A stretch of 64,000 nucleotides of DNA, taken from Aurantiochytrium sp. KH105. Its lineage: Eukaryota; Sar; Bigyra; Thraustochytrida; Thraustochytriidae. Location of the stretch: NCBI GenBank assembly GCA_003116975.1, contig BGKB01000132.1, forward strand, positions 124,001 to 188,000, written 5' to 3'. A program made the position numbers and the translations under genes. The notes beneath the pieces were generated by a model. It was not told where the DNA came from and ran no database searches. It saw only the letters and a program-made list of their open reading frames with translations. Positions within the stretch are counted from its first letter, which is position 1. Each line of letters starts with the position of its first letter. Shown here piece after piece: positions 1-64,000 of this stretch.

Positions 1-522
1 TCCAACGCTTTCACTGTCTGTCAATCTTGGAAATTCACAGTTAGTATTCCGACGGTATTCCTCGCGCTATGAACCCTTATGCCGCCTGATACCACAGATG
101 TACAACGATGAGAGAGGAGGTCCGACGATCATTGGCCCACTGACTGTGAGAAAGGCAACGTTTCACGCGGACCATCAGCCTGGGCGCAGCAGGCAGGATG
201 CCAGTTGGTCCAACGGCAATATGTGCGCACAGCCTATCTTTTTACTGCGAAATAAAAACAGAAGATGTCGTTCAAATCCAGAAAGCTTCATGCCATTTGC
301 AATCGGCGCTCTTCATTTGCAATACAGGTCATTTGCCGACTAAGGAGCCCTTGAACTGTGCAAAGGGCGTGAGATTCGGTCCTGCATCCCTTTGGGCCCA
401 GAGACGTGGAGAGCTACGTGAAGCCGTGTCTAGGCCTAGCGACGCATCGCTGATTCACCCTTTCCTTGCACCGGTTGCGGAAGCACCCATCATTGGCTTG
501 ATTGAGCCCACGGGCCTGAAGA
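1..522. other. Intergenic leader before the first gene
   Basis: I recognise no gene here. Short overlapping open frames exist in several phases, but none resembles a known family and none is long enough to be convincing. The stretch holds one exact copy of the 8-base palindrome TAGGCCTA at 431-438. That palindrome recurs in other intergenic parts of this window. The 5' untranslated region and promoter of the gene at 523 probably lie here, but I see no clear TATA element. Confidence 0.4.
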
Positions 523-2211
523 ATGGACGTCATCGCTAGGACGGCAGTCAAGGCCAAGCTGATGATCTTCCTGGTCCTCGGTCTGGTGATCGCGTCGCTA
601 ACAGCAATCAACTCTCCTGGCATTGTTGATTCTGTTCTTCCCCAATCGAAGGCTCACGCGGACACTATGATCTCGTACCCGTCTGTACATGCAAAGTCAG
701 CCTCGTCGTCGCGTGAAGAAATGGTATCGCCGGCTATCGTTTCGAGCACTCGTGCGATGAAGCAGAGCTGCTTCGCTCCTGAGCTTTTCCCCATCGACCT
801 AGAGACAAGAAAACCAAACTGCAGGTTCTCGCCAGAAAGCATTTCGGACGGCATGTGCCTGAGGAGCATCACCAACAATGGAGACGAATCACGCTTCTTG
901 CCAGTTTTGGAAAAAATCCAATCGAGACAATGCATTACCATCCTCGTCTTTGGTGGGTCCATTTCAAACGGAAACTGCAGAAGTCGTTCCAATGATCCGG
1001 ACAAACCACTTGGCACGTCTGAAGCATGGCTGCCTCGACTGGAGTACATTCTCAACGCGCGATATCCGTGCAATGGCCAGCACTCTGTCATCAATTATGC
1101 AATGAGCAATCGCGGAACTGACCATCACTTCCAGACGATGCGACGTGCAGATACGCAGAAAGCTCTTGCATCGGCTGACATCGTGATCATGGAAGCCTCC
1201 GTCAATGACGTAGCAAGCGCATATCACTTGAAAAGCTTTGGCAAGGGATTGGGCGTTCGCTCCAACATGTTGCAGTTTTGGACCGAGGCAACCATTCGCC
1301 TCTTGCGAGGAAAGTTCCCGCATCTTGCGCTTCTATGGGTCGAGGCGTCCACACGAGCCTGGAAGGGCCAATCCGAAGCTGGAAAATTACGTGCGCCCTA
1401 CCGATCTGATGCAAGCGCGGATCACCTCGAAGTGCTTCAATATTATGACATTCCCCAAATCGATGTCATGCGCGCTCTCGGTGCCGGTGGGTTGCCCTTG
1501 GAGCAAGAGTTCAGGACTGAATGCTACTTTTGCGACTTTGTTCACCCGACCCGATACGGACAGAATATTACTGCTTCAATTGTTGCGTCTGCCTTTGACC
1601 GAATGCTGGAGCACACTCAATCTCAACATATTGTGCAACGATATCGGAAAGCAGATAATCAGGACCTCTCCGATCTTCCTGATCCTCTCACCATGACACA
1701 AAAGCTAGACGATGCTATGCGTAGCGAGGATATCACGCGCGTCACGCTTGATACACAGGAAAGCTTTGATAAGCATGTCGTGGGTGCGGAGTCTCGAAAC
1801 GGCGCACCTGGCTGGTCTTTCGACACTGACATGGAGGGCAAACCAAAAACCGCAATGACAGTGAAGAGCGGCTCGTGCGTGACAGTGGAGCTAGGCTTCA
1901 GCTCGCGCGTTTCGCTCTTGTCTTTTGAGCTTTTTCACTCGTACAACAATGTTGGTACAGCACTTGTCAAGTTACTTGAAAGATGCGCCGCCACAAAGGA
2001 TGCCTTCGTCGCCTTGGGCGGCGTCGAGAAGCTGAAACTTCGTTGGCATGATCAAGTCTCCATTGGCGTGGAGCGATTTATCGATCATGACTTTTCCAAG
2101 TTGGGGCACAATGACTGCGCAAAATTCGTTTCCGTATGCGCGAAAAATGACAACGGAAGCAGCAAAGTCAAACTGTATAGTGTTTTTGCATCCTCAGCTT
2201 TCCAGCGATAG
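523..2211 (+). CDS. Membrane-anchored SGNH/GDSL-type esterase-like protein
   Basis: The 562-residue product has an N-terminal hydrophobic segment (about residues 13-30) after a few basic residues, which fits a signal anchor or signal peptide for the secretory pathway. The SGNH hydrolase blocks are visible in order: FGGSISNG with the likely nucleophile Ser146, a Gly-block-like NRGTDHH, the Asn block EASVND (Asn228), and the His block DFVHPTRYG with Asp339 and His342. The first block reads GGS instead of the usual GDS. Residues from about 400 to 562 form a second region without these motifs, perhaps a beta-rich accessory domain. SGNH enzymes typically remove or transfer acyl groups on polysaccharides or lipids. 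A role in modifying a wall or scale polysaccharide is inferred from the glycan enzymes elsewhere in the window. The substrate cannot be read from the sequence. Confidence 0.75.
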   Translation: MDVIARTAVKAKLMIFLVLGLVIASLTAINSPGIVDSVLPQSKAHADTMISYPSVHAKSASSSREEMVSPAIVSSTRAMKQSCFAPELFPIDLETRKPNCRFSPESISDGMCLRSITNNGDESRFLPVLEKIQSRQCITILVFGGSISNGNCRSRSNDPDKPLGTSEAWLPRLEYILNARYPCNGQHSVINYAMSNRGTDHHFQTMRRADTQKALASADIVIMEASVNDVASAYHLKSFGKGLGVRSNMLQFWTEATIRLLRGKFPHLALLWVEASTRAWKGQSEAGKLRAPYRSDASADHLEVLQYYDIPQIDVMRALGAGGLPLEQEFRTECYFCDFVHPTRYGQNITASIVASAFDRMLEHTQSQHIVQRYRKADNQDLSDLPDPLTMTQKLDDAMRSEDITRVTLDTQESFDKHVVGAESRNGAPGWSFDTDMEGKPKTAMTVKSGSCVTVELGFSSRVSLLSFELFHSYNNVGTALVKLLERCAATKDAFVALGGVEKLKLRWHDQVSIGVERFIDHDFSKLGHNDCAKFVSVCAKNDNGSSKVKLYSVFASSAFQR

Positions 2212-2687
2212 ACTTCCAAGAAGTTCGAGTTGAAAGTTACAATGGGTCGCTACTTGAAAAATTGGGTCTTAAAGAAAATTGTGGGATCTCGACGAAATGT
2301 ATTGCTGTTGGTTGAATTTTCAAAAAAGCATTATTGACTTTTCGGAAAATAGGCCTTTGACTGTCTGAAACCTGGAGGCGCCTAAGCAAGGAAATCTGGA
2401 CTGAAGACTCTGCAAACGAAAAGAGAGAGAGGTACAAGAGGTAAAAAAATAAAAATTGCGCAACCCATCTTCCACGCTTGAACTTGACTCGGATTTTGGG
2501 TTGCCCAACGGCATAATCCGTCGACGAAGATGGGCTTCGATCACCAAAGGCACAGACCGTACGGCCGAGACGCGCAGGATCGGGACGGCACGGCAAAGCG
2601 TAGCGGGAAAGTTTTGGGAGTCAGAGCTGGCGTCTCACACTCTCAAACACAAACCACGAACGGCAACTGCGCGAGCTTGGAGGCAAC
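2212..2687. other. Intergenic region between SGNH-like gene and WDR60
   Basis: Two plus-strand genes flank this 476-base gap, so it should hold the 3' end of the first and the promoter of the second. I see no additional gene. The overlapping short frames on both strands show no family signature. Confidence 0.4.
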
Positions 2688-5600
2688 ATGTCCTCCTTGT
2701 CACAGGCACCAGTGAGCAAGGGCCCGATGCGAACCAAGAAGAAGTCCACTTCTTCAAAACGAAAGAGCTTGTCAACAACGCTAGCCGCAAAACCCTCCTC
2801 GTCCTCGTCGCCTGTTGCAGCTGATTCGAAAGCAGTTATGCCTGAAAGGCAAAGGCGGCACGATGGCGGAACGCTCAACTCACAAGCTCTTCCCAGACGG
2901 TCAGCCGGATTGGCTTCAGATACATGTTTGAATTCGACGGAGATGCTTCAGCCAAACAAGAAGAGCATCAAGAAGAAGAAGAAGATGCCGATCGATTTCT
3001 CTGTCGGAACTTCGTCTTCCTCATCATCAATGTCGCCCCTTGCAATGGGAAGTCACAATCGCGAAAGACGTCGCTCTGGGATCGAACGAAGTGACCATGA
3101 CGTCAGGCCAGCATCGTACACAGCTCCCAAAGACGCAGACGACGTAAGCGATGGTCCTCGCGACGAGACCGTGGTTAACCAATTGGCCATGCCAAAGCGA
3201 ATCGTGAAAAAGAAAAAGAAGTCAAGTCTTGCTGTCGAGACAATTAACTTTGGAGCTAATGACGATTTTCAGCACGGAGGCGTGCGGGGAGACGAAACAA
3301 AACAAGATACGAGTCGTTTCGAAAAAGCCATTTCTGATCAAGTGCATCAACTTGATGGGACAGGAGAGCAAGGCAAGGCTGTCAACAAAGATGAAGATAT
3401 CGAGTACGACGACGACTTCGAAGACTACGATGATGACTTTGATGACACCCCTCCTGATCGTCTGGAATCCAAAGACAACACGCAATTTTCAGCAACAATG
3501 CCCCCAGCCAAATCCCCGAAGGCCCCGGTAAAAAAGAAGGCAAATCCTTTTGCACCACAGATACGCAGGCTCAGTTCCAAAGATGAGGTGAATCCCGAGA
3601 ACCAGCCCGAAATGCGCACGAAGCGAGGAGCCTTCATAAGAGAGATACGGAAGCCAGTTCTGCGCACATCCAGTCGCAAAGATGACCGCGACGACCTACA
3701 AACGCTGGACCACGGAGGATCCGAGTTTGGCATTCAGATGAGTAATGCTGGTGGCCGAGGTGCAGATATTCAATCTCGTGTCACGTTTCGCAGTGTCCGC
3801 TTTGATCATTTTGAGATGCACTCTCTTCCCGCCTGGGAATTTTACATGCGTAGCGTGGCTGCTGGTGGAAACAAACGGCAGGCTTTCGCGCAGACGAACG
3901 AAGACAACCGGGAAGTCTACACGCAGACCGACGACATCATCACGTGCACTGTTGCAATTGATCAAGACGGAATCTCTCAGGTTGACGAGAAGAAATCTTC
4001 TTGGCGGGTTGCAAATGTCTCGGGAAAAGATGATGAAGAGCGTCGGAGTTTGTATCGTGGTCGAGAAGACTGCATTGGACCTTTGGAGCGGGACACGGAT
4101 GAACATGACGCCAATCCGCGTGCCAAGCATGCTGTTGACATTGAGATCGAGGCTGCGATCTTGCGAAAGATGGAGCTCATGTGTGTCGCTACCCTTGAGG
4201 AGAATGTGGCAACCTCTTCGATGAAGAACTTTCACCTTGATAGGAGCAGAGCCACAGGCGCGCTTTCCAAGGAAGTTTTTCGCGATTATCATCGTCTTGG
4301 TACCCGCATGCCTGGTCTTGCCATGGCAAGTCGAAAGGTGGTGAGCATTACTGCGTCCCCATCGCTGCACAAGGTGTTCTTGTCAGTGCATGGACAATGC
4401 TCTCTCGAAGACGTCCTTGAGGAGACAAAGAGTGGAAACAAGATTGAGGCGCGGCGCATCGCCAAGAGCTCGATTCTTTGCTTATGGGATCTTCGGCTTT
4501 CCGCAAGCTCGCCTCAATTTTCCATGGCGTGCGTTGGCGCGGCAACTTGCGGACTTCTCAGTCCAGGTTCTGCGGTGGTGGTTCTCGCCGGCATGGAAGA
4601 TGGCACACTCTTTGCGTGGGACTTGCGTGGGCTTGAACCAAGCGACCTGCAGGCTTCTGCGAAACAATCTTTCGATAGGCTTCTTCCGCCTTCGTACTCT
4701 ACAGCGGGTGAAACCGCTCTGGCCCGCACCCACTTGGCGCCAATTTGCAATATCAGCCTTGTTTCCTCGGCGCCAACTTCAGTGTCACAGCTTGGGTTCC
4801 AGGTCGCGTCCCTCGATCTCGATGGGAGAATCCATATCTGGTCCATCCTTCATAAAAGCACACTACTGGCCTGGGATCTTGACGACAAGTCTGAGCATGA
4901 GACCGTGAGTGATCCCGACAAGCCGCAATTTACAAGCGACGTCGAAGGCACGAATCAGGGGCAGAACGCAGATCTTGGAGCTCTCTGTGGAAAGCTCCGG
5001 CTACACCACATGGCGATGATCGACACGCTAGGACACGGAGTTGCCCCTGATCGTCTCGTCATTGGCCGCGCAACAGTTGCTGCCTTTCAACCTGAGAACG
5101 CAGATCGTATTGTTTTGGGAAGCTCAGACGGGCGCATCCGTCACGTGTCGCGTTCGGGACTCAGGTTTGTCCCTCGAGAATTCTCCTCAAGCTCGAGCCC
5201 TTCCTTTTCTTCTCCGTATTCAGACACGCTTGCGGAATCGTCTGGGGATGGAGTCACGGCCCTCGCGTTTAATCCTTTTCTGAGCCCTTTTTTCCTTGCC
5301 GGCTTTTCTTCTGGCGCTATCGCGCTGTTCCATATCGAGCGTGCGTCGCCGATCAAAGTGTGGAAATCAGCGACCAAACAAAGTACCTTACGTGGATCTG
5401 GTTTTGCTGCCGTTCGCGCAATCGCATGGTCACGTCGCTGCGCGAGCAGCTTTTTCGTTTTAGACGAAGAGGCTGTCTTTCATGTATGGGATCTTGCAAC
5501 GCAAACCTTGGGTCCCTTGGTAGCTAGGACTGCCCCTGATGCCACGACAATGATGCGAGGCAGTGGAGCTTCTAACACAGGCCTGGGTCCTGACATATTC

Positions 5601-5807
5601 GTTTTTGGGGGATCTCATCTTTCGTTTGCAGAGGTGGATGATCGTATTTCGCAACCATTCATTGGGATGTCATCGACTCTCGGTGATGCCAATCGTGAAA
5701 ACCACCAATTCCAAGAGAAGATGCAAGAAGGAAAGAAAGGCAAAGGCGCAACCCTCTGGAGCTCTTTTGATTTGAAGCGTCTACGAGATATCTTTGAAAG
5801 TCTTTGA
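2688..5807 (+). CDS. DYNC2I1: Dynein-2 intermediate chain 1 (WDR60-like), WD40 protein
   Basis: The 1,039-residue product has the architecture of WDR60, an intermediate chain of cytoplasmic dynein-2, the motor of retrograde intraflagellar transport. The first half is disordered and charged. It contains two Lys-rich clusters (about residues 88-97 and 168-175), each followed by a DFSVG or INFGAN-type motif, and an acidic repeat around 235-255 reading IEYDDDFEDYDDDFDD, which is a hallmark of WDR60 N-termini. From about residue 540 onward there are WD40-type blades, with motifs such as ILCLWDLR, GMEDGTLFAWDLRGL, IHIWSI, VLGSSDGRIRHV and VFHVWDLA. The start at 2688 leads straight into this basic N-terminus, and the frame is uninterrupted. 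The gene shares the window with a roadblock light chain and a DLEC1-like axonemal protein, which implies a flagellated life stage. Orthology to WDR60 specifically, rather than WDR34, rests on the Lys-rich and acidic N-terminus. Confidence 0.85.
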   Translation: MSSLSQAPVSKGPMRTKKKSTSSKRKSLSTTLAAKPSSSSSPVAADSKAVMPERQRRHDGGTLNSQALPRRSAGLASDTCLNSTEMLQPNKKSIKKKKKMPIDFSVGTSSSSSSMSPLAMGSHNRERRRSGIERSDHDVRPASYTAPKDADDVSDGPRDETVVNQLAMPKRIVKKKKKSSLAVETINFGANDDFQHGGVRGDETKQDTSRFEKAISDQVHQLDGTGEQGKAVNKDEDIEYDDDFEDYDDDFDDTPPDRLESKDNTQFSATMPPAKSPKAPVKKKANPFAPQIRRLSSKDEVNPENQPEMRTKRGAFIREIRKPVLRTSSRKDDRDDLQTLDHGGSEFGIQMSNAGGRGADIQSRVTFRSVRFDHFEMHSLPAWEFYMRSVAAGGNKRQAFAQTNEDNREVYTQTDDIITCTVAIDQDGISQVDEKKSSWRVANVSGKDDEERRSLYRGREDCIGPLERDTDEHDANPRAKHAVDIEIEAAILRKMELMCVATLEENVATSSMKNFHLDRSRATGALSKEVFRDYHRLGTRMPGLAMASRKVVSITASPSLHKVFLSVHGQCSLEDVLEETKSGNKIEARRIAKSSILCLWDLRLSASSPQFSMACVGAATCGLLSPGSAVVVLAGMEDGTLFAWDLRGLEPSDLQASAKQSFDRLLPPSYSTAGETALARTHLAPICNISLVSSAPTSVSQLGFQVASLDLDGRIHIWSILHKSTLLAWDLDDKSEHETVSDPDKPQFTSDVEGTNQGQNADLGALCGKLRLHHMAMIDTLGHGVAPDRLVIGRATVAAFQPENADRIVLGSSDGRIRHVSRSGLRFVPREFSSSSSPSFSSPYSDTLAESSGDGVTALAFNPFLSPFFLAGFSSGAIALFHIERASPIKVWKSATKQSTLRGSGFAAVRAIAWSRRCASSFFVLDEEAVFHVWDLATQTLGPLVARTAPDATTMMRGSGASNTGLGPDIFVFGGSHLSFAEVDDRISQPFIGMSSTLGDANRENHQFQEKMQEGKKGKGATLWSSFDLKRLRDIFESL

Positions 5808-6333
5808 GTACAGGTTTTGAAAATTTGAATAGGCTAAGCTCGTACGAGGAACAACAATTGCAAAGCTAGCTCATTTTCCCACGCTAAATTTTCTTCCGTT
5901 TTACCATTGTTATTGTGATGTGAGTGCAGATTTTCAATTCTGATATCATTTATGCACGTTACACACTCTCTGTGGCGGCATTGCTTTCTCAGGAGGAGGA
6001 CCTCTTCAACATAAAGCCTATGTTTAAGCCCATGTGTTTTAGGCCCATATGTTTTAGGCCCAGGTCCAGGCCTAGGCCTTGCCCCTCTCTTTGTAATACT
6101 TCAAATTTTGGTGAAAAGTAAGGCTACCTTGACTCGTCATTTCTGCAAAGTTTCCAAAAAAAACTCAAGCAGAGGTACACCATTATAACATCGCTCACTC
6201 GAGAGGTCTAGCAAATGAAGCTTCGCGGTAGCGAGGCGCTGGGAAAGAGAAAGAAGGATGTGAAACAAAGTAAAAGGAGGCAAAGGAGAAAAGTCAAGAC
6301 TCCGAACTGCGTACGTGTATGTGATCCCGTAAT
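5808..6333. repeat. 3' intergenic gap with short TTTTAGGCCCATAT-type repeats
   Basis: This gap lies between convergent genes (WDR60 plus strand, TPR protein minus strand). At about 6018-6080 there are three imperfect tandem units of roughly 16 bases built on TTTTAGGCCCATATG. They run into AGGCCTAGGCCT at 6069-6080, which is related to the palindrome seen elsewhere. I see no gene here. Confidence 0.45.
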
Positions 6334-6957
6334 TTATTTGGTTGCCGAGCTAGAGAGAGCACCTCCAAAAAGACGCTTTTGCTCTTCGCGTTGAGCATCG
6401 CTCCATGCTTTGTATGCTTTTTTCCATCCCGCGAGCTCGGCTCGGACAGCACGATTCTCTGGATCTCGCTTGGCAGCATCCAACAATGCAGCCTTTGCTT
6501 TGTCAAAATCTTTGAGCTTTGTAAATGCTTGACCCTTACGGACAAGCGCTTTGATGTTCGAAGCATCAAGTTGCAGCGCACGATTCGCCACGTCGGCAGC
6601 TTTCCCCGCTTCGTCCAGCTTCAGGTAGGCAAGGGCCAAGTTGGTGTAGGTGGCTACTTTGAGTGACTTTATTTCGTCCTCCTCACCGCTCGCAAGAATG
6701 TCCTCTTTCGGCGTGAATTTGGCCACCTCGTCCTCGCAGCCAACGAGGCCGTTCACATATAGGAACACCGTGCGGTACTTGCGTGCAGCTTTGCGAAGCT
6801 CGCCGCTCTGGAGGAGCGCGTTCCCCTCATTCTTGAGCGCCGTCGCAGCCTCGATCTTGGCCGCGACGGTTGAGGGCAGGCCGCCTGCGCCGGCTTCCGC
6901 GCTGGCGCCAGCGCTTACCCCAGCATTGCTGGCCTCCGCGGTGACGGTCTCGGCCAT
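6334..6957 (-). CDS. Tetratricopeptide repeat protein, TTC9-like
   Basis: The 207-residue product begins with an Ala/Gly-rich stretch (residues 1-35) and then carries three TPR units. The first (about 38-75) includes LKNEGNALLQSGELRKAARKY. The second (about 95-130) includes YTNLALAYLKLDEAGKAADVANRAL. The third (about 132-165) includes ALVRKGQAFTKLKDFDKAKAAL. A helical capping segment rich in Lys and Trp follows. The spacing, with a long gap between the first and second repeats, and the order of repeats match the TTC9 and FKBP-type co-chaperone TPR domain, so binding of an Hsp90 or Hsp70 C-terminal peptide is plausible. No catalytic domain is attached. The start codon sits just before the Ala-rich region, and the frame runs to the stop near 6334 without interruption. 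Confidence 0.8.
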   Translation of the reverse strand: MAETVTAEASNAGVSAGASAEAGAGGLPSTVAAKIEAATALKNEGNALLQSGELRKAARKYRTVFLYVNGLVGCEDEVAKFTPKEDILASGEEDEIKSLKVATYTNLALAYLKLDEAGKAADVANRALQLDASNIKALVRKGQAFTKLKDFDKAKAALLDAAKRDPENRAVRAELAGWKKAYKAWSDAQREEQKRLFGGALSSSATK

Positions 6958-7030
6958 GTTTCGACGGAAGAGATTTGGAGATAAAAGGTTTGTCTGTTTG
7001 TTGCGCTGGCGAGGGCGATGTGCGCCTAGC

Positions 7031-7975
7031 CTAGCCTAGTCTTGCGCTCTTGAGCTCCCGCTGGGCGTCCTCGAGCCGCTGTTGAAGTACGGCTATCTTT
7101 TCCTCATACGAGACTCGCATGGACTCCATTTCTGCGGCAAGCACGTCCTGAAAGTCCTCCTCGTCTTCGGAGTCGTCAACCTTCCCCTCCAGCGCGGCGT
7201 GGTCCTCGTTTTTGGACTCAAAAGAAGCAGCACCACTAGCACCAACACGGGCACCAGCGGAAGTAGAAGGAGTGGAAGGGGAAGCAGCGTCAGCAGCAGG
7301 ACCGCCGCCGAGCAAAATATTACGAGCGTGCGTCTGATCCACGCGGCGACTTCTGTCGTCGTCATAACTAGGATGCGATAGCAACAAGTCTTGCAAGTCG
7401 CCGCGAACAGCGTCAAGCTGTGCGTCTTTGACCCGTTGTTCCCGCTGCAGATTCTGAAGCTGCTCTCGAAGCTCCTTAACCTCTGACTCGGCACGCTCGG
7501 CGCGCCGCGCTGCCCTCTCAAGGCGTCGTTCGAGATCCTTGCGTGCGAGCTGCTCTAAGCGCATGTCCGTCTCAAGCTGCTTTCGACGGGTGGCATTTGC
7601 TTCAGTCGCAGGCCCTGAAAATTCTCTAGAGGTCAAGGCCGGGTCTTGATCCCTTTGGAATTGCAGACGCTGCACTTCTTCCCGCAATGCGCTGACCTCT
7701 GCAGCGCGGGAGTTTGCCTCTTCTTTTCTCTCACGAGAAAAAGCCTCGTGTGCTTTTGCAAGCTCATCACGAAGTCGAGCTACACGTTCTTGTTCATCCA
7801 AGACAAGCTTCTGCAAGTCCTCTTGATGATTTTTGCTCCCGGACTGAGCGCAGGTCCGTTCTGAGAATCGACGATACGCCTCGACTTCAGAGGTCAGTCG
7901 CCGCAGGTTTCCCTCCAGCGAGCTGATCCTCGAGTCCTCCTGCAGCGCTTGCATGATGTCTCGTCGCTTCTTCAT
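7031..7975 (-). CDS. Coiled-coil protein of unknown function
   Basis: I do not recognise the family. From the proposed start at 7975 the 314-residue product is almost entirely heptad-rich and highly charged (many Glu, Arg, Gln, Leu), broken by a Ser/Ala/Pro/Gly-rich linker near residues 205-240 and an acidic patch (DDSEDEED). It ends with a second short coiled coil. The open frame continues upstream to 8230 and could add 85 residues, but that stretch is Cys-containing, not heptad-like, and looks like leader or intron sequence. The MKKRRDIMQALQEDSR start is therefore preferred. Such proteins are often cytoskeletal, centrosomal or Golgi tethers, but nothing here picks one. The neighbour at 8833 is transcribed away from it, so the two may share a promoter region. 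Confidence 0.6.
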   Translation of the reverse strand: MKKRRDIMQALQEDSRISSLEGNLRRLTSEVEAYRRFSERTCAQSGSKNHQEDLQKLVLDEQERVARLRDELAKAHEAFSRERKEEANSRAAEVSALREEVQRLQFQRDQDPALTSREFSGPATEANATRRKQLETDMRLEQLARKDLERRLERAARRAERAESEVKELREQLQNLQREQRVKDAQLDAVRGDLQDLLLSHPSYDDDRSRRVDQTHARNILLGGGPAADAASPSTPSTSAGARVGASGAASFESKNEDHAALEGKVDDSEDEEDFQDVLAAEMESMRVSYEEKIAVLQQRLEDAQRELKSARLG

Positions 7976-8266
7976 CGAGAATGCAACTTTTCTCCTCACG
8001 TTGACGCGCGCATGCAAAAGAGATTTCGGGTTTTGTTTGCCAGCGAAATGCTGAGCGCACTGTATGTTGAGATCACTTGCTTTTTGCGTTGCTTCGCCTT
8101 CCTTTGACATAAACTTGTTTTTGTTTTTAGAGAAAAGGCCGTTTGTGCAATGTTTGATCGCTTCTCCCCTCACCTTCACAGGGCCGCACAGCAAGCCTGT
8201 CACGCGCGTCTCAGGCACCTCGCCTGACACGCCCCCGTAGACTTATTCATAGACTCGCACCAGCGC

Positions 8267-8567
8267 TCATACACTCGCATGGTCGTCGCGCAAAAAGAGC
8301 CGTTGATCAATTTGGGGTTCCGCAAGCTGCAGTGCGAGGAGAACCTCGAACTTTAGAGTTAAAGAGACCGTTGCAACCGAAGGGTCTAGCTGCGCACCTT
8401 CGAGCGATTTGAGCCTGGTGGCCAGCACCAACGTCAGCGCTGTCAGAGGAGCCCAGACGTGGCCCGGGCGAGAGAGTAGGTCTTCGTCGCGAGTAAAGAA
8501 GGCTTGCGGTGCACGAGGTAGTCGCCGCCGCAAAAGGGCGTGTTCGAGGCATTGTTCAAGAAGCTGC
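8267..8567 (-). other. Possible 3' exon of an unrecognised minus-strand gene
   Basis: On the minus strand an open frame of about 100 codons ends at 8267. Immediately upstream of it, at about 8567-8585 read on the minus strand, is a textbook acceptor: a CT-rich run ending in TTGCAG. A GTATGT donor-like hexamer lies further upstream near 8736. The peptide has Leu/Val-rich stretches (for example ALTLVLATRLKSLEG and FEVLLALQLAEP), but I cannot name a family. If real, it would be one of few spliced genes in the window, and it lies between the coiled-coil gene and the roadblock gene. It could equally be 5' flanking sequence. Confidence 0.25.
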
Positions 8568-8832
8568 AAGAAAGAAAGCTAGTCTTGCCGCACAGGAGGA
8601 CATCTCTGCCGCTCCTTTTTGCCACCATCCCTGTTGAGGACATCGACAACAAACCAACAAAGCGAGTGCCAAGAGGGTGCTGCGTGAACGACGAAGAAGA
8701 AAGATGGTGCGTTGACATGATCGATTTCCTTCGACATACAACACTGAAACATGAGCATACGTGGACGCGTATGCTGGCCTTCGTGCGTGCGTGCTCGCGC
8801 AATATTGCATACTAACACGCAAGGGAAACGAA

Positions 8833-9219
8833 ATGCGAGCGCGATTAAAACAGCCGACAGGAAGCGCAGTAGACGCGGAGACGACGATCGAACGAATTCA
8901 AAACCGAGATGGTGTCGTCGGATTTGTAATCTGTGGCGCTGAGAAACTCGATGAGAAAGGTGAAATTCACTACGAAATCCACCGCAAGGGTCAGGGCATG
9001 GCAAAGGAGACCGCACAAAACTACGCTGATCGTTTTAGTCAGCTCACAAATCTTGCACGCGGGGTTGTGCGCGACCTGGATCCGCAGAATGAACTTCTTT
9101 ACTTTCGCATAAAGGCAAAGAAGCAGGAGATTATGTGCGCTCCAAAGTATGATGAGAGCGGCGACGCAAAGTATCATATCGTTTCTCTTCAGAATATCAA
9201 CCAGCCACAGAGTGGATGA
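8833..9219 (+). CDS. DYNLRB: Dynein light chain, roadblock/LC7 type
   Basis: The 128-residue product from the ATG at 8833 matches the roadblock/LC7 family. Features include IERIQNRDGVVGFVICG near the N-terminus, a central helix with Ala/Thr-rich residues, then VVRDLDPQNELLYFRIKAKK and a C-terminal strand KYHIVSLQN. The RDLDPQNEL block followed by LYFRIKAKKQEIMCAP is diagnostic. Roadblock light chains dimerise and bind the intermediate chains of dynein-1, dynein-2 and some axonemal dyneins. The frame is open upstream to 8761, but that would add residues unlike any roadblock N-terminus, so 8833 is preferred. The protein is slightly longer than the usual 96-100 residues because of insertions around residues 33-50 and 108-115. 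WDR60, a potential partner subunit, is encoded about 3 kb upstream. Confidence 0.9.
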   Translation: MRARLKQPTGSAVDAETTIERIQNRDGVVGFVICGAEKLDEKGEIHYEIHRKGQGMAKETAQNYADRFSQLTNLARGVVRDLDPQNELLYFRIKAKKQEIMCAPKYDESGDAKYHIVSLQNINQPQSG

Positions 9220-9457
9220 TCTCGCTCACCCTTGAAATGTGACATTCATTCAGCACGGGCTCGCGTGCCAGACAAACGAAATGAAAAAATGCATAAAGGG
9301 ATTTTATGATGTTCCGCCATTTGCATTTCCTACAGTGATGTCAGAAAAATGGCCACAACACTCATGCTGGACTGATTGGAATAGAATAGAATAAGATCGG
9401 GACGAAATGCTTCTTGCGACGGTTCTGTCATCCGGAAGAAACGGAAAATGAAATTTC

Positions 9458-12400
9458 CTAAGCTTTGCTTGCATCAGCTTCATCTTCCACATCGTCGTCC
9501 TCCTCGTCGTCCTCGTCGTCGTCCTCATCGTCGTCCTCGTCTTCGTCATCCTCTTCTGCGCCCTCGCCGTCCTGAGCATCCTCGAGCGCCCTGTGTATCC
9601 TCCGTTCAAAGTCCGGGATATCAGGCAGCTGGCCCTCCAGCGCCCGAACACTCTGTTCAAAAGGAAAATTCGCAAGAGCTTCGGCCACCCTCAGTGGATA
9701 CATCATACGAAGGGCCTCGTCATAGGCCAGCGCTGCGACCACTTCGTTGTCAAATCGCCCCACCTGCCGCACCTCGCCATCGGGACAGACGATGTCAACC
9801 TTCCATCGCGCTCGAGACCTTGAGAGCCCGAGGAAGTCGCTCTGTCGCCCCACAGGTCTATGCACTTTATTATCTTTGGCAAGCTTTTTCTTCGCCATTC
9901 GCGCGGCCTTCGAGTCTCCCGAGGTCAGCACGCGAGTTTTCTCGAGCAGATGAAGAGGCTTGCTGCTACGGCGCGGTCGATGGCCGGATCTTTGCGCAAC
10001 GCGGGCGGCTTCAGCCATTTTGCTCAGCTCATCGAACTCGCTGAAAATAGCCCGATTTGCACGATTGTAAGCTTCGGACTGCTGTTGCCAAGCAGATTTC
10101 TCTTGTTCCGACAGGGAGCGCCACTTGTCGCGCAAAAGACGTGTCGTTTGCGTAATGTCCATGTTTACCCCGTCCTCAGCTTGCAGTTGTCGCCGTCCAT
10201 CGATGACAAACATGAGCCAAGCGGAGCGACGCTTTGGTTTTTGACTCAAGAGCTCTCGAATCTTCTCCTCTGTATCCGAATCAATGTCCTCGACCTTGGA
10301 GACACGCTCTTTGATCTCGCGCAATTCTTGCACGAGGGGAGATTCTTCGCTATCACTGCTCGGGTCCGAGGCTCCCTGCGGTCCAGACGCATGGGACCCC
10401 ACAGCTTCGGCACGGGGAACCTTTGCATTGCTGCCCTCGCCCTCCTCGTCGGTGGCAGCGACACGCTTCTGTTTTGCACCAATCTTGCGGACCCCGGTCT
10501 CCTCGACGCGAGCTGCCGCTGCTGCTGCTGCCGCTCGCGCTTCTGGTGCGGAAGATGACGATGGCGCAACGTTCGAGTCCTGAACATCCTCTTTGCTTTT
10601 GCGCGGTGGCGGGAGACCGGTCCCCGGAAGCAATGGCAGGCCACTCTCTACATCTTTCACCTGCGCGAGCTCCTGCGGGGTAAGAGCCTCGCGGAGCTTT
10701 GTTTGAATTGCAACTTGCATCTTTCGCAGGCGATGCCACGCTTGCGGCTGGCCAATGCGCTGTCGACGAGTCTTGCGTGCAAGACTTGTTTTCAGACGCT
10801 CGAATTGCACAGCTCGCGCTTGGGACAGATTGGCCACCAATGTTGCCGATGTGAAGCGCGCGACAGCCTCGATATACAACCACGATGCCAAGAGCGCCAA
10901 GTGCGAGAGTGAGTGCACAGTATGCAATTCACGAAGCCACTCTGCCTCAACTGGCAAGCCATAGATTGCACTTGATATCTTGAAAGCGGGCCGACTATAG
11001 TCCAACTCGCGGATGGAGAGTCGTTGGCTCCTACGCAACAGTGACTCCGAAGCCGCGTCGAAACCCTCCTGATCCTCGTTCGCAATGTAAAAGTACACTG
11101 GCGGCATAGTCGATACATAGGCGCGGCACACGGATCGGAGTGCGGCAGCCACAAGGGCGGTCGCGTCCCGCCCGCGTGTTTTCCCAGCGTCGATGTCCTC
11201 GCCCAGGTCCGATACACGGCGGTGCCACTGCACTCGCCTCGACGGCCATTTCCACTGGCCCCAGTTGTGAAGCCAGCGCCACTCTTCCACAGCGCTGAGA
11301 ATGCGCGGCTCTGCAGCCCCCATGGACCATAGGTGCGCTTCAAGCGCGAGAACAAGATCTACCATTGTCGAGTGTGTTGGCACCGCGAGAGGCATGACTC
11401 GCGCAACAAGTTGCTGCGGCGCATGGTGGGCCACGGCAATATCGCCGTCTCGACAGAATGACATGGCCTGCTGAGCGGCTTCGGGGCGAGGACGATACAC
11501 AGTCACCGTCAGCGAACCTTGGGTACCCCGAAGACTTGCCATCCACCCAGCTGCGACCTCCTGAGGTCCGAGCCCCACGCATGACGTTGCGCCGACGCTG
11601 AGCAAAACGTCCCCAACACGCAATGGTAGTCTTGGCAATGAGGGCGCTTCGTTTCCTTGCTCCAAGATTTCGGTCTCGAGCGATTGTTGTTGTACTTTGT
11701 GTTGTCGAATGTCCACGATAAAGCTTGCTCCGCCAAAAGCAAGAGGCGTGCGGGAGAGACACACCGTAGTTTCTGGGCCTATCGTGAGCTCAAACGTGTG
11801 CACGCGTTCTCTCTCGGCGCGAGACTGGGTGAGCGGCGTCCACAAAAACTCGCTTCCAGAGCGCCGCCAAGACGAAACGAGTGTGCTGTAGTGAGAAACA
11901 AGTTTCGCATAAGTGTTCTGTTCCTCCTCTGTACCTCTGTGAAGAGCAGCGAGCAGGGACTCGATTTGTGCGCGCCCAGCATAAGCGAGCCAAGCGGTAT
12001 GTTCGCCCAATTTGCCCCCAAAACTGGGTTTTAGGCGCCGAGGGCCCAGAGAAGAGAGTTCTACCTCGAGCTCGCTCTGGGCGGTCTCAGACAGGGACAC
12101 AAACACAAATGAACCAGCGTCGCTCTCAATGACGCTCGTACTGTTGTTCTGAAAATACCAATACGCACTGCCATGCCGATCAAGCCCAAGCGGGCTGAAG
12201 CGCGGGCACAGTGAGCTTTCCGCCTCGAGTGGGCCCACAGCACTATCCACATCCTCGACCTTGAGCTCATCTGCGAGCTGCGGTGCCCGCTTGGGTCGTA
12301 GCAGAGCATACAATTCCTTCTCAAAAGCACGAAGAGGCGCAGGGTCCAATTCTGTAGGGCCCTCGCGACGGATGTCGGAAATCGGGATCACATCGATAAG

Positions 12401-15400
12401 GCTCGATGCTCCAGCGCGATCTCCTACAGCAACATCACCCTCAAGTTTGGTAAGGTCCTTGGCGTGTCGCCGAGCTGCAGCGCCTTCGCCATTGCTCAGA
12501 CTTGAATTCTGCTGCAAGTTGCGGCGCAGTTGCTGCCCCTCCTTCTTTTCAGCGTCAAGAACTTGCTTTCGTCTTCCTTCGAGCTGCTGCACGTCTTCGC
12601 GAAGCTGAGCTGCGATCACGCTTGCAACGCGCTTCTGCACTCGCACCGCCTTGGCAGAGGTCTCCAAAAGCCGAGACTCCAGTTTCGTGACGGTCTCCAC
12701 GTCCTCTGCAAACACCCAATGGACGCCATACATCGATCGCGGCAGTGTTGAGACGTCGAGGGCAGCTCGTGAACGTTGCTTGGCAGAACGATTGTGCCCT
12801 CCCGTCCGACCGTGTTCCCTCTCGTAGTCGCGACGCGTACTCGTTGTCCACAAACACATGGGCCGTTCTGTTGTGCTCGAAGCGCTAGTTTGCAAGAGCA
12901 CGCGGAATGCCAGAGAGTTGTTTGAGTACGCGGACCCAGCCACCAGAGCAGGTACTAGCAAACGCGAGGCGTGCGCGACGAAAATGCGCTCACCGAGCCA
13001 TGCCATACGGGCAACCGTGTGCTCCCGGAGAACTACTGCGTAGCGACGCTCGAAAGATACCATGAGAGCTGTGATTTGTTCGGCCTCTGCAGATACCGGG
13101 TCGAACACTGCGCGGTAGGCCATCATCACAGCACGCATGTCTCGCCCAAAGCCAAGGCCTCGCTGCTTTGGATTGGCAACTCCGCCAGACCCTTTGCGCA
13201 TTGCGCGACGAAATGCGGCTTCCGCCTCGCGCTCATAGCTCCCGTTCACAAGCTCTGTGCGCACTGTATCAAAATTCAGGTTCTCCTTGCCGAGTGCACG
13301 AACGTATGCAGCTTGCTCGCGAGGGGTGAGGTCCCCAAGGCGCTGAACGATTGCCGCATGCTCTGCAAAAATATCGTCGAGCAGCTCGAGGCAGCCTCGC
13401 TGATAACGAAGCATGTGAAGAGCCTTGGCAATCCCTTGCACAGCGTGCGGAGTATCCTTGATACCCAGTAGCTCGTTCAGCTTCGCCTCGCATCTTGCTG
13501 CCTGCTTCATCGTTTTGGACCCAGGTGCGAAGAAGCGCGCGGCGTTTGCAAAAACGAGCTCGCAGTCTTTGAGAAACGAGGAGCCAACGATGGGCTTGCC
13601 TTCGGTGGTCAGAGCATCGTAATCACCTTTTTCAAGCCGCGCTCGAATTGTCTCGAGATCCATCGGTCGCGATACGAACTTGCTGTACCTCTCAAAACCG
13701 GCAGCAGACGTGTCGACCGGCTCGCGAAAGGGCTGGCTCGATCGATCCTTTATGAGCTGCCCAAGCCTTTTCTTGCATTCAGCAATAGAGACTGCAAAAG
13801 GATCCGCAGGCGCTCGAATATGCTGGCTAAGGCCGCTATTGTCCTCCACAGCAGCACCATCAGTCCCACCAGCCTTGCTGTGACGACTCGCGCTCGTTGC
13901 CTGGCTTGCACTGCGTTTCAGGGGCGCGGGGGTCTTTACAGCCTGATTCGGGTGTTGAGACGCTGACGGCGCCGGTGAAGGAGTCGATTCTGCCGCACAA
14001 GGCTTCTCTGTAGAAACACCGTGAGTTGCATCGCTTGGAGATGCCGGGGCACTCGTTGCCAATTTAGAACCGACGTCCCCTACAAGATCCACAGTTTTCG
14101 TAGGAGCTTGCAAAGACGCAGCGTCCATTCCATTCACGCTTGGGCCTTCGGTTGCCTTCACGGCGGGAGCTGATCCGCGAGGACTTTGCATTGGCCTCTC
14201 ACTAACTGCGGCGCGCTCGGGATTGAAAGGAGCGGCTTTGACAACAGGAGAAGACTCCCTCCATGCAGCAAGCTCCATGTCAAATTCTGAGCGGAGCAGA
14301 GAAGAGCTCTCCTGCGTGACATAGGCGTCCATGATTGCCTTGAGCTTTTCCTTCTTCTGGACAGCGTTCAATGTTTCGGCATCAATGTCGTCAGCCATGT
14401 CAACGTCCTGATCTTCAGTTTCCTCAACCTCGTTTGCAGCTCGATCGTTGTTGCTATTGTTGTTGCCTGCGATATCATCATCATCATCATCATCATCATC
14501 ATTGTCATCATCGTCGTTTCGATTGGTCAAGCCAGCGTTAGCAGGAGCATCAGCAGCCGGACGACCACGTTTGCGACCACGAGTTTGGCGTTGTGGCTCC
14601 GTGGCTTTTCGTGCGCTCGCGCTGCGAGTCGCGCGAGTTGACATACGCGAAGTCTGCTGCCGTGAGGAAGATCGTGAGTATCGATGCGGCTCTGCTACGA
14701 AATGCTCCGTTTTTCGACGATTGCGTCCCGACTGCCTCCGTGAAGGTGTGGCGAAATCGCCATCATTCTCATCAATGTCGTCTTCTTCAAGAGGGTCTTG
14801 CTCTGCGTCAGAGTCACTCTCCGCGTAGTTAGTGGCAGTACGGCTTCTCGATCGTCGCGCAGGAGGTGCTGAAGCTGCACCGCTACTTTTGCGTGCACGC
14901 GCCTTTCCTCGTTTCGCAGGCGTGCGTTGGGGTGTCGCTTGCGCACGTTTTGCAGGGCGCCCGCGTCGTGGCTTTGAAAATCCTTTGAGGGAAGCGCGAC
15001 TCGATGCCGCCACTACACTCTTGTCCTCTGCGTCCACGTCGCCGCCATCATGCCCGTTGTTTTCCTCTTCCGCCTCCTCCTCCTCTTCTTCGTCCACCTC
15101 TTCCACCTCGTGGTACTTGACTCGCTTTCCTCTCGTCCTTCGCCGCGTAGCAGCGCTGCCGAGTGCGGGCGTTGCTGCGGACACGAAGTTCTCATCCTCC
15201 GCGCTATCTAGATCATCACTGGCAAAAGCCTTCTTCCGCGGTCTTCCTGGGCCCCTTCGATTTGCGTACGGGCCAACGCGGCGACCACGCAATAACAAGT
15301 CTGGCTCTTCTTTTGGGCCAAGGTCGAATTGATCGGGAGGCTTACGCACACCAAGAGCCATAGCGATTCCAATACGCACCGGGAAAGCATTCACTACTTG

Positions 15401-18400
15401 CTCGCAGAGCCGTTCGAGAATCGCCAACTTGACGTGCGGCGCGAGTGCGGCATAGTCCACATCAAGAATTTCAGCCAAAAGGTCCTTGGTCGCGAGCATG
15501 CGTTCTGATGCAGGGATTTCCTCAGGTTTCCAAAACTCGAGAACCTCGGGGACAAGCTTCATAGCGGACTCTGTGCTTCCTGCATCTTTAAGTCCGGAGC
15601 GCATATCGCCGTTTGCACTACTGCTTGTCTTTGTACTTTCATCCTTTTCCATGGCAGAGGCAACTTCTCGAACGCGTGCTTCGTCAACACCGTCATCCTC
15701 GTCATCGTCCTCGTCCTCGTTGCCATCGTCATCCTCGCCGTCGTCCTCGCCGCCATTGCCGTCATCATCGTCATCGTCGTCGTCATCGTCGTCGTCAACC
15801 AAGAGGTCATCTGCAGGATCGTCCTCGAGACCAAGCTCAGTAACTTCGTTGGCCTTAATCATGGCCCCCGAACCTTCCACATCGGCAACAAAGGTCCAAT
15901 GAAATCCGTATGTGTTCGCATACGAGCCAATGCCCTTTGTGACTCGATGCGCCATCGTCTGATCGGTCCAAAGATTCAAGGGCATCATGCTTGGTTCGGC
16001 TTCTACTTGCACGCGAAGGCGATGAAAGTCCGTCTTTGAGCGCATGTGCTTGTACCGGTACTTTGGCAGCGCGTAGTAATCCTGAATTTGCGCAGACTTG
16101 ATCGTAGGAGGCTGAATCCGCACATCGAGCCAAAGGATCTTTTCGCCGACCCACGCCCACTTGCTTGTGGCGTGATCTCGGAGACCGAGAGCGTACTGCT
16201 GCTCAAAGGTCTCCGCGCAGGCCGCGACGCTCTTTGCTTGCTCCTCAGACCCGGCAGTTGCATCTGTCATGGTTGAAAGTAGCGTTCGCACTTGCTTTGC
16301 GAACTCGTTTCCGATCTCGCCACTCTCATTTAGACTAAAATCGCCACTCTCAAGCTTGGTACGGATGGCCGACACGTCCTCTCGCAGAGAACTAGACGCG
16401 GCTACCGCTGCAGCAAACCCTGAACTAGACTCGAGATTCGTCAGAATTCGGCCGCAAACACCTGGGAGAGACTCGCGCTGTGGCGCAACATCCACCCCAT
16501 CGTCTGCTGATGTGTCAGTAGGGAGGGGGCTTCGACTTTGCGAAGGTTCATTCGCAGAGGGTGTCGCGCCCGCTGCCGAAACATCGTCGCTGTGTCCCGC
16601 GACGTTGGCATCTTGGATCACATGTGGCAAGGCGGCGGACGAAATTCGTTTTGCATCATCATCATCATCGGCGGCCTTCGATTCAGGCACCGCGGTACTC
16701 TGGGCCGTCAATGAGACATCTTCCATAGAGACGTCGTCGCTCGTCTTTGGCCGCGAGCGCATGTCTCGTGCGTCATCAGCTGCGCCGCGGGGCTCGAGAG
16801 TCTTCTCTGGCGCGGGATTTGTATGAACTTGAGCGGCATTGTCCATATCGGCATAAATGCCAATTGGAATGCGCTGAACAGGTCGACGAACTTCTCCCGT
16901 TGCCGAAATCATCTGCCGCGAACCGATGGTGGGCATCGTTTCCGCATCCGAGTATCCTGGAGCAGTTCCGACTGTGAGAGTCTTTTCGAAGGAGCTGGAG
17001 AGCTTGCGTGCGGCTTTGCCGATTTCTGAGCTCGCCCCGTTGTAATCTACACAATTTGAAAAGACACGCTTGACGTCGCGCAGAAATTTTGGCGCAAGCG
17101 AAGACTTGTCAATGGAAGCATAAAAGTCATAATGTCCACTGCGGAGTCTTTCTGCAATAGTTCCGAGGTCCAAGGGATTTGTGATCACTTCGTCATAATC
17201 CTCGAGACCTGGAAGGGACGAGTCAACTGGTTCTAGGAAAGGCTCTGCAAAAGGCTCCTTCATGAGCTTGTCGAGTGCGTATTGTCCGACAACTTTGCGA
17301 GGGTAGCGGAGACGTAGGCGTTTGAGCTCTTCCTGCGGGGATCTCTTGGACCCCCTCGGGCCTGGCCCGTGTGAGACAGGGAACTTGCTTAGGATGCCTT
17401 CGTAGTGTGCACGAAGAGTCGCATCTGATGCTCGAAGCACTCGTTCTGCGCAGGCAGCGGCCATTCCCTCGCGTGGACCCTCAACAAGAGCGTCCATTTC
17501 GAAGATGCCGTCGAGCCGCTCCGCGCAGAGAGCTTCGAGATGTAATGCATCCTCGTGCAACTCAGAGCCAGGTTTGTGGAAAGCCTTGGCGTTTGCCCAC
17601 ACCATGCGAAGATCCATCGCAAAAGCCTCGAGCTCCAGAACCGTATCAGAGTGGTAAAACCCTGCTCGTAGGCGCTCAAGAATTTCACTGAGGGAAATGG
17701 GCTCCGATACTGTCTTCGTGTAGTTGCGCATACCCGGTTGGGAGAGATCAATTGGCTCAGTGAACGGAGAGGCCAAAGGGTGCGCCATGAGAACTTCGAT
17801 TAAGCGCTCGCACTCTTCGGCAACTCCATCCCCACCCCCGTCATCGTCGCCTTCATCATCTTCGTCTCTAGTCTCGTTGACGCTCGCAGCATCTTCTGTA
17901 CTCGGTTCGATCTTCCAAAAATCATCTTCCTTCGCCTCCTCGTCCTTCAAATCGTAGTTGCCCACGTCGTCGTCCGCCGCTTGCGCGAGGTCACGAAGGG
18001 CTTTGATTCTTTGCATCGCGGCGGTCGGTTCATGGGTACTAGGTGAAGCTGGCTTGTCCTCACCCGAAGAACCTGGCACCGAAGTCGCCCCGGCGTTAAC
18101 CTCGGCCTCGGCAGCACCATCCTTTCGAGGCCCGCCCGTGTTTTCTTCGCTTGCTTTTTCCGGACCATTTTGACGGCTAGCCACCGCACTATGCGGATTC
18201 TCGACACCCTCCAGCCTGCAAAACACCTCGACAAGAAACTCTTGCCACGTCCAATCATTGATAGACAGGAAGTTAAGCCCCACACGCGCCGGGCGAACAT
18301 TAAAAACGTCTTCCGAGCCTCCAGGATGTGCCTTGGGCCCCTCGCGAGTGAACGCTCCTGCTACATTTGCAGTTCGGTTTGGAGGGTCCGCAGCTACATC

Positions 18401-21400
18401 AGAAGACCTCGACGCCCCTGGAGGTATCTGATTCTCTGGTCCAGAAGCGGCGTTCGAAGACGCACTTCCCTGGCTGATTGCCGCTTGCTGAGCCTCGTGA
18501 CGGCGCCGAGCCTCGGCGACCACAATGGCATCTTCCTGCGCAAGCTCTTGATATGGGGCGCGTTCCTCCGCTGACATGCGTTTCCACTTGTCGGCAGCTT
18601 GCTTGGCAATTTCGGTGAAAACGCTCTTCACGATCGATCGATCTTTTTCGCCATCAATAGGCTCCTGGTGCGCGCCTTTGAGTTCCTCGCTGACGAAAAA
18701 AGTAAAGGCGGTGCGGCCCTTTTTCCGAAGCTTGACGCGCTTTTTGCGCCCCGCGTTCACCTTGACCTTCTTCTTCTTGCCTGGCTTGCGGGTGACAACC
18801 TTTATTTTGGCGTTCTCTTGATCGATGAGTGCTGCCTTTTCTGAATAAATAGCCTTTTCTTCGGGCGACATCTCCCTCCATCGGTCGCTCACAAGACGCG
18901 CGCACTCGGTGAAGCTCATGCTCTTATCCCACTGTTCTCTCGCAAATAAATGATATGCGGAAGTCTTCTTCACATTTTGCACAGAAACCGAAGGAGCACC
19001 TTCTGCAGCTTCTTCGCCTTGTGCGTCCTCGGCATCATCTTCCAAGCCACCGTCTGTAGCCGAGACGCGTTTGCGTGCTTTGCTCCGCTTAGGCCGCGGA
19101 GGAAGACCGGCTAATGGATCAGGCCCAGCAAGGGAGAGCCCGATGGCGGCGCCCTCGGCGAATTCGCCGTTGCGAAGCAGAATCTTGGAGCCCATTCTCT
19201 GGCGAGCATGAGCCGCGCGTCCCATGTACGCGCGCTCATACAGAAGAAGATAGCGTGTGTAAATGTCGCGAAGGTCGCGGCCTAATACCTCCTCGTCAAC
19301 TTCCTCCTCGAAATAGTCCGGGACCTGCGCTGCGATTTGATGCCAAATCTCTTCCGAGGACTGGCGACTCTCGATGACGCGAAAGCCGCCGCGAGACTTG
19401 ACGAGCGAATAGACAGTGTAAAGGTTGATCGGGACGCCCTGGAGACGCGGTGCAGCCTGCGGTTGCCATTGGATAACCTCAACGTAAAAGCGACAAAGGC
19501 TTTCAAGGAAGTTGGCAGGGGTCGCGAACCAGGCTGGGTCTCGTAGCATCCCATGCACTTCCCTTTTGAACAGTTGCCAGCTTGCACCTTCTTCGAACCG
19601 AGAAGAATTTTTGTCGCGCTCCATGAGAGAGAGGATTGGGATATCCTGCACAGCACGCCCGACCTGATCAAACGCCCAGCGTACGACCGAGCCTTCGTCG
19701 CGAGATGTGGGAGGAAGCAGTGTTTCTGGCACAGGCACGTCCGCGTCCTTATGGGATCGTTTAAACAACGCAAGGGCCTCAGAGGCCTGTCCGTTCTCGG
19801 TCATGACCAAATTGATGAGCTCCAGATTGACGCACACCAAAAGTTCGGATGCAATCGCTTCAGCTTCGCGCTTGCGGTCAGAGCGAATTGTCTTCGCCAT
19901 AATCGCTGCTGCGAATTCAGAAAGTGAAAATGGTCGAATGCTCCAACCGAGTTGGTCCGCGAAGCACTGGAAAAAGGTATATACGCGTGTGAGTGGGCCC
20001 AGTAAGCTTGGCGGCACCACCACCTGCTCGATAGGTCCATGCTTGCAAGGAATGACAACAACACGGTCATCGAGTGCGGCGGTATCGTACGATAGCTTGT
20101 CTTGAGTGGTCAACCGGCGCCACGTCGTTTCCACGTTGCTTCCCGAGTTCAGGTCGCACCACTCGAGTGCATTTTGGTCGTCGTACTGCAAAAGATGCAT
20201 CTCCGTCTTGGGCCTGTATCGAACAACTGTTGCTGGGTACCAAATGCCGTCGTCAGGCCAAAGCATTTCCACGCGCATTCCAAGCAAGCCCTCACCCCGA
20301 AGCGAGGTACGAAAAGAGTCTTGTGCCGAACTCGAAGCCAAGCTTGTATCTTGGCAGCCTTGCATCACTGGAGACCCCGTGAGGGCTCTGGCGCTCTTCA
20401 CAGGGTCCACAAGGACGTGAAAAGGTTGAGGTTTAGGTAGGGCATAGGCTCGCGCGGGCTCCGTTCGCAGGGCTGAGATGTCAACCTCTTTTCCTTGCGC
20501 TATCCCTGCGCCGTCAGCTTCGCGTTGTACACGGGTTATATCTCGTTGATCGAGAGCTTTGGTTTTTCCTTCGTCTCCTGCCGCGTTTGAGGCCTGAGCC
20601 ATGTCCACGTCGCCGTCTACGCCTACGGTGCTGTTCATGGCTTTCGAGACGGATTGGTCGGCTGCAGCAGCATCAGGGAGATCCGCCGTCTTGGGCGCGG
20701 ATAAAAGTGTTTGGCTTGTGGGGGAAGGAGCAGCTTCCAGAAGGGAAGCTTCTTCAAAGGGTTGCGGTGGTGAGATGGCGGGTGGCTCGGGAACCGGGAA
20801 CAGGCCGGCCAGATACGCGTCGTCGAGGGAAGGAAGTTGCAAAAGAAAATCGACCACCCCAAAGGCCTTGGTCAAATGTGGGCTCACCGATGAAATTTGC
20901 TCTTCAATGAAAGTACCGTTTGTTCGAAGAAAAGAGACACTTGAAGGGCGCAGCGGAGCGCCAATCTCTGAACACCAGAGTGCGACTCGTAAAAGAGTTT
21001 TGCTCGGGCTCTCCTGACTCGCCACGATTGCCTCTTGCTGCTGAAGCTGCAAACGAGCCCGAAGCTCATGCACCAGACGAGCGCAAAAATGAAAGTTCGA
21101 GAGCGTGCGCTCTGCAAAGTATGCATACGATGGCGATGGCTCGACCTTGGGCACGTAGTCATTGATGTAAGAAACGCAGGCGATGCGATAGTAGAAAGTG
21201 CGTACGTCCTTTCTGGCGGCATGCGCGTGATTCGCGCTGGATGATGATGAAGAGGACCCGCGCCCACGGCGTCCGGAAGACTGTTTCGCTACCTTAGGAG
21301 GTACGCGAGCTTCTGCAACGATCCACAACGAAGAGCTGGCGCCACCCATGCCGAACTCCACCATGTAATCAACGACGTTGGAGATGTAAACCTTTTGCAC

Positions 21401-22873
21401 GAGGTCCGACGGATCCGCGGGAGCAAGGTTGGCAACTGCCTGTGCAGCGGCGCCGTGCATTTCGGCGATTCTTGAATTCGTGAGCGAATTTCCCTTTCGG
21501 TCAATCGTGACGGCAGTTTTCGATCCGTGCCGGTACCACAATCTCGAACGACGCTCCATCATGTATCGCGCAGATGCAACGATGGGGGAGTCACTCTTGT
21601 TGTAAGCAACGCAATTGCTGAAGACTAGCTTGAGGTGGTTATTGAGCTTTTCCGCGTCCACCCATGCTGCCATGCCTGTGTCCACGGCAACAGGAGCTTC
21701 CTGGTTGGTCGAAGCTGCAGGCGTCTGGTCCATTCGTTGGCCCTTCTTCTTTCCACCACCTTTTTTCTTTTGCTTTCCTTTGCTATGCTGAGAGGGCAAG
21801 GGCGTTGATTGACCTGCCCGTGATGCGGAGTCGGTCGATTCCCCATTGCTATCGCCAGGGAGCGGCATGAACTCGGGTCTGTATTCACCGTTATCGAGGC
21901 CGCTTTTAATTGTTCCAAGATCCATGGGTTCTTTGATGACGGTATGGTAGTCCACGAGTCCGAGGGCCTCAGCATCCACAGGCGAATTAAAGGGTTCGCT
22001 TTCTCGTTCCGAAAGAAGACCGTCAAGAATTCTGTGCGCGTTCTCGAGCGTGATGACTTCTCGCGTCTGGTACTGAGCTTCCGCCATCGCGACGGCATGG
22101 GCAGACACGCCTTCCCGAGGAGGTCCGGAGCGTACGCCAGCGGGTTCCAGTACGAGTTTTCCGTACGCGCAAAACCTCTCAAAGTGAGAGGATTCCTTAT
22201 CATCAAGCTCCTTGAGCGCCACAAAGTCCCTCGAGCCGTCAGCACGGACGCCCAAGACGACAAAGTCGGTGAGCGCGCGCTGGATCTCAGCATCCGTGGA
22301 GAGCGACCAGTTCCATGCCTCGTCAATTTTGTCGCCCTCCACGTAGGCGCTCACCATGCCTTCGCTTGCCTGCTCCTTGTTAGGGTCTCGGGCCTGCGTG
22401 GGCTCTTGGTTGCGGCTCGCCCTGGCCCCGTTCGCAGCCTTGGACCTCCGCCGCTTCATCCTCGCGCGCCGAGGGAGGAAAGGGAGGGAGGGAGCTTGCG
22501 CTTCTCGGGCCGTCGACGGCGGTCCACGAAGACGCCAAGGGCGCGTGCGACCTCCGCCCGCGCTTCCGCCCGCGACGTCGCTTCGGTGTCGCTTTGGCTC
22601 GCCAAACGTCGTCGACGACGATGTCGATGGTGGTTGGATGGATTCTCTTCTCCCTCTTTTCCGCGCGCAGCCGGTGCTCGGCCGCGGCCGCTCGAGCGAG
22701 TCGCTCGCTTTCGCGGAGCCCGACCGCCTCCGCCTCGAAGCCCGACCGCGCCGCGCCGATCGAGGCTTGCGTGCTTGCTGGCGGCCTGAGGCCGCCTTGC
22801 CTCGTGCCTTCACGTTGCCTCGGCCTAGTAGGAGTAGTAGTAGCTTGGCGTGGCTGGCCCTGGGCCGCACCAC
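9458..22873 (-). CDS. Giant multi-reader chromatin regulator (bromo/Tudor/ARID/HMG/WHIM/AP2)
   Basis: One uninterrupted frame encodes up to 4,471 residues. In order: bromodomain 1 (about 271-446, with a long insert), a Tudor-like segment (about 859-908, GMRVEMLWPDDGIWYPATVV), an ARID domain (about 1090-1215), HMG boxes at about 1299-1354 and 1386-1444, bromodomains at about 1686-1791 and 1863-1963, a degenerate bromodomain (2136-2226), an acidic run (about 2361), a WHIM1/DDT-like helix pair (2464-2498), three AT-hooks (RGPGRPRKK, RRGRPAKR and RKRGRPA at about 2541, 2634, 2766), a bromodomain (3033-3134), another degenerate one (3158-3281), a coiled coil, a WHIM2 motif (about 3554, PLGLDRHGSAYWYF), a PDZ-like region (about 3690-3800), an HMG box (4213-4278), an AP2-type domain (4340-4405) and an acidic tail. 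It should be nuclear, reading acetyl-lysine and binding DNA. The first 138 residues are low-complexity basic. The Met at 22459 (MKRRRSKAANG) is an alternative start. Confidence 0.88.
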   Translation of the reverse strand: MVRPRASHAKLLLLLLGRGNVKARGKAASGRQQARKPRSARRGRASRRRRSGSAKASDSLERPRPSTGCARKRGRRESIQPPSTSSSTTFGEPKRHRSDVAGGSAGGGRTRPWRLRGPPSTAREAQAPSLPFLPRRARMKRRRSKAANGARASRNQEPTQARDPNKEQASEGMVSAYVEGDKIDEAWNWSLSTDAEIQRALTDFVVLGVRADGSRDFVALKELDDKESSHFERFCAYGKLVLEPAGVRSGPPREGVSAHAVAMAEAQYQTREVITLENAHRILDGLLSERESEPFNSPVDAEALGLVDYHTVIKEPMDLGTIKSGLDNGEYRPEFMPLPGDSNGESTDSASRAGQSTPLPSQHSKGKQKKKGGGKKKGQRMDQTPAASTNQEAPVAVDTGMAAWVDAEKLNNHLKLVFSNCVAYNKSDSPIVASARYMMERRSRLWYRHGSKTAVTIDRKGNSLTNSRIAEMHGAAAQAVANLAPADPSDLVQKVYISNVVDYMVEFGMGGASSSLWIVAEARVPPKVAKQSSGRRGRGSSSSSSSANHAHAARKDVRTFYYRIACVSYINDYVPKVEPSPSYAYFAERTLSNFHFCARLVHELRARLQLQQQEAIVASQESPSKTLLRVALWCSEIGAPLRPSSVSFLRTNGTFIEEQISSVSPHLTKAFGVVDFLLQLPSLDDAYLAGLFPVPEPPAISPPQPFEEASLLEAAPSPTSQTLLSAPKTADLPDAAAADQSVSKAMNSTVGVDGDVDMAQASNAAGDEGKTKALDQRDITRVQREADGAGIAQGKEVDISALRTEPARAYALPKPQPFHVLVDPVKSARALTGSPVMQGCQDTSLASSSAQDSFRTSLRGEGLLGMRVEMLWPDDGIWYPATVVRYRPKTEMHLLQYDDQNALEWCDLNSGSNVETTWRRLTTQDKLSYDTAALDDRVVVIPCKHGPIEQVVVPPSLLGPLTRVYTFFQCFADQLGWSIRPFSLSEFAAAIMAKTIRSDRKREAEAIASELLVCVNLELINLVMTENGQASEALALFKRSHKDADVPVPETLLPPTSRDEGSVVRWAFDQVGRAVQDIPILSLMERDKNSSRFEEGASWQLFKREVHGMLRDPAWFATPANFLESLCRFYVEVIQWQPQAAPRLQGVPINLYTVYSLVKSRGGFRVIESRQSSEEIWHQIAAQVPDYFEEEVDEEVLGRDLRDIYTRYLLLYERAYMGRAAHARQRMGSKILLRNGEFAEGAAIGLSLAGPDPLAGLPPRPKRSKARKRVSATDGGLEDDAEDAQGEEAAEGAPSVSVQNVKKTSAYHLFAREQWDKSMSFTECARLVSDRWREMSPEEKAIYSEKAALIDQENAKIKVVTRKPGKKKKVKVNAGRKKRVKLRKKGRTAFTFFVSEELKGAHQEPIDGEKDRSIVKSVFTEIAKQAADKWKRMSAEERAPYQELAQEDAIVVAEARRRHEAQQAAISQGSASSNAASGPENQIPPGASRSSDVAADPPNRTANVAGAFTREGPKAHPGGSEDVFNVRPARVGLNFLSINDWTWQEFLVEVFCRLEGVENPHSAVASRQNGPEKASEENTGGPRKDGAAEAEVNAGATSVPGSSGEDKPASPSTHEPTAAMQRIKALRDLAQAADDDVGNYDLKDEEAKEDDFWKIEPSTEDAASVNETRDEDDEGDDDGGGDGVAEECERLIEVLMAHPLASPFTEPIDLSQPGMRNYTKTVSEPISLSEILERLRAGFYHSDTVLELEAFAMDLRMVWANAKAFHKPGSELHEDALHLEALCAERLDGIFEMDALVEGPREGMAAACAERVLRASDATLRAHYEGILSKFPVSHGPGPRGSKRSPQEELKRLRLRYPRKVVGQYALDKLMKEPFAEPFLEPVDSSLPGLEDYDEVITNPLDLGTIAERLRSGHYDFYASIDKSSLAPKFLRDVKRVFSNCVDYNGASSEIGKAARKLSSSFEKTLTVGTAPGYSDAETMPTIGSRQMISATGEVRRPVQRIPIGIYADMDNAAQVHTNPAPEKTLEPRGAADDARDMRSRPKTSDDVSMEDVSLTAQSTAVPESKAADDDDDAKRISSAALPHVIQDANVAGHSDDVSAAGATPSANEPSQSRSPLPTDTSADDGVDVAPQRESLPGVCGRILTNLESSSGFAAAVAASSSLREDVSAIRTKLESGDFSLNESGEIGNEFAKQVRTLLSTMTDATAGSEEQAKSVAACAETFEQQYALGLRDHATSKWAWVGEKILWLDVRIQPPTIKSAQIQDYYALPKYRYKHMRSKTDFHRLRVQVEAEPSMMPLNLWTDQTMAHRVTKGIGSYANTYGFHWTFVADVEGSGAMIKANEVTELGLEDDPADDLLVDDDDDDDDDDDDGNGGEDDGEDDDGNEDEDDDEDDGVDEARVREVASAMEKDESTKTSSSANGDMRSGLKDAGSTESAMKLVPEVLEFWKPEEIPASERMLATKDLLAEILDVDYAALAPHVKLAILERLCEQVVNAFPVRIGIAMALGVRKPPDQFDLGPKEEPDLLLRGRRVGPYANRRGPGRPRKKAFASDDLDSAEDENFVSAATPALGSAATRRRTRGKRVKYHEVEEVDEEEEEEAEEENNGHDGGDVDAEDKSVVAASSRASLKGFSKPRRGRPAKRAQATPQRTPAKRGKARARKSSGAASAPPARRSRSRTATNYAESDSDAEQDPLEEDDIDENDGDFATPSRRQSGRNRRKTEHFVAEPHRYSRSSSRQQTSRMSTRATRSASARKATEPQRQTRGRKRGRPAADAPANAGLTNRNDDDDNDDDDDDDDDIAGNNNSNNDRAANEVEETEDQDVDMADDIDAETLNAVQKKEKLKAIMDAYVTQESSSLLRSEFDMELAAWRESSPVVKAAPFNPERAAVSERPMQSPRGSAPAVKATEGPSVNGMDAASLQAPTKTVDLVGDVGSKLATSAPASPSDATHGVSTEKPCAAESTPSPAPSASQHPNQAVKTPAPLKRSASQATSASRHSKAGGTDGAAVEDNSGLSQHIRAPADPFAVSIAECKKRLGQLIKDRSSQPFREPVDTSAAGFERYSKFVSRPMDLETIRARLEKGDYDALTTEGKPIVGSSFLKDCELVFANAARFFAPGSKTMKQAARCEAKLNELLGIKDTPHAVQGIAKALHMLRYQRGCLELLDDIFAEHAAIVQRLGDLTPREQAAYVRALGKENLNFDTVRTELVNGSYEREAEAAFRRAMRKGSGGVANPKQRGLGFGRDMRAVMMAYRAVFDPVSAEAEQITALMVSFERRYAVVLREHTVARMAWLGERIFVAHASRLLVPALVAGSAYSNNSLAFRVLLQTSASSTTERPMCLWTTSTRRDYEREHGRTGGHNRSAKQRSRAALDVSTLPRSMYGVHWVFAEDVETVTKLESRLLETSAKAVRVQKRVASVIAAQLREDVQQLEGRRKQVLDAEKKEGQQLRRNLQQNSSLSNGEGAAARRHAKDLTKLEGDVAVGDRAGASSLIDVIPISDIRREGPTELDPAPLRAFEKELYALLRPKRAPQLADELKVEDVDSAVGPLEAESSLCPRFSPLGLDRHGSAYWYFQNNSTSVIESDAGSFVFVSLSETAQSELEVELSSLGPRRLKPSFGGKLGEHTAWLAYAGRAQIESLLAALHRGTEEEQNTYAKLVSHYSTLVSSWRRSGSEFLWTPLTQSRAERERVHTFELTIGPETTVCLSRTPLAFGGASFIVDIRQHKVQQQSLETEILEQGNEAPSLPRLPLRVGDVLLSVGATSCVGLGPQEVAAGWMASLRGTQGSLTVTVYRPRPEAAQQAMSFCRDGDIAVAHHAPQQLVARVMPLAVPTHSTMVDLVLALEAHLWSMGAAEPRILSAVEEWRWLHNWGQWKWPSRRVQWHRRVSDLGEDIDAGKTRGRDATALVAAALRSVCRAYVSTMPPVYFYIANEDQEGFDAASESLLRRSQRLSIRELDYSRPAFKISSAIYGLPVEAEWLRELHTVHSLSHLALLASWLYIEAVARFTSATLVANLSQARAVQFERLKTSLARKTRRQRIGQPQAWHRLRKMQVAIQTKLREALTPQELAQVKDVESGLPLLPGTGLPPPRKSKEDVQDSNVAPSSSSAPEARAAAAAAAARVEETGVRKIGAKQKRVAATDEEGEGSNAKVPRAEAVGSHASGPQGASDPSSDSEESPLVQELREIKERVSKVEDIDSDTEEKIRELLSQKPKRRSAWLMFVIDGRRQLQAEDGVNMDITQTTRLLRDKWRSLSEQEKSAWQQQSEAYNRANRAIFSEFDELSKMAEAARVAQRSGHRPRRSSKPLHLLEKTRVLTSGDSKAARMAKKKLAKDNKVHRPVGRQSDFLGLSRSRARWKVDIVCPDGEVRQVGRFDNEVVAALAYDEALRMMYPLRVAEALANFPFEQSVRALEGQLPDIPDFERRIHRALEDAQDGEGAEEDDEDEDDDEDDDEDDEEDDDVEDEADASKA

Positions 22874-24164
22874 AAGTGAGAATAACGGCGCGCAAGTCGC
22901 CTAAAGCCGCGGCCTGAGGTGACTATACCCGCCGCTGCAAGTAGGATCTTTGCACCACCTAACCACCCCGGCTACTGCTAGTCTAGGCCTACGCCTAGAC
23001 ATAGACCTACTTGCCAATGAAAGTAAGGGTTATCCCCGGCAGGGGAAAAAACTAGGCCTACTTGGAGACTCAACGAAGGCGGTAGGAAAGCGAGCCATCA
23101 GGCGGCAAAGGACGGGACGAGTCGACGTCGAGTTGCTCGTTCGCCTCTTGGGCATCTATCTATCTCTACAGCATGACTGGATGGAAAACCCCAAGAAGGG
23201 ACCATGATCAACCCGTCGCCGTGTACAAACAGGATCGAGGCATTCTTCCATGTCAGGTCAAATCCACTTGGGAGCACACACGAACAATGAAATCCCAATG
23301 AAGGCAGACGAGCGAGCCGATAAGCAAGTGAGGAAAGCAGATGCACCAAGTAATAGAATACTGGCGTTAGCTTGTCGCTGCTCCCCTTCGCAATGAGATA
23401 GGCCTAATTCCGGCCTGGAAAGGTGAAGATTATTCACAAAACACGATTTTTACTGAAAATCTGTCTGTCAGAACCTTTCATGGTTTTCTCTTGCACATCA
23501 AAGTAACTTGGCTCGGCCGTTCGCTTTAGATCGCCAAAGAGCGAACGTGCCACAAAAGTGGCTTCAGTCGTCGCGGGCGGAGAATACGTTTCGCTTGGCC
23601 GTCGGCGCAATCTCAATCTTTTCAACATGCGGCAAGACAGAACCAGCGGCAACCTTTCGTTTCTCAACTCATTGCGTGGGCGTCAATTTTCTTTTTTTTA
23701 ATTTCTGTCTTCTTGAGGGAAGACGCTTGCTCAAAACCTGTCCAAGCAGGACGCAAATTTAAGACCATCGACTACGGCGCTGGCCCTTTCCCCCCCAAAA
23801 AAAATTAAAATTAGAGAAAGAGCACGACTAACATAAATGAAACAATCGATGGCGCCTCTCTCTGGCCCGGTATAGGCCCTAGACCTATGCCTCGCTTCTT
23901 GTTTTTGTGATTGCAGCGAGCACCTTGTCGTTCCAAGGCCTACATAGGCCTAGCTAGGCCTATGCCCTACGCTGGACCAGTGCAGAGAGTGTGCCTGTGG
24001 TGTGTACTCGCAACGGCAACATAGCTCCATCCTTCTCCATTTCGATACAGAAGCTATGCGTAATGATCGGTGTATGCGGGCGCGGATGAGCAGACAGCAG
24101 GGCATAAGCTCACGTTGTCCGCAAGGCCATAGCAGTTCACAATCGTACGCTCGCGCCGAACAGG
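22874..24164. promoter_or_regulatory. Divergent promoter region rich in TAGGCCTA palindromes
   Basis: This 1.3-kb gap separates two long divergent genes, the chromatin regulator (minus) and the DLEC1-like gene (plus), so it should hold both promoters. I see no gene in it. It contains at least five exact copies of TAGGCCTA (22984, 23053, 23399, 23945, 23955), plus near-matches such as CCTAGACC around 23000 and 23880. Homopolymer runs (T near 23690, A near 23800) are present. Whether the palindromes are protein-binding sites is an inference from their clustering. Confidence 0.4.
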
Positions 24165-27100
24165 ATGGACGGATTGCAGGAAAAGGCCCAGGAGAACGAC
24201 GATGGGGCGGATGTTCTCCCTGTCGTTGAGGGAGAGGAAGGAGGCCGGGACCTTGCGAACGAGGAGAAAGATTTTCAAGAAGGTGCTGAAGCGCCAGAAA
24301 CCTCTCCAAAAGCAGCACCTGCTCCCGTAAACGCTGCCACAGGCCTTGTTGGTGCACTTGATCATGTTCTGAAAAAGACCTTCAAGGACTTTTACGATGT
24401 TGAGGAAGAGCTCCCTATGCACAGCCCAGAGCAAGGGATGGGCAAGAGCCAAGAAGACATCGACGAAAGTCCGGACGAAGATGACAATGTTCACGAGGCA
24501 GAGTCCGAGCTTTCAGACAATGTGGACAATGAAGAGAACAACACCACTGGAGAGTCACTCGATCAGCGGTCTCTCCAACCTGAAGGCGAGGACTTCAGTG
24601 ACGCAGGCGATGCAGCGACGAGTGTCGAGGATCAGCAGCCTGATGAGTCAGCAAATGTGGATCGACAAAGTACTATTTTACTGGCGGAGCAAAACTGCTG
24701 CGTCAAGGATGTGCTGGGATTCGACGGCGGGGCCCCTGCCGAGGAAGGGCTTCAAGTTGAAATTGGCGTCATTGAAGGCGACTTGCGCGACGAGCTTGAT
24801 CAGGCCAAGCAGCTTGAGCTTTTTCTTGAAGCGGAAAGAGGTCGGGCCGCTGCTGCCGACCAGGAGGTTGCTGATGAAGTTTACAGCAAAGGCCTTCTTG
24901 TTGGCGCAGAGTTTCCACTCGGTCCGAGCAACTATGCGATTGATGCCCAGAAACTACGCGAATTTGGAGAGATGAGCGCTCATCTAATCAATGTGAACCG
25001 TCTGCTTGACGCCAACGAGGAAAATGAGCTCTATAAGCGTGGACAGGTCACTCGGGGTGAGGACAAAGCTTGCGAGATGCGCCCTTCCACACCCAACTAC
25101 CTTTTGCCAAAAGAGCGAAGCAAGGCGAAGGCGCTGATGGCTGCAAAGGCAAAGTACAAAGCTCGCGGCACGGATGACCCACGTGCGAGAGAGCAAGCTA
25201 ATGGAAACCAGGAGAGCTTCGAAAACGTCAACGAGGACGAGAGAAGCGAATTGTCTCCCGAAGAGGCAGAACGATTTCAGCGGCAAGAGGAGGCAGAAAA
25301 GCGACGCAGGGAACTTCTCAGCAAAGCACCGCAGATGACCTCGGAGACTATGCAAGCCAACATGGAACTCTTGGCGCGTATGAAAAAGCAAATTGCTTTC
25401 CTGAAGAATCCTCGCTTTACACTCACCACGCGAGCTACACGCGATTGGCGCGCATCATTACTTAACAAAGACCTTTCCGAGCCGCCGACGTTTGCAGCCG
25501 ATGAAGTGAAGCAGCTCGAAGAGTCCTGGGACGTAGGCTTTCTCGACGAATCGTCGGTGTTGCAAACGAACAAAGCAAGTACTGCAAATGCCGACGCGTG
25601 CGGGCTCGCTCATATTGCTGACATCAAAGCTGAAGGCAGCAAGCTAAAGGAGAACTTGCACGGATCACCCGAACTAAGCTTCAGCTTCAATGTCGATCCT
25701 GGGTTCGCGTTCTTTACAGATTATGAGGTCAACGAGCCACAAGAGTGTTTGCTGAAGATTGTCAACGTGGCGTGTGTCTCTCGTGGGCTCCGTTTCCTAC
25801 CACCAACGAGCAAGTACTTTTCGATTGCAGACGCCGAATTCCCGTCGACAGCCTCTGTCGTGGCGCCAGGTATGTCTTGCCATCTGCGCATTGCGTTCTG
25901 TGCCGATTCGCTGGCAGATTATCGCGACTTTGTGACTGTTTGTACAGAGACTGAGCGCTTCCGCATTGCACTTGTTGCTCGCCGCACACCGCCCAGACTC
26001 TCTCTGTCGCGAGATCTGAATGCGGGCTCGTGCTTCCTCGGCACGCGCCTGTCTCGCACCTTTCCGTTTTCGAATCAGGGAGGGCCCGCGCGTTTTCGCC
26101 TCGTTTCTGAAGGCGAGTGGGCAGCAAAAGGTATGCACGCAAATGCAGACGAAGATACAGGGAATGATTTGCAGCTTCAAGGCGGGGTATTTACAGTTTT
26201 GCCCAAACAGTTCGATCTCGTCACGGGCCAGGAAACCGCCTTGCACGTTCGTTTTACTCCACAGACAGTAGGATCAATGAGTGCTACGTTTCTAATAGTC
26301 TGCGACAACTGTCAAGTCCAGCTCGTGACAGTCCGCGCGGCCAGCTGTCAGGTGAAGATTGAAATCTCTCGCGTGGGGGACCGCCAGCTTGATATAAGCC
26401 GAAAGGCATTGCTCCCCCCCCCTCGAGCTCTCGATTTTGGCAGCATCACGAGTGGTGGTACAACTCACAATTCAATCTCGTATCTCAACCCAACGCCCAT
26501 TGCATTGAACTTTCATTGGACCATTAGAGACGTACGCGCCAGGGCTTCCGAGGATTTTGCGATCGAGCCCAAGGCAGGCACCCTGGAGCCCGGCGCAGAA
26601 CAGAATTTTACCCTCAGATTTTCTCCGGTCGGCACGAGGAGAGCAGCTTGCATCCATCGCGCTCTTGCGCAGCTTGTCATCGACAACATCCCCCCTTGCG
26701 CTGTGGACGGTGCTTCGTCGCGCCAGCTCAAGCGTTCATCAACGAAGCGGGGAGCGTCTGCATCTGATGACGGCCTGCGCAGTGTTCCCTGCTCCCGACT
26801 GACTCTGACGGGTGGGAGTAAGCCTGCCAGTGTGAGCTTTGCGCCAAGCGCCCAAATAAAGCTCCGCCGGCCCTTGCTTGCAGACCAGCAAGGTGAGGTA
26901 TCGACAACGATACACAACACGAGCGATTGCGTCGTGAGTATTTCGTGGTCTAATCTCGACGTGGGCGATCATGGTAGAACTACATTCACGCCGATTCCTT
27001 CACACGTGCAATTGGCTCCGAATGAGAAGACAAAGGTACGCTTTGCCTTCGTGCCACGATCGGCGGGAGTTTTGTGCCATAGTCTTTGTTGCAATCTAAA

Positions 27101-30100
27101 TGGGCGTCCCTCCACTCATTGGCTCTGCATTAACGCTGATGTTATCGGCCCGAGTGTCGTTCTGGAAGCAAGAGAAGTCGATTTTGGACTGATCGGCGTT
27201 GGCAAGTCTTCAGAGATAACCTTTGTTATTCGCAACACGTCCACAAGCTCCAGTGCTCAGGTGAGTCTGCAAGAAGTCACCCAAGATAGCACAGACGCCA
27301 AGGAAGATACGGCGCGCATAACAATCACCAACGGGTCCACCTTTTCGCTCGCTCCGCAGGAAGCGCGGACCGTTAGCGTTATCTGCGAGGCGAGTTATAC
27401 GCCAGAGCGCATGCGCAAATGTTGGAGCGTCCGCGTACAACACAGCTCGACCCTTTTCATTAACCTTCGAGCAGAGATTCAGTCTCCCAAGGTGTTTCTT
27501 CAGGTGAGTGAGGACAATCACCAATGCAAGCTCGAATTTGGGACGACGTATGTTACTGTGCCTGTGTCGCGCACAGTTCGCTTGGTTAATCTGTCCAATT
27601 TGGCCGCTCCTTTCCGCTGGGTAGAACCCTCTTGTGACGACGGCACAAGCGCGGATGAAAAGGCTGCAGATGAAAGAGCCACATCTCGAGCATACGATGT
27701 ACGTTTCTCTTGTCGCGAAGGAACACTCAAGCCAAAGGAGTCTCGTGATATAGTGGTCACTTTCGAAGGCATCAAACCAGGACGCGTTGTAAGCTTGTTT
27801 GCCTGCGAAGTTGAAGGCATGCCTGTGCCTCTGGGATTTTCGCTGCACTCTCTTGTGCGCGGACTCGTCGTTGCTTATAGCTTGGTAGGTCCAGAGGTGT
27901 CTGCTGTGGACATGGCTCCTGGTCGCCCACCGACTTTAGAAGGCGCTCTTGGCGGCACCGCTACATCGAAAGGAAGCAGTGCTAGTGGTAGTGGCGCTGC
28001 TGCCACTGCTTCCGGCACCAGTGGCAGCAGCGCGAGCAATACGGGTGTCCCTGCTCTGGATTTCGGCAGTGATCTTGAGCTCTGCAAGCGAAAGCGCCTG
28101 CGCCTCTGCATTGCTAATCATTCGGCAATCACTACAAAGTACGAGGTTCTCACCAAGGCCTTTGCGGCAAAGACAGTCCCCCGCTCGCTTACAACACCCG
28201 ATGACGAGAATAATTCTCCAACTTCGCCTGGAAAATCTTCAAAATCGATCTCCCATGCCGGACAAACTGTGGCAAAGCTTGGCAGTGCGCACGAGGAGTG
28301 GAGCGTTTATGCCAGCAAAAGTGGGCGCAAGTATATCGAAGCTAAGGTACAAGCGTTTGAGGATCGCGAGGTCCTCTCTGCGGGGCGGGGCGTGGCCTTT
28401 CTTGCGCTACCAAAGACTGGGATGCTGCGCCCCTGGCAGGCGGTAATCATTGACGTCTACTGCTTCAACAACATGCCTGGTCGATACAGAAGCGAATTGC
28501 ATTGTCTTGTGGACGGCCTCAATCCCAGCGTGGCGCCAATCAAAGCGTCTGTCCAGGGTTCACCACTCTGTCTGGCTTCAAACACAGTTGGCCTTGTCAA
28601 GCGCCAGGGCGAATCAAGACTTCATTTTGGTCATCCGCTTGTGGGTACCGAACCTGTTTACAAAGTCATCAAGGTTTCCAACAATGGACCAGTGGCTGCC
28701 AAGGTGTCGTGGCGCGTCGTGGCCAAGCGGGGTCCAAAAGCAGATCTCTTGGAGACATCCATAGCTTTTGATGAGCATAAAATGGCAGAAGACATCGACG
28801 CACGCGTTCATGTAAAGCTCCGTCCGCACGCAGATCTCAGTAAAGCCCCGCCTTTTGTGGTGGAACCGCACACATTGCAAATAAGGCCGTATGCAAGCGG
28901 AAGTTTCCGGGTCACCTTTTTCCCTGATTCAGCCGAGGAGGCAGAGGACGCAGCAATTATGATCGCCGACGCCGACTGGGTCGATGAAGCCCATCTCAAG
29001 TCCGTGGACGATGACGGAGCGGCAGTTTCGATTCTCACGCTCGACAACCTTGCCACAGAATTGCTTGCAAGCTCAATAGGTACCGTACAAGGTGCAGAAC
29101 ATTGCAATGGAGAAAGGACAGCCTCTCGAGACTCGCGCGCATCTCGAAATATGAGTCCCCCAGCAGGTGCTGCAACACGGGCACCTTTGCGAGACTTTGA
29201 ACGGATCCACCTCGGGGCACATTCGGCGAAACCTTGCCTTGAGCTGGACCGCGCGAAGCGCGGGCCTCAAGGGCGCGCATTTCTAGGTTTTGTGGCATGG
29301 TCTACGAGAGCACGAGATCACGGATCCTTTTTCAAAACGCTGACATTTACAAATTCTACAGCTACGCACACATGCTGCGTTGTACGCACGGAGCCACCCT
29401 TCGTACTTGACGAGCTACGCACAACGAGCGCTTCCACGGCGGCGCTGCCCGGTCGCGAACTCGCTCAGCTCCGCGAAGTGGTGCCTCCGGAGGTTCTTGC
29501 ACAGGGTCAGGAGGCTGGTCTTCCGCCTGGCGCTACGCTGGCGCTGACACTGCGCTTCCAACCTGCGGAGCTCGTCAACAAATTGGCGCATGATCCCAAC
29601 AACGTGCTCAGAACGACGTATCCGGGAGCACTCGATATATATTTTCACAATGGAGAGCACCAGGGCATCGATCTCGAAGGCACTGTTGTATCTCCTGCGG
29701 TGCTTTTAGCACCTGCAGTCTTTGATTTTGGGCATGTGCACGTAGAGACAACAACACGCACGGTACTGTATATGACTAACCCGACTGTGGTCCCTGCGAG
29801 CTGGCGCGTATCCCACGTGCCGAAGAAAGCTCGTGCTGGAATCAGTAGCCCGAACAACCCCGAGACTATTGATGACCCTTCGTGCTGGTCGTTTGACATC
29901 GAAAGCGGCGTCCTCGCCGGCCCGACGCTGCCACTGTCTTCGGCGCAGGGGTGCATGCCAAAAGGCTTTGATTCCAAGGGAAAGCGAGTACCCCTGGCTA
30001 TCAGCCTCTGCTTCAGTCCTTCTCGGCAGGGTTTCCACGAGACCAAATTCAGATTTGCTGTTGATGCAGGCTTGGATTTTGACATTGTTGTGCGCGGAAC

Positions 30101-30161
30101 AGGCTCATACGAGGAGTTTCACGACACGTCGGTGCGGCCGCTCCCAGCGCCCAGCTTCTAG
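24165..30161 (+). CDS. DLEC1: DLEC1/CFAP81-like ASH (MSP)-repeat axonemal protein
   Basis: The 1,998-residue product has an acidic, disordered N-terminal fifth, then a charged helical part ending in MKKQIAFLKNPRF (about residue 410), and from about 505 a long series of immunoglobulin-like ASH/MSP modules recognisable by repeats such as LDFGSI, VDFGLIGVG, FDFGHV and LEPGAEQNFTLRFSP. The first module, with FFTDYEVNE, LRFLPPTSKYFSI and VVAPGMSCHLRIAF in that order, and the C-terminal VRGTGSYEEF are characteristic of DLEC1, known in Chlamydomonas as FAP81, an axoneme-associated protein. Animal DLEC1 is about 1,755 residues; this one is longer, partly because of a Gly/Ser/Ala-rich insert around residues 1265-1290. 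The start codon precedes the acidic region without an upstream in-frame alternative nearby. Its presence implies motile cilia. Confidence 0.88.
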   Translation: MDGLQEKAQENDDGADVLPVVEGEEGGRDLANEEKDFQEGAEAPETSPKAAPAPVNAATGLVGALDHVLKKTFKDFYDVEEELPMHSPEQGMGKSQEDIDESPDEDDNVHEAESELSDNVDNEENNTTGESLDQRSLQPEGEDFSDAGDAATSVEDQQPDESANVDRQSTILLAEQNCCVKDVLGFDGGAPAEEGLQVEIGVIEGDLRDELDQAKQLELFLEAERGRAAAADQEVADEVYSKGLLVGAEFPLGPSNYAIDAQKLREFGEMSAHLINVNRLLDANEENELYKRGQVTRGEDKACEMRPSTPNYLLPKERSKAKALMAAKAKYKARGTDDPRAREQANGNQESFENVNEDERSELSPEEAERFQRQEEAEKRRRELLSKAPQMTSETMQANMELLARMKKQIAFLKNPRFTLTTRATRDWRASLLNKDLSEPPTFAADEVKQLEESWDVGFLDESSVLQTNKASTANADACGLAHIADIKAEGSKLKENLHGSPELSFSFNVDPGFAFFTDYEVNEPQECLLKIVNVACVSRGLRFLPPTSKYFSIADAEFPSTASVVAPGMSCHLRIAFCADSLADYRDFVTVCTETERFRIALVARRTPPRLSLSRDLNAGSCFLGTRLSRTFPFSNQGGPARFRLVSEGEWAAKGMHANADEDTGNDLQLQGGVFTVLPKQFDLVTGQETALHVRFTPQTVGSMSATFLIVCDNCQVQLVTVRAASCQVKIEISRVGDRQLDISRKALLPPPRALDFGSITSGGTTHNSISYLNPTPIALNFHWTIRDVRARASEDFAIEPKAGTLEPGAEQNFTLRFSPVGTRRAACIHRALAQLVIDNIPPCAVDGASSRQLKRSSTKRGASASDDGLRSVPCSRLTLTGGSKPASVSFAPSAQIKLRRPLLADQQGEVSTTIHNTSDCVVSISWSNLDVGDHGRTTFTPIPSHVQLAPNEKTKVRFAFVPRSAGVLCHSLCCNLNGRPSTHWLCINADVIGPSVVLEAREVDFGLIGVGKSSEITFVIRNTSTSSSAQVSLQEVTQDSTDAKEDTARITITNGSTFSLAPQEARTVSVICEASYTPERMRKCWSVRVQHSSTLFINLRAEIQSPKVFLQVSEDNHQCKLEFGTTYVTVPVSRTVRLVNLSNLAAPFRWVEPSCDDGTSADEKAADERATSRAYDVRFSCREGTLKPKESRDIVVTFEGIKPGRVVSLFACEVEGMPVPLGFSLHSLVRGLVVAYSLVGPEVSAVDMAPGRPPTLEGALGGTATSKGSSASGSGAAATASGTSGSSASNTGVPALDFGSDLELCKRKRLRLCIANHSAITTKYEVLTKAFAAKTVPRSLTTPDDENNSPTSPGKSSKSISHAGQTVAKLGSAHEEWSVYASKSGRKYIEAKVQAFEDREVLSAGRGVAFLALPKTGMLRPWQAVIIDVYCFNNMPGRYRSELHCLVDGLNPSVAPIKASVQGSPLCLASNTVGLVKRQGESRLHFGHPLVGTEPVYKVIKVSNNGPVAAKVSWRVVAKRGPKADLLETSIAFDEHKMAEDIDARVHVKLRPHADLSKAPPFVVEPHTLQIRPYASGSFRVTFFPDSAEEAEDAAIMIADADWVDEAHLKSVDDDGAAVSILTLDNLATELLASSIGTVQGAEHCNGERTASRDSRASRNMSPPAGAATRAPLRDFERIHLGAHSAKPCLELDRAKRGPQGRAFLGFVAWSTRARDHGSFFKTLTFTNSTATHTCCVVRTEPPFVLDELRTTSASTAALPGRELAQLREVVPPEVLAQGQEAGLPPGATLALTLRFQPAELVNKLAHDPNNVLRTTYPGALDIYFHNGEHQGIDLEGTVVSPAVLLAPAVFDFGHVHVETTTRTVLYMTNPTVVPASWRVSHVPKKARAGISSPNNPETIDDPSCWSFDIESGVLAGPTLPLSSAQGCMPKGFDSKGKRVPLAISLCFSPSRQGFHETKFRFAVDAGLDFDIVVRGTGSYEEFHDTSVRPLPAPSF

Positions 30162-30665
30162 CCCACTAATCCGGAAAAATAGAAAAGAAAAAGGGAATCA
30201 TCGAAATGATCTTTCAACTTCAGCAATTCCTGGTCTAGAGATTCTGACAAGATTATTGACGACACTGCGACATGTAATAAGAAAACAACATTTGTCACGA
30301 AGACCATTGAAATCTTTCCTTGGTGCAGACATCTTAGATCCCCTCCAACAAGAACGTCCCAAGTTTTGATGGTTATGCTCCGATAGGCCTCACCCGTCGT
30401 TGCTTTCGTGTCAATCACTTCGTACAAGTGCACTGAGACTTTGGCTGACGCTGAAGACCCGTTATAGTCCGCATCGTTATCGTGCACGATCCAACCCTGT
30501 GACTATCACGTGGGTGCACACACACATCATAACAGGTATTGCGATGAGCATCTATACCATTTTTTCAAGGGTGCGTTATCAATTCACAGACTATTGCACC
30601 CCCCCCCCCCAAAAAAAATACTCTTCAAACTCAGAGACACGTCAGTTCAATTATTCTACAAAAAG
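30162..30665. other. Convergent 3' intergenic gap with a poly-C/poly-A tract
   Basis: The gap lies between a plus-strand gene ending at 30161 and a minus-strand gene ending at 30666, so it holds two 3' untranslated regions. A run of about ten to twelve C followed by eight A lies at about 30598-30618. No gene was recognised. Confidence 0.4.
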
Positions 30666-33371
30666 TCAGTCCGCCTTGGCGAGCCAAGATGGGAGAGAAA
30701 AGTCAGCCTTGTAATCCTTCGGCACCTCTTGTAGAGGGCGCCAATGAATGCCTGACTCGTCTATGAGACGGAGCAAGGCCGTATTATGCGGCCTGTAGAA
30801 TGCGCGCATTGCGTGGAGAAAGTCGCTGGGTGGATCAGACTTATGCGATGGATTATTCGCCTTTGAATACTCACCAAGAACGTAGAAGCCTTGTTTGTTC
30901 TTATGTGGCCGGAAGTAATGATGCTGTCTGGGCAACCGAAGTCCCAGAAAGGACTCAATTGCAAAAACGACGCCTTGTGGAAAGTTTCGAAAGTGTTCCG
31001 AGAAGACGAGCATGATTTGCTCGTCCGGGAAAGCAGCCCTCCACTTTTGAAGCCAGTGAGCATACATGGAATGAGCCAGGCCGCGACGCACAAAATAGTC
31101 GACTGAGGCATCACCAATTTGATGAGAGATTGATTCAGGGTCGAATTCCCGATGGAGTACATCAAATCGAGAGCGAAGGTCAACATATGTGCAATTGTCC
31201 AGCGCTTGATACATGCCACTGCACATTTGGAAATAAGAGGACACGAAACGCAAGACGGGATCGCGAACCATAAACACAAGTTTTGCCGATGGAAGCATCC
31301 GCACTATGTCCATCGGGTGGCTGAGATCCATGTAAGCTGGCGACTTTTCAAACGTCATTGACCTGCGGGCATAGGCAGTGTAGAAAAGATTGCAAAGCGA
31401 CAGGTATTGTTTCCACCACGATGATAGGTAAATGGACTCCTTGCGAAGCTCGCTCCAGGCGAACGCTCGCTTCTGCCCTGCTTCCAATGCGATGGTGAGA
31501 TTTTCCAGACCTGCGTGCGTATCGGCTTGCATCATCGCTCGACGCGCGCGAGCGCATGAGGGCCGGCGCCACCCACGACCACGGCCGAGGCAATCAAAGA
31601 AATGAATCTCGACACCTCCGTCGAGGCGCCGCGCGTACATGATCTGGTTGAGCCAGACTCCGAGTTCATCAGTTCCTGCCTTTTGTGCCCCAATAATGAG
31701 GAAAGATGGAAGACAGCGCGCAACTGAAAAGGTTAACTTGGTGCGCTGCTCAAGCGAGAGGCGCTTGAGATTAACCTGCTCCTCACAGTACCCTGCGTCA
31801 ATTTGCGTTTCGCTCAGGAGTGCCTTTGGCAAGTTTGCAAGGGCCGATCTTGACAAAAGTGGTGTTTCATACCCAAATGCTTGCAGAATAGAGGTGTCAA
31901 GAAGTAACTCCAAATCCTTTGCGAGATGCGTGGTGAGGCGCTCCACCGCAAATTCGTTAAAGCGAGAGCACGGAGATATTTTCACGAGCTCACTCGCTGC
32001 GTCATTTTGGACTCTGCTACCGCTACTACGCTTGCGCTTACGACTCGAGGTTGGTTGGCTGGGTACCGAGACTGTCGCCGCTTGTTTGAAATGGTGGTCT
32101 ACGGAAGAGTCTGGATGCGCTTCCGAGGCTGCACGAAAAGCAAGGTGCTCGAGAATACTCTTGCATGCGTCGCGGCTCGGCACGCGCATCAGAGGGAGTG
32201 TCGCACTCATGCTACCTCTGCTAGATGTGGACTGTACCAAGTGCGTGTGGTGCGCGCGCAAAAGTGCGCCTGAAACCTTTGACCATATAATCGCGTTTCG
32301 GAACAGTGGAAGATCTGTGATCTGGCAGTGCGGCGTTTCGAAAGTGTTTTTTAGCGCAGCAGCATTTGTGTGAATCTCTCCAGCAAAAAGCGCCTCGCGG
32401 AATCGGCGCTGATTCATACTAGCAAAGTCGCCGGTGAAATTGCGATCTTGAGGTCGAAGCCGGAGCATGCAAATCGTGTCGAGCACGTCTTCGTCTACAA
32501 GACTTGGGCCGAGAATGTCCACAAGGCGATCGTTGTCGCGAAAGGAGGCAGTAAGGCCGTCTTCCACGACTATAACTGGGCGGATGTGCGCCTCTGTTCG
32601 AGGCGATTTGACGGGCGATCTCTGTGATTCTGTGTGCACGTTTTCCTGATATCGGCTGCGCGGAGGAGGGGAAGGAGGGAGCGGAGAAGGAGGGGCAGAA
32701 GAAGAATGCACAGCTTCATCCACAAAGCGCCAGAGAAAGACCAAGTGAGGAACAACGGCCACCAGGGGCCCGTTCTTTTTGCTTAAGGTCACGAGCTCGG
32801 CCAGCAGGGCGCGAATGGCATCTTGAGCAGCAAGCCGTATTTCGGGCTTGAGTTTGTGCGCAACTTCTACTTCTGCGCCAAGTGACACGTCGCCAACGTA
32901 CTCGACGACTGCGCGTGCTGCAAGGAGGGTCTTCTTTGTCGTCTCTAAATGCTCTTCGTACGCAAGAGGTGCCGCCCATTTTACATGGTCTGCAAAGGTT
33001 TCTGCCACGGCGCGGCAAGCAGCATCGCCCCAGCCCATGACGAGCACGACAGAAGGACCGACGACACCGTCGGCGCTGCTCGGAGCGAAGGGACCACCCG
33101 CACCAAGCAGTGTTGTGTCGCTACTAGCTTCTTGAAAGGGCACCGTAAACGTCTCTTCCCAGCGCAGGGCCTCGTTGAACAGATCATCGCCTGCCTCAAA
33201 CCATCTGGAGTCGACGAGTTTCAGGTTGAGAACCGCGACAACTATTCCCAGCGCAAGAACGCAGGCCACCGCACGGTGGGCTGTCTCCATTGCCCGCATA
33301 CTGGGTCGGCCCCAGTCTTGCGCGACGCGCGCAGTCTCGCTCGAGGCAAAACAGATTAGAGTCTGTTTCAA
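30666..33371 (-). CDS. Large type II membrane sulfotransferase
   Basis: The 901-residue product has a short basic N-terminus and a hydrophobic anchor (ACVLALGIVVAVLNLKLV, about residues 34-51), which fits a Golgi type II protein. The C-terminal third is a PAPS-dependent sulfotransferase. The 5'-phosphosulfate loop FLIIGAQKAGTDEL is at about residue 555, and the 3'-phosphate-binding motif KLVFMVRDPVLRFVSSYFQ at about residue 695. The EKSPAYMD segment between them is typical of heparan-sulfate and related carbohydrate sulfotransferases. Residues about 90-540 form a long extra region that I cannot assign. It includes VVLVMGWGDAACRAVAETF, which might be a degenerate P-loop, and a Lys/Arg/Ser-rich stretch near 445. 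The start could instead be Met25 or Met28, just before the anchor. Two GT8-like glycosyltransferases follow upstream on the same strand, so a joint role in a sulfated glycan is plausible. Confidence 0.8.
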   Translation of the reverse strand: MKQTLICFASSETARVAQDWGRPSMRAMETAHRAVACVLALGIVVAVLNLKLVDSRWFEAGDDLFNEALRWEETFTVPFQEASSDTTLLGAGGPFAPSSADGVVGPSVVLVMGWGDAACRAVAETFADHVKWAAPLAYEEHLETTKKTLLAARAVVEYVGDVSLGAEVEVAHKLKPEIRLAAQDAIRALLAELVTLSKKNGPLVAVVPHLVFLWRFVDEAVHSSSAPPSPLPPSPPPRSRYQENVHTESQRSPVKSPRTEAHIRPVIVVEDGLTASFRDNDRLVDILGPSLVDEDVLDTICMLRLRPQDRNFTGDFASMNQRRFREALFAGEIHTNAAALKNTFETPHCQITDLPLFRNAIIWSKVSGALLRAHHTHLVQSTSSRGSMSATLPLMRVPSRDACKSILEHLAFRAASEAHPDSSVDHHFKQAATVSVPSQPTSSRKRKRSSGSRVQNDAASELVKISPCSRFNEFAVERLTTHLAKDLELLLDTSILQAFGYETPLLSRSALANLPKALLSETQIDAGYCEEQVNLKRLSLEQRTKLTFSVARCLPSFLIIGAQKAGTDELGVWLNQIMYARRLDGGVEIHFFDCLGRGRGWRRPSCARARRAMMQADTHAGLENLTIALEAGQKRAFAWSELRKESIYLSSWWKQYLSLCNLFYTAYARRSMTFEKSPAYMDLSHPMDIVRMLPSAKLVFMVRDPVLRFVSSYFQMCSGMYQALDNCTYVDLRSRFDVLHREFDPESISHQIGDASVDYFVRRGLAHSMYAHWLQKWRAAFPDEQIMLVFSEHFRNFPQGVVFAIESFLGLRLPRQHHYFRPHKNKQGFYVLGEYSKANNPSHKSDPPSDFLHAMRAFYRPHNTALLRLIDESGIHWRPLQEVPKDYKADFSLPSWLAKAD

Positions 33372-33709
33372 TGACCTTGGGTCTACTCAAAGATAAAAAA
33401 GTTCAAGGCCCCAGAGGTTGGATGTCACGGCGCCGACCCAGTGATCGGGGACCGATGGATTCAGCTGGTCCTTCTATGACAAAACACCATGGGAAAAAGT
33501 AACGGGCTAGTACTAGTGTACTTGAGAAGGAACCAACGTTTCCATTGCGCAAGCCATCAATTCTAATGTTCTTTTGAAGTTTCCATTACCTTTAGCCTTT
33601 CAATTTCCAGTACCGTTTCTGTTCCCATTTCCTTTTCCAATTTCTTATCCTCAAGTCCTTTCCTTCCTAATGCTGGCCTTGGTCGGCCAGCGCCGGCCAT
33701 ACTCTTTGA
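33372..33709. other. Pyrimidine-rich intergenic gap
   Basis: From about 33535 to 33665 the plus strand is made of repeated short words of the TTTCC/TTCCATT type, a low-complexity pyrimidine tract. It is followed by a GC-rich palindrome-like segment with GGCCTTGGTCGGCC near 33675. I see no gene. The gap carries the promoter of the sulfotransferase and the 3' end of the next minus-strand gene. Confidence 0.4.
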
Positions 33710-35518
33710 TTAAGGCTTTGTGATGGCCGGGTCCTGATACGTGTCAGCCTTAATCTTCACCTTTTCCATCATGGCATGCAGAAAATCGCGCTCAGAGGCA
33801 GTGATGCCAAGCTCAAGTCTGTCGACCTGACCCAGTACGTAATGAATGATCCTGGCCGCTTGGAACGGGATCTTTCGGTTCGGGTCAAACCCCATGACAT
33901 TGTACTTTGGGTCGACAACGCCATAACGACGTCCAGTCAGAAAGTTATTGAGATAGTCCTGCTCGCACAACCACGTGGACTGCGTATAAGTTTTGCGACC
34001 CTCGATGAGATAATCATAAAATGCAGTGTCGGGTCTTGCCAGAAGCAAGCCACCATTCATATAGCGCCTGCCCGGCATGTAGCGAGGCTCTTCCACACCG
34101 CAGACCTTGACAGTGTCGACGCATGCATTCCAAAGCTGCGATATGTCCCCAACGACGATAGTGTCGAGATCCGTGTAAACGATGGTATCCCAGTCCGTAA
34201 GGTTCCAAAACTGCAGCTTGGTGAACTGATATCTGTAGCGTTTATCACGCCCATCTTTACAAAAAAGTGGTTTGACTTCAATCGTATGGCCGCCTCGGTC
34301 CTCGAGCCACTTGCGAAACTCGGGGAAGGCATTGTCCGTGTAAATGATAGCCTGGTTCTCCCATGGAATGTTTCCATAAAGGAATTTGCTCACGTGATGC
34401 TGTTTGAACATGTCCGCAGAGGTGGAATGTGTGTAACCATCTTTGGGCGGTGGTGTCAGCATCGTTGCATAGAGTACACGCTTCGGCACGAGGTGAGAAC
34501 GCTGCGTTTCGAAAGAGTCCAAAAGGCGGTCGACTTTCTCAAGTAGTGCTTGCATTTCCATGCGAGTCATAGAAGCTGCGTGGGAGGCGTCGTACTGAAT
34601 CACGAAGGCATCTTCCAGCCGGTGCACTGTGTCTTTCGCGGACCAAATAACATTGAAGCGAGGATCAATGCTTGCTCGATTTGCATAGGGGAAATGATTA
34701 TTGAGGATGCTCTTTTCGCAGCCCATAGACCATTTCTTCCTTGATGACTTTGCTTCTTCCATGAGCGCGCTGCACTGCGCTTCGGAAGGATGAGCCACAA
34801 AAACCCCAGTATCGACTCGATAGTACGGAAGGTCCGATGCAGAAGCGGCGCCGCAGAAGCCAATCCCACCGTCGCTGCACATTGTCACAAGCTCGCGCAC
34901 ATCATGCGTTACCAACGTGTTGGCTGCCATAAAAACCACACTCTCGAAACCCGTCATGCACCAAGCTTGCAACTTTGTCAATTTCTTCTGTTTGGGAGCG
35001 CGAACACTCCAGCTGCTGCAAGAGAGGCCCTTCGTCCGGTGAATTGAAACACCGAGGTCCTTTGCCCAAGCCACGAGGGCTTCTGGCGCCTCTGGTGTGA
35101 CAAAAACTCCCATATTCTCCCAGGCAATCGCACCGTATGCATGTTTCGAGACCATGTGGCGCTTGAAAGCTAGAGCACCCTCTTCCGAGGTTGATTCTTC
35201 ATCGAGAAGAGTAAGCCATATTACGGAGCGTGCAGGCGCTGGGTCATTCTGCAAAATGGTAGGAGAGAAGCTTGAGTTCACGGTCATGAACGTTTCGCTT
35301 CTTACAATCTTTAGCTCCGAGTCCTGAAAAATTTGGGCGCCCTGGAGCATGTTGAGGCCTGTGATAGCCAACACGACGAGAGCGGCGCAGGCAAAGGCAG
35401 GCACCAAGGGTCGAGAGAACACGCTGCTCGGCAAGGAGCGTCTGCGCGGGCTTGATACCGGCGAAGCGCTTGGCAGATTCTTTGGCTCAACCGCCGAAGC
35501 TCGTGGGCTCATGACCAT
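33710..35518 (-). CDS. Double-domain GT8-like glycosyltransferase, copy A
   Basis: The 602-residue product has an N-terminal anchor (about residues 38-58) typical of Golgi type II enzymes, followed by two homologous GT8-like domains. The repeat is visible as FKRHMVSKHAYGAIAWENMG in the first half and FKQHHVSKFLYGNIPWENQA in the second. Only the second domain (about 345-595) keeps the metal and nucleotide-sugar motif, DTIVYTDLDTIVVGDI at about residue 445, plus the downstream MNGGLLLARPD and CEQDYLNN motifs. The equivalent site in the first domain reads VVFMAANTLV (about 197-206), with both Asp positions lost, so the first domain is probably non-catalytic. GT8 enzymes are retaining glycosyltransferases of the glycogenin and galactosyl/glucuronyltransferase type. 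The sugar cannot be deduced. A close paralogue lies immediately upstream on the same strand. Confidence 0.82.
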   Translation of the reverse strand: MVMSPRASAVEPKNLPSASPVSSPRRRSLPSSVFSRPLVPAFACAALVVLAITGLNMLQGAQIFQDSELKIVRSETFMTVNSSFSPTILQNDPAPARSVIWLTLLDEESTSEEGALAFKRHMVSKHAYGAIAWENMGVFVTPEAPEALVAWAKDLGVSIHRTKGLSCSSWSVRAPKQKKLTKLQAWCMTGFESVVFMAANTLVTHDVRELVTMCSDGGIGFCGAASASDLPYYRVDTGVFVAHPSEAQCSALMEEAKSSRKKWSMGCEKSILNNHFPYANRASIDPRFNVIWSAKDTVHRLEDAFVIQYDASHAASMTRMEMQALLEKVDRLLDSFETQRSHLVPKRVLYATMLTPPPKDGYTHSTSADMFKQHHVSKFLYGNIPWENQAIIYTDNAFPEFRKWLEDRGGHTIEVKPLFCKDGRDKRYRYQFTKLQFWNLTDWDTIVYTDLDTIVVGDISQLWNACVDTVKVCGVEEPRYMPGRRYMNGGLLLARPDTAFYDYLIEGRKTYTQSTWLCEQDYLNNFLTGRRYGVVDPKYNVMGFDPNRKIPFQAARIIHYVLGQVDRLELGITASERDFLHAMMEKVKIKADTYQDPAITKP

Positions 35519-36107
35519 CTTTCAAGTTGCGTGTACACACGCCAGCGCAACCTCGTGAAGCAACGTGCGCGTGCAAGCAAGCAAGAGCTCCCGCGCTACC
35601 TGTCTCGCCTCTCAGAGTTTTCCTGTGACGAGGGCTTTTAGAAGAAGGACAACCTTGGTCTAACATGCAGGTCAAGGTGAACGTTGTTTGCTCGGCTTGA
35701 TGCTCGGGTATAAAACGTTTTTTTCTCTCTCCATCTCCATTCAAAGTAGGCTGGAAAGCACGTTTCAGTTTGTCGCCTCTCCAATGCTGATCTGACCTAT
35801 CTCAAGGTCGAAGAGCTGTCAGGTGCGCCTTTCCTAAAGATTTGCGTTGAAACATAACAAGCATGAGCTTGTAAACCAACTGTGTGGTCGAACTGCTGGC
35901 GACAAATGCTGAGGTGTCTGCAGTCTGAGACGGTTAGGGTCGCTATAAAAACGTAAAGAAAGTAAAAGGCCGAGTACTTCGAAGGAACTTCTCCATAAGC
36001 GTGCCCGTGCCCTTGTCATGACATCATGACACGAGGTCACGCGATACTGGTGCAGTATCAGGCGAATCGGAGCAAGTCGAGGAAAATAAGCTGCTTTTCG
36101 CTATTTT
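35519..36107. other. Intergenic gap between GT8-like paralogues
   Basis: The gap separates two minus-strand paralogues. TATAAAA-like words occur at about 35708 and 35943 in plus orientation, but no plus-strand gene follows, so I do not call them promoters. No additional gene was seen. Confidence 0.35.
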
Positions 36108-37829
36108 CTACGATGCAGGACGTACTGGGTCCGGAAAGGACTTGCCGATTTTGTCAACCATGGTAATAAATTCGTGAAAATAGTCACGCTCGTCTGGTGT
36201 GATGCCGCCCTGAAGGTGGTCCACTTGATACATCACGTAATGAATGATCTTTGCTTGCTGAAATCGGACTTGTCGCGGTTTGTCGAAACTCATGATGTTG
36301 TACTTTGAGTCAACGACTCCAATGCGACGAGTTGTAAGCTGGTTGTTGAGATAATCCTGTTCGCAGAGGAAGGTGGACTTGCTGTATGTCTTGCGACTTT
36401 CAATGAGATACTTGTAGAAGGTAGTATCGGGACGAGCGATAAGCATTCCGCCATTGAGGTAGTGTTTCTTGGGTAGGTAGACAGTCTCCTCAACTCCGCA
36501 CAAGTGTACGCCAGGGATGCATGAGCTCCATAAAGTTGAAATGTCTCCCATGATTAGAGTGTCCAGATCTGTGTAGACAATGACGTCCCAGTCGACGAGG
36601 CTCCAAATCTGCAGTTTTGTGAACTGGTACTTATATCGCGCGTCGCGCCCATTCTCACAAAAAAGAGGAGAGACCTCGATTGTATGACCGCCTCGATCCT
36701 CGAGCCATTTGCGAAACTCAGGAAAGGCATTCTCGGTATAAACGATCGCTTGGTTTTCCCACGGTATCTTGCCAATAGCAAACTTGCTGATGTGGTGCTG
36801 TTTAAAGATTTCAATAGTGGTGGAGTGGGTGGGTCGATCTGGTGGAGAGGGCGTGAGCATCGTGATGTAAAGAACTCGTTTGGGAACTTCGTGTTTTCGC
36901 TGCGACTCAAAGCTATCAACATCACGATCAATGCTCTCTAGCATTGCTCTCACATCTGAGCGTTCCATCGATTCTGCATGAGTGGGATCATACTGAACCA
37001 CAATCGAGTCGTCCACTCGATGTACGGTGTACTCCTCGAAGACGATGTTATTGTACCGAGGATCAATGCTTTTTCTATCCACATGCGGAAAGTAGCTGCT
37101 GAGAATTTCTTTTTCGCAACCTGCTGCAGCAGGTGTAGAGTTTCCAGCCTCCGTGAGCAGTGCGCGACAGTGTGTTGCGGAGGGCAGGGCGACAAAGACA
37201 CTCGGATCAATCGTATATGCTGGCTGATCTGTCCCTGCGCTTGCTCCGCAAATTGCAGCAGGCGGAGAGCTCCTACACATGTTTGGGAGTACGCGCACTT
37301 CGCCTAGCACTACAGTGTTAACGTCCATGAATACCACACTCTCGAACTCGGTCATGCACCAGGATCGAACTTTGGTCAACTTGTAGCGCTGCAACGAAAG
37401 ATCGGGTGTTTTTGCGTTGCATTCAAGCACTGGCATCTCATGAATGGTGACTCCCAGACCCTTTGCCCAAGTCAGAAGATCATCTGGAGCCCCAGGCGTG
37501 GCTAGAATTCCCATAGTTTCCCAGGCAACTTTCCCATGAAGGTATTTAGAAATCATGTGGCGTTTGAACATCCTCGCGCCAATTGTACTTGCCGCAGTCT
37601 CATCGAGAAGGGTGATCCAGTGCGTAGAGTAAAAGAATGTGCTGCCTCTAAAAGGAGGAGGAATTAAAGGGGACCCAACATAGTTGGCGGTGAGATATTC
37701 CATGGAGACATTGTCATGAGAATCTCCACCAAGAACTGTTAAATTGATAAGGGTCAGCAGCAAGGCAGCTAAACAAAGGGTAACAAAGAGAAAGGGCCGA
37801 CGAGGCTGCATCGTGCATGCAGAGCTCAT
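36108..37829 (-). CDS. Double-domain GT8-like glycosyltransferase, copy B
   Basis: The 573-residue product is a tandem paralogue of the gene at 33710-35518, with the same plan: N-terminal anchor (about residues 12-32), a first GT8-like half with FKRHMISKYLHGKVAWETMG, and a second half with FKQHHISKFAIGKIPWENQA. The second half contains DVIVYTDLDTLIMGDI (about 413-428), LNGGMLIARPD and LCEQDYLNN, and should be catalytic. The first half has VVFMDVNTVVLGE at the motif position. It retains one Asp but not the DxD pair, and so is intermediate between a normal site and the fully lost site of copy A. Shared architecture and adjacency show that fusion of two GT8 units came before the tandem duplication. 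The predicted place of action is the Golgi lumen. Confidence 0.82.
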   Translation of the reverse strand: MSSACTMQPRRPFLFVTLCLAALLLTLINLTVLGGDSHDNVSMEYLTANYVGSPLIPPPFRGSTFFYSTHWITLLDETAASTIGARMFKRHMISKYLHGKVAWETMGILATPGAPDDLLTWAKGLGVTIHEMPVLECNAKTPDLSLQRYKLTKVRSWCMTEFESVVFMDVNTVVLGEVRVLPNMCRSSPPAAICGASAGTDQPAYTIDPSVFVALPSATHCRALLTEAGNSTPAAAGCEKEILSSYFPHVDRKSIDPRYNNIVFEEYTVHRVDDSIVVQYDPTHAESMERSDVRAMLESIDRDVDSFESQRKHEVPKRVLYITMLTPSPPDRPTHSTTIEIFKQHHISKFAIGKIPWENQAIVYTENAFPEFRKWLEDRGGHTIEVSPLFCENGRDARYKYQFTKLQIWSLVDWDVIVYTDLDTLIMGDISTLWSSCIPGVHLCGVEETVYLPKKHYLNGGMLIARPDTTFYKYLIESRKTYSKSTFLCEQDYLNNQLTTRRIGVVDSKYNIMSFDKPRQVRFQQAKIIHYVMYQVDHLQGGITPDERDYFHEFITMVDKIGKSFPDPVRPAS

Positions 37830-38689
37830 AGCGCAGGAAATGCGTGAAGTATAAGCTATCTTTTCTCCGTTGCTTTTCGGACCTCCCTGACTTTAATTTA
37901 TTATTCTTCGCAATGCTCCCTTCACCTTCCACGCTTTCGCACCGCCCACCTGCAGGTTAGAGAGGCTCTGGCAACTGGGGCTGAGACCACCCCCGCTCTT
38001 CGCAGCGGTACGGCCGCACACGATGGCGACGGGCTCCCAGCGGCGGCGTTGCCCCCGTAGCGTTTTGCGCTTGAACACGTGCACGTAAGCTTCTTCTGCC
38101 AAGGCTGCACAACTCGTGACCCTGTCGCACTGCCGAGGGGTCATGCATAGGTGAGATTCAACTGCCAGGCTGTCAACAGCAGTATAGGCTTATAGGGGGC
38201 CTAGTAGGTCCAGCAGCTGTAGGCCTGGTGCTGGCTAGGCATACAGGACCTAGCAGCAGTCACTGAGAGTCACGGCAAGCGCAGGCATGGGTTGGCATGC
38301 TGAAGGTTTCCCTTGGCGCGTCGTTTTCTTCTCGCAGATTTATCATAACAAACGCAGACCCTAAGGCGCGGAAGACTTGCACGTAGGACGCAGGACTGCC
38401 AGAGTGGTGCTGCACTGCGCACGCTTGCTGGTGCTAGCGTGTAACCGCTTAAAACGCGCTGGTCGCGAGGCGGCTTGCCGGTGTGCAGCACACGCTCTGA
38501 TCACACATGAAGAAAAGATGAGTGCTCTGCCTCGAACGGCGCAAAATGACGACACCATGAGTTCTTCTGCTTTGTCTTCTTTAGCTCTTTCCTCTTCGTC
38601 ACGATGATATATGTGACCGCGATGCTGTCACGGGGGCGTTAAAGCGCCATATAATTTGTTTGTCAGAGTATCATGGAGCGACATGAGCG
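37830..38689. other. Gene-poor intergenic region
   Basis: I see no gene here. The segment at 38180-38265 is rich in GGCCTAG/TAGGCC words, near-matches of the palindrome found elsewhere. It probably includes the promoter of the GT8-like copy B gene, which starts at 37829 on the minus strand. Confidence 0.35.
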
Positions 38690-39050
38690 TTCTATTTACG
38701 CCTTCCTCACCCGCAGATCTCCTTGCCTGGGCGAGAGATCACAGGTCAAGCTGCATCCAGTATCACCACTATCCTGCGGTGCAACAATCACCTCTTCAGA
38801 AACGCGGCATTCGTTGACGTTTTCCCAGGCCTGGTGTATTATCCCCCCATCAAAAGCAATTGTGTGATTGTCCATGAACACGATCATCACGCAGGATGTA
38901 CGCAGCATTATGGTCTACGGAATGCCCTTTGGCAGTCGAGATTAATCGATGCTATTTCACTTGATGGTGGGACCTTGATGTTTGAAAGCTATGCCATCTT
39001 TGTGCGCATAATATGTCATTTCCGGATACAACATGGTGAAGTGGGACGCA
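38690..39050 (-). pseudogene. Decayed glycosyltransferase fragment
   Basis: Read on the minus strand, pieces in neighbouring frames resemble a nucleotide-sugar glycosyltransferase core. MTYYAHKDGIAF (near 39015) looks like the usual Tyr-Ala-x-x-x-Gly start. KGIP followed by a stop codon and then TIML (near 38925) falls where many such enzymes have Pro-Trp-x-Lys. MIVFMDNHTIAF (near 38880) sits where the DxD motif is expected. A TAG replacing Trp and at least one frame change argue against function. The fragment is close to the GT8-like pair but is not an evident copy of them. The assignment rests on short motifs and is tentative. Confidence 0.3.
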
Positions 39051-39567
39051 ACAGATACTGCAGAATGTTCAGACCCTTTTTACCGAGTTCGGCAAAATGC
39101 GCAAGGCTGTTGCTTTGGGCGGCCGTTGCTTGACTTTCCAATGCATTCTATGCGATGACTCAAATCCCGACTGAGACGGATCGCCTTAGGCGTAGGCTTG
39201 TCGAAGTATTCGCATCCTGTATTATTTTTGCTACAATTTGAGCTTAAGTACAACTATAGGAGTGATTGCAGCAACATATTGGCTATAGCCGTCAAGACCC
39301 TGCTTGCATGCATTGTATGCAATCTGTGCTCTGGGCTAGAAGATCCGGATGGATGTCAAGACACCCTTTTCGTGCACGTGACGACGGCTTGCTCGCCACA
39401 ACCTTGAATGCGGCGAAAGAATGACCCTATCCCGCTCCAAGACAAATGAATCAACAGAAGCTCCAGGATTCGAGCGTCATTCTGCAGCGTATTGTAGGCC
39501 TAGGAAAACAGGTCGAGAGAAGCAAGAATCGAAGTTATGCGAGTTGATCGGGCCCACGAGTTCATCA

Positions 39568-40137
39568 TCAATCACGATGTGTTGTTGCGTAGACGCAGCA
39601 ATTCTGCGCGAGGTACAAAACAATCATGCGCGAGGTACGGAATAAGCGGTGCCCGAACGCGCACGTGTTTTGCACAGTAATAGTGGTGTTGGAGAAGTAT
39701 GTAAGTGATGCCGACCGCTCAGCTCGGATCCACAGCACTGAGGTGCCGTAAACTGTCCTCAACGCGGCTATTTTCCAACGTGCGCTTACTGCTCCTTGTC
39801 GCTGGCCTCTTTGACTGTTAGAGCAACCTTGATAGTATGGGTAGTCGCGATAATTCATTCGAGAGTGTGTTGTGCTTCCACATTTGCATTCCTTTGGTTG
39901 AGACAGTGGACCCGTGGACTTTGAAGACTCATTGAAGACTTTTGGCGATGTGAACTTGAAGGTGGTTGGTGATTGGGTTGCTCGGCAGCCCCCCTTGACT
40001 TTGCGTTTACTAAGACGAGCGATGACATTTGATCCTCTGCATTTCCTTTCTGTCCTCGGAGCAAGCGGCTGTGCTCTTCGAGGAGGTGCACCGCCTTGGA
40101 CAAGTCGTGCCTTGAGTAGCTCCAAGAAAAACATCAC
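39568..40137 (-). mobile_element. Possible degraded mobile-element coding fragment
   Basis: A minus-strand frame of 189 codons carries ECKCGSTTHSRMNYRDYPYY, a Cys/His motif of the C-x-CGSxxHxRxxxxDCPxN kind that I associate with Helitron- and other transposon-encoded proteins in protists. The usual Cys of the DCP triplet is Tyr here. A second minus-strand frame over 39855-40103 also has a plausible amphipathic sequence (KAVHLLEEHSRLLRGQKG), which suggests that a frameshift splits one older reading frame. There are no terminal repeats that I can define. The call could be wrong, and the region may simply be intergenic. Confidence 0.28.
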
Positions 40138-40695
40138 CTACTCCACCGTCGCCGCTGCGGCCGGATATGTGATGACCAGGATAGGAGACCTCCCTCGCAG
40201 CACCCTCGCGCCGCTTCTATTGCGCCCATGAACCCATAAGCTGGGACAAATGAAATCACGCGCTTTGAGTTTTTTGCCTCTACTGCCAGCATCACCTCGC
40301 ACGCATTCTGCAACTCGGATCTCCCACTGTATCCATCAAATTAAAATTTTAATTAACACGGAGTTCGCGAGTAAAGTACGTGATCGTCTCCTCATAATCG
40401 AAGGCCTCCTGGGCATCAGACCCATCCGGCTTTGCCTCGATCGGCGCGCGGCCGCGGCAGCGTGCGCGCGACCCCGGGGGAGGACGCCGGCCGGGAGCGC
40501 GCGGGCGTGCGGGGTGTCCCTGCAAAATTGCTTCGGCCCGGCAAAGACCTAATCAGCAGCTAATCATCAGGAAGCATCTTAGGGAACAAGCAGGCAGAAC
40601 CGGGACCTGCGAGCCCCTGAGCGTCCGTGCGGGCCTTGCGGGGGCGTAGAAGGCGCGACAAGGCCGGTGGGCGAGCCGCATGAGCGGAGTAGAAN
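40138..40695. other. Intergenic segment with GC island and an ambiguous base
   Basis: The stretch 40430-40520 is extremely GC-rich with many CG dinucleotides, unlike its AT-richer neighbours. The only non-ACGT base of the window is an n at 40695, directly before the dispersed repeat begins. No gene was recognised. Confidence 0.45.
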
Positions 40696-41236
40696 GGCAT
40701 GGAAGCCAAATCTGCCAGCGAGATTCAACTTCTTACGGTCACGAACCCAAGCAAGACACCCAAGCAAGACCCCCAAGCAAATCATGCAGACTTTTCTTGA
40801 TCAACACGTTGAGCCCAAGCCAGCTAGCTTCCCTACAGAGACCCAGATCAAGGCAAAGATTGTCAACGTGAAGACCAAATTTCGCAAAATGCAAGCAAAA
40901 CCGACCAACAACGATATTTAACAGCAAGTTTGTCTTCTCCACGCGTTTCCTTGCCTCTGCCTGGCATCTAGCCCAGCTGCGCGGCAGTCTCCTCCGCAAA
41001 CACGGTCGCAAAGCCCGCGCAAAGTCGCCCTTTCGCGCAGTTCTGCGCTGGTCCATCGTCGATGATTAGACGCATGAGGTGAAAAAAGGGGGGTGACACA
41101 ACTTTACAACGAAGGCTTGCACGGCCGTGCCGCCGGGTGTTCTGGGCAGCCAGGCGGCGGCGGAGCGAGCCTGCGCGCCGGCGAGGCGATTGGCTGAAGT
41201 GCGGAATATCGCGAGTGCCAAATCTCCGTACACCAA
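40696..41236 (+). repeat. Dispersed ~540-bp repeat, copy 1
   Basis: This segment matches 60575-61103 along its whole length with many substitutions and small indels. The plus strand encodes a short tail QIMQTFLDQHVEPKPASFPT followed by ETQIKAKIVNVKTKFRKMQA up to a stop at 40921. The far end, read on the minus strand, encodes NRLAGAQARSAAAWLPRTPG and continues GGTAVQAFVVKLCH. Both short frames are recognisable in the second copy, so the repeat probably derives from real coding sequence or a mobile element with genes facing each other. I see no clear terminal inverted repeats or target-site duplication. Confidence 0.7.
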
Positions 41237-42038
41237 TATGGGAAATCGTCTCCTGGTCTTACGTGGAGACGGTCTAAAAATAAATAAATTAATAAATTGA
41301 AAGTCAATGAACTCTGCAGTTTCCCAAAGTTTGCAGCTTCGGGGGTGATTCCGGGCCATTCGTGACTGTCGTTCGAATTGCATACTTCAACTCGCTTCGA
41401 TTCGCCGATGGCGTTCGTTTTACCTAGTATACCATAACCAACACCGCATGGCGGCTAACATCCGGGCCTTTCGCATGTGTTGAGATTTGCACGCTTTGTT
41501 GAGGTGCTTCGTTTTGCGACGCCACCTCGGCCGCTTTAACAGAATCTGCTCTTGCCGCCAATCGCCACCCCTTCTACCGTCGCTCCGGATCCCTCCTCCG
41601 TCCCGCTTGTCACGCCTACCTGAGCCCAACACTTGCGTGCGCCGTGTCGAATTCGGCGACCGACCGTGGCGAGCTGCCGCGCAATAAGATTAGAAAGGTG
41701 AACTGACGGGCTCGCTGCCAGCGACGAAACAGACCTGGAAGCAGAACGTGAACACCGACGGCGAACTTCTTCAACTTGAACTTGAACTTGCCGCACAGAC
41801 TGCGAGTGGACCGAGTCGGGAGGAAATCTCTTGGCTTTCCAAAGGCGAGTCTACGCAGGCGGGCTGACTGACGCGGGCAGACTGACGCGGGTGGACGCGC
41901 GGCAGAAGCGCCTCGGCGCGGCACGCAACGCAGAGCAGAGCAGAGCTGAGCAGAGCGACGGAGGAGGAGCTCGGGCGAGCGTGGCCGCCCCAGGGAGGCG
42001 CAAGCGAAGAACTTCCCTCGCGCCAAGGCCGGCCGTCC
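41237..42038. promoter_or_regulatory. 5' flank of the RBR-RCR ligase gene
   Basis: I see no separate gene in this gap. Immediately upstream of the start codon at 42039, at about 41933-41960, lies a short AGAGC-type pentanucleotide repeat in a purine-rich, GC-rich leader. It probably belongs to the 5' untranslated region. Several overlapping open frames exist on both strands because of high GC content. Confidence 0.4.
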
Positions 42039-43862
42039 ATGGGCGCTGAGGCTAGCCGCAGCGGCGGCGCCGAGGCGGCGGCGCAGCAGGCCGCGCTGGC
42101 GGCGCAGGCGGCCGTGCAGGCCGTGCAGGCCGTGCAGGCAGCGGCAGGACTTGGAGCCATCGTGGCTCTGCGCCCTACTGCCGAGGGCCTGCTTGTCCGC
42201 GAGGCCGCGGGAGGCGAAGACTGGGTACTTGTCGCCCGAGGTGGCGTCGGCAGAGCTCCCGGTGCCGCTGCCCGCGAGCGCCAAACGGGCGCGCGTAATG
42301 TTAACGTCGCAGAGGCCGCAGCTCTGGCGGGCGAGCTCAGTGGCTCACAGTGCGTCGAAATGTCGGCGGAATTGATTCGACTCGCTCGCCAGGCGCCCCT
42401 GCGCGGCGAAGACATCCGCCGCACCATGGAAAACTTGAGCGAGGCCATGGCGCTACTCGCGCAACGTCGCAGCGAGGCCGAACATCGCGCTCTCGTGGAG
42501 CTCAAACGGGCCCAGCGTACCTGCTGCAAATGCGACGTGACCGCAGAGGATACTTATGCAGATCTCGTCGAGCTCTCCAATTGCGGCCACTGCATGTGCA
42601 CCGACTGTTTTCGCGGGCACGTGCTCGCAGCAGCACCGCGGCCTTGTTGCACCTTTCCCTTTTGCGAATGCGCCATCGCGGAGCTGGATGTGCGCGCAAC
42701 TCTGCGCCCCGAGGAACTCGAGGCTTACATATCAGCTGGGGTTCGCAACATCGCTGACCAAATTTGCCAGTGCCCGAAATGCCAGAAAGTAATTGCGTTG
42801 GATCGCGACAAGCATGACGCTCGCAACGCGGGTCGCGTGCGTTGCGTGTGTCAGGAGACGTTCTGCGCCGACTGCCGCGCCTCGCCGTTTCACGAAGGCA
42901 TGACGTGCGAGGAGATGCGAAGCACGCGCCCGTGTCGATTTTGCAAGACCCGCGTCATCTGCGCTTTGGCTGCAAGTCCGGGCGATATTGTCGCCTGTGC
43001 GTCACAGGCATGCCAGCAAGAGTCTCGCGCGGTCTGCGGTAAAGTTCGACAGGACTGTGGTCATCCTTGCGGCGGCCTCGCGGAAGAATCGTCTTGCCCC
43101 GCTGAGTGCTTTGCATGTTTGGGGTCAGAAAGGAGCTGCGGCATTTGCCTCTTTCCGCTTGAGGAGGGAGCTAGCATGGTGCTTTCGTGCGGCCACGCCA
43201 TGCATGTTAATTGCGTTCGGGAGCGTTTCGAAGCCGAAAAATCTGCCGAGCGCGCTTCGCTTACGTTTTCGCGCTGTCCCGTGTGCAAGTCTGACATGGC
43301 GCACCCCGAGGCTCTGGAAAGTGAATTTCTCGCCGTCAACGAGCTGCGCTCCAGCATTCAGGGCGTGCTCGATGAAGCAAGAGGCCGGGCTAGCCCGGCG
43401 GAAGCGCTTTTGGAGGATGACGCGTACACCTTGTTTTACTGCGAGCGGTGCCGTCGTCCTTATTTTGGCGGCATGCGGCAATGTGAGGAAGCTGGTGGAG
43501 CAGCACATCACGACGCAGAAGACCACCAACATCACTACTGCGCCTCGTGCACATGTGCGCTGCAGCAAGTGCCCGTCTGTTCAGAGCACGGGCCAGACAG
43601 CATGCAATTCAAGTGTTCGTTTTGCTGTACACCGGCAAGCTTCTTTTGCTGGGGCACAACGCATTTTTGTATTGACTGCCACGCCCGACAGATGGCAGGT
43701 GAAAGGCTCAATCGACTGCCGCTTTCTGAATTGCCACAGTGTGGCGGCGCACAGATTTGCCCCTTGGGTCTCAACCATCCGCCCAACGGTACCCCTCCGT
43801 CGCAGAGCGCGCCAATTGTTCTTGGCTGCTCCATGTGCCAAGCTCGTCGTGCTCTTATGTAA
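42039..43862 (+). CDS. RBR-like plus RING-Cys-relay (MYCBP2-type) E3 ubiquitin ligase
   Basis: The 607-residue product starts MGAEAS, a fit to the N-myristoylation pattern. An Ala/Gln-rich segment and a helical linker precede a canonical RBR-type RING1 (C162, C165, C182, H184, C187, C190, C204, C209) and a complete IBR/BRcat domain (C245, C248, C269, C271, C276, C279, H285, C290). No normal Rcat follows. Instead there is a Cys-rich stretch with CGHPCGG (340-346), a RING-H2 finger (C367, C370, C384, H386, H389, C392, C413, C416) and a tandem-cysteine domain (468-600) very like the C-terminus of MYCBP2/PHR proteins. MYCBP2 relays ubiquitin between two cysteines and esterifies Thr/Ser. The matching residues here are C482 (upstream relay) and C537 in FFCWGTTHFCIDCH (catalytic). 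MYCBP2 itself has over 4,600 residues, so this is a compact, rewired version. The substrate is unknown. Confidence 0.85.
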   Translation: MGAEASRSGGAEAAAQQAALAAQAAVQAVQAVQAAAGLGAIVALRPTAEGLLVREAAGGEDWVLVARGGVGRAPGAAARERQTGARNVNVAEAAALAGELSGSQCVEMSAELIRLARQAPLRGEDIRRTMENLSEAMALLAQRRSEAEHRALVELKRAQRTCCKCDVTAEDTYADLVELSNCGHCMCTDCFRGHVLAAAPRPCCTFPFCECAIAELDVRATLRPEELEAYISAGVRNIADQICQCPKCQKVIALDRDKHDARNAGRVRCVCQETFCADCRASPFHEGMTCEEMRSTRPCRFCKTRVICALAASPGDIVACASQACQQESRAVCGKVRQDCGHPCGGLAEESSCPAECFACLGSERSCGICLFPLEEGASMVLSCGHAMHVNCVRERFEAEKSAERASLTFSRCPVCKSDMAHPEALESEFLAVNELRSSIQGVLDEARGRASPAEALLEDDAYTLFYCERCRRPYFGGMRQCEEAGGAAHHDAEDHQHHYCASCTCALQQVPVCSEHGPDSMQFKCSFCCTPASFFCWGTTHFCIDCHARQMAGERLNRLPLSELPQCGGAQICPLGLNHPPNGTPPSQSAPIVLGCSMCQARRALM

Positions 43863-44212
43863 ATACATACACGCATCTTATCGCCTACCTCACTACACCT
43901 CATTTCTGTGCTATATCAAGCATGCACCAAACTTCCAAAGTCCGGGCAGTAACTATTTCAAGAGCTAACATCAAGCACAACTACCTGCGTCAACATTTGC
44001 AACTCATTTCTGTAGCCTACGGTGTGAAAGGAGGGAATGGGGGCAGTTTTTAAAGTTTTTGTGTGAGGTTTCGCACCGGGCTTGCAGGCAACAATAGAGA
44101 AAAATGTAGGCAAGCCGGCTCAATTCGTGCGAGTGAAAGAAAATGAAGTCTTTGAACCGTCCCCTTGCCGTGTTTGTTCTCAGAGAAGCGGCCCTTGATG
44201 TTTTACTCCTCT
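43863..44212. other. Convergent 3' intergenic gap
   Basis: The gap lies between the ligase gene (plus) and the CS-domain gene (minus) and holds their 3' ends. No gene or notable repeat was seen. Confidence 0.35.
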
Positions 44213-44815
44213 TTATTTCTTGACCAGCTGGTACCACGACACCTCTGTAACTTTGCGAATCGTGACCACTACAGAGTCCGATTTGCATTTATGCGAGGCG
44301 TTGCTAATTTCGCTGTGAAGCACTGGAAGGCACAGCTCGTAGTCCTTGCCGTTCAGGTCTTTGAGCTGAAGCGTAAGCGAGGTCTCCGTCCATTCCAGCT
44401 CGACGTTGTCGTCGGTCGGCTCTTGACTCGGTAGCAAGTCCTCCGTCGGAACGTAAATTTTCACAATTTTCTTTCCGTCGGCCCAGCTGTAGCGCTTGAC
44501 AACGTTCTTGATCTTCTTTCGAGGAAGGTCGGCATCTTCGGCTTCGGAAGGGTCGATGCGCGGTGGTTCTCCACCATAGTTCTTTACTGTTTCACGCGAA
44601 GACGCGTGCGCATAATAGTACGCATTCTTGCCCTTGCGCCTGATATTCTCCTGGAGCGCGTTTTGAGCCTCGCCGTTGTCGACCGCGGCGGTCTCGCCTG
44701 CTTCGCTAGTTTCATTGTTGTTGTCGGTTTGCGAGCTGTCTTTGCAGTCCTCCGCGCTGCCCAAATCTAGTTCGGACATCCCGGACTCCACGGACTCGCC
44801 CTCGACGTCTGCCAT
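44213..44815 (-). CDS. CS-domain protein, CacyBP/SIP-like
   Basis: The 200-residue product has an acidic, Asn/Ser-rich N-terminal third and a basic middle with NAYYYAHASSRETVKNYGG. A CS (p23/Hsp20-like) domain spans about residues 100-198. It starts at KNVVKRYSWADGKKIVKIYV and includes VELEWTETSLTLQLKDLNGK and VVVTIRKVTEVSWYQL. The Y-x-W start, the LKDLNGK-Y turn and the closing VxxRKxxExxWxxL fit the CS domain of calcyclin-binding protein (CacyBP/SIP), an adaptor that links Hsp90-type chaperones and Siah-type ubiquitin ligases. The SGS tail of animal CacyBP is missing: the protein ends right after the CS domain. It is a likely cytosolic co-chaperone or scaffold. An RBR-RCR ligase gene is the convergent neighbour, but I see no evidence of a functional link. 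Confidence 0.75.
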   Translation of the reverse strand: MADVEGESVESGMSELDLGSAEDCKDSSQTDNNNETSEAGETAAVDNGEAQNALQENIRRKGKNAYYYAHASSRETVKNYGGEPPRIDPSEAEDADLPRKKIKNVVKRYSWADGKKIVKIYVPTEDLLPSQEPTDDNVELEWTETSLTLQLKDLNGKDYELCLPVLHSEISNASHKCKSDSVVVTIRKVTEVSWYQLVKK

Positions 44816-45787
44816 CGTAAGCCCACGGCCTGCTTGCGTCGCTTGCTACCCGTCACGCCTCTCGCGATCGTAGCCGAGGAGGTGTTGCTCTGCAAAAATA
44901 GTCTGCTTTTCGAGAAACTTGACTAAAATTTATACCATTCATGGTCGCAATTCTTCTCGAAAGTCGACTACGAGAAAGAGCCCCGCAGACAACTTGAAGA
45001 ACTATCGAGCTAGCTGGTGGGATCTTCGACCAGGTGGCAAGCCTATCGAATTGCGAGTGTCTGACTGTTTTGTCCACGCTGCGTAGTGCGGATAATTGGT
45101 CTTTTTATTTTCTCTCAAGTTGAACAAGAGGTCTCTCTCAAAACTTCGCTAAATGTCAATGTCACCACCGTCGGCAAACGGCGAAAGGAGACCAACATTG
45201 GCTATGTTTGCCACATACCTTGAGCACCTATTTTGAGGGAACCCAACGATCGTGACTACACGTAGCGCAGATGTTCGTTGTTATTTGTTGAACTTGCTTA
45301 TCACACTGTTGATCGCCGGCTGGAGAGAAAAGATAACCAAAGAAGAATGGCATCGTTTTTATGAGAGAGTCAGCCAGGTCTAACCGTGTCATTGGCCTCA
45401 ATTTCCACCACGCTAGACACTCATGGCGATAGTAGCTGCAGCTCGTCGTTGCGCTGCATTGGTCGGCAGCACTTCAGAACAAGTGAAAACAAGATTTGTT
45501 TTCAAAACAATTTTCCTTCGTGTGTATACAGAACCAAACACGCGCGCCGAGCCTGGCCGCGAAAAGCTGAGCCGCTAGCAACAGCAGGTCGCAGGCCGCA
45601 GCGTGCGGTACGCTCAGATCAGGATAGCTTTCCAGGGTTCTTCAGCAAGGCTGAGCGAGGTCTGCCAAGGCAACCGGCCGGCAATTCGTTGGCCAAAGCA
45701 TTCCAGGCAACAGCTCCGCAGGCGCTCTTCCGCTTTGAGCAGCTCGGAGGAAACGCCTCAACGAGACGCGGCAAACTTTCTGCGAAG
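44816..45787. promoter_or_regulatory. Divergent promoter region of CacyBP-like and TMX-like genes
   Basis: Divergent genes flank this 970-base gap. An open frame continues upstream of the thioredoxin gene to 45386, but its translation lacks the features of a signal peptide and looks like leader sequence. No other gene was seen. Confidence 0.4.
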
Positions 45788-46555
45788 ATGCAGGGGTCCA
45801 CTCTTCGCAACAAAAGTTGTCTGGCAAGGTCAATGCTTGCCTTGGCGCTTTTCATGATTCTGCAAATGGGAGATCTTCTCGTGGCCGTAGAAGCGCGGAA
45901 AAGCGCCAAGTCAGCAGGTTCGAAGCCTGTGGCCACGGGCGAGAGCGCTGTCGAAACGATCACTCATCGCGAATTCGAGACGAAAGTGGTTCAACCTGAT
46001 GAGCCATGGCTACTCGAGTTCTATGCGCCTTGGTGCGGACACTGCAAAAGGCTGGAACCTATTTTCGAGTCCACCGCCACTGCCCTCAAAGGAGATGTTC
46101 GCGTGGGAAAAGTGGACGGGCCTGACAATCTTGCTCTCATGCTCCGATTTGGTGTGTCCGGGTTCCCATCGATCTTTGCCATCCGTGACAAGAAAACGTA
46201 TGTCTTTAACGGCCACCGCACCCAGGTCATGCTGGAGCGCTTTGCTTTGAATCCGGCTGAGCATGGCGAAGCAATGTCGACGCTTGCTGATCCGCTCGGC
46301 CCTGTAGGTCGCGCTAAAGGAGCTGTAGCTGGCGTCGGTATGCGCGTGATGGATGCGCATGACTACGTCCAGCGCGAATTCAAGTTGTCCAATTCGCTTG
46401 CTTGGTTTGTGGTCTTTTTTCTAAGCTTTCTGGCCGTCATCGTAGCGACAATGATGGCCTCTGGCATCTTCTTCTTTCTCGGCGAGGGTAACAAGTCTGG
46501 TCTCCACTCTGATCCCGCTGCACAGGCGCCCCCCCGGCGGCCTCACCAGGACTAG
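45788..46555 (+). CDS. TMX-like transmembrane thioredoxin (PDI family)
   Basis: From the ATG at 45788 the product has 255 residues. It has a signal peptide (MLALALFMILQMGDLLVAV within residues 1-35) and a thioredoxin domain (about 60-165) with EFYAPWCGHCKRLEP. The redox-active CGHC is at about residues 83-86, and the cis-proline loop is GFPSIFAI. One transmembrane helix follows (about 208-235, WFVVFFLSFLAVIVATMMAS), with a short Pro-rich tail. This is the plan of TMX-type ER membrane oxidoreductases, which form or isomerise disulfides in secretory proteins. CGHC is the classical PDI active site. The longest frame starts at 45386 and would place 134 non-hydrophobic residues ahead of the signal peptide, so the internal start is preferred. 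There is no KDEL signal, as expected for a membrane-anchored member. Confidence 0.85.
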   Translation: MQGSTLRNKSCLARSMLALALFMILQMGDLLVAVEARKSAKSAGSKPVATGESAVETITHREFETKVVQPDEPWLLEFYAPWCGHCKRLEPIFESTATALKGDVRVGKVDGPDNLALMLRFGVSGFPSIFAIRDKKTYVFNGHRTQVMLERFALNPAEHGEAMSTLADPLGPVGRAKGAVAGVGMRVMDAHDYVQREFKLSNSLAWFVVFFLSFLAVIVATMMASGIFFFLGEGNKSGLHSDPAAQAPPRRPHQD

Positions 46556-46794
46556 CAAAGATAGTAAAGAAGGAATCGATCTATTGAAAAAGCAAACGCC
46601 CACCGGGTTTTTGAAGAAGATGGAAAACTAAAGAAAAGTCTCGATGTCTTTCAATCCAGGGAAAATAGTGCCCGCCAAAGGCGAACTAAGCGCGAAATAA
46701 TTTTGAAAATTTTCTGTTCAACTTCCTTTCTCTTCTTGTGTAAGTAAGGGGAACAACATGGAAAAGGAAATGTACAAGGGTCAACTCTGAGGTG

Positions 46795-48252
46795 CTAGCA
46801 CATGAGCACATTTTTATGACGCCTCCAGCGCTTTGGGTTTTTCTTGCTCGCTCTCACATGCTCTTGAAACGCCCGCACACGCTCCTTGAAGATGGCAACA
46901 AGCTTGGGAAACTCAGGCCCAAGCTTACCAACAAAGGACTCAAATTTACTCTTTGCATGCTCGTACACACCGTTCATGTTTTTGGTGAGACGCTTGATCT
47001 TCTCCAGAGCCCAGGCGTGCTCGCCCACCAGATCGCGGGGAGAGATTTTGGCCTCTCCTTGATCCTTGCACTTTTCGTAGATCATCGTGTCGATAGACCA
47101 ACCGAATCGCAGCGCCAAGAGCACAAGAAACTCGTCAAGGTGCTCTGTGGTGGTGTAGAGCGCGTACGAGTCTGTCAGCTGTTGAATGGCAACGGAGGGC
47201 TCTTTCGAAGAAGGTCGCGTGATCGAGTAACACGACTCATCGCATTTCAATTCCGTACGCGACACCTTTTCTACCCGCTCGAGGAATTGACTCAGGGTGG
47301 CGTTGTGGCGCACCGCGTCGTCGTGACACACAAACTTCATCTCTCGCAGCAAAGGTGGCTTATCGCCGACTGCTTCCGAGTAGTCGCATGCCCTTAGCGG
47401 GTACTCCGTAAAGTACTTGCGATTGAACATCCAAGTCGACTTGCTCACAAAGTGGCTCACGGGCTCGCGAAAAAGAGTGACGAGAGCGGTCCCGGGAAAA
47501 ATTCTGTCGATGGCACCCGTGTTTTCGCTGTGCTGGAAAAAGATCTCCTTGTGGTGGTCGCGTTTGCACGACTTCAGTTTGTCGCACTCGTTCAAATTGT
47601 AATGTACAGAAGCGTTTTTAAGCGCCAAGGCAACGCTTGTGCCACCCACTTTGTGCAGTTTAAGAAGGTACAGACTCGGTGGTTTCTCAGTTTGCGTAAA
47701 CATGGAAAATTCCGGGTCGTTGACACCAAAGAGTGCCTTGAGGCTGGCCTCGCGGAGGCGACCCTCTTCTTCGTTCGAGAAGAGAGGAGGAGGCTCGAAA
47801 ATTGCATCGGTTCTCTGGCCCTCGTCCTCGAGAAGCTCATCGAAGTTACTCAAGAGGCCCTCTTCATCGATTTCCTCCTGCTCGAGCGACATGGCCTCCA
47901 ATTCGTCGTCTGTGACGAGAAAGTTAAAGGGATCATCCTTGAGTCGCAGCCTCAGTTGCTCTGCTCTACCGGGTCGAGGTCCGCCTTGCTCGACGTCGAC
48001 CTCTGCGTTGAATTCAATTTCGATGCTCCCGAGGCGCTCATTCGACACTGGTTCTCCGCTCAGGCTGTTGTACAGGATGCAGATACCAAGCATGATGGCG
48101 ACGAATATGTGCATACTCCATTTCATGCTCGCCATCGCGAGCAAGCTGCCATTTCCGTCGCGTGTTTGGCGCTGCCTGAACATGGGACTCTTGCCGCCCT
48201 CCATTCTGAGCACGCGAAGAGAAGGTAGGAAAAGGGTTTTGGATGCCGGCAA
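46795..48252 (-). CDS. Type II membrane carbohydrate sulfotransferase-like protein
   Basis: The 485-residue product carries a hydrophobic anchor (MHIFVAIMLGICILYNSL, about residues 47-64), an acidic stem region, and a sulfotransferase-family domain from about residue 188. The 5'-phosphosulfate-type loop reads LLKLHKVGGTSVALAL (about 190-205). It is followed by ALVTLFREPVSHFVSKSTWM (about 250-270) for 3'-phosphate binding. This combination, a K-x-GGTS loop and LFREPVxxFxS, is closer to the 2-O-sulfotransferase and galactose-3-O-sulfotransferase types than to the NDST type at 30666-33371. A Lys/Arg-rich tail closes the protein. Four Met codons precede the anchor, so the exact start is uncertain; Met43 or Met46 would put the anchor at the very N-terminus. 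It likely acts in the Golgi on a glycan. Confidence 0.75.
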   Translation of the reverse strand: MPASKTLFLPSLRVLRMEGGKSPMFRQRQTRDGNGSLLAMASMKWSMHIFVAIMLGICILYNSLSGEPVSNERLGSIEIEFNAEVDVEQGGPRPGRAEQLRLRLKDDPFNFLVTDDELEAMSLEQEEIDEEGLLSNFDELLEDEGQRTDAIFEPPPLFSNEEEGRLREASLKALFGVNDPEFSMFTQTEKPPSLYLLKLHKVGGTSVALALKNASVHYNLNECDKLKSCKRDHHKEIFFQHSENTGAIDRIFPGTALVTLFREPVSHFVSKSTWMFNRKYFTEYPLRACDYSEAVGDKPPLLREMKFVCHDDAVRHNATLSQFLERVEKVSRTELKCDESCYSITRPSSKEPSVAIQQLTDSYALYTTTEHLDEFLVLLALRFGWSIDTMIYEKCKDQGEAKISPRDLVGEHAWALEKIKRLTKNMNGVYEHAKSKFESFVGKLGPEFPKLVAIFKERVRAFQEHVRASKKNPKRWRRHKNVLMC

Positions 48253-48970
48253 GCGGGCCCTCCTTCGCCCACGCGCTACCGAAGACCGACTGTCTGGAAG
48301 TATGGACGGCTGGACGTCTGTCTTTTCTGTGGTGCCAACGCCGATGCCAACGCCGATGGCAATGCCAATGGCTCAAGACGTCTGTCGATGCACCTTGCTG
48401 CACGCGCTGCGCCACAAGATCGACGCCGGTTGCGTAGCCACGGCGCCACAGAGAGAGAAGAAGGCCCGCTCGTCCTCGCCAGCAGCAGGCCGCGCGAGGC
48501 TGGCGACCTCTGCAGAACTGCGCGCCCGCTCGCGTCGCTGCCGGCGTTGCTTGTCTGCTTTTGCTTTTATGCTTTGTTTGGCGGCGTTCTGCCCTTTGCT
48601 TCGCCCCGCTCTCCCAGCTGCTGCTGCTTTTTGACGCAGTGCGTTGGACAACGCGAGGAGAGAAGGAAGAGAAGCGCTGGCCGCAGCCCCGCCTTCACAT
48701 CCATCAATTAGGAGAGGAGAGGAGAGCGGCCAACTCACAGTCAGATTGTGTGTCAAGTCCGCCCGCCCGCTGCCGTCAATCGAGTCGTTCAATGGACTCC
48801 GCTTGCTCCGTCTGGCCGCAGATTACTCTCCTCTGGTGGCTGCAGTGAGCACAGGAAGTAAGTTAGTCCAATCGATTCTCGTGGATTCCAATAGTACTTG
48901 ACGACGAGGCGAGAGCACGACTTCTGGTCCTCGTCCAGTCGGCTTGCCAGAGGCGCTCGCTCGCTCGTGG

Positions 48971-49121
48971 ACAAGCAAGCAAACCAAGCAGACCAAGCAA
49001 CCAAGCAACCAAGCAAGCAAACCAAGCAGACCAAGCAAGCAACCAAGCAAGCAAGCAAGCAACCAAGCAAGCGGACCAAGCAAGTAAACCAAGCAGACCA
49101 AGCAAGCAAACCAAGCAACCG
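48971..49121. repeat. CCAAGCAAGCAAA-type minisatellite
   Basis: About 150 bases are built from the words ACCAAGC, AAGC and AGACCAAGC in irregular alternation. The translation in any frame is low complexity (Lys/Gln/Pro/Ser/Thr), so I treat it as a tandem repeat and not as coding sequence. Confidence 0.8.
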
Positions 49122-49187
49122 ACGAACGCACAGAGACACCGAGGTCCACTTCTCTCAGGCTCGCCTTGCCCTGCCGGATCCACTTCT

Positions 49188-49188
<1 letters not shown>

Positions 49189-49218
<30 letters not shown>
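49189..49218. repeat. GCGACA hexanucleotide repeat
   Basis: Five units of the hexamer GCGACA in a row, between other simple repeats. Confidence 0.8.
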
Positions 49219-49224
<6 letters not shown>

Positions 49225-50637
49225 ACGAGACTACTGCAAGCGAGCGAGCGAGCGAGCTCCGCGGGGGAGCGACCCGTTCGGCAGCCGGCTGGTGCGATGG
49301 GACGGGAAGGCCGTGCCGGCTGTGGCCACTTGAGGTCCCCTGCCTGGCTGGCTGAGGTCACGGTGTCTTCGTGCCTTGGACTCCGTGTGCGGCCTCTGTC
49401 GTTGTCGAGTCGCAGCGCAGGCAGTCAGCAGGGGCGGCAGATCTTTTCCCGGCAGGTCGTCGTGATCGATCGATGCGGTCGGCCTCCGTCCCCTCTACGA
49501 TGGACGGACCTGGTCTGAACGGGGGGAGGTGCGTTGTCGGCACGGCGGTGCGGCTGGCAGCTGCCATGGCTCTCACCGCAGCGGCGGCCATTTACTTGTA
49601 AGAGCTGGGGTGCTCTGGGCTATCTTGGGCTGGGCTGCCCCGCGCAGGAGGTTGCCGCGCTCAGGCTGAACGGGAAGAAGACCTGTCTGGAGCCGGCCGG
49701 GGCCCTCGTCTGCCGAGGCCGCGCGAGACGAGGCGATGGCCACGGCTGGAGCTCACGGCAGACGCGCACGTGATATGGCATAGACATTCAATGAGAAACA
49801 TCATTCTTCCAGCGGCAGCGGCACTACGGCAGCGGCGAGTAGACGATCGATCGCAGCAGCAGCAGCTGCAGGCGATTAATTGTAGCTTAAGCTGTGGCTG
49901 TGGTGAGTAAAGCATGGACCGATGATGATCAAAGGCCGCAGCCGCTGCCGACGAGGTATAGCCAGCAATCGTGACCGCCGAGCATGATTATTAACTTTGT
50001 AAAATGGGCATGCCTTCGATCGATTCAATTTGTCGCTCTCCGATTCATCGGAGCAATCAAAGAAGGCGATCAACTGCAAGGATTGGCCGATTTCAAGACC
50101 CCCGCCAGCACAAAGGAGTCAGCATCTGCCATTGTGCATCGTGGCAGTTTGCCTTGAAGTTGTCTCTCTTCCAAGGCCTAGGCCTGGTGGATTCGCCGAA
50201 ATTCTTTCGGCCTTTTTCTTCATGGCTGCAGGCAGTGACTAGCTAGCTATCTTGGCGCGGGACTGGGCTCTAGATCGTGGGATGGAGAGCGCGTTGGTCA
50301 GGCCAGTGGTCTTTTCATTTTGCACGCTGAGGGAAAGTTCGAAGTTCGACCTTGAGCCGAATATTGCTTTGCGCAGCAGCTGGCTCCAACTGGCTGCAGA
50401 TAAACGAAGAATTTCGCACTGTTTTAGAGTTCCATCAAGTGGCGGAGCAACTTGAAGGAACAAAAGCCAATCCAGTAAGGGCAAAGTGCACACCTTTGAG
50501 AACGTGAAATTTGGAAGTGAGTGAGAACAAATGCAAGGGACGCAAGAAATGGACGCAGGAACTGGACTCGGCATTGTCCAGCAAGAAGGACCCAAGCACT
50601 ATGATCGCGAAGCTGGACAGACGAAGGCCACGCGCAC

Positions 50638-50667
50638 CAGGCAGGCAGGCAGGCAGGCAGGCAGGCA
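50638..50667. repeat. GGCA tetranucleotide repeat
   Basis: About seven GGCA units directly ahead of the proposed start of the LamG-domain gene at 50671. Confidence 0.8.
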
Positions 50668-50670
50668 AAC

Positions 50671-50756
50671 ATGCAGGAGCAACCGGCAAAGCGAGAAAGC
50701 GAGCCGCACGGAGCGCCACCACCTCACAGTCGAGGCCACAAGATGAAGCCTTGTCC

Positions 50757-50788
<32 letters not shown>

Positions 50789-52692
50789 GATCAACAACAA
50801 GAGCAACACGCGACAAACGGGCCCAGCGCTCGCGACGGCCCCGTCGGCCTCGCACTGGCAGAGAGGAGACCTCCAAGGCGAAGCCGCAGCGAGGCGCCGG
50901 AAGACTTTCGGACGCGCGACGTGCCAAGCTCGAGGGCATTCTCGAACGCGAACAGAACAAACCACGAGTTTGCGCACACGACCCGTCTCTCAGCTATGTT
51001 TTGGTCGATGACTCGCTACATGAAGTTCGGCAGCGTAAGACAAAGGATGTAAGGGTGCGAGAATTCACAGAGGAGCGTGAGCACGAGCCTACAACCGAAT
51101 CAAACATGTCCATGGACGCTCAAGATATCGCCTTTGAGGCGAATCCTACACGTTGCCCAATTCAGATTTTGCAGAAGACCGCCTTTTTCAACGGAAGTCG
51201 GTTGCTCGTCGAGTCCCAGTTTCATGACTCGGTAGATCGCATCGAGCACAACGAGCCCATGGCGCTTGAACTTTGGCTCCTCCCTGTGCTGGATCAGGAT
51301 GCTGACCGACATTTGCGCACCGCGCGGGTTGACCTTGGCTTTCGTAATGCGCTCTTAGCCGTCTCCGCGGAGCAGTCCACTTGGCGTTATGTCTTTTGTA
51401 AAGGACTTGCGACGAACAACGAGCAAGCCATTCTCCCTGGGACACTTGAGCGTCGGGCGAGCTTGCGCGGGCCTTGTCCCGTTGTCGGCCAGCGGCGCAA
51501 CTGCACGCCCACATTGATGCTCGACAGCGCAACAGGCAGGTTACAGGTGCACCTTGCTCTTGCATCGTGGACAGAAGAGCGCTCTCCAGGGGGTGTGCTC
51601 GACTTTAGCACGCAAACGGCGACAGAAAGCTTTAGATCGACTGCACAACTGCGTCATGGCCGTTGGTCCCACGTCGCCTTGATGCTCACAGGCTCTCACG
51701 CCCTTCTCTACATCAATGGTCAACTAGACGCGAGTTACTCTGCGCGCGATACCCAGCGCATTGCATTCAATAATTACCCTCTCTTTTTCGGCAGTTCGCC
51801 ACGAGCGACGAAGGAAGGCTCTGTCGCTGGCGAGCATGGCTTTGTGGGGTTCTTGCATGGCGTAGCCATGCACACGGCCGTACGCGACCCGACTTCCTTT
51901 GTCAATCCCGACATCAATCGAGACGCGCCGCCGTATCCACGACCAGAGAACGAATGGGGCTCAATTCTCTCCTCGTCCATCATGACATCCAACGCGTCGA
52001 TTCCTGGACTCGGTCCGGACATCCAAGGCCAGCTTCAGCAAGCAAGAGCACGTCAGAGCCTGCAGCGGTCTTGGCTTGATGAGCAGATACGCGAAAAGGC
52101 TGCCCAGCGCGAAAGTGAGGAAAAGAGAAATGAGGAGCTCGCGCACGAAGTCTTGATTCAAGCTCAAGCGTGGAAAGAAGAACAGCAGGCACGCCGAGCG
52201 CAGAATTCGCGTTACATCGACAATATCTCGCGTGAGATGCGCACTCACATGCTTGAAGCGATGGAGCAACGGCGTCTAACAGCCCTTCAGGAAAGGCTGG
52301 CGGACGTGAAACTCCTTGGGGCCTTTGAAGATCCTTCGCGTATCGAGACGGCGCGTCGGCAGCGAGTAAACAACGAGTATGCTCAAGAACTTCGCCGCGA
52401 AGCAGATGCGCGTCAAGAAGCCCGCCAACAAGCGCGCGATGCCGAGCTTCAGGCAGAAAAGCTTCGCATTCAGATTCAAATGGAGTCGTACCGTGCCGAT
52501 CAGTTGCAAAGGCACAGAAGATACCTCCAAAAACAAGAGCGTCTACGACAGGAACTTGCCGACCAAATTCTAGACAAAGCGTGCGCGTCCCGATATTCCG
52601 CTGTAGGGAATGACAAGTTCATGTCTGCTGAGGAAAGAGCACTCAATGCGCGCGTGCTTTCGATGCTGGCAAGTGTACCCAAGTGCCAGTGA
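50671..52692 (+). CDS. LamG/concanavalin-like domain plus coiled-coil protein
   Basis: The 673-residue product has a basic, low-complexity N-terminus that includes a poly-Thr run made by a CAA/ACA repeat. A jelly-roll LamG-like domain covers about residues 175-420, with FFNGSRLLVESQFHDS, the typical RWSHVALMLTGSHALLYING and GFVGFLHGVAMHTAV. A long coiled coil, very rich in Glu, Arg and Gln, fills about 450-645. No signal peptide is evident, so an intracellular, perhaps cytoskeletal or ciliary role is possible, but I cannot name the family. The start is uncertain. The ATG at 51106 (MSMDAQD) would give a 528-residue protein that retains both domains. The same repeat is read as poly-Asn in a neighbouring frame, so the region up to about 50800 may be leader sequence. 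Confidence 0.65.
50756..50788. repeat. CAA trinucleotide repeat
   Basis: Eleven CAA units. If the long start is used, they encode Thr (as ACA) near the N-terminus of the LamG protein; in another frame they read as Asn. Confidence 0.8.
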
Positions 52693-53223
52693 AGGGATAT
52701 GGGTTGTGGAGTCTATGTCACAGTCATATTTTCTCAAAACACATTTTCCCTTTGTTGTCGAGAATCGGTTTCAAATTTCCATCAAGATACAAATGCGACA
52801 CCATTTTCCAGAGAACATTCGTCCTTGAAGATTTGAGAAGGACGTTTTCCCCGAGTGGGGTCCGACAACGCTTCACTTGAGGGACTATGAGCATTCTCAG
52901 TCTCGCTCCAACGAAGGCAGTTCAAAGGTATAAATTGAGAAAGGAAACAGAATTGTTCGGCGCTCAGCCTAAAGTTGTTGTCCTTCTTTCCCCGCCATTT
53001 CCATGTCATGAAGGCCACCAGAATCTTGCCAGCTTGCTCGGAAACAGCGACGAGTAAGAGACGAACAAGAAACGATTCTCCTTCTCTGGCTTCAAGTCCA
53101 AACATTTTCTCGAGAAGGAAGCAAAGTCCAAGCTGTGACTTTGCAGTACACCATTTAAGGAGGAGGAAGGTGGGAAAAGAAGAAATTTGCTCAAAGTAAT
53201 CGATGGGGCGCATGAACAGAAAG
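52693..53223. other. Convergent 3' intergenic gap
   Basis: Two genes converge here. A minus-strand frame of about 155 codons spans 52782-53249, but it overlaps the stop of the gene at 53224 on the same strand, has no recognisable family signature, and is most simply that gene's 3' untranslated region. No other feature was seen. Confidence 0.4.
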
Positions 53224-54666
53224 TCAAATTTGACGCGTAGAAAGTTCATTGGCGCGCGAAGAAGAGGATGTAGAAGACGTGGGGGCAGTGCGGAGCAAAA
53301 GGTTGATTTGCGACGAGCTCAAGACGTGCTGCGAATGGGGCGACTGCACAATGGACTCAAAAACTTGCAGGACTGCTAAAATGAAGTCCCGGAAACCACA
53401 GCGGTTACGCGTAGCTCGATTTGGAGGACCACGGACAAAGGAAAGGTACTGAGAAAGGCTTTGACGAGCCAGAAGAGCGTCTGCTCGCGCTAAAATCTCA
53501 AAGTTGTGCTGAAAGCTGGGAAGAATTTCAGTGAGGATGACCTGCTCAGCTTCGTTGGTTTCAAGCTTCCCGTCATTAACCTCTTCGATCGTGGCGAGCA
53601 CCTCGGCTACTTGCTCTCCTAAGTATCTTTCGAGCCCGAGAAGCGCGTCTCTCTGGCAACGTGCGCTTTTGTAATGGCTCGTGGCCTTGAAGGCTTCAAC
53701 GACGCTTGCTCGTTGCGTGTTGGAAGTCTTCTTTGAGGTCTTCTTCTCGTTAAGTACTTTCACAGTTGCGTCGAGACGTTCCAGATCCTGCATAGAAAGA
53801 GAAATCCGGGTGAGTGGATCTGTAAAGTCTCCAGAAGCAACAATGTAAGCTGCGAGTGAGACTGCATCGAAATGCCCCTCCGTTCCATTTTCTCTTTTGA
53901 TGATAAAGAGGTGACGGGGCGGGATTGCTTCGAGAGTGATAGGATCGATAGAAGGTGGTACACTGGGAGCTTTTTTCGCCGCAGTAGGAGGTTTGGCTTT
54001 CTTTCGTTTCTTTGTTTCCTTTGCCGCTTCCTTCGTACTTGAGGATTTGATCTTCCGGGATCTCCTTTTCCTCTTCTTGCTCTTCAGCGCCTTGGCCTCT
54101 GCGTCGACCCTTGGGTCGGAAGTGGAAGTGGAAGTGGGAGAGGGTTCGTTCTCGCTGTCATCGTCAGCACTGCCTTCGTCAGAGCTTGAGTCGATTTCGG
54201 AGCTGGAGTCATCGTCAGCACTATCGTTCTCCTCCTTCGACTTGTCCTCGACTTCAGAGCTCTCCGTTTGGCCACCACGGTGGAGCTCTCTTGAGCTTGA
54301 CGTCGCTGCCGTGGTCTTCACCTTGGTCCTTTTGCGACGAGCCTTCTGAGGACTTCCGGTTGCGCCGAAGAAAGCGTTGGACCTCGATTGACTACTACTC
54401 CTATGGCGAGTGCTTGTTCCAACACGAGAGCGCTTTCGTGACGGTTCGTCAGTTCTGCCCTCGGCTTGTAAGGACGAAGAACTTTGTGCGTTTCGATCAA
54501 CGCTGCGCCTCGTTCTGCGCGCTGATCGGAGCGGTTGCTCGGCTGCCCGGGTCGACAAAGAAGAAGGCGACGACGACGACGACGAGAAAGAAGTTGCAGA
54601 AGAAGAAGAAGAAGAAGAAGAAGAAGAAGAAGCAGTGGAGGTAGACACACGCGATCTGCGCGTCAT
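53224..54666 (-). CDS. Ser-rich protein with a U-box-like DPITLE domain
   Basis: The 480-residue product has a long disordered first half. A poly-Ser run encoded by TCT/TCG repeats is followed by Ser/Arg/Lys-rich and Asp/Glu/Ser-rich stretches and a Lys-rich block near residues 195-230. A compact domain at about 240-300 reads IDPITLEAIPP, then GHFDAVSLAAYIVASGDF and TDPLTRISLSMQDLERLD. The DPIT start, the DPLTR middle and the following helix resemble a U-box or RING-like fold without metal ligands, which would suggest ubiquitin-ligase activity. The C-terminal 170 residues are helical and unassigned. The basic Ser/Arg/Lys-rich region suggests a nuclear location, but that is an inference. The GAA repeat at 54595-54632 lies within the poly-Ser coding part. 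Confidence 0.55.
   Translation of the reverse strand: MTRRSRVSTSTASSSSSSSSSSSATSFSSSSSSPSSLSTRAAEQPLRSARRTRRSVDRNAQSSSSLQAEGRTDEPSRKRSRVGTSTRHRSSSQSRSNAFFGATGSPQKARRKRTKVKTTAATSSSRELHRGGQTESSEVEDKSKEENDSADDDSSSEIDSSSDEGSADDDSENEPSPTSTSTSDPRVDAEAKALKSKKRKRRSRKIKSSSTKEAAKETKKRKKAKPPTAAKKAPSVPPSIDPITLEAIPPRHLFIIKRENGTEGHFDAVSLAAYIVASGDFTDPLTRISLSMQDLERLDATVKVLNEKKTSKKTSNTQRASVVEAFKATSHYKSARCQRDALLGLERYLGEQVAEVLATIEEVNDGKLETNEAEQVILTEILPSFQHNFEILARADALLARQSLSQYLSFVRGPPNRATRNRCGFRDFILAVLQVFESIVQSPHSQHVLSSSQINLLLRTAPTSSTSSSSRANELSTRQI
54595..54632. repeat. GAA repeat encoding poly-Ser on the minus strand
   Basis: About twelve GAA units on the plus strand, read as TCT/TTC-type serine codons by the minus-strand gene. 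Length variation here would change the N-terminal Ser run. Confidence 0.8.
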
Positions 54667-56053
54667 CCTTTCTCAATGTAGATTCTACTCGCTTGGCACT
54701 TTTCTCGGTGAGAACATACGAAGGAAAAGATTTGAGCTCAGAGGATTCAAGCAAGCAACAACACTCTCTTCGGTTGAATAGCTAGCTGCGTTGAATGTCC
54801 GGCACACAGCCCACTGCCAAACGAATGTACACAGCGCAGAGTGATGTTCAGGTCGACCTCACGGGCCAATCTTTTTTCAAAGGAAGGCTCAATGATGATG
54901 CTGAATGACGCTATGCTGCCATGCACTTGCGATGTGCTTGAGAAGCTGAGATGCGCAGCCGCCTCTTCTTCTAACTCGACGTGACAAGGGCGAAGTCAAG
55001 GGTCCTTGGACAAGTAGATTTATCTCTCCTTTCCGGAAGAGCTTCGAGCGCGCTACAAGTTTTGAATGTGTTTCGTATGTATTTCGTTTCGTAGCGATCT
55101 CGCAAGCAAGGCTGGCACTAGCAGCTCGTCTTCTTCTGAGCCCGCGCGTCCAGCAGAGCGCCTGTCCCCGCGCAAGCGCTCGAGGAGGAGGAGAAGGAGC
55201 GCTACCGCCGAAGTCGCTCGCTCGTGCAAGCTACGCTGCGCCTGGCCCTCGCTCAAGCACTCTCGAGCGCGGTCTCGTCGCCGCTGGGCTCGAGAGGAGA
55301 TTCTCGTTTGCTTTCTCTCAAATTGCGATCGCTTGCATCTCCGCAAGGCTCTCCCTTTCCCCTTGTTGTTATTCTCGTTATTCTTGTTGTTGTTGTTCTT
55401 CTTCGAGTTTTTCTTCTTCAAATTCAAACTGTTTTGGCGCTCGTCTTCTTCTCTGTCCGTATACCCGCCAGGAATCCACTGGCAAGTGAAACTTAGCCCG
55501 CGGCACAGTCGACCAAAGCTGTCCCGCAAGTGGGGAATACCGTGGGAAAAAGCCAGGGAGAATGCCGCGGAAAAGGGCTCGCCGCGCGGGCGCAACCGCC
55601 CTCTGCAGGCCCCCCTCCTTACCTTTTCCAGTCGGATCAGTCTTGAACCACAAGCATCTTGCCCTCCCTACGCCCCTGGACATCCACTGTGTCTATGTTG
55701 GTTACAGAGGGGGTGGTGGGAAGGCAGTTTCGCGGAAGATGCCAGACCTAGGAGATATCCTGCTTCGATGCGTTAAACCTGGCCTTCAAAAGGTTTTTCC
55801 GAGAGATGAAATCAGTCCCAGTTTTGCAAAGTCGATACTTTTTTTTTCCCAAGGCTATTGCTGTGCAGAGACGGTAGATTCTACTATTCTTCCGGTAAGG
55901 AGGCCAACCTGTTTTTGGTACTGGTACTAATATCTGGGATTGACCAGCAACAAGCACCTCGAGTTGTCTCGAGGCCACGCGCGTCGAAGCAGTCTTGACG
56001 AGCTTCCTTGGCATTGCGACCCGACGGTGACCTTGTATAACTCGTGGACGAAG
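54667..56053. other. Intergenic region with low-complexity open frames
   Basis: Two overlapping long frames on opposite strands (55053-55595 minus and 55066-55776 plus) arise from AAC/GTT and GC-rich simple sequence and show no family motifs, so I do not call them genes. The gap should hold the promoters of the divergent genes at 54666 and 56054. Nothing else was recognised. Confidence 0.4.
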
Positions 56054-56383
56054 ATGAGCGCGCCAGCCGCTGACCAGTCGGGAAAGGCGATGTCTAAGGC
56101 CGGCGGAGCCGCGGTCAAAAGTACGCAACAGCTCCTTTGCCGGAGGTGCAAGCACCACTTCGACCCTTCACAGAACGATGGCCGCCCCTGCGCATTCCAT
56201 ACCGAGTCTTGGTGCGGAGAGACTGCGCAACGATGGCTCGAGCCTGGGGATACGAAGGATGCCGGCGTCCAGCACTGGTTCTGGACGTGCTGCGGCGCTC
56301 CTGACGCAGACAGCCCCGGGTGTGCCCGTGGTCCTCACGTAACATACGACGAAAACCCTGGTGTGCTCGCATCCCAACAATAA
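56054..56383 (+). CDS. Small CHORD-like zinc-binding protein
   Basis: From the ATG at 56054 the product has 109 residues. Likely zinc ligands are C29 and C32 (LCRRCKHHFDPSQNDG), C46 and H49 (RPCAFHTE), the pair C79/C80 (WFWTCCGAPD), and C90 and H95 (GCARGPHV). The order C-x2-C, phi-D-P, C-x2-H, W-x-CC, GC-x4-H is that of CHORD modules (as in RAR1 and CHP-1, Hsp90 co-chaperones), here as a single shortened copy without a CS domain. The frame is open upstream to 55940, but the extra part has no motifs. A broken copy lies at about 59500-59684, which shows that this gene or its ancestor has duplicated locally. Function is unknown. Hsp90 or ligand binding is only a family-based guess. Confidence 0.6.
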   Translation: MSAPAADQSGKAMSKAGGAAVKSTQQLLCRRCKHHFDPSQNDGRPCAFHTESWCGETAQRWLEPGDTKDAGVQHWFWTCCGAPDADSPGCARGPHVTYDENPGVLASQQ

Positions 56384-57242
56384 ATTCCCTGAACTCAAAC
56401 GGGTCACGTTTGCTTAGAACATCATGAGCTCGTGCCATAAAAGGCGGTAGTGCACATTTGGGATCATGCTCTGTGGATAACGGGAGAAGCGATATGCAAG
56501 AGGAAGCGCGTTCTTTGAACAAAAGTATACAAGTTAATTCTGGGCACGGCGGTTCGGTGACGGCTTAACGTACGGCAACGACTACATTGGCTCTTACAAG
56601 GCGCGAGCTAGCTGAGGAGCCCTTCAAAACAAAATTGGCCCTGAGGAGGGAAAGTTGAGGGCGACGCAGCTTAAAGAGGAGGCTTGCGCGGTCGTGCCGC
56701 CAGAAGCAGATCGCGGGCCAGCGGAAAAGCAAGAGGGTCGCCATGGCCTGAGTGCCTCAAAGAGAAATACATATTCTGTAAAGTGCCCGGCCCACGATCT
56801 GAAGTGCGATCCTCGTGAAGAGCAACTTTGGCTGAAAATATCACATAGACTACAGCTACCAAGTGCGAGATCATACTAGGGACGAGAGCGGTTAGAATAC
56901 CCGTAGTGTTCGCAGGAATTCGAGTTCTGCACTGTAATAAACAATCCCTCCTAAAAACAGCGCTTCTCGATTTTGAGTTTGATTCGTATTAATCATGTAG
57001 CGGGCGACTGGGCCTGTGAGCGCGCAGCGCCAAAGTCATGGCGATCAGCCCACCATGCCTCTTTCGAGTGCTAATTTTCGCAATGCGTTCGTGACGATTT
57101 TTAGGAATTGACTGTCATGATAGATGGCGATGTCCGCGGAAAATGCGCCACGAGTGCCTTTTTTCGCCAGTAATTGTATATTTCATGTCAGTCTGAAGCC
57201 AAATAGAATGTGCTATACGGACTTTGCGAATTGGCAACGCGA
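56384..57242. other. Intergenic region with a fragment of the dispersed repeat
   Basis: No gene was recognised. At about 56660-56703 there is a short stretch with strong similarity to the GGAGGCTTGC...CGTGCCGCC segment of the dispersed repeat found at 41100 and 60980. It is also readable on the minus strand as GGTTAQASSLSCVALNF against GGTPVQASVVKLCHSLTF. Confidence 0.35.
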
Positions 57243-57440
57243 CTAAATCTCAAGCCACGATTCATATGGATCAGGCACCTCCTTCTCCTTGATGGCGTGC
57301 CAGATCTTATCGAGTGCTGGTGAAGTTATGCTGGCCATGATCCAAAATTCCGCAAAATTACGATTGGCGGGTGTGTTGTAGGTCACAAGTCCAGGAGGAT
57401 TGACAACGACGCCGAAGAGATTAAAGGTGTGAATTTGCAA
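57243..57440 (-). pseudogene. Inverted C-terminal fragment of a capsular-type glycosyltransferase
   Basis: Read on the minus strand, the last 65 codons before the stop at 57243 include FNLFGVVVNPPGLVTYNTPA, then NRNFAEFWIMASITSPALDK and IWHAIKEKEV. An Asn-Phe-x-x-(F/W)-x-(I/V)-x-A block followed by a conserved helix is what I expect in the C-terminal part of capsular-polysaccharide-synthesis-type (GT32-like) enzymes. The plus-strand enzyme at 58211-59329 stops just before this part. Upstream on the minus strand the frame runs into unrelated Arg/Gly/Pro-rich sequence, so this is a fragment. It may be a remnant of a paralogue or a displaced exon. Confidence 0.4.
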
Positions 57441-58210
57441 GCAGAACGACCGACCACTGCGACGCGACTGGCCGAACTTCTTCGAGAACTGACCGGGAAA
57501 CGATGTAGGCCTGGGCCGGCGCGCCGGCCACCACCCGCCGCCAGCGGCCCCGGCAACTTTAGGCCACGAACAATTTTTGGAGGCAAGACTCGGGCATCGC
57601 CGTCTCCGATGACAGAGCCGCATGCGCCGCATAAATGCAGCACCCGCAGTGCCTGTGACTCGCTGGCAAGCCAAAATTCAGCGTCTTCGTTGGCACGCAA
57701 GGTGGGTGGTTTCGCCCCATGGAAAATAAAGACAGGGGCTGCCGCCAACGGGTATGACTTCGCCGTCCAGACTGGGGACATTTGACTTTGCCAGCCTGGA
57801 GGCCGCGACTAATGAAACAAAAGTCGGTCAAATGCCATTAATTTTTTTTTCAATTACGCTCGGAGAATGTGACTGCAGCGCGCGGCAGCGCGGCAGAAAA
57901 TCAAGAGGCCAAGCGTGCAAGGATCGCGCAAAGGAGTAGCGAGGGTCGCGTCCCGCGGGGCGAGAAGGCGGGGAGCAACACCGTGCGGTCGCGCTGAAGA
58001 CGACCAAGCCTCATCGCAGATTTTCGGCCCTGCGGCTCGCAAGTTACGAACAAGTAGACAAACCAACGGCCCCTTCGAATTTGTCTTGAAACTGACCAAA
58101 AGGAGGAAAAGAGCTCCAATTGCGAGATTGGTGGTACATTTTAAAGCAGCAGTATCCTGCAGCTCCCAGGTACATCGCTGGGAGTACTGCAACTAATTGT
58201 ACTTGTAATC
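57441..58210. other. Intergenic sequence before the truncated glycosyltransferase
   Basis: Several open frames on both strands cover 57430-58195, but none has a recognisable motif. A T-run lies at about 57842-57850. The promoter of the gene at 58211 is expected here. Confidence 0.35.
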
Positions 58211-59329
58211 ATGCCCCGAATGCAGAATTCTTGGAAATGGAACGTACTTTTGGGACTAAGCTTGGCCCCCCTTATTTGGTTCGTTCTTGAGCCCAGGACA
58301 CTGGTTCACGAAGATCTAACGCAAATATTTCAAGTTGTCCCGGAGGTTCAGCAGTCAGTCACCGCTTTGCCTGCTCGTCCCGGTTTGTCCCCAACAACTG
58401 CACAATCAGCCACTGCTTTGCCTGTTCGTCCCACTTTGTCAACAACATCTGCACAAACGTCCACCGCTTTGCATGTTAGTCCCACGTTGTCCCCGACAGC
58501 TGCGCCAACACTTGCCGGCCTTCGGGGTAAGATGCCATTGAGTGGCAGAAATTGCAGCTCGATATCTGAAGGCAATCTTTGCATGAAAGGAGTACGATGG
58601 GCTCCTAGTTGGTGGATGGCATCACGTCCGGGCCATCCATTCATTTGTGACATCTTTGAGCACTTTTATTGTGCAATGCGTGGCTGTCGTCAATGGAGCT
58701 ATTACCAATTGCATTATGTTATCGACTCGCTTATCAAGCATAATTCGACCTATCGCATTGCCGTCGACGCCCTCCTGGATCTCTCAGCGGATGAACATCA
58801 GCCTGGACCACATTTATTTCATATTGACTACAATTCTTCAACATACATGTACAAACGACCCAAAATGAACGGAACGCAATACATGCGATACATAGATGAT
58901 TTCATTTCGAAAGCTGCAAAACCAGGCGCTCAAAATAAGCTCACGGCGTTACCAATGCCACGAACTCTCTATTTCATGTGGCTGCAAGGCAAGGATCATC
59001 TTCGCACGAAGAATAAGTACAATCACGTAGCGTTTGAAGCCTGGAAGAAGTTGAATCCACGCTGGAACTTCACCCTTATCACATCTGACAACATTGCTGA
59101 GCTAGCCCCACTGAGCCACGCATTGTGGAAGGGAGATCACAACACGAACGGAAAAAGGCTTTCACATTTGTCGGATTTGACGCGTTTTGAATTGCTGTGT
59201 AAGAATGGAGGCGTGTGGGCAGATGCCTCAGTTATGCCTATGGTGCCTCTCAATAATTTTCTTCCCCAGGAGCTCGAAAAATCTGGACGAGACTTCCTTA
59301 TGTACCGTTTCACCCATCCTCATCCCTAG
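58211..59329 (+). CDS. Truncated capsular/GT32-type glycosyltransferase, membrane-anchored
   Basis: The 372-residue product has an N-terminal anchor (about residues 10-28, VLLGLSLAPLIWFVL). A Thr/Ser/Pro-rich stalk follows with three to four imperfect units of about 18 residues (TALPARPGLSPTTAQSA type, residues 52-105). The catalytic part has MPRTLYFMWLQGK (about 255) and ends with LSDLTRFELLCKNGGVWADASV (split as LSDLTRFELL and CKNGGVWADASV, about 325-345), the acceptor/metal motif of Gly_transf_sug and capsular polysaccharide synthesis enzymes. The stop comes only about 30 residues after that motif, whereas family members continue with a further conserved block, so it appears C-terminally truncated and may be inactive or in need of re-annotation. 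A matching C-terminal fragment lies inverted at 57243-57440. The enzyme should face the Golgi lumen. Confidence 0.7.
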   Translation: MPRMQNSWKWNVLLGLSLAPLIWFVLEPRTLVHEDLTQIFQVVPEVQQSVTALPARPGLSPTTAQSATALPVRPTLSTTSAQTSTALHVSPTLSPTAAPTLAGLRGKMPLSGRNCSSISEGNLCMKGVRWAPSWWMASRPGHPFICDIFEHFYCAMRGCRQWSYYQLHYVIDSLIKHNSTYRIAVDALLDLSADEHQPGPHLFHIDYNSSTYMYKRPKMNGTQYMRYIDDFISKAAKPGAQNKLTALPMPRTLYFMWLQGKDHLRTKNKYNHVAFEAWKKLNPRWNFTLITSDNIAELAPLSHALWKGDHNTNGKRLSHLSDLTRFELLCKNGGVWADASVMPMVPLNNFLPQELEKSGRDFLMYRFTHPHP

Positions 59330-59499
59330 TGAGAAGTAAGTTCAGGGTTAGAGCCAGTCATCCTCATGTTTCGAGTCACTCATCCGCATACATAGATTGG
59401 CGTGTGCGCAGGCAAAGGCAAAGGCGAAAGGCCGCTCATTAAATTGACGAGGCCACTTGCTCCCAACAAGCTTAACTAACGTGGGTGAGCTCACCCGAA
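59330..59499. other. Spacer after the truncated glycosyltransferase
   Basis: No gene was recognised. The segment begins directly after the premature-looking stop at 59329 and does not contain the family's missing C-terminal block in any plus-strand frame that I can read. Confidence 0.35.
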
Positions 59500-59684
59500 G
59501 GAATCTGTTTCTGTTGCGGGAGACTGGACAACGATGGCTTTGAAGTTAAGAATACGAAGGGTACTAGCGCCCGGCATTATTTCTGGACGTGCTAAGGCGC
59601 ATCAGACGCAGGCAGCTAAGTACAAGCGAGATTCATGACGTAACGTGCGATTAGAACCCGGGTGCGCTCGTATCCCGGCAAAAA
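59500..59684 (+). pseudogene. Broken copy of the CHORD-like gene
   Basis: The DNA aligns by eye with the 3' part of the gene at 56054-56383. GAGACTG-CAACGATGGCT, GAATACGAAGG, GGCATTATTTCTGGACGTGCT and CATCAGACGCAGGCAGC have clear counterparts, as do the closing CCCGGGTGCGCTCGTATCCC words. In the corresponding frame a TGA follows RWL, and the second Cys of the WTCC motif is replaced by TAA. The 5' half is missing. It is therefore a pseudogene fragment, and it shows that the surrounding 56-60 kb stretch has been duplicated and rearranged. Confidence 0.7.
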
Positions 59685-60065
59685 AATTATTCTTTCTCTT
59701 TCAAGTCCAAGTGGCCATGGTCAGTGATCACTCGTGCTGGAAAGAGTACACAATCGAGAATATGCTCTCCAAAAGCACAAGCGAGCATGTAAGAATCGCA
59801 TCGTCTGCGCTAGGCCCGGCAAAATCACGATATCATTGGCTTTAAACTAGCCTGGGAGTAATTGTGACGTTCAAGAGTGTGGGCGGTGCCTAGGCAACAT
59901 GGGCACTGCTGACTTGTCTCGTCTGAAGGTAATTTTCTGCTTGAAACTTTCTCGATACGCAAAGTGATGACGAGACTTTGCTCAGGTATTGTCGTCTTAT
60001 CGGTCTTCGTTGATCGTCGTGAACCAGAGTGACGACTTACTCAGGCGACCAAGACTTGAATCGAC
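59685..60065. other. Intergenic sequence
   Basis: No gene, repeat or motif was recognised in this stretch between the pseudogene and the next open frame. Confidence 0.35.
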
Positions 60066-60500
60066 TTGCGAGATGACGACCACGGAGACGAGGTTACACA
60101 TGCGCGAGCGTGTGAGACGATTGGCTTGGACGACGCAACGCCGACAGCAAGCAATGACTCGCAAGCGATGGTCAGTCAGCGAGACGAGAGGAGCGATATG
60201 CTAGAGTATGCGCTCGCTGAACACCATAGTCTTCCAGCGAAACACCAAGACAAGGCGCGATGGCCTGATCGCGGCTCAACAAACGGCAGCGACTGCGTGG
60301 GCCCTTGCAGGGAGATAGTCGAGGAGCTTTTCGAAGTAGACGTCGAGAACTCGTCGAACAAAATGGAGTCGAGTGCGATGCGGGCGCAACTTGAGAAGGA
60401 GGTTCCACAACTGTGTCTTCCTTCTGAGGAACGTATCAAGTTGCTCATCGGGCAGCTCAGCACTCAACAGAGGCTCGAGAGCAAGCTGAAAGAAGGCTAA
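60066..60500 (+). CDS. Hypothetical protein with a PSExxIK-type helix motif
   Basis: The 144-residue frame is acidic and polar, and I do not recognise it. Near its C-terminus it carries QLEKEVPQLCLPSEERIKLL followed by IGQLSTQQ. This resembles the short coding remnant in the adjoining dispersed repeat (FLDQHDGPKPTKFPSETQIK), so the two may be successive units of one older protein, with the frame now ending at 60500. Such P-S-E-x-x-I-K helices occur in DNA-binding or transposon-derived proteins, but that link is only an impression. It may be a gene fragment and not an active gene. Confidence 0.35.
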   Translation: MRDDDHGDEVTHARACETIGLDDATPTASNDSQAMVSQRDERSDMLEYALAEHHSLPAKHQDKARWPDRGSTNGSDCVGPCREIVEELFEVDVENSSNKMESSAMRAQLEKEVPQLCLPSEERIKLLIGQLSTQQRLESKLKEG

Positions 60501-60574
60501 GTGCAGCAGAGCTTGCATCGAAGGACGCAGCAGCTGCAGTTATGCAGTCAGGGTAATCAGGAAGGGGTCGAAAA

Positions 60575-61103
60575 GGCAAGGAAGCCTAGCTTGCCAAAAA
60601 GATTCCACTTTTTACAGTCATGAATCCCAACAAGTCATCCAAGCAAATCATGAAGACCTTTCTTGATCAGCACGATGGGCCCAAGCCAACTAAATTCCCT
60701 TCCGAGACCCAGATTTAGACAAAGTGAAGACCAAATATCGCAAATGAAGGCAAAGCCGACCAACAACGATATCTAACAAGAAGTTTGTCTTTTTCACGCG
60801 TGTCCTTGTCTGTGCCTGCTATCTAGCCCAACTGTGCGGCAGTCTCCTTCCGGAGCACGGTTGCGAGGCCAGCGGAAAGTCGCCCCTTCACCCAAACCTA
60901 CTCTGGTTCCCTCGTCGGCGACTAGACGCTCGGCAGCAAGAATAGACGGAAAGTAAGGGAGTGACACAGCTTGACGACGGAGGCTTGCACGGGCGTGCCG
61001 CCGGGTGTTCCCCGTAGCCAGGCGGCTGTGGAGCGCGCCTGCGCGGCAGCGAGGCGTGTGGGTAAAGTGCGGATTTTGCGAGTGCCACATACATCTCTCC
61101 GTG
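60575..61103 (+). repeat. Dispersed ~530-bp repeat, copy 2
   Basis: This is the counterpart of 40696-41236. The plus-strand frame SKQIMKTFLDQHDGPKPTKF is followed by PSETQI and a stop (TAG) where copy 1 reads on. Otherwise the downstream CGACCAACAACGATAT segment matches closely. The minus-strand frame at the far end reads AAQARSTAAWLRGTPGGTPV and continues QASVVKLCHSLTF, still open. The two copies differ by many substitutions and small indels, so the duplication is not recent. No terminal inverted repeats are clear. Confidence 0.7.
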
Positions 61104-61145
61104 AAAAATCAATCACGACGGCGCACGACGGTCTTAGGATTATAC

Positions 61146-61228
61146 CAGGCTGTGGCACTCACTATCAGCAGCAGGCTGTAGCTCTCAGGCGGTGGCACTC
61201 ACAGCCAGGCTATGGCACTCAGGCTGCC
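61146..61228. repeat. Imperfect CAGGCTGTGGCACTCA tandem repeat
   Basis: Four to five imperfect units of about 17-20 bases, variants of CAGGCTGTGGCACTCAC, lie in a row before the fatty-acid-hydroxylase-family gene. They are non-coding as far as I can tell. Confidence 0.6.
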
Positions 61229-61403
61229 TGCCGCAAGTTCGTCCACAGGGTTATTATAACACAAATCAGTGCCACTGTGCTAGAAATGCACTTCAGAAAA
61301 GAGATTATTTTTCTCTAGACACGCGTATAGACACGCCAGAGCTTGGCTCTACGACGTCGCCAAAGTCTGACTTCAACGCAGGCTCGACGGCAAGCAAACA
61401 GCA

Positions 61404-62396
61404 ATGGCAGACGCGGCAAACAGGAGCCAAGTCCGGCGGGGTTGGGGCGGCGCGGAGGGAGAAAGCATGGGCACCAACGCAAGGCATGCGAAGGCCTTTG
61501 CGCGCGTGAATGCTACAGTGATCGCCGTGGGAGCTGTAGCGCACGTGGTGGCATCGCCGGCCATGGCAGTGGCAGCGAGGGGGGACATGCGCAAGCTCGG
61601 CGCCGGCGACTGGCTTAGCCTGTACGCGTCGTCGCTGGTCAAGACGGCAGCGTTTGTGGTTCTTATTACGACAAGTGCCGCACACAAGCCCAAGATTCTG
61701 GGCTCGCGACGCACGAAGGAGCCCTCTCGGGCGGATAACCTACGTCTGATTGGATATGCCTTGGCCGCCTGTGTATTCGAGGCCGGGGAATTGGCAGTGG
61801 TGGCCCCCTTTCTCGCCGACAACCAAAATGGCATTGCTGGTACAAGTACAAGCTTTGCACGAGGCGTCGACGGATACCTACCGGCTCTTGCGCAGGCTCT
61901 TCGATGGTGGCTGGTATTTGTGCTCAAGTCGTTCATTTTTGAGGTGATTTTTGACTTTTTCCACTATTGGGGTCATCGTCTATCACACGAGTTCCCGCGC
62001 TTGTACCGCTTTCATCGAAGCCATCACAAATTTTTGCATCCGAATCCGCTCGCCACGTACCAGCAGCACCCTTATGATATTGTGTTTACGAATCTGGTCC
62101 CGAATGTTGCGGCAGTCCTCCTTTTACGAAATGTGTTGGGATTGACATTTGGCGGCTTCGATTATACGCTGCTCATGTGCTATAAGGTTTTTGTAGAAAT
62201 TGCGGGACATGCTGGAGTTGAGAGCACGGCAACCTCCTTTCCCCAGTGCGCGCCACTGCCTCAGGCTCTGGGCATTGAGCTGCGAACTTACGACCACGAT
62301 CTCCATCACTCCTTTCCAGGAATGGCATGCAACTTTTCGAAGCGATTCACACTATGGGATCGCCTCTTTGGCACATACAAGATTAAACCTGTGTGA
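61404..62396 (+). CDS. Fatty acid hydroxylase / sterol desaturase family membrane enzyme
   Basis: The 330-residue product has several hydrophobic segments (about residues 35-60, 75-95, 112-135 and 165-190) and the three histidine clusters of the di-iron fatty acid hydroxylase superfamily: HRLSH (about 191-195), HRSHH (about 203-207) and HDLHH (about 298-302). There is also a QQHPYD element and the family-typical ending FTLWDRLFGTYK. These enzymes use a non-haem di-iron centre in the ER membrane to hydroxylate or desaturate sterols or fatty acyl chains. Which substrate applies cannot be decided here; C-5 sterol desaturase and C-4 methyl sterol oxidase are relatives. Met22 (61467) is a second possible start. 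The gene is convergent with DLST, with about 400 bases between their ends. Confidence 0.85.
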   Translation: MADAANRSQVRRGWGGAEGESMGTNARHAKAFARVNATVIAVGAVAHVVASPAMAVAARGDMRKLGAGDWLSLYASSLVKTAAFVVLITTSAAHKPKILGSRRTKEPSRADNLRLIGYALAACVFEAGELAVVAPFLADNQNGIAGTSTSFARGVDGYLPALAQALRWWLVFVLKSFIFEVIFDFFHYWGHRLSHEFPRLYRFHRSHHKFLHPNPLATYQQHPYDIVFTNLVPNVAAVLLLRNVLGLTFGGFDYTLLMCYKVFVEIAGHAGVESTATSFPQCAPLPQALGIELRTYDHDLHHSFPGMACNFSKRFTLWDRLFGTYKIKPV

Positions 62397-62798
62397 CGAG
62401 CTAGCTAGCTGTGGCAAGCTAGCAAGGTCGGTGACAAGCCAGAAGTGCAAATCGCGTGCAATCAAAATGAGCGCAGCACGAAAAGGGACGTAAGCATCAG
62501 AGAAAAGCAATAGGAGGAGCAGCAATAGCAGAAAAGGATACATTTGCGTCGCGTCGAGTACAGCAGAGCCGAGCAGAGTAGAGGGGGGAATATACGGCCA
62601 AGGAGAATTTTGTGTCTGCAAAACGAAGGCCAGCTTTCGCCATGCCTTCCTGTTTCCTCACCATTATTCGAGGATTCACTAAAAGCCAATCAAGTTATCT
62701 TTAGCGGGCGCAGTAGCTGGACAACAATTTAGTAAAACTCTGTGCACGCGTGCCTGGACGCAACGTTTTCTCTGTTTATAGAACTCGATCAAGTGCAC
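62397..62798. other. Convergent 3' intergenic gap
   Basis: The gap lies between the plus-strand hydroxylase gene and the minus-strand DLST gene. It holds GCTAGC-type short repeats near 62400 and CAGAGC-type repeats near 62560-62590. No gene was recognised. Confidence 0.35.
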
Positions 62799-63995
62799 CT
62801 AAAGACCGAGCAGGAGACGCTCGGGGTCCTCAATCTTCTCCTTGATAGACTTGAGGAAAGTGACGCTCTCGCGGCCATCGATGAGACGGTGGTCGTAAGT
62901 GAGGGCGATGTACATCATCGGGCGGGACACGATTTCGCCGTTGACGGTAACAGGGCGCTCCTTGACGCCGTGCATGCCAAGAATGGCAGACTGCGGCATG
63001 TTGAGCATGGGAGTAGAAAAGAGCGAGCCAAAGACTCCACCGTTGGTGATGGTGAAGGTGCCGCCAGCCATCTCTTCCATCGTGAGCTTGTCCTCACGGG
63101 CCTTGGCGGCGAACTCGCCAATAGTGCGCTCGATGTCAGCAAAGTTCATGTCCTGGCAGTTGCGAAGAACCGGGACCACAAGACCGCGCGGTGCCGAGAC
63201 GGCCACAGAAATGTCGACGTAGTCACGGTAGACGATCTCCTTGTCGTCAATGACGCCGTTCACGGCAGGAATCTCCAAAAGAGCCTTGGTGGAGGCGGCC
63301 ACGAAGGCCGACATGAAGCCAAGCTTGACTCCATGCACCTTTTCGAATTGATCCTTGTAGGTCTTGCGCATCTTCATGAGCCCACTCATATCGACCTCGT
63401 TAAAGGTGGTGAGCAGCGCGGCGGTGCCCTGAGCCTCGACAAGGCGCTCGGCGATCTTGCGACGCATGGGCGAGATCTTGACGCGTTTTTCCGTGCGGGA
63501 AGCCTGTTTGGTGGTGCCTGGAACAGGGTTGGAGGCCGGGCTACCGCTAGACTGGCCGCTGGACTGCTTGGGTGCGGGGGACGACGAAGGCTTGGACGAT
63601 GAAGACGATGGCGCCGAAGGTGCAGGCGCCGACTCTGCCTTGGAGGGCTCCGGCTTGGAGGGCTCCGAGGCAGGCGCGGCCTCCTCCTCCTTGGCAGGGG
63701 GTTTCCCACCGCCGGGGGCATCCGCCTTTTTGAACTTGACGAGGGGCTCGCCGACCTTGACCTCGGAGTCGACCTCGACAAAGATCTCGACGATCTCGCC
63801 GGGCTTTTCGACGCGCACAGGGAAGGTGACCTTGTCAGTCTCCATGGTGGCGATTTCGTCGTCCTCGAAGCAGTAGTCTCCGACGCTCTTGGTCCACTCG
63901 ACGACCTCACCCTTGGTGATGGAATCTCCCAGGGGCGGCACATTCATGATCCACTCGTCGTCACCCGCGGAAAACCACCGCCGCTGCGCGGCCAT
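62799..63995 (-). CDS. DLST: Dihydrolipoyllysine succinyltransferase (2-oxoglutarate dehydrogenase E2), 5' partial
   Basis: The 398 visible residues cover a lipoyl domain (about 13-90) with the lipoylated lysine in [13 protein letters not shown] (about residue 54), a Pro/Ala/Ser/Glu-rich linker (about 95-170), and the catalytic acyltransferase domain from about 172 ([20 protein letters not shown]) to the C-terminal [13 protein letters not shown], whose His and Asp-Gly are the active-site motif. There is no E3-binding domain between linker and catalytic core, as usual for eukaryotic DLST. The enzyme transfers succinyl from lipoamide to CoA in the mitochondrial TCA cycle. The first Met visible is at 63995, and only five bases remain in the window. 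RRWFSAG looks like the end of a mitochondrial targeting sequence, so the true start probably lies beyond the window. Confidence 0.93.
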
Positions 63996-64000
63996 GGGCG

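Follow-up and report, generated by a model that had tools for sequence, protein, structure and literature searches.

A 607-residue protein of the thraustochytrid Aurantiochytrium sp. KH105 is quite probably a compact RING-Cys-relay (RCR) ligase with two parts: a RING1-IBR front half of RBR origin that has no working Rcat, and a MYCBP2-type engine of a RING-H2 and a tandem-cysteine (TC) domain. The gene lies in the 64,000-nucleotide stretch of DNA analyzed here (hereafter, the window). Judging by alignments, a custom profile and the substitutions between two gene copies, we show that both halves have homologs in these ligase families, that they share one selected frame, and that the relay cysteine pair, the accompanying histidine and most zinc ligands are conserved. 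The founding papers on RCR ligases are reportedly Pao 2018 and Mabbitt 2020, and to our knowledge MYCBP2, a giant protein, is the only RCR ligase to have been studied.

Results

Both Halves Belong to One Coding Unit

The gene is a continuous, single-exon frame of 607 codons on the forward strand (42039–43862; Table 1), encoding 607 aa, which is open from 41886 and has its first in-frame ATG at 42039. Searching the genome (G000; 76 Mb, 367 contigs, the window being part of contig C132), we found a second copy, L002, on contig C8, which matches at 97% over the whole protein and at 98% over residues 150–607. Within the frame, the DNA of the copies differs at 64 of 1,815 aligned bases, 42 of them at third positions, and the only gap, of 3 codons, falls in the N-terminal repeat region. 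The nonsynonymous/synonymous ratio per site between the two copies, taken from simple uncorrected counts, is 0.40 for residues 1–154, 0.087 for residues 155–300 and 0.095 for residues 364–607 (18 synonymous and 6 nonsynonymous changes); for the junction (residues 301–363) it is 0.10, from 4 changes only. The front half, the junction and the back half form a single coding unit that is under purifying selection in the two copies, which we read as allelic or homeologous forms of a single gene. A sequence-only reading of the window had proposed a single 607-residue fusion at this place, which the frame, its second copy and the selection across halves and junction bear out. That an error of gene model or assembly made two adjacent genes look like one is very improbable: a hint of it is the lone N at 40695, flanked by repeats and 1.3 kb upstream, where the assembly may have been joined; but this base lies outside the gene, the frame is unbroken, the ratio is low in both halves and the junction, and the copies sit on different contigs.

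Alignment of the two copies, at 95%, starts 12 bases ahead of the ATG and continues through the flank downstream of the gene. Upstream of 42027 in the window and of 1489 in L002 they share only short pieces of at most 47 bases, which fits interspersed repeats there, and the promoter regions therefore differ. The N terminus, MGAEASR, fits what we take to be the N-myristoylation pattern, which occurs in 1 of the 87 ATG-started frames of at least 100 aa in the window, and is a weak hint of putative membrane attachment.

Table 1. Features of the gene and its predicted protein, in window positions. MYCBP2 residue numbers are those we take to apply
Feature	Position	Strand	Basis
Complete ORF, RBR-like front end and RCR module, 607 aa	42039..43862	+	Second copy L002 with the same frame, one in-frame 3-codon gap
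N-terminal MGAEASR, candidate membrane anchor	42039..42059	+	Pattern fit, weak; kept in second copy
RBR-type RING1, residues 162–209, C-x2-C...CxH...C-x4-C, Lys164 at presumed E2-contact position	42522..42665	+	Ligand pattern, profile
IBR/BRcat-like domain, residues 245–290, all eight ligands	42771..42908	+	Ligand pattern, profile
STRPCRFCKTRV, residues 295–306, resembles first zinc pair of Rcat only; catalytic part absent	42921..42956	+	Rcat profile, borderline
Junction zinc knuckles C299–C360, including CGHPCGG	42933..43118	+	Cys pattern
RING-H2 of RCR module, residues 367–416, Ile369 at presumed E2-contact position	43137..43286	+	Pfam, phmmer
Tandem-cysteine domain, residues 468–600	43440..43838	+	MYCBP2 alignment
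Cys482, putative upstream relay cysteine, aligned with MYCBP2 C4520	43482..43484	+	Alignment
Cys537, putative downstream relay cysteine, aligned with MYCBP2 C4572	43647..43649	+	Alignment
His548, putative general base, aligned with MYCBP2 H4583	43680..43682	+	Alignment

The Back Half Is a MYCBP2-Type RCR Module

Using phmmer, we found that residues 364–601 match the MYCBP2 RCR chains 6t7f (E 7.2e-27) and 5o6c (E 1.2e-26), and that for residues 440–607 by themselves, which contain FFCWGTTHFCIDCH, the E value with MYCBP2 is 4.6e-22. The alignment has 78 of 218 positions identical (36%) and keeps 29 of the 33 Cys and His residues of the aligned MYCBP2 stretch. Residues 364–601 are a clear homolog of the RING-Cys-relay whose structure was solved in MYCBP2. 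The RING-H2 (ligands C367, C370, C384, H386, H389, C392, C413 and C416) is also a Pfam zf-RING_2 match (E 3.9e-7). As in MYCBP2 (PAM/Highwire/RPM-1; 5O6C, 6T7F), the RING is followed by a tandem-cysteine zinc domain with a relay Cys pair and a general-base His, here H548, which are the hallmarks of an RCR ligase. The two proteins differ in that the window protein has only 607 aa and an RBR-like front. Moreover, PF08005 of the PHR family is not among its matches at E up to 1.

MYCBP2 numbering was anchored at C4520, whose place in the MYCBP2 sequence we assume, as we do the numbers C4572, H4583 and E4534 and those of the Phe residues. Both cysteines of the relay proposed in the sequence-only reading are present, C482 lying opposite the mediator-loop Cys of MYCBP2 and C537 at the downstream position. 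The catalytic Glu of the Cys-His-Glu triad, in contrast, is not kept, His498 taking the place of the MYCBP2 Glu, and neither is the three-Phe pocket linked to Thr preference in MYCBP2, which here has Trp538, Phe543 and a third residue other than Phe. MYCBP2 is described as an RCR ligase in PMC9527308, PMC13061254, PMC12664034 and PMC6769291; its C4520S form is called catalytically inactive (PMC12664034), a Cys-His-Glu triad is described (PMC9527308), a His is given a catalytic role (PMC6769291, PMC9527308), and a cluster of three Phe is reported (PMC6769291). In the window protein, the relay chemistry looks kept and the acceptor pocket changed, to judge from the aligned residues. Given that His498 aligns with the Glu and that the Phe pocket is altered, Thr specificity cannot be assumed, and we infer only that the protein may esterify Thr or Ser.

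The missing triad Glu and partly lost Phe pocket would also suit a protein whose relay is inactive and which acts as a conventional RING-H2 ligase, its TC domain and RBR-like front being scaffolds. We regard this reading as unlikely: the His and the two Cys of the relay are retained, as are 29 of the 33 Cys and His residues, and the ratio of 0.095 (18 synonymous, 6 nonsynonymous) shows strong selection on the RCR half. An AlphaFold2 model made with the two near-identical sequences as only input had a mean pLDDT of 32.8 and a pTM of 0.22, and is uninformative owing to the absence of relatives for the alignment.

The Front Half Resembles the RING1-IBR of RBR Ligases

All ligands of the RING1 (C162, C165, C182, H184, C187, C190, C204 and C209) and of the IBR (C245, C248, C269, C271, C276, C279, H285 and C290) are present, in agreement with the complete sets claimed beforehand. 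Six-frame translation of the window gives 567 stop-to-stop frames of 60 aa or more, and this frame alone has the ligand pattern of RING1, spacer and IBR. None of 20,000 shuffles of residues 155–300 has the joint pattern, while the RING1 part alone occurs in 24 and the IBR part alone in 2. A narrower form of this pattern had failed to detect the IBR in either of the control RBRs from this genome, L009 (Ariadne-like) or L011, and was widened for that reason; in its widened form the joint pattern is found in L011 and is missed in L009, which has a degenerate RING1, so it is no universal test for RBRs. The ARIH1 stretch begins inside RING1, and its IBR part, the only one tested, fits the pattern.

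A profile was then compared by hhalign, built from ARIH1, parkin, L009 and L011, the last two serving as both controls and templates. Residues 170–306 match this RBR profile with a probability of 86.8, an E value of 4.3e-6 and a score of 43.5, which is reached by 0 of 150 full shuffles (mean 14.5, maximum 24.4) and by 0 of 150 shuffles with every Cys and His fixed (mean 15.5, maximum 24.3). Leaving out any one of the four templates gives probabilities of 63.7 to 94.9; true RBRs left out of the profile reach 99.2 to 100 as positive controls, and the RCR half and the N terminus, as negative controls, reach 0.6 and 0.0. RING1 alone (2.2, its best alignment falling off the RING1 columns) and the IBR alone (18.3) match weakly, and it is the two together that carry the RBR assignment.

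General searches of the front half were negative. Whereas the RING-H2 and the MYCBP2 homology come out of such searches, the RBR part emerges through the custom profile and ligand pattern: Pfam IBR has no match at E up to 1 in the whole protein or in fragment 42501–43130, and a genome-wide Pfam IBR search up to E 1 has none at this gene. In fragment 42696–42980, FYVE (E 0.13) and IBR_1 (E 8.3) both fall far under the cut-off. A phmmer search of the PDB with the front half, at E up to 10, yields RNF4 (E 2.9) and no RBR. In its own genome, where two loci, each in two copies, encode RBRs whose IBR passes the Pfam cut-off, the front half does not find these, and apart from its two copies has one 43-residue match at E 0.08. 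The NCBIfam search gave only a chance match to Rad50 (E 0.096). These negative results, with FYVE ranking ahead of IBR_1 in one fragment, are what would be expected of an array of zinc knuckles that is RBR-like in Cys spacing only, a reading that we hold to be quite improbable, because the profile match exceeds all 150 shuffles with Cys and His fixed and because RBRs have the same spacing from RING1 to IBR and likewise end their RING1 in C-x4-C. Profile and ligand pattern thus support the front as an RBR-type RING1-IBR, which shares with RBR ligases (ARIH1/Ariadne, parkin) the end of RING1, the spacer, the IBR ligand set and the profile match.

No Rcat Is Found, and an RCR Engine Stands in Its Place

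What sets the window protein apart from RBR ligases is that it has no recognizable Rcat with a catalytic Cys, carries Lys164 in its RING1, and has the RCR engine in the place of the catalytic domain. L009 and L011, which share the IBR pattern with it, keep an Rcat with GCNHMxC, and the window protein does not. As already stated in the sequence-only reading, no Rcat is recognizable: there is no CxHMxC motif in the protein, and a profile of the Rcat aligns with residues 295–306 only, at a borderline score of 20.7, where the best of 60 shuffles reaches 18.9. Elsewhere in the protein the scores are 12.0 to 16.8, and true Rcats left out of the profile score 77.5 to 122.7. No active site or catalytic Cys of an Rcat was found. 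We also considered residues 299–363 as a whole, degenerate Rcat, and rejected this since the profile match stops at residue 306.

The junction holds the CGHPCGG sequence, which had likewise been pointed out together with the RING-H2 and the TC domain, at residues 340–346, and fragment 42930–43140 has no Pfam match. A CGHPCGG knuckle may precede the RING in MYCBP2 too; the MYCBP2 chains 6t7f and 5o6c, of 261 and 263 residues, start shortly before the RING.

Searches for Relatives

At E up to 1, the genome has no RCR beyond the two copies, the one other match being of RING length (62 residues, E 0.44), and it has no PHR domain (PF08005) over the cut-off, the best match (E 0.049) lying on a different contig. 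In viral contigs, 2 stretches met the pattern of the RCR half, none confirmed by tblastn; 89 stretches were found with the RCR alignment including MYCBP2 and 42 with the front half, none confirmed. In the genome-contig collection, the same RCR alignment gave 127 stretches, none confirmed, and a degenerate DNA pattern for FFCxGTTHFC gave 0 matches; the phage collection had no match to the whole protein. The collections searched hold viruses and prokaryotes, so these absences say little about eukaryotes, in which relatives may well be present, unannotated or with automatic annotation only. Among the matches listed for the literature on RCR, RBR, protist and thraustochytrid ligases, titles and abstract openings describe no RBR-RCR hybrid.

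These data bear on a different history, in which the RBR-like front is an old part of RCR ligases, the RCR having arisen from an RBR whose Rcat was exchanged for a RING-H2 and TC domain, and MYCBP2 having lost or hidden the front. The possible residue of an Rcat-like first zinc pair at residues 295–306 would suit such a descent, as would the compact gene being the only RCR found in a genome with no PHR domain over the family cut-off, so that the RCR module need not derive from a PHR giant. However, the Rcat-like stretch is borderline, and with no relatives found outside this genome in the viral and prokaryotic collections the direction of change is unreadable, making this history possible but not the likely one.

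Other Features of the Window and Genome

Several further observations concern the surroundings of the gene. The N at 40695, possibly an assembly join, lies between two different high-copy repeats (40334–41302). The left repeat ends at 40694 and recurs in at least 39 other places at 98–100%; the right one extends from 40700 to about 41272–41302, by an AAAT tail, recurs in at least 39 other places at 86–100%, and resembles a non-LTR retroelement at its 3′ terminus. On the reverse strand, 9461–22900 holds a single frame of 4,480 codons with an ARID, HMG boxes, four bromodomain stretches and a WSD motif, which looks like a very large, intronless chromatin-remodeller-like protein. A forward frame of 2,017 codons (24108–30158) encodes an Ig-repeat cilium protein like HYDIN/CFAP65/DLEC1/CFAP74. 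A sulfotransferase adjoins two successive glycosyltransferase family 8 genes at 30669–37892 (reverse), and a further sulfotransferase match, under the cut-off, lies at 46795–48186 (reverse). Elsewhere in the genome, strong but piecemeal matches are seen to a model of the PfaA-type polyunsaturated fatty acid synthase; the best (E 1.4e-278) reaches 930 bits, below the family cut-off of 1,010, and holds ketoacyl synthase and acyltransferase domains. The model also matched 11 of 14 control genomes, none over the cut-off. Together with the cilium protein, these matches may point to a thraustochytrid-like stramenopile.

Discussion

The residue between the first two zinc Cys of a RING usually contacts the E2; this position, which we take to be Lys164 in RING1 and Ile369 in the RING-H2, suggests how labor is divided between the two RINGs. 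The RING-H2 carries Ile369 there, like MYCBP2, and the RING1 position is Ile in L011 and Thr in parkin. With Lys in RING1 and Ile in the RING-H2, we infer that the RING-H2 would be the E2 site and the RING1-IBR a regulatory or recognition part; the E2 is probably recruited by the RING-H2 rather than by RING1. The sequence-only reading, in which several E2- or zinc-binding modules precede a Cys relay, is right about the modules and doubtful in making RING1 a second E2 module because of Lys164; its broader interpretation, an RBR front and an RCR back without Rcat in a single unit, survives apart from that E2 role. Its statement that the RBR catalytic module was replaced by an RCR module presupposes a direction of evolution.

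In the mechanism that we propose for the compact RCR ligase, the RING-H2 would bind the charged E2, and ubiquitin would pass from the E2 to Cys482 on the mediator loop and on to Cys537, where His548 may activate a non-lysine acceptor, most likely a hydroxyl. In RBR ligases, the RING1-IBR region positions substrates or binds ubiquitin or a ubiquitin-like protein, and here, presumably no longer catalytic, it could position the substrate or bind ubiquitin or a ubiquitin-like protein and so regulate the engine. More speculatively, N-myristoylation might place the enzyme at a membrane.

The finding puts the rare two-Cys relay module of the giant animal protein MYCBP2 in a single-celled eukaryote, joined to a front like that of parkin and Ariadne. 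A natural RCR protein of 607 residues would be a tractable enzyme for work that the size of MYCBP2 makes hard, and would reveal what the relay cannot do without, the Cys pair and the His being kept and the Glu and Phe pocket not. It would make testable the kinship of cysteine-relay and RBR ligases and the age of non-lysine ubiquitylation in eukaryotes. Rather doubtful for now, but of wider reach, is the idea of a class of RBR-RCR hybrids outside animals, in which an allosteric RBR front, sensing ubiquitin or a ubiquitin-like protein, would gate a hydroxyl-modifying two-Cys relay; the window protein would then link RBR and RCR ligases, and the RCR ligases may have arisen from RBRs by exchange of the catalytic domain.
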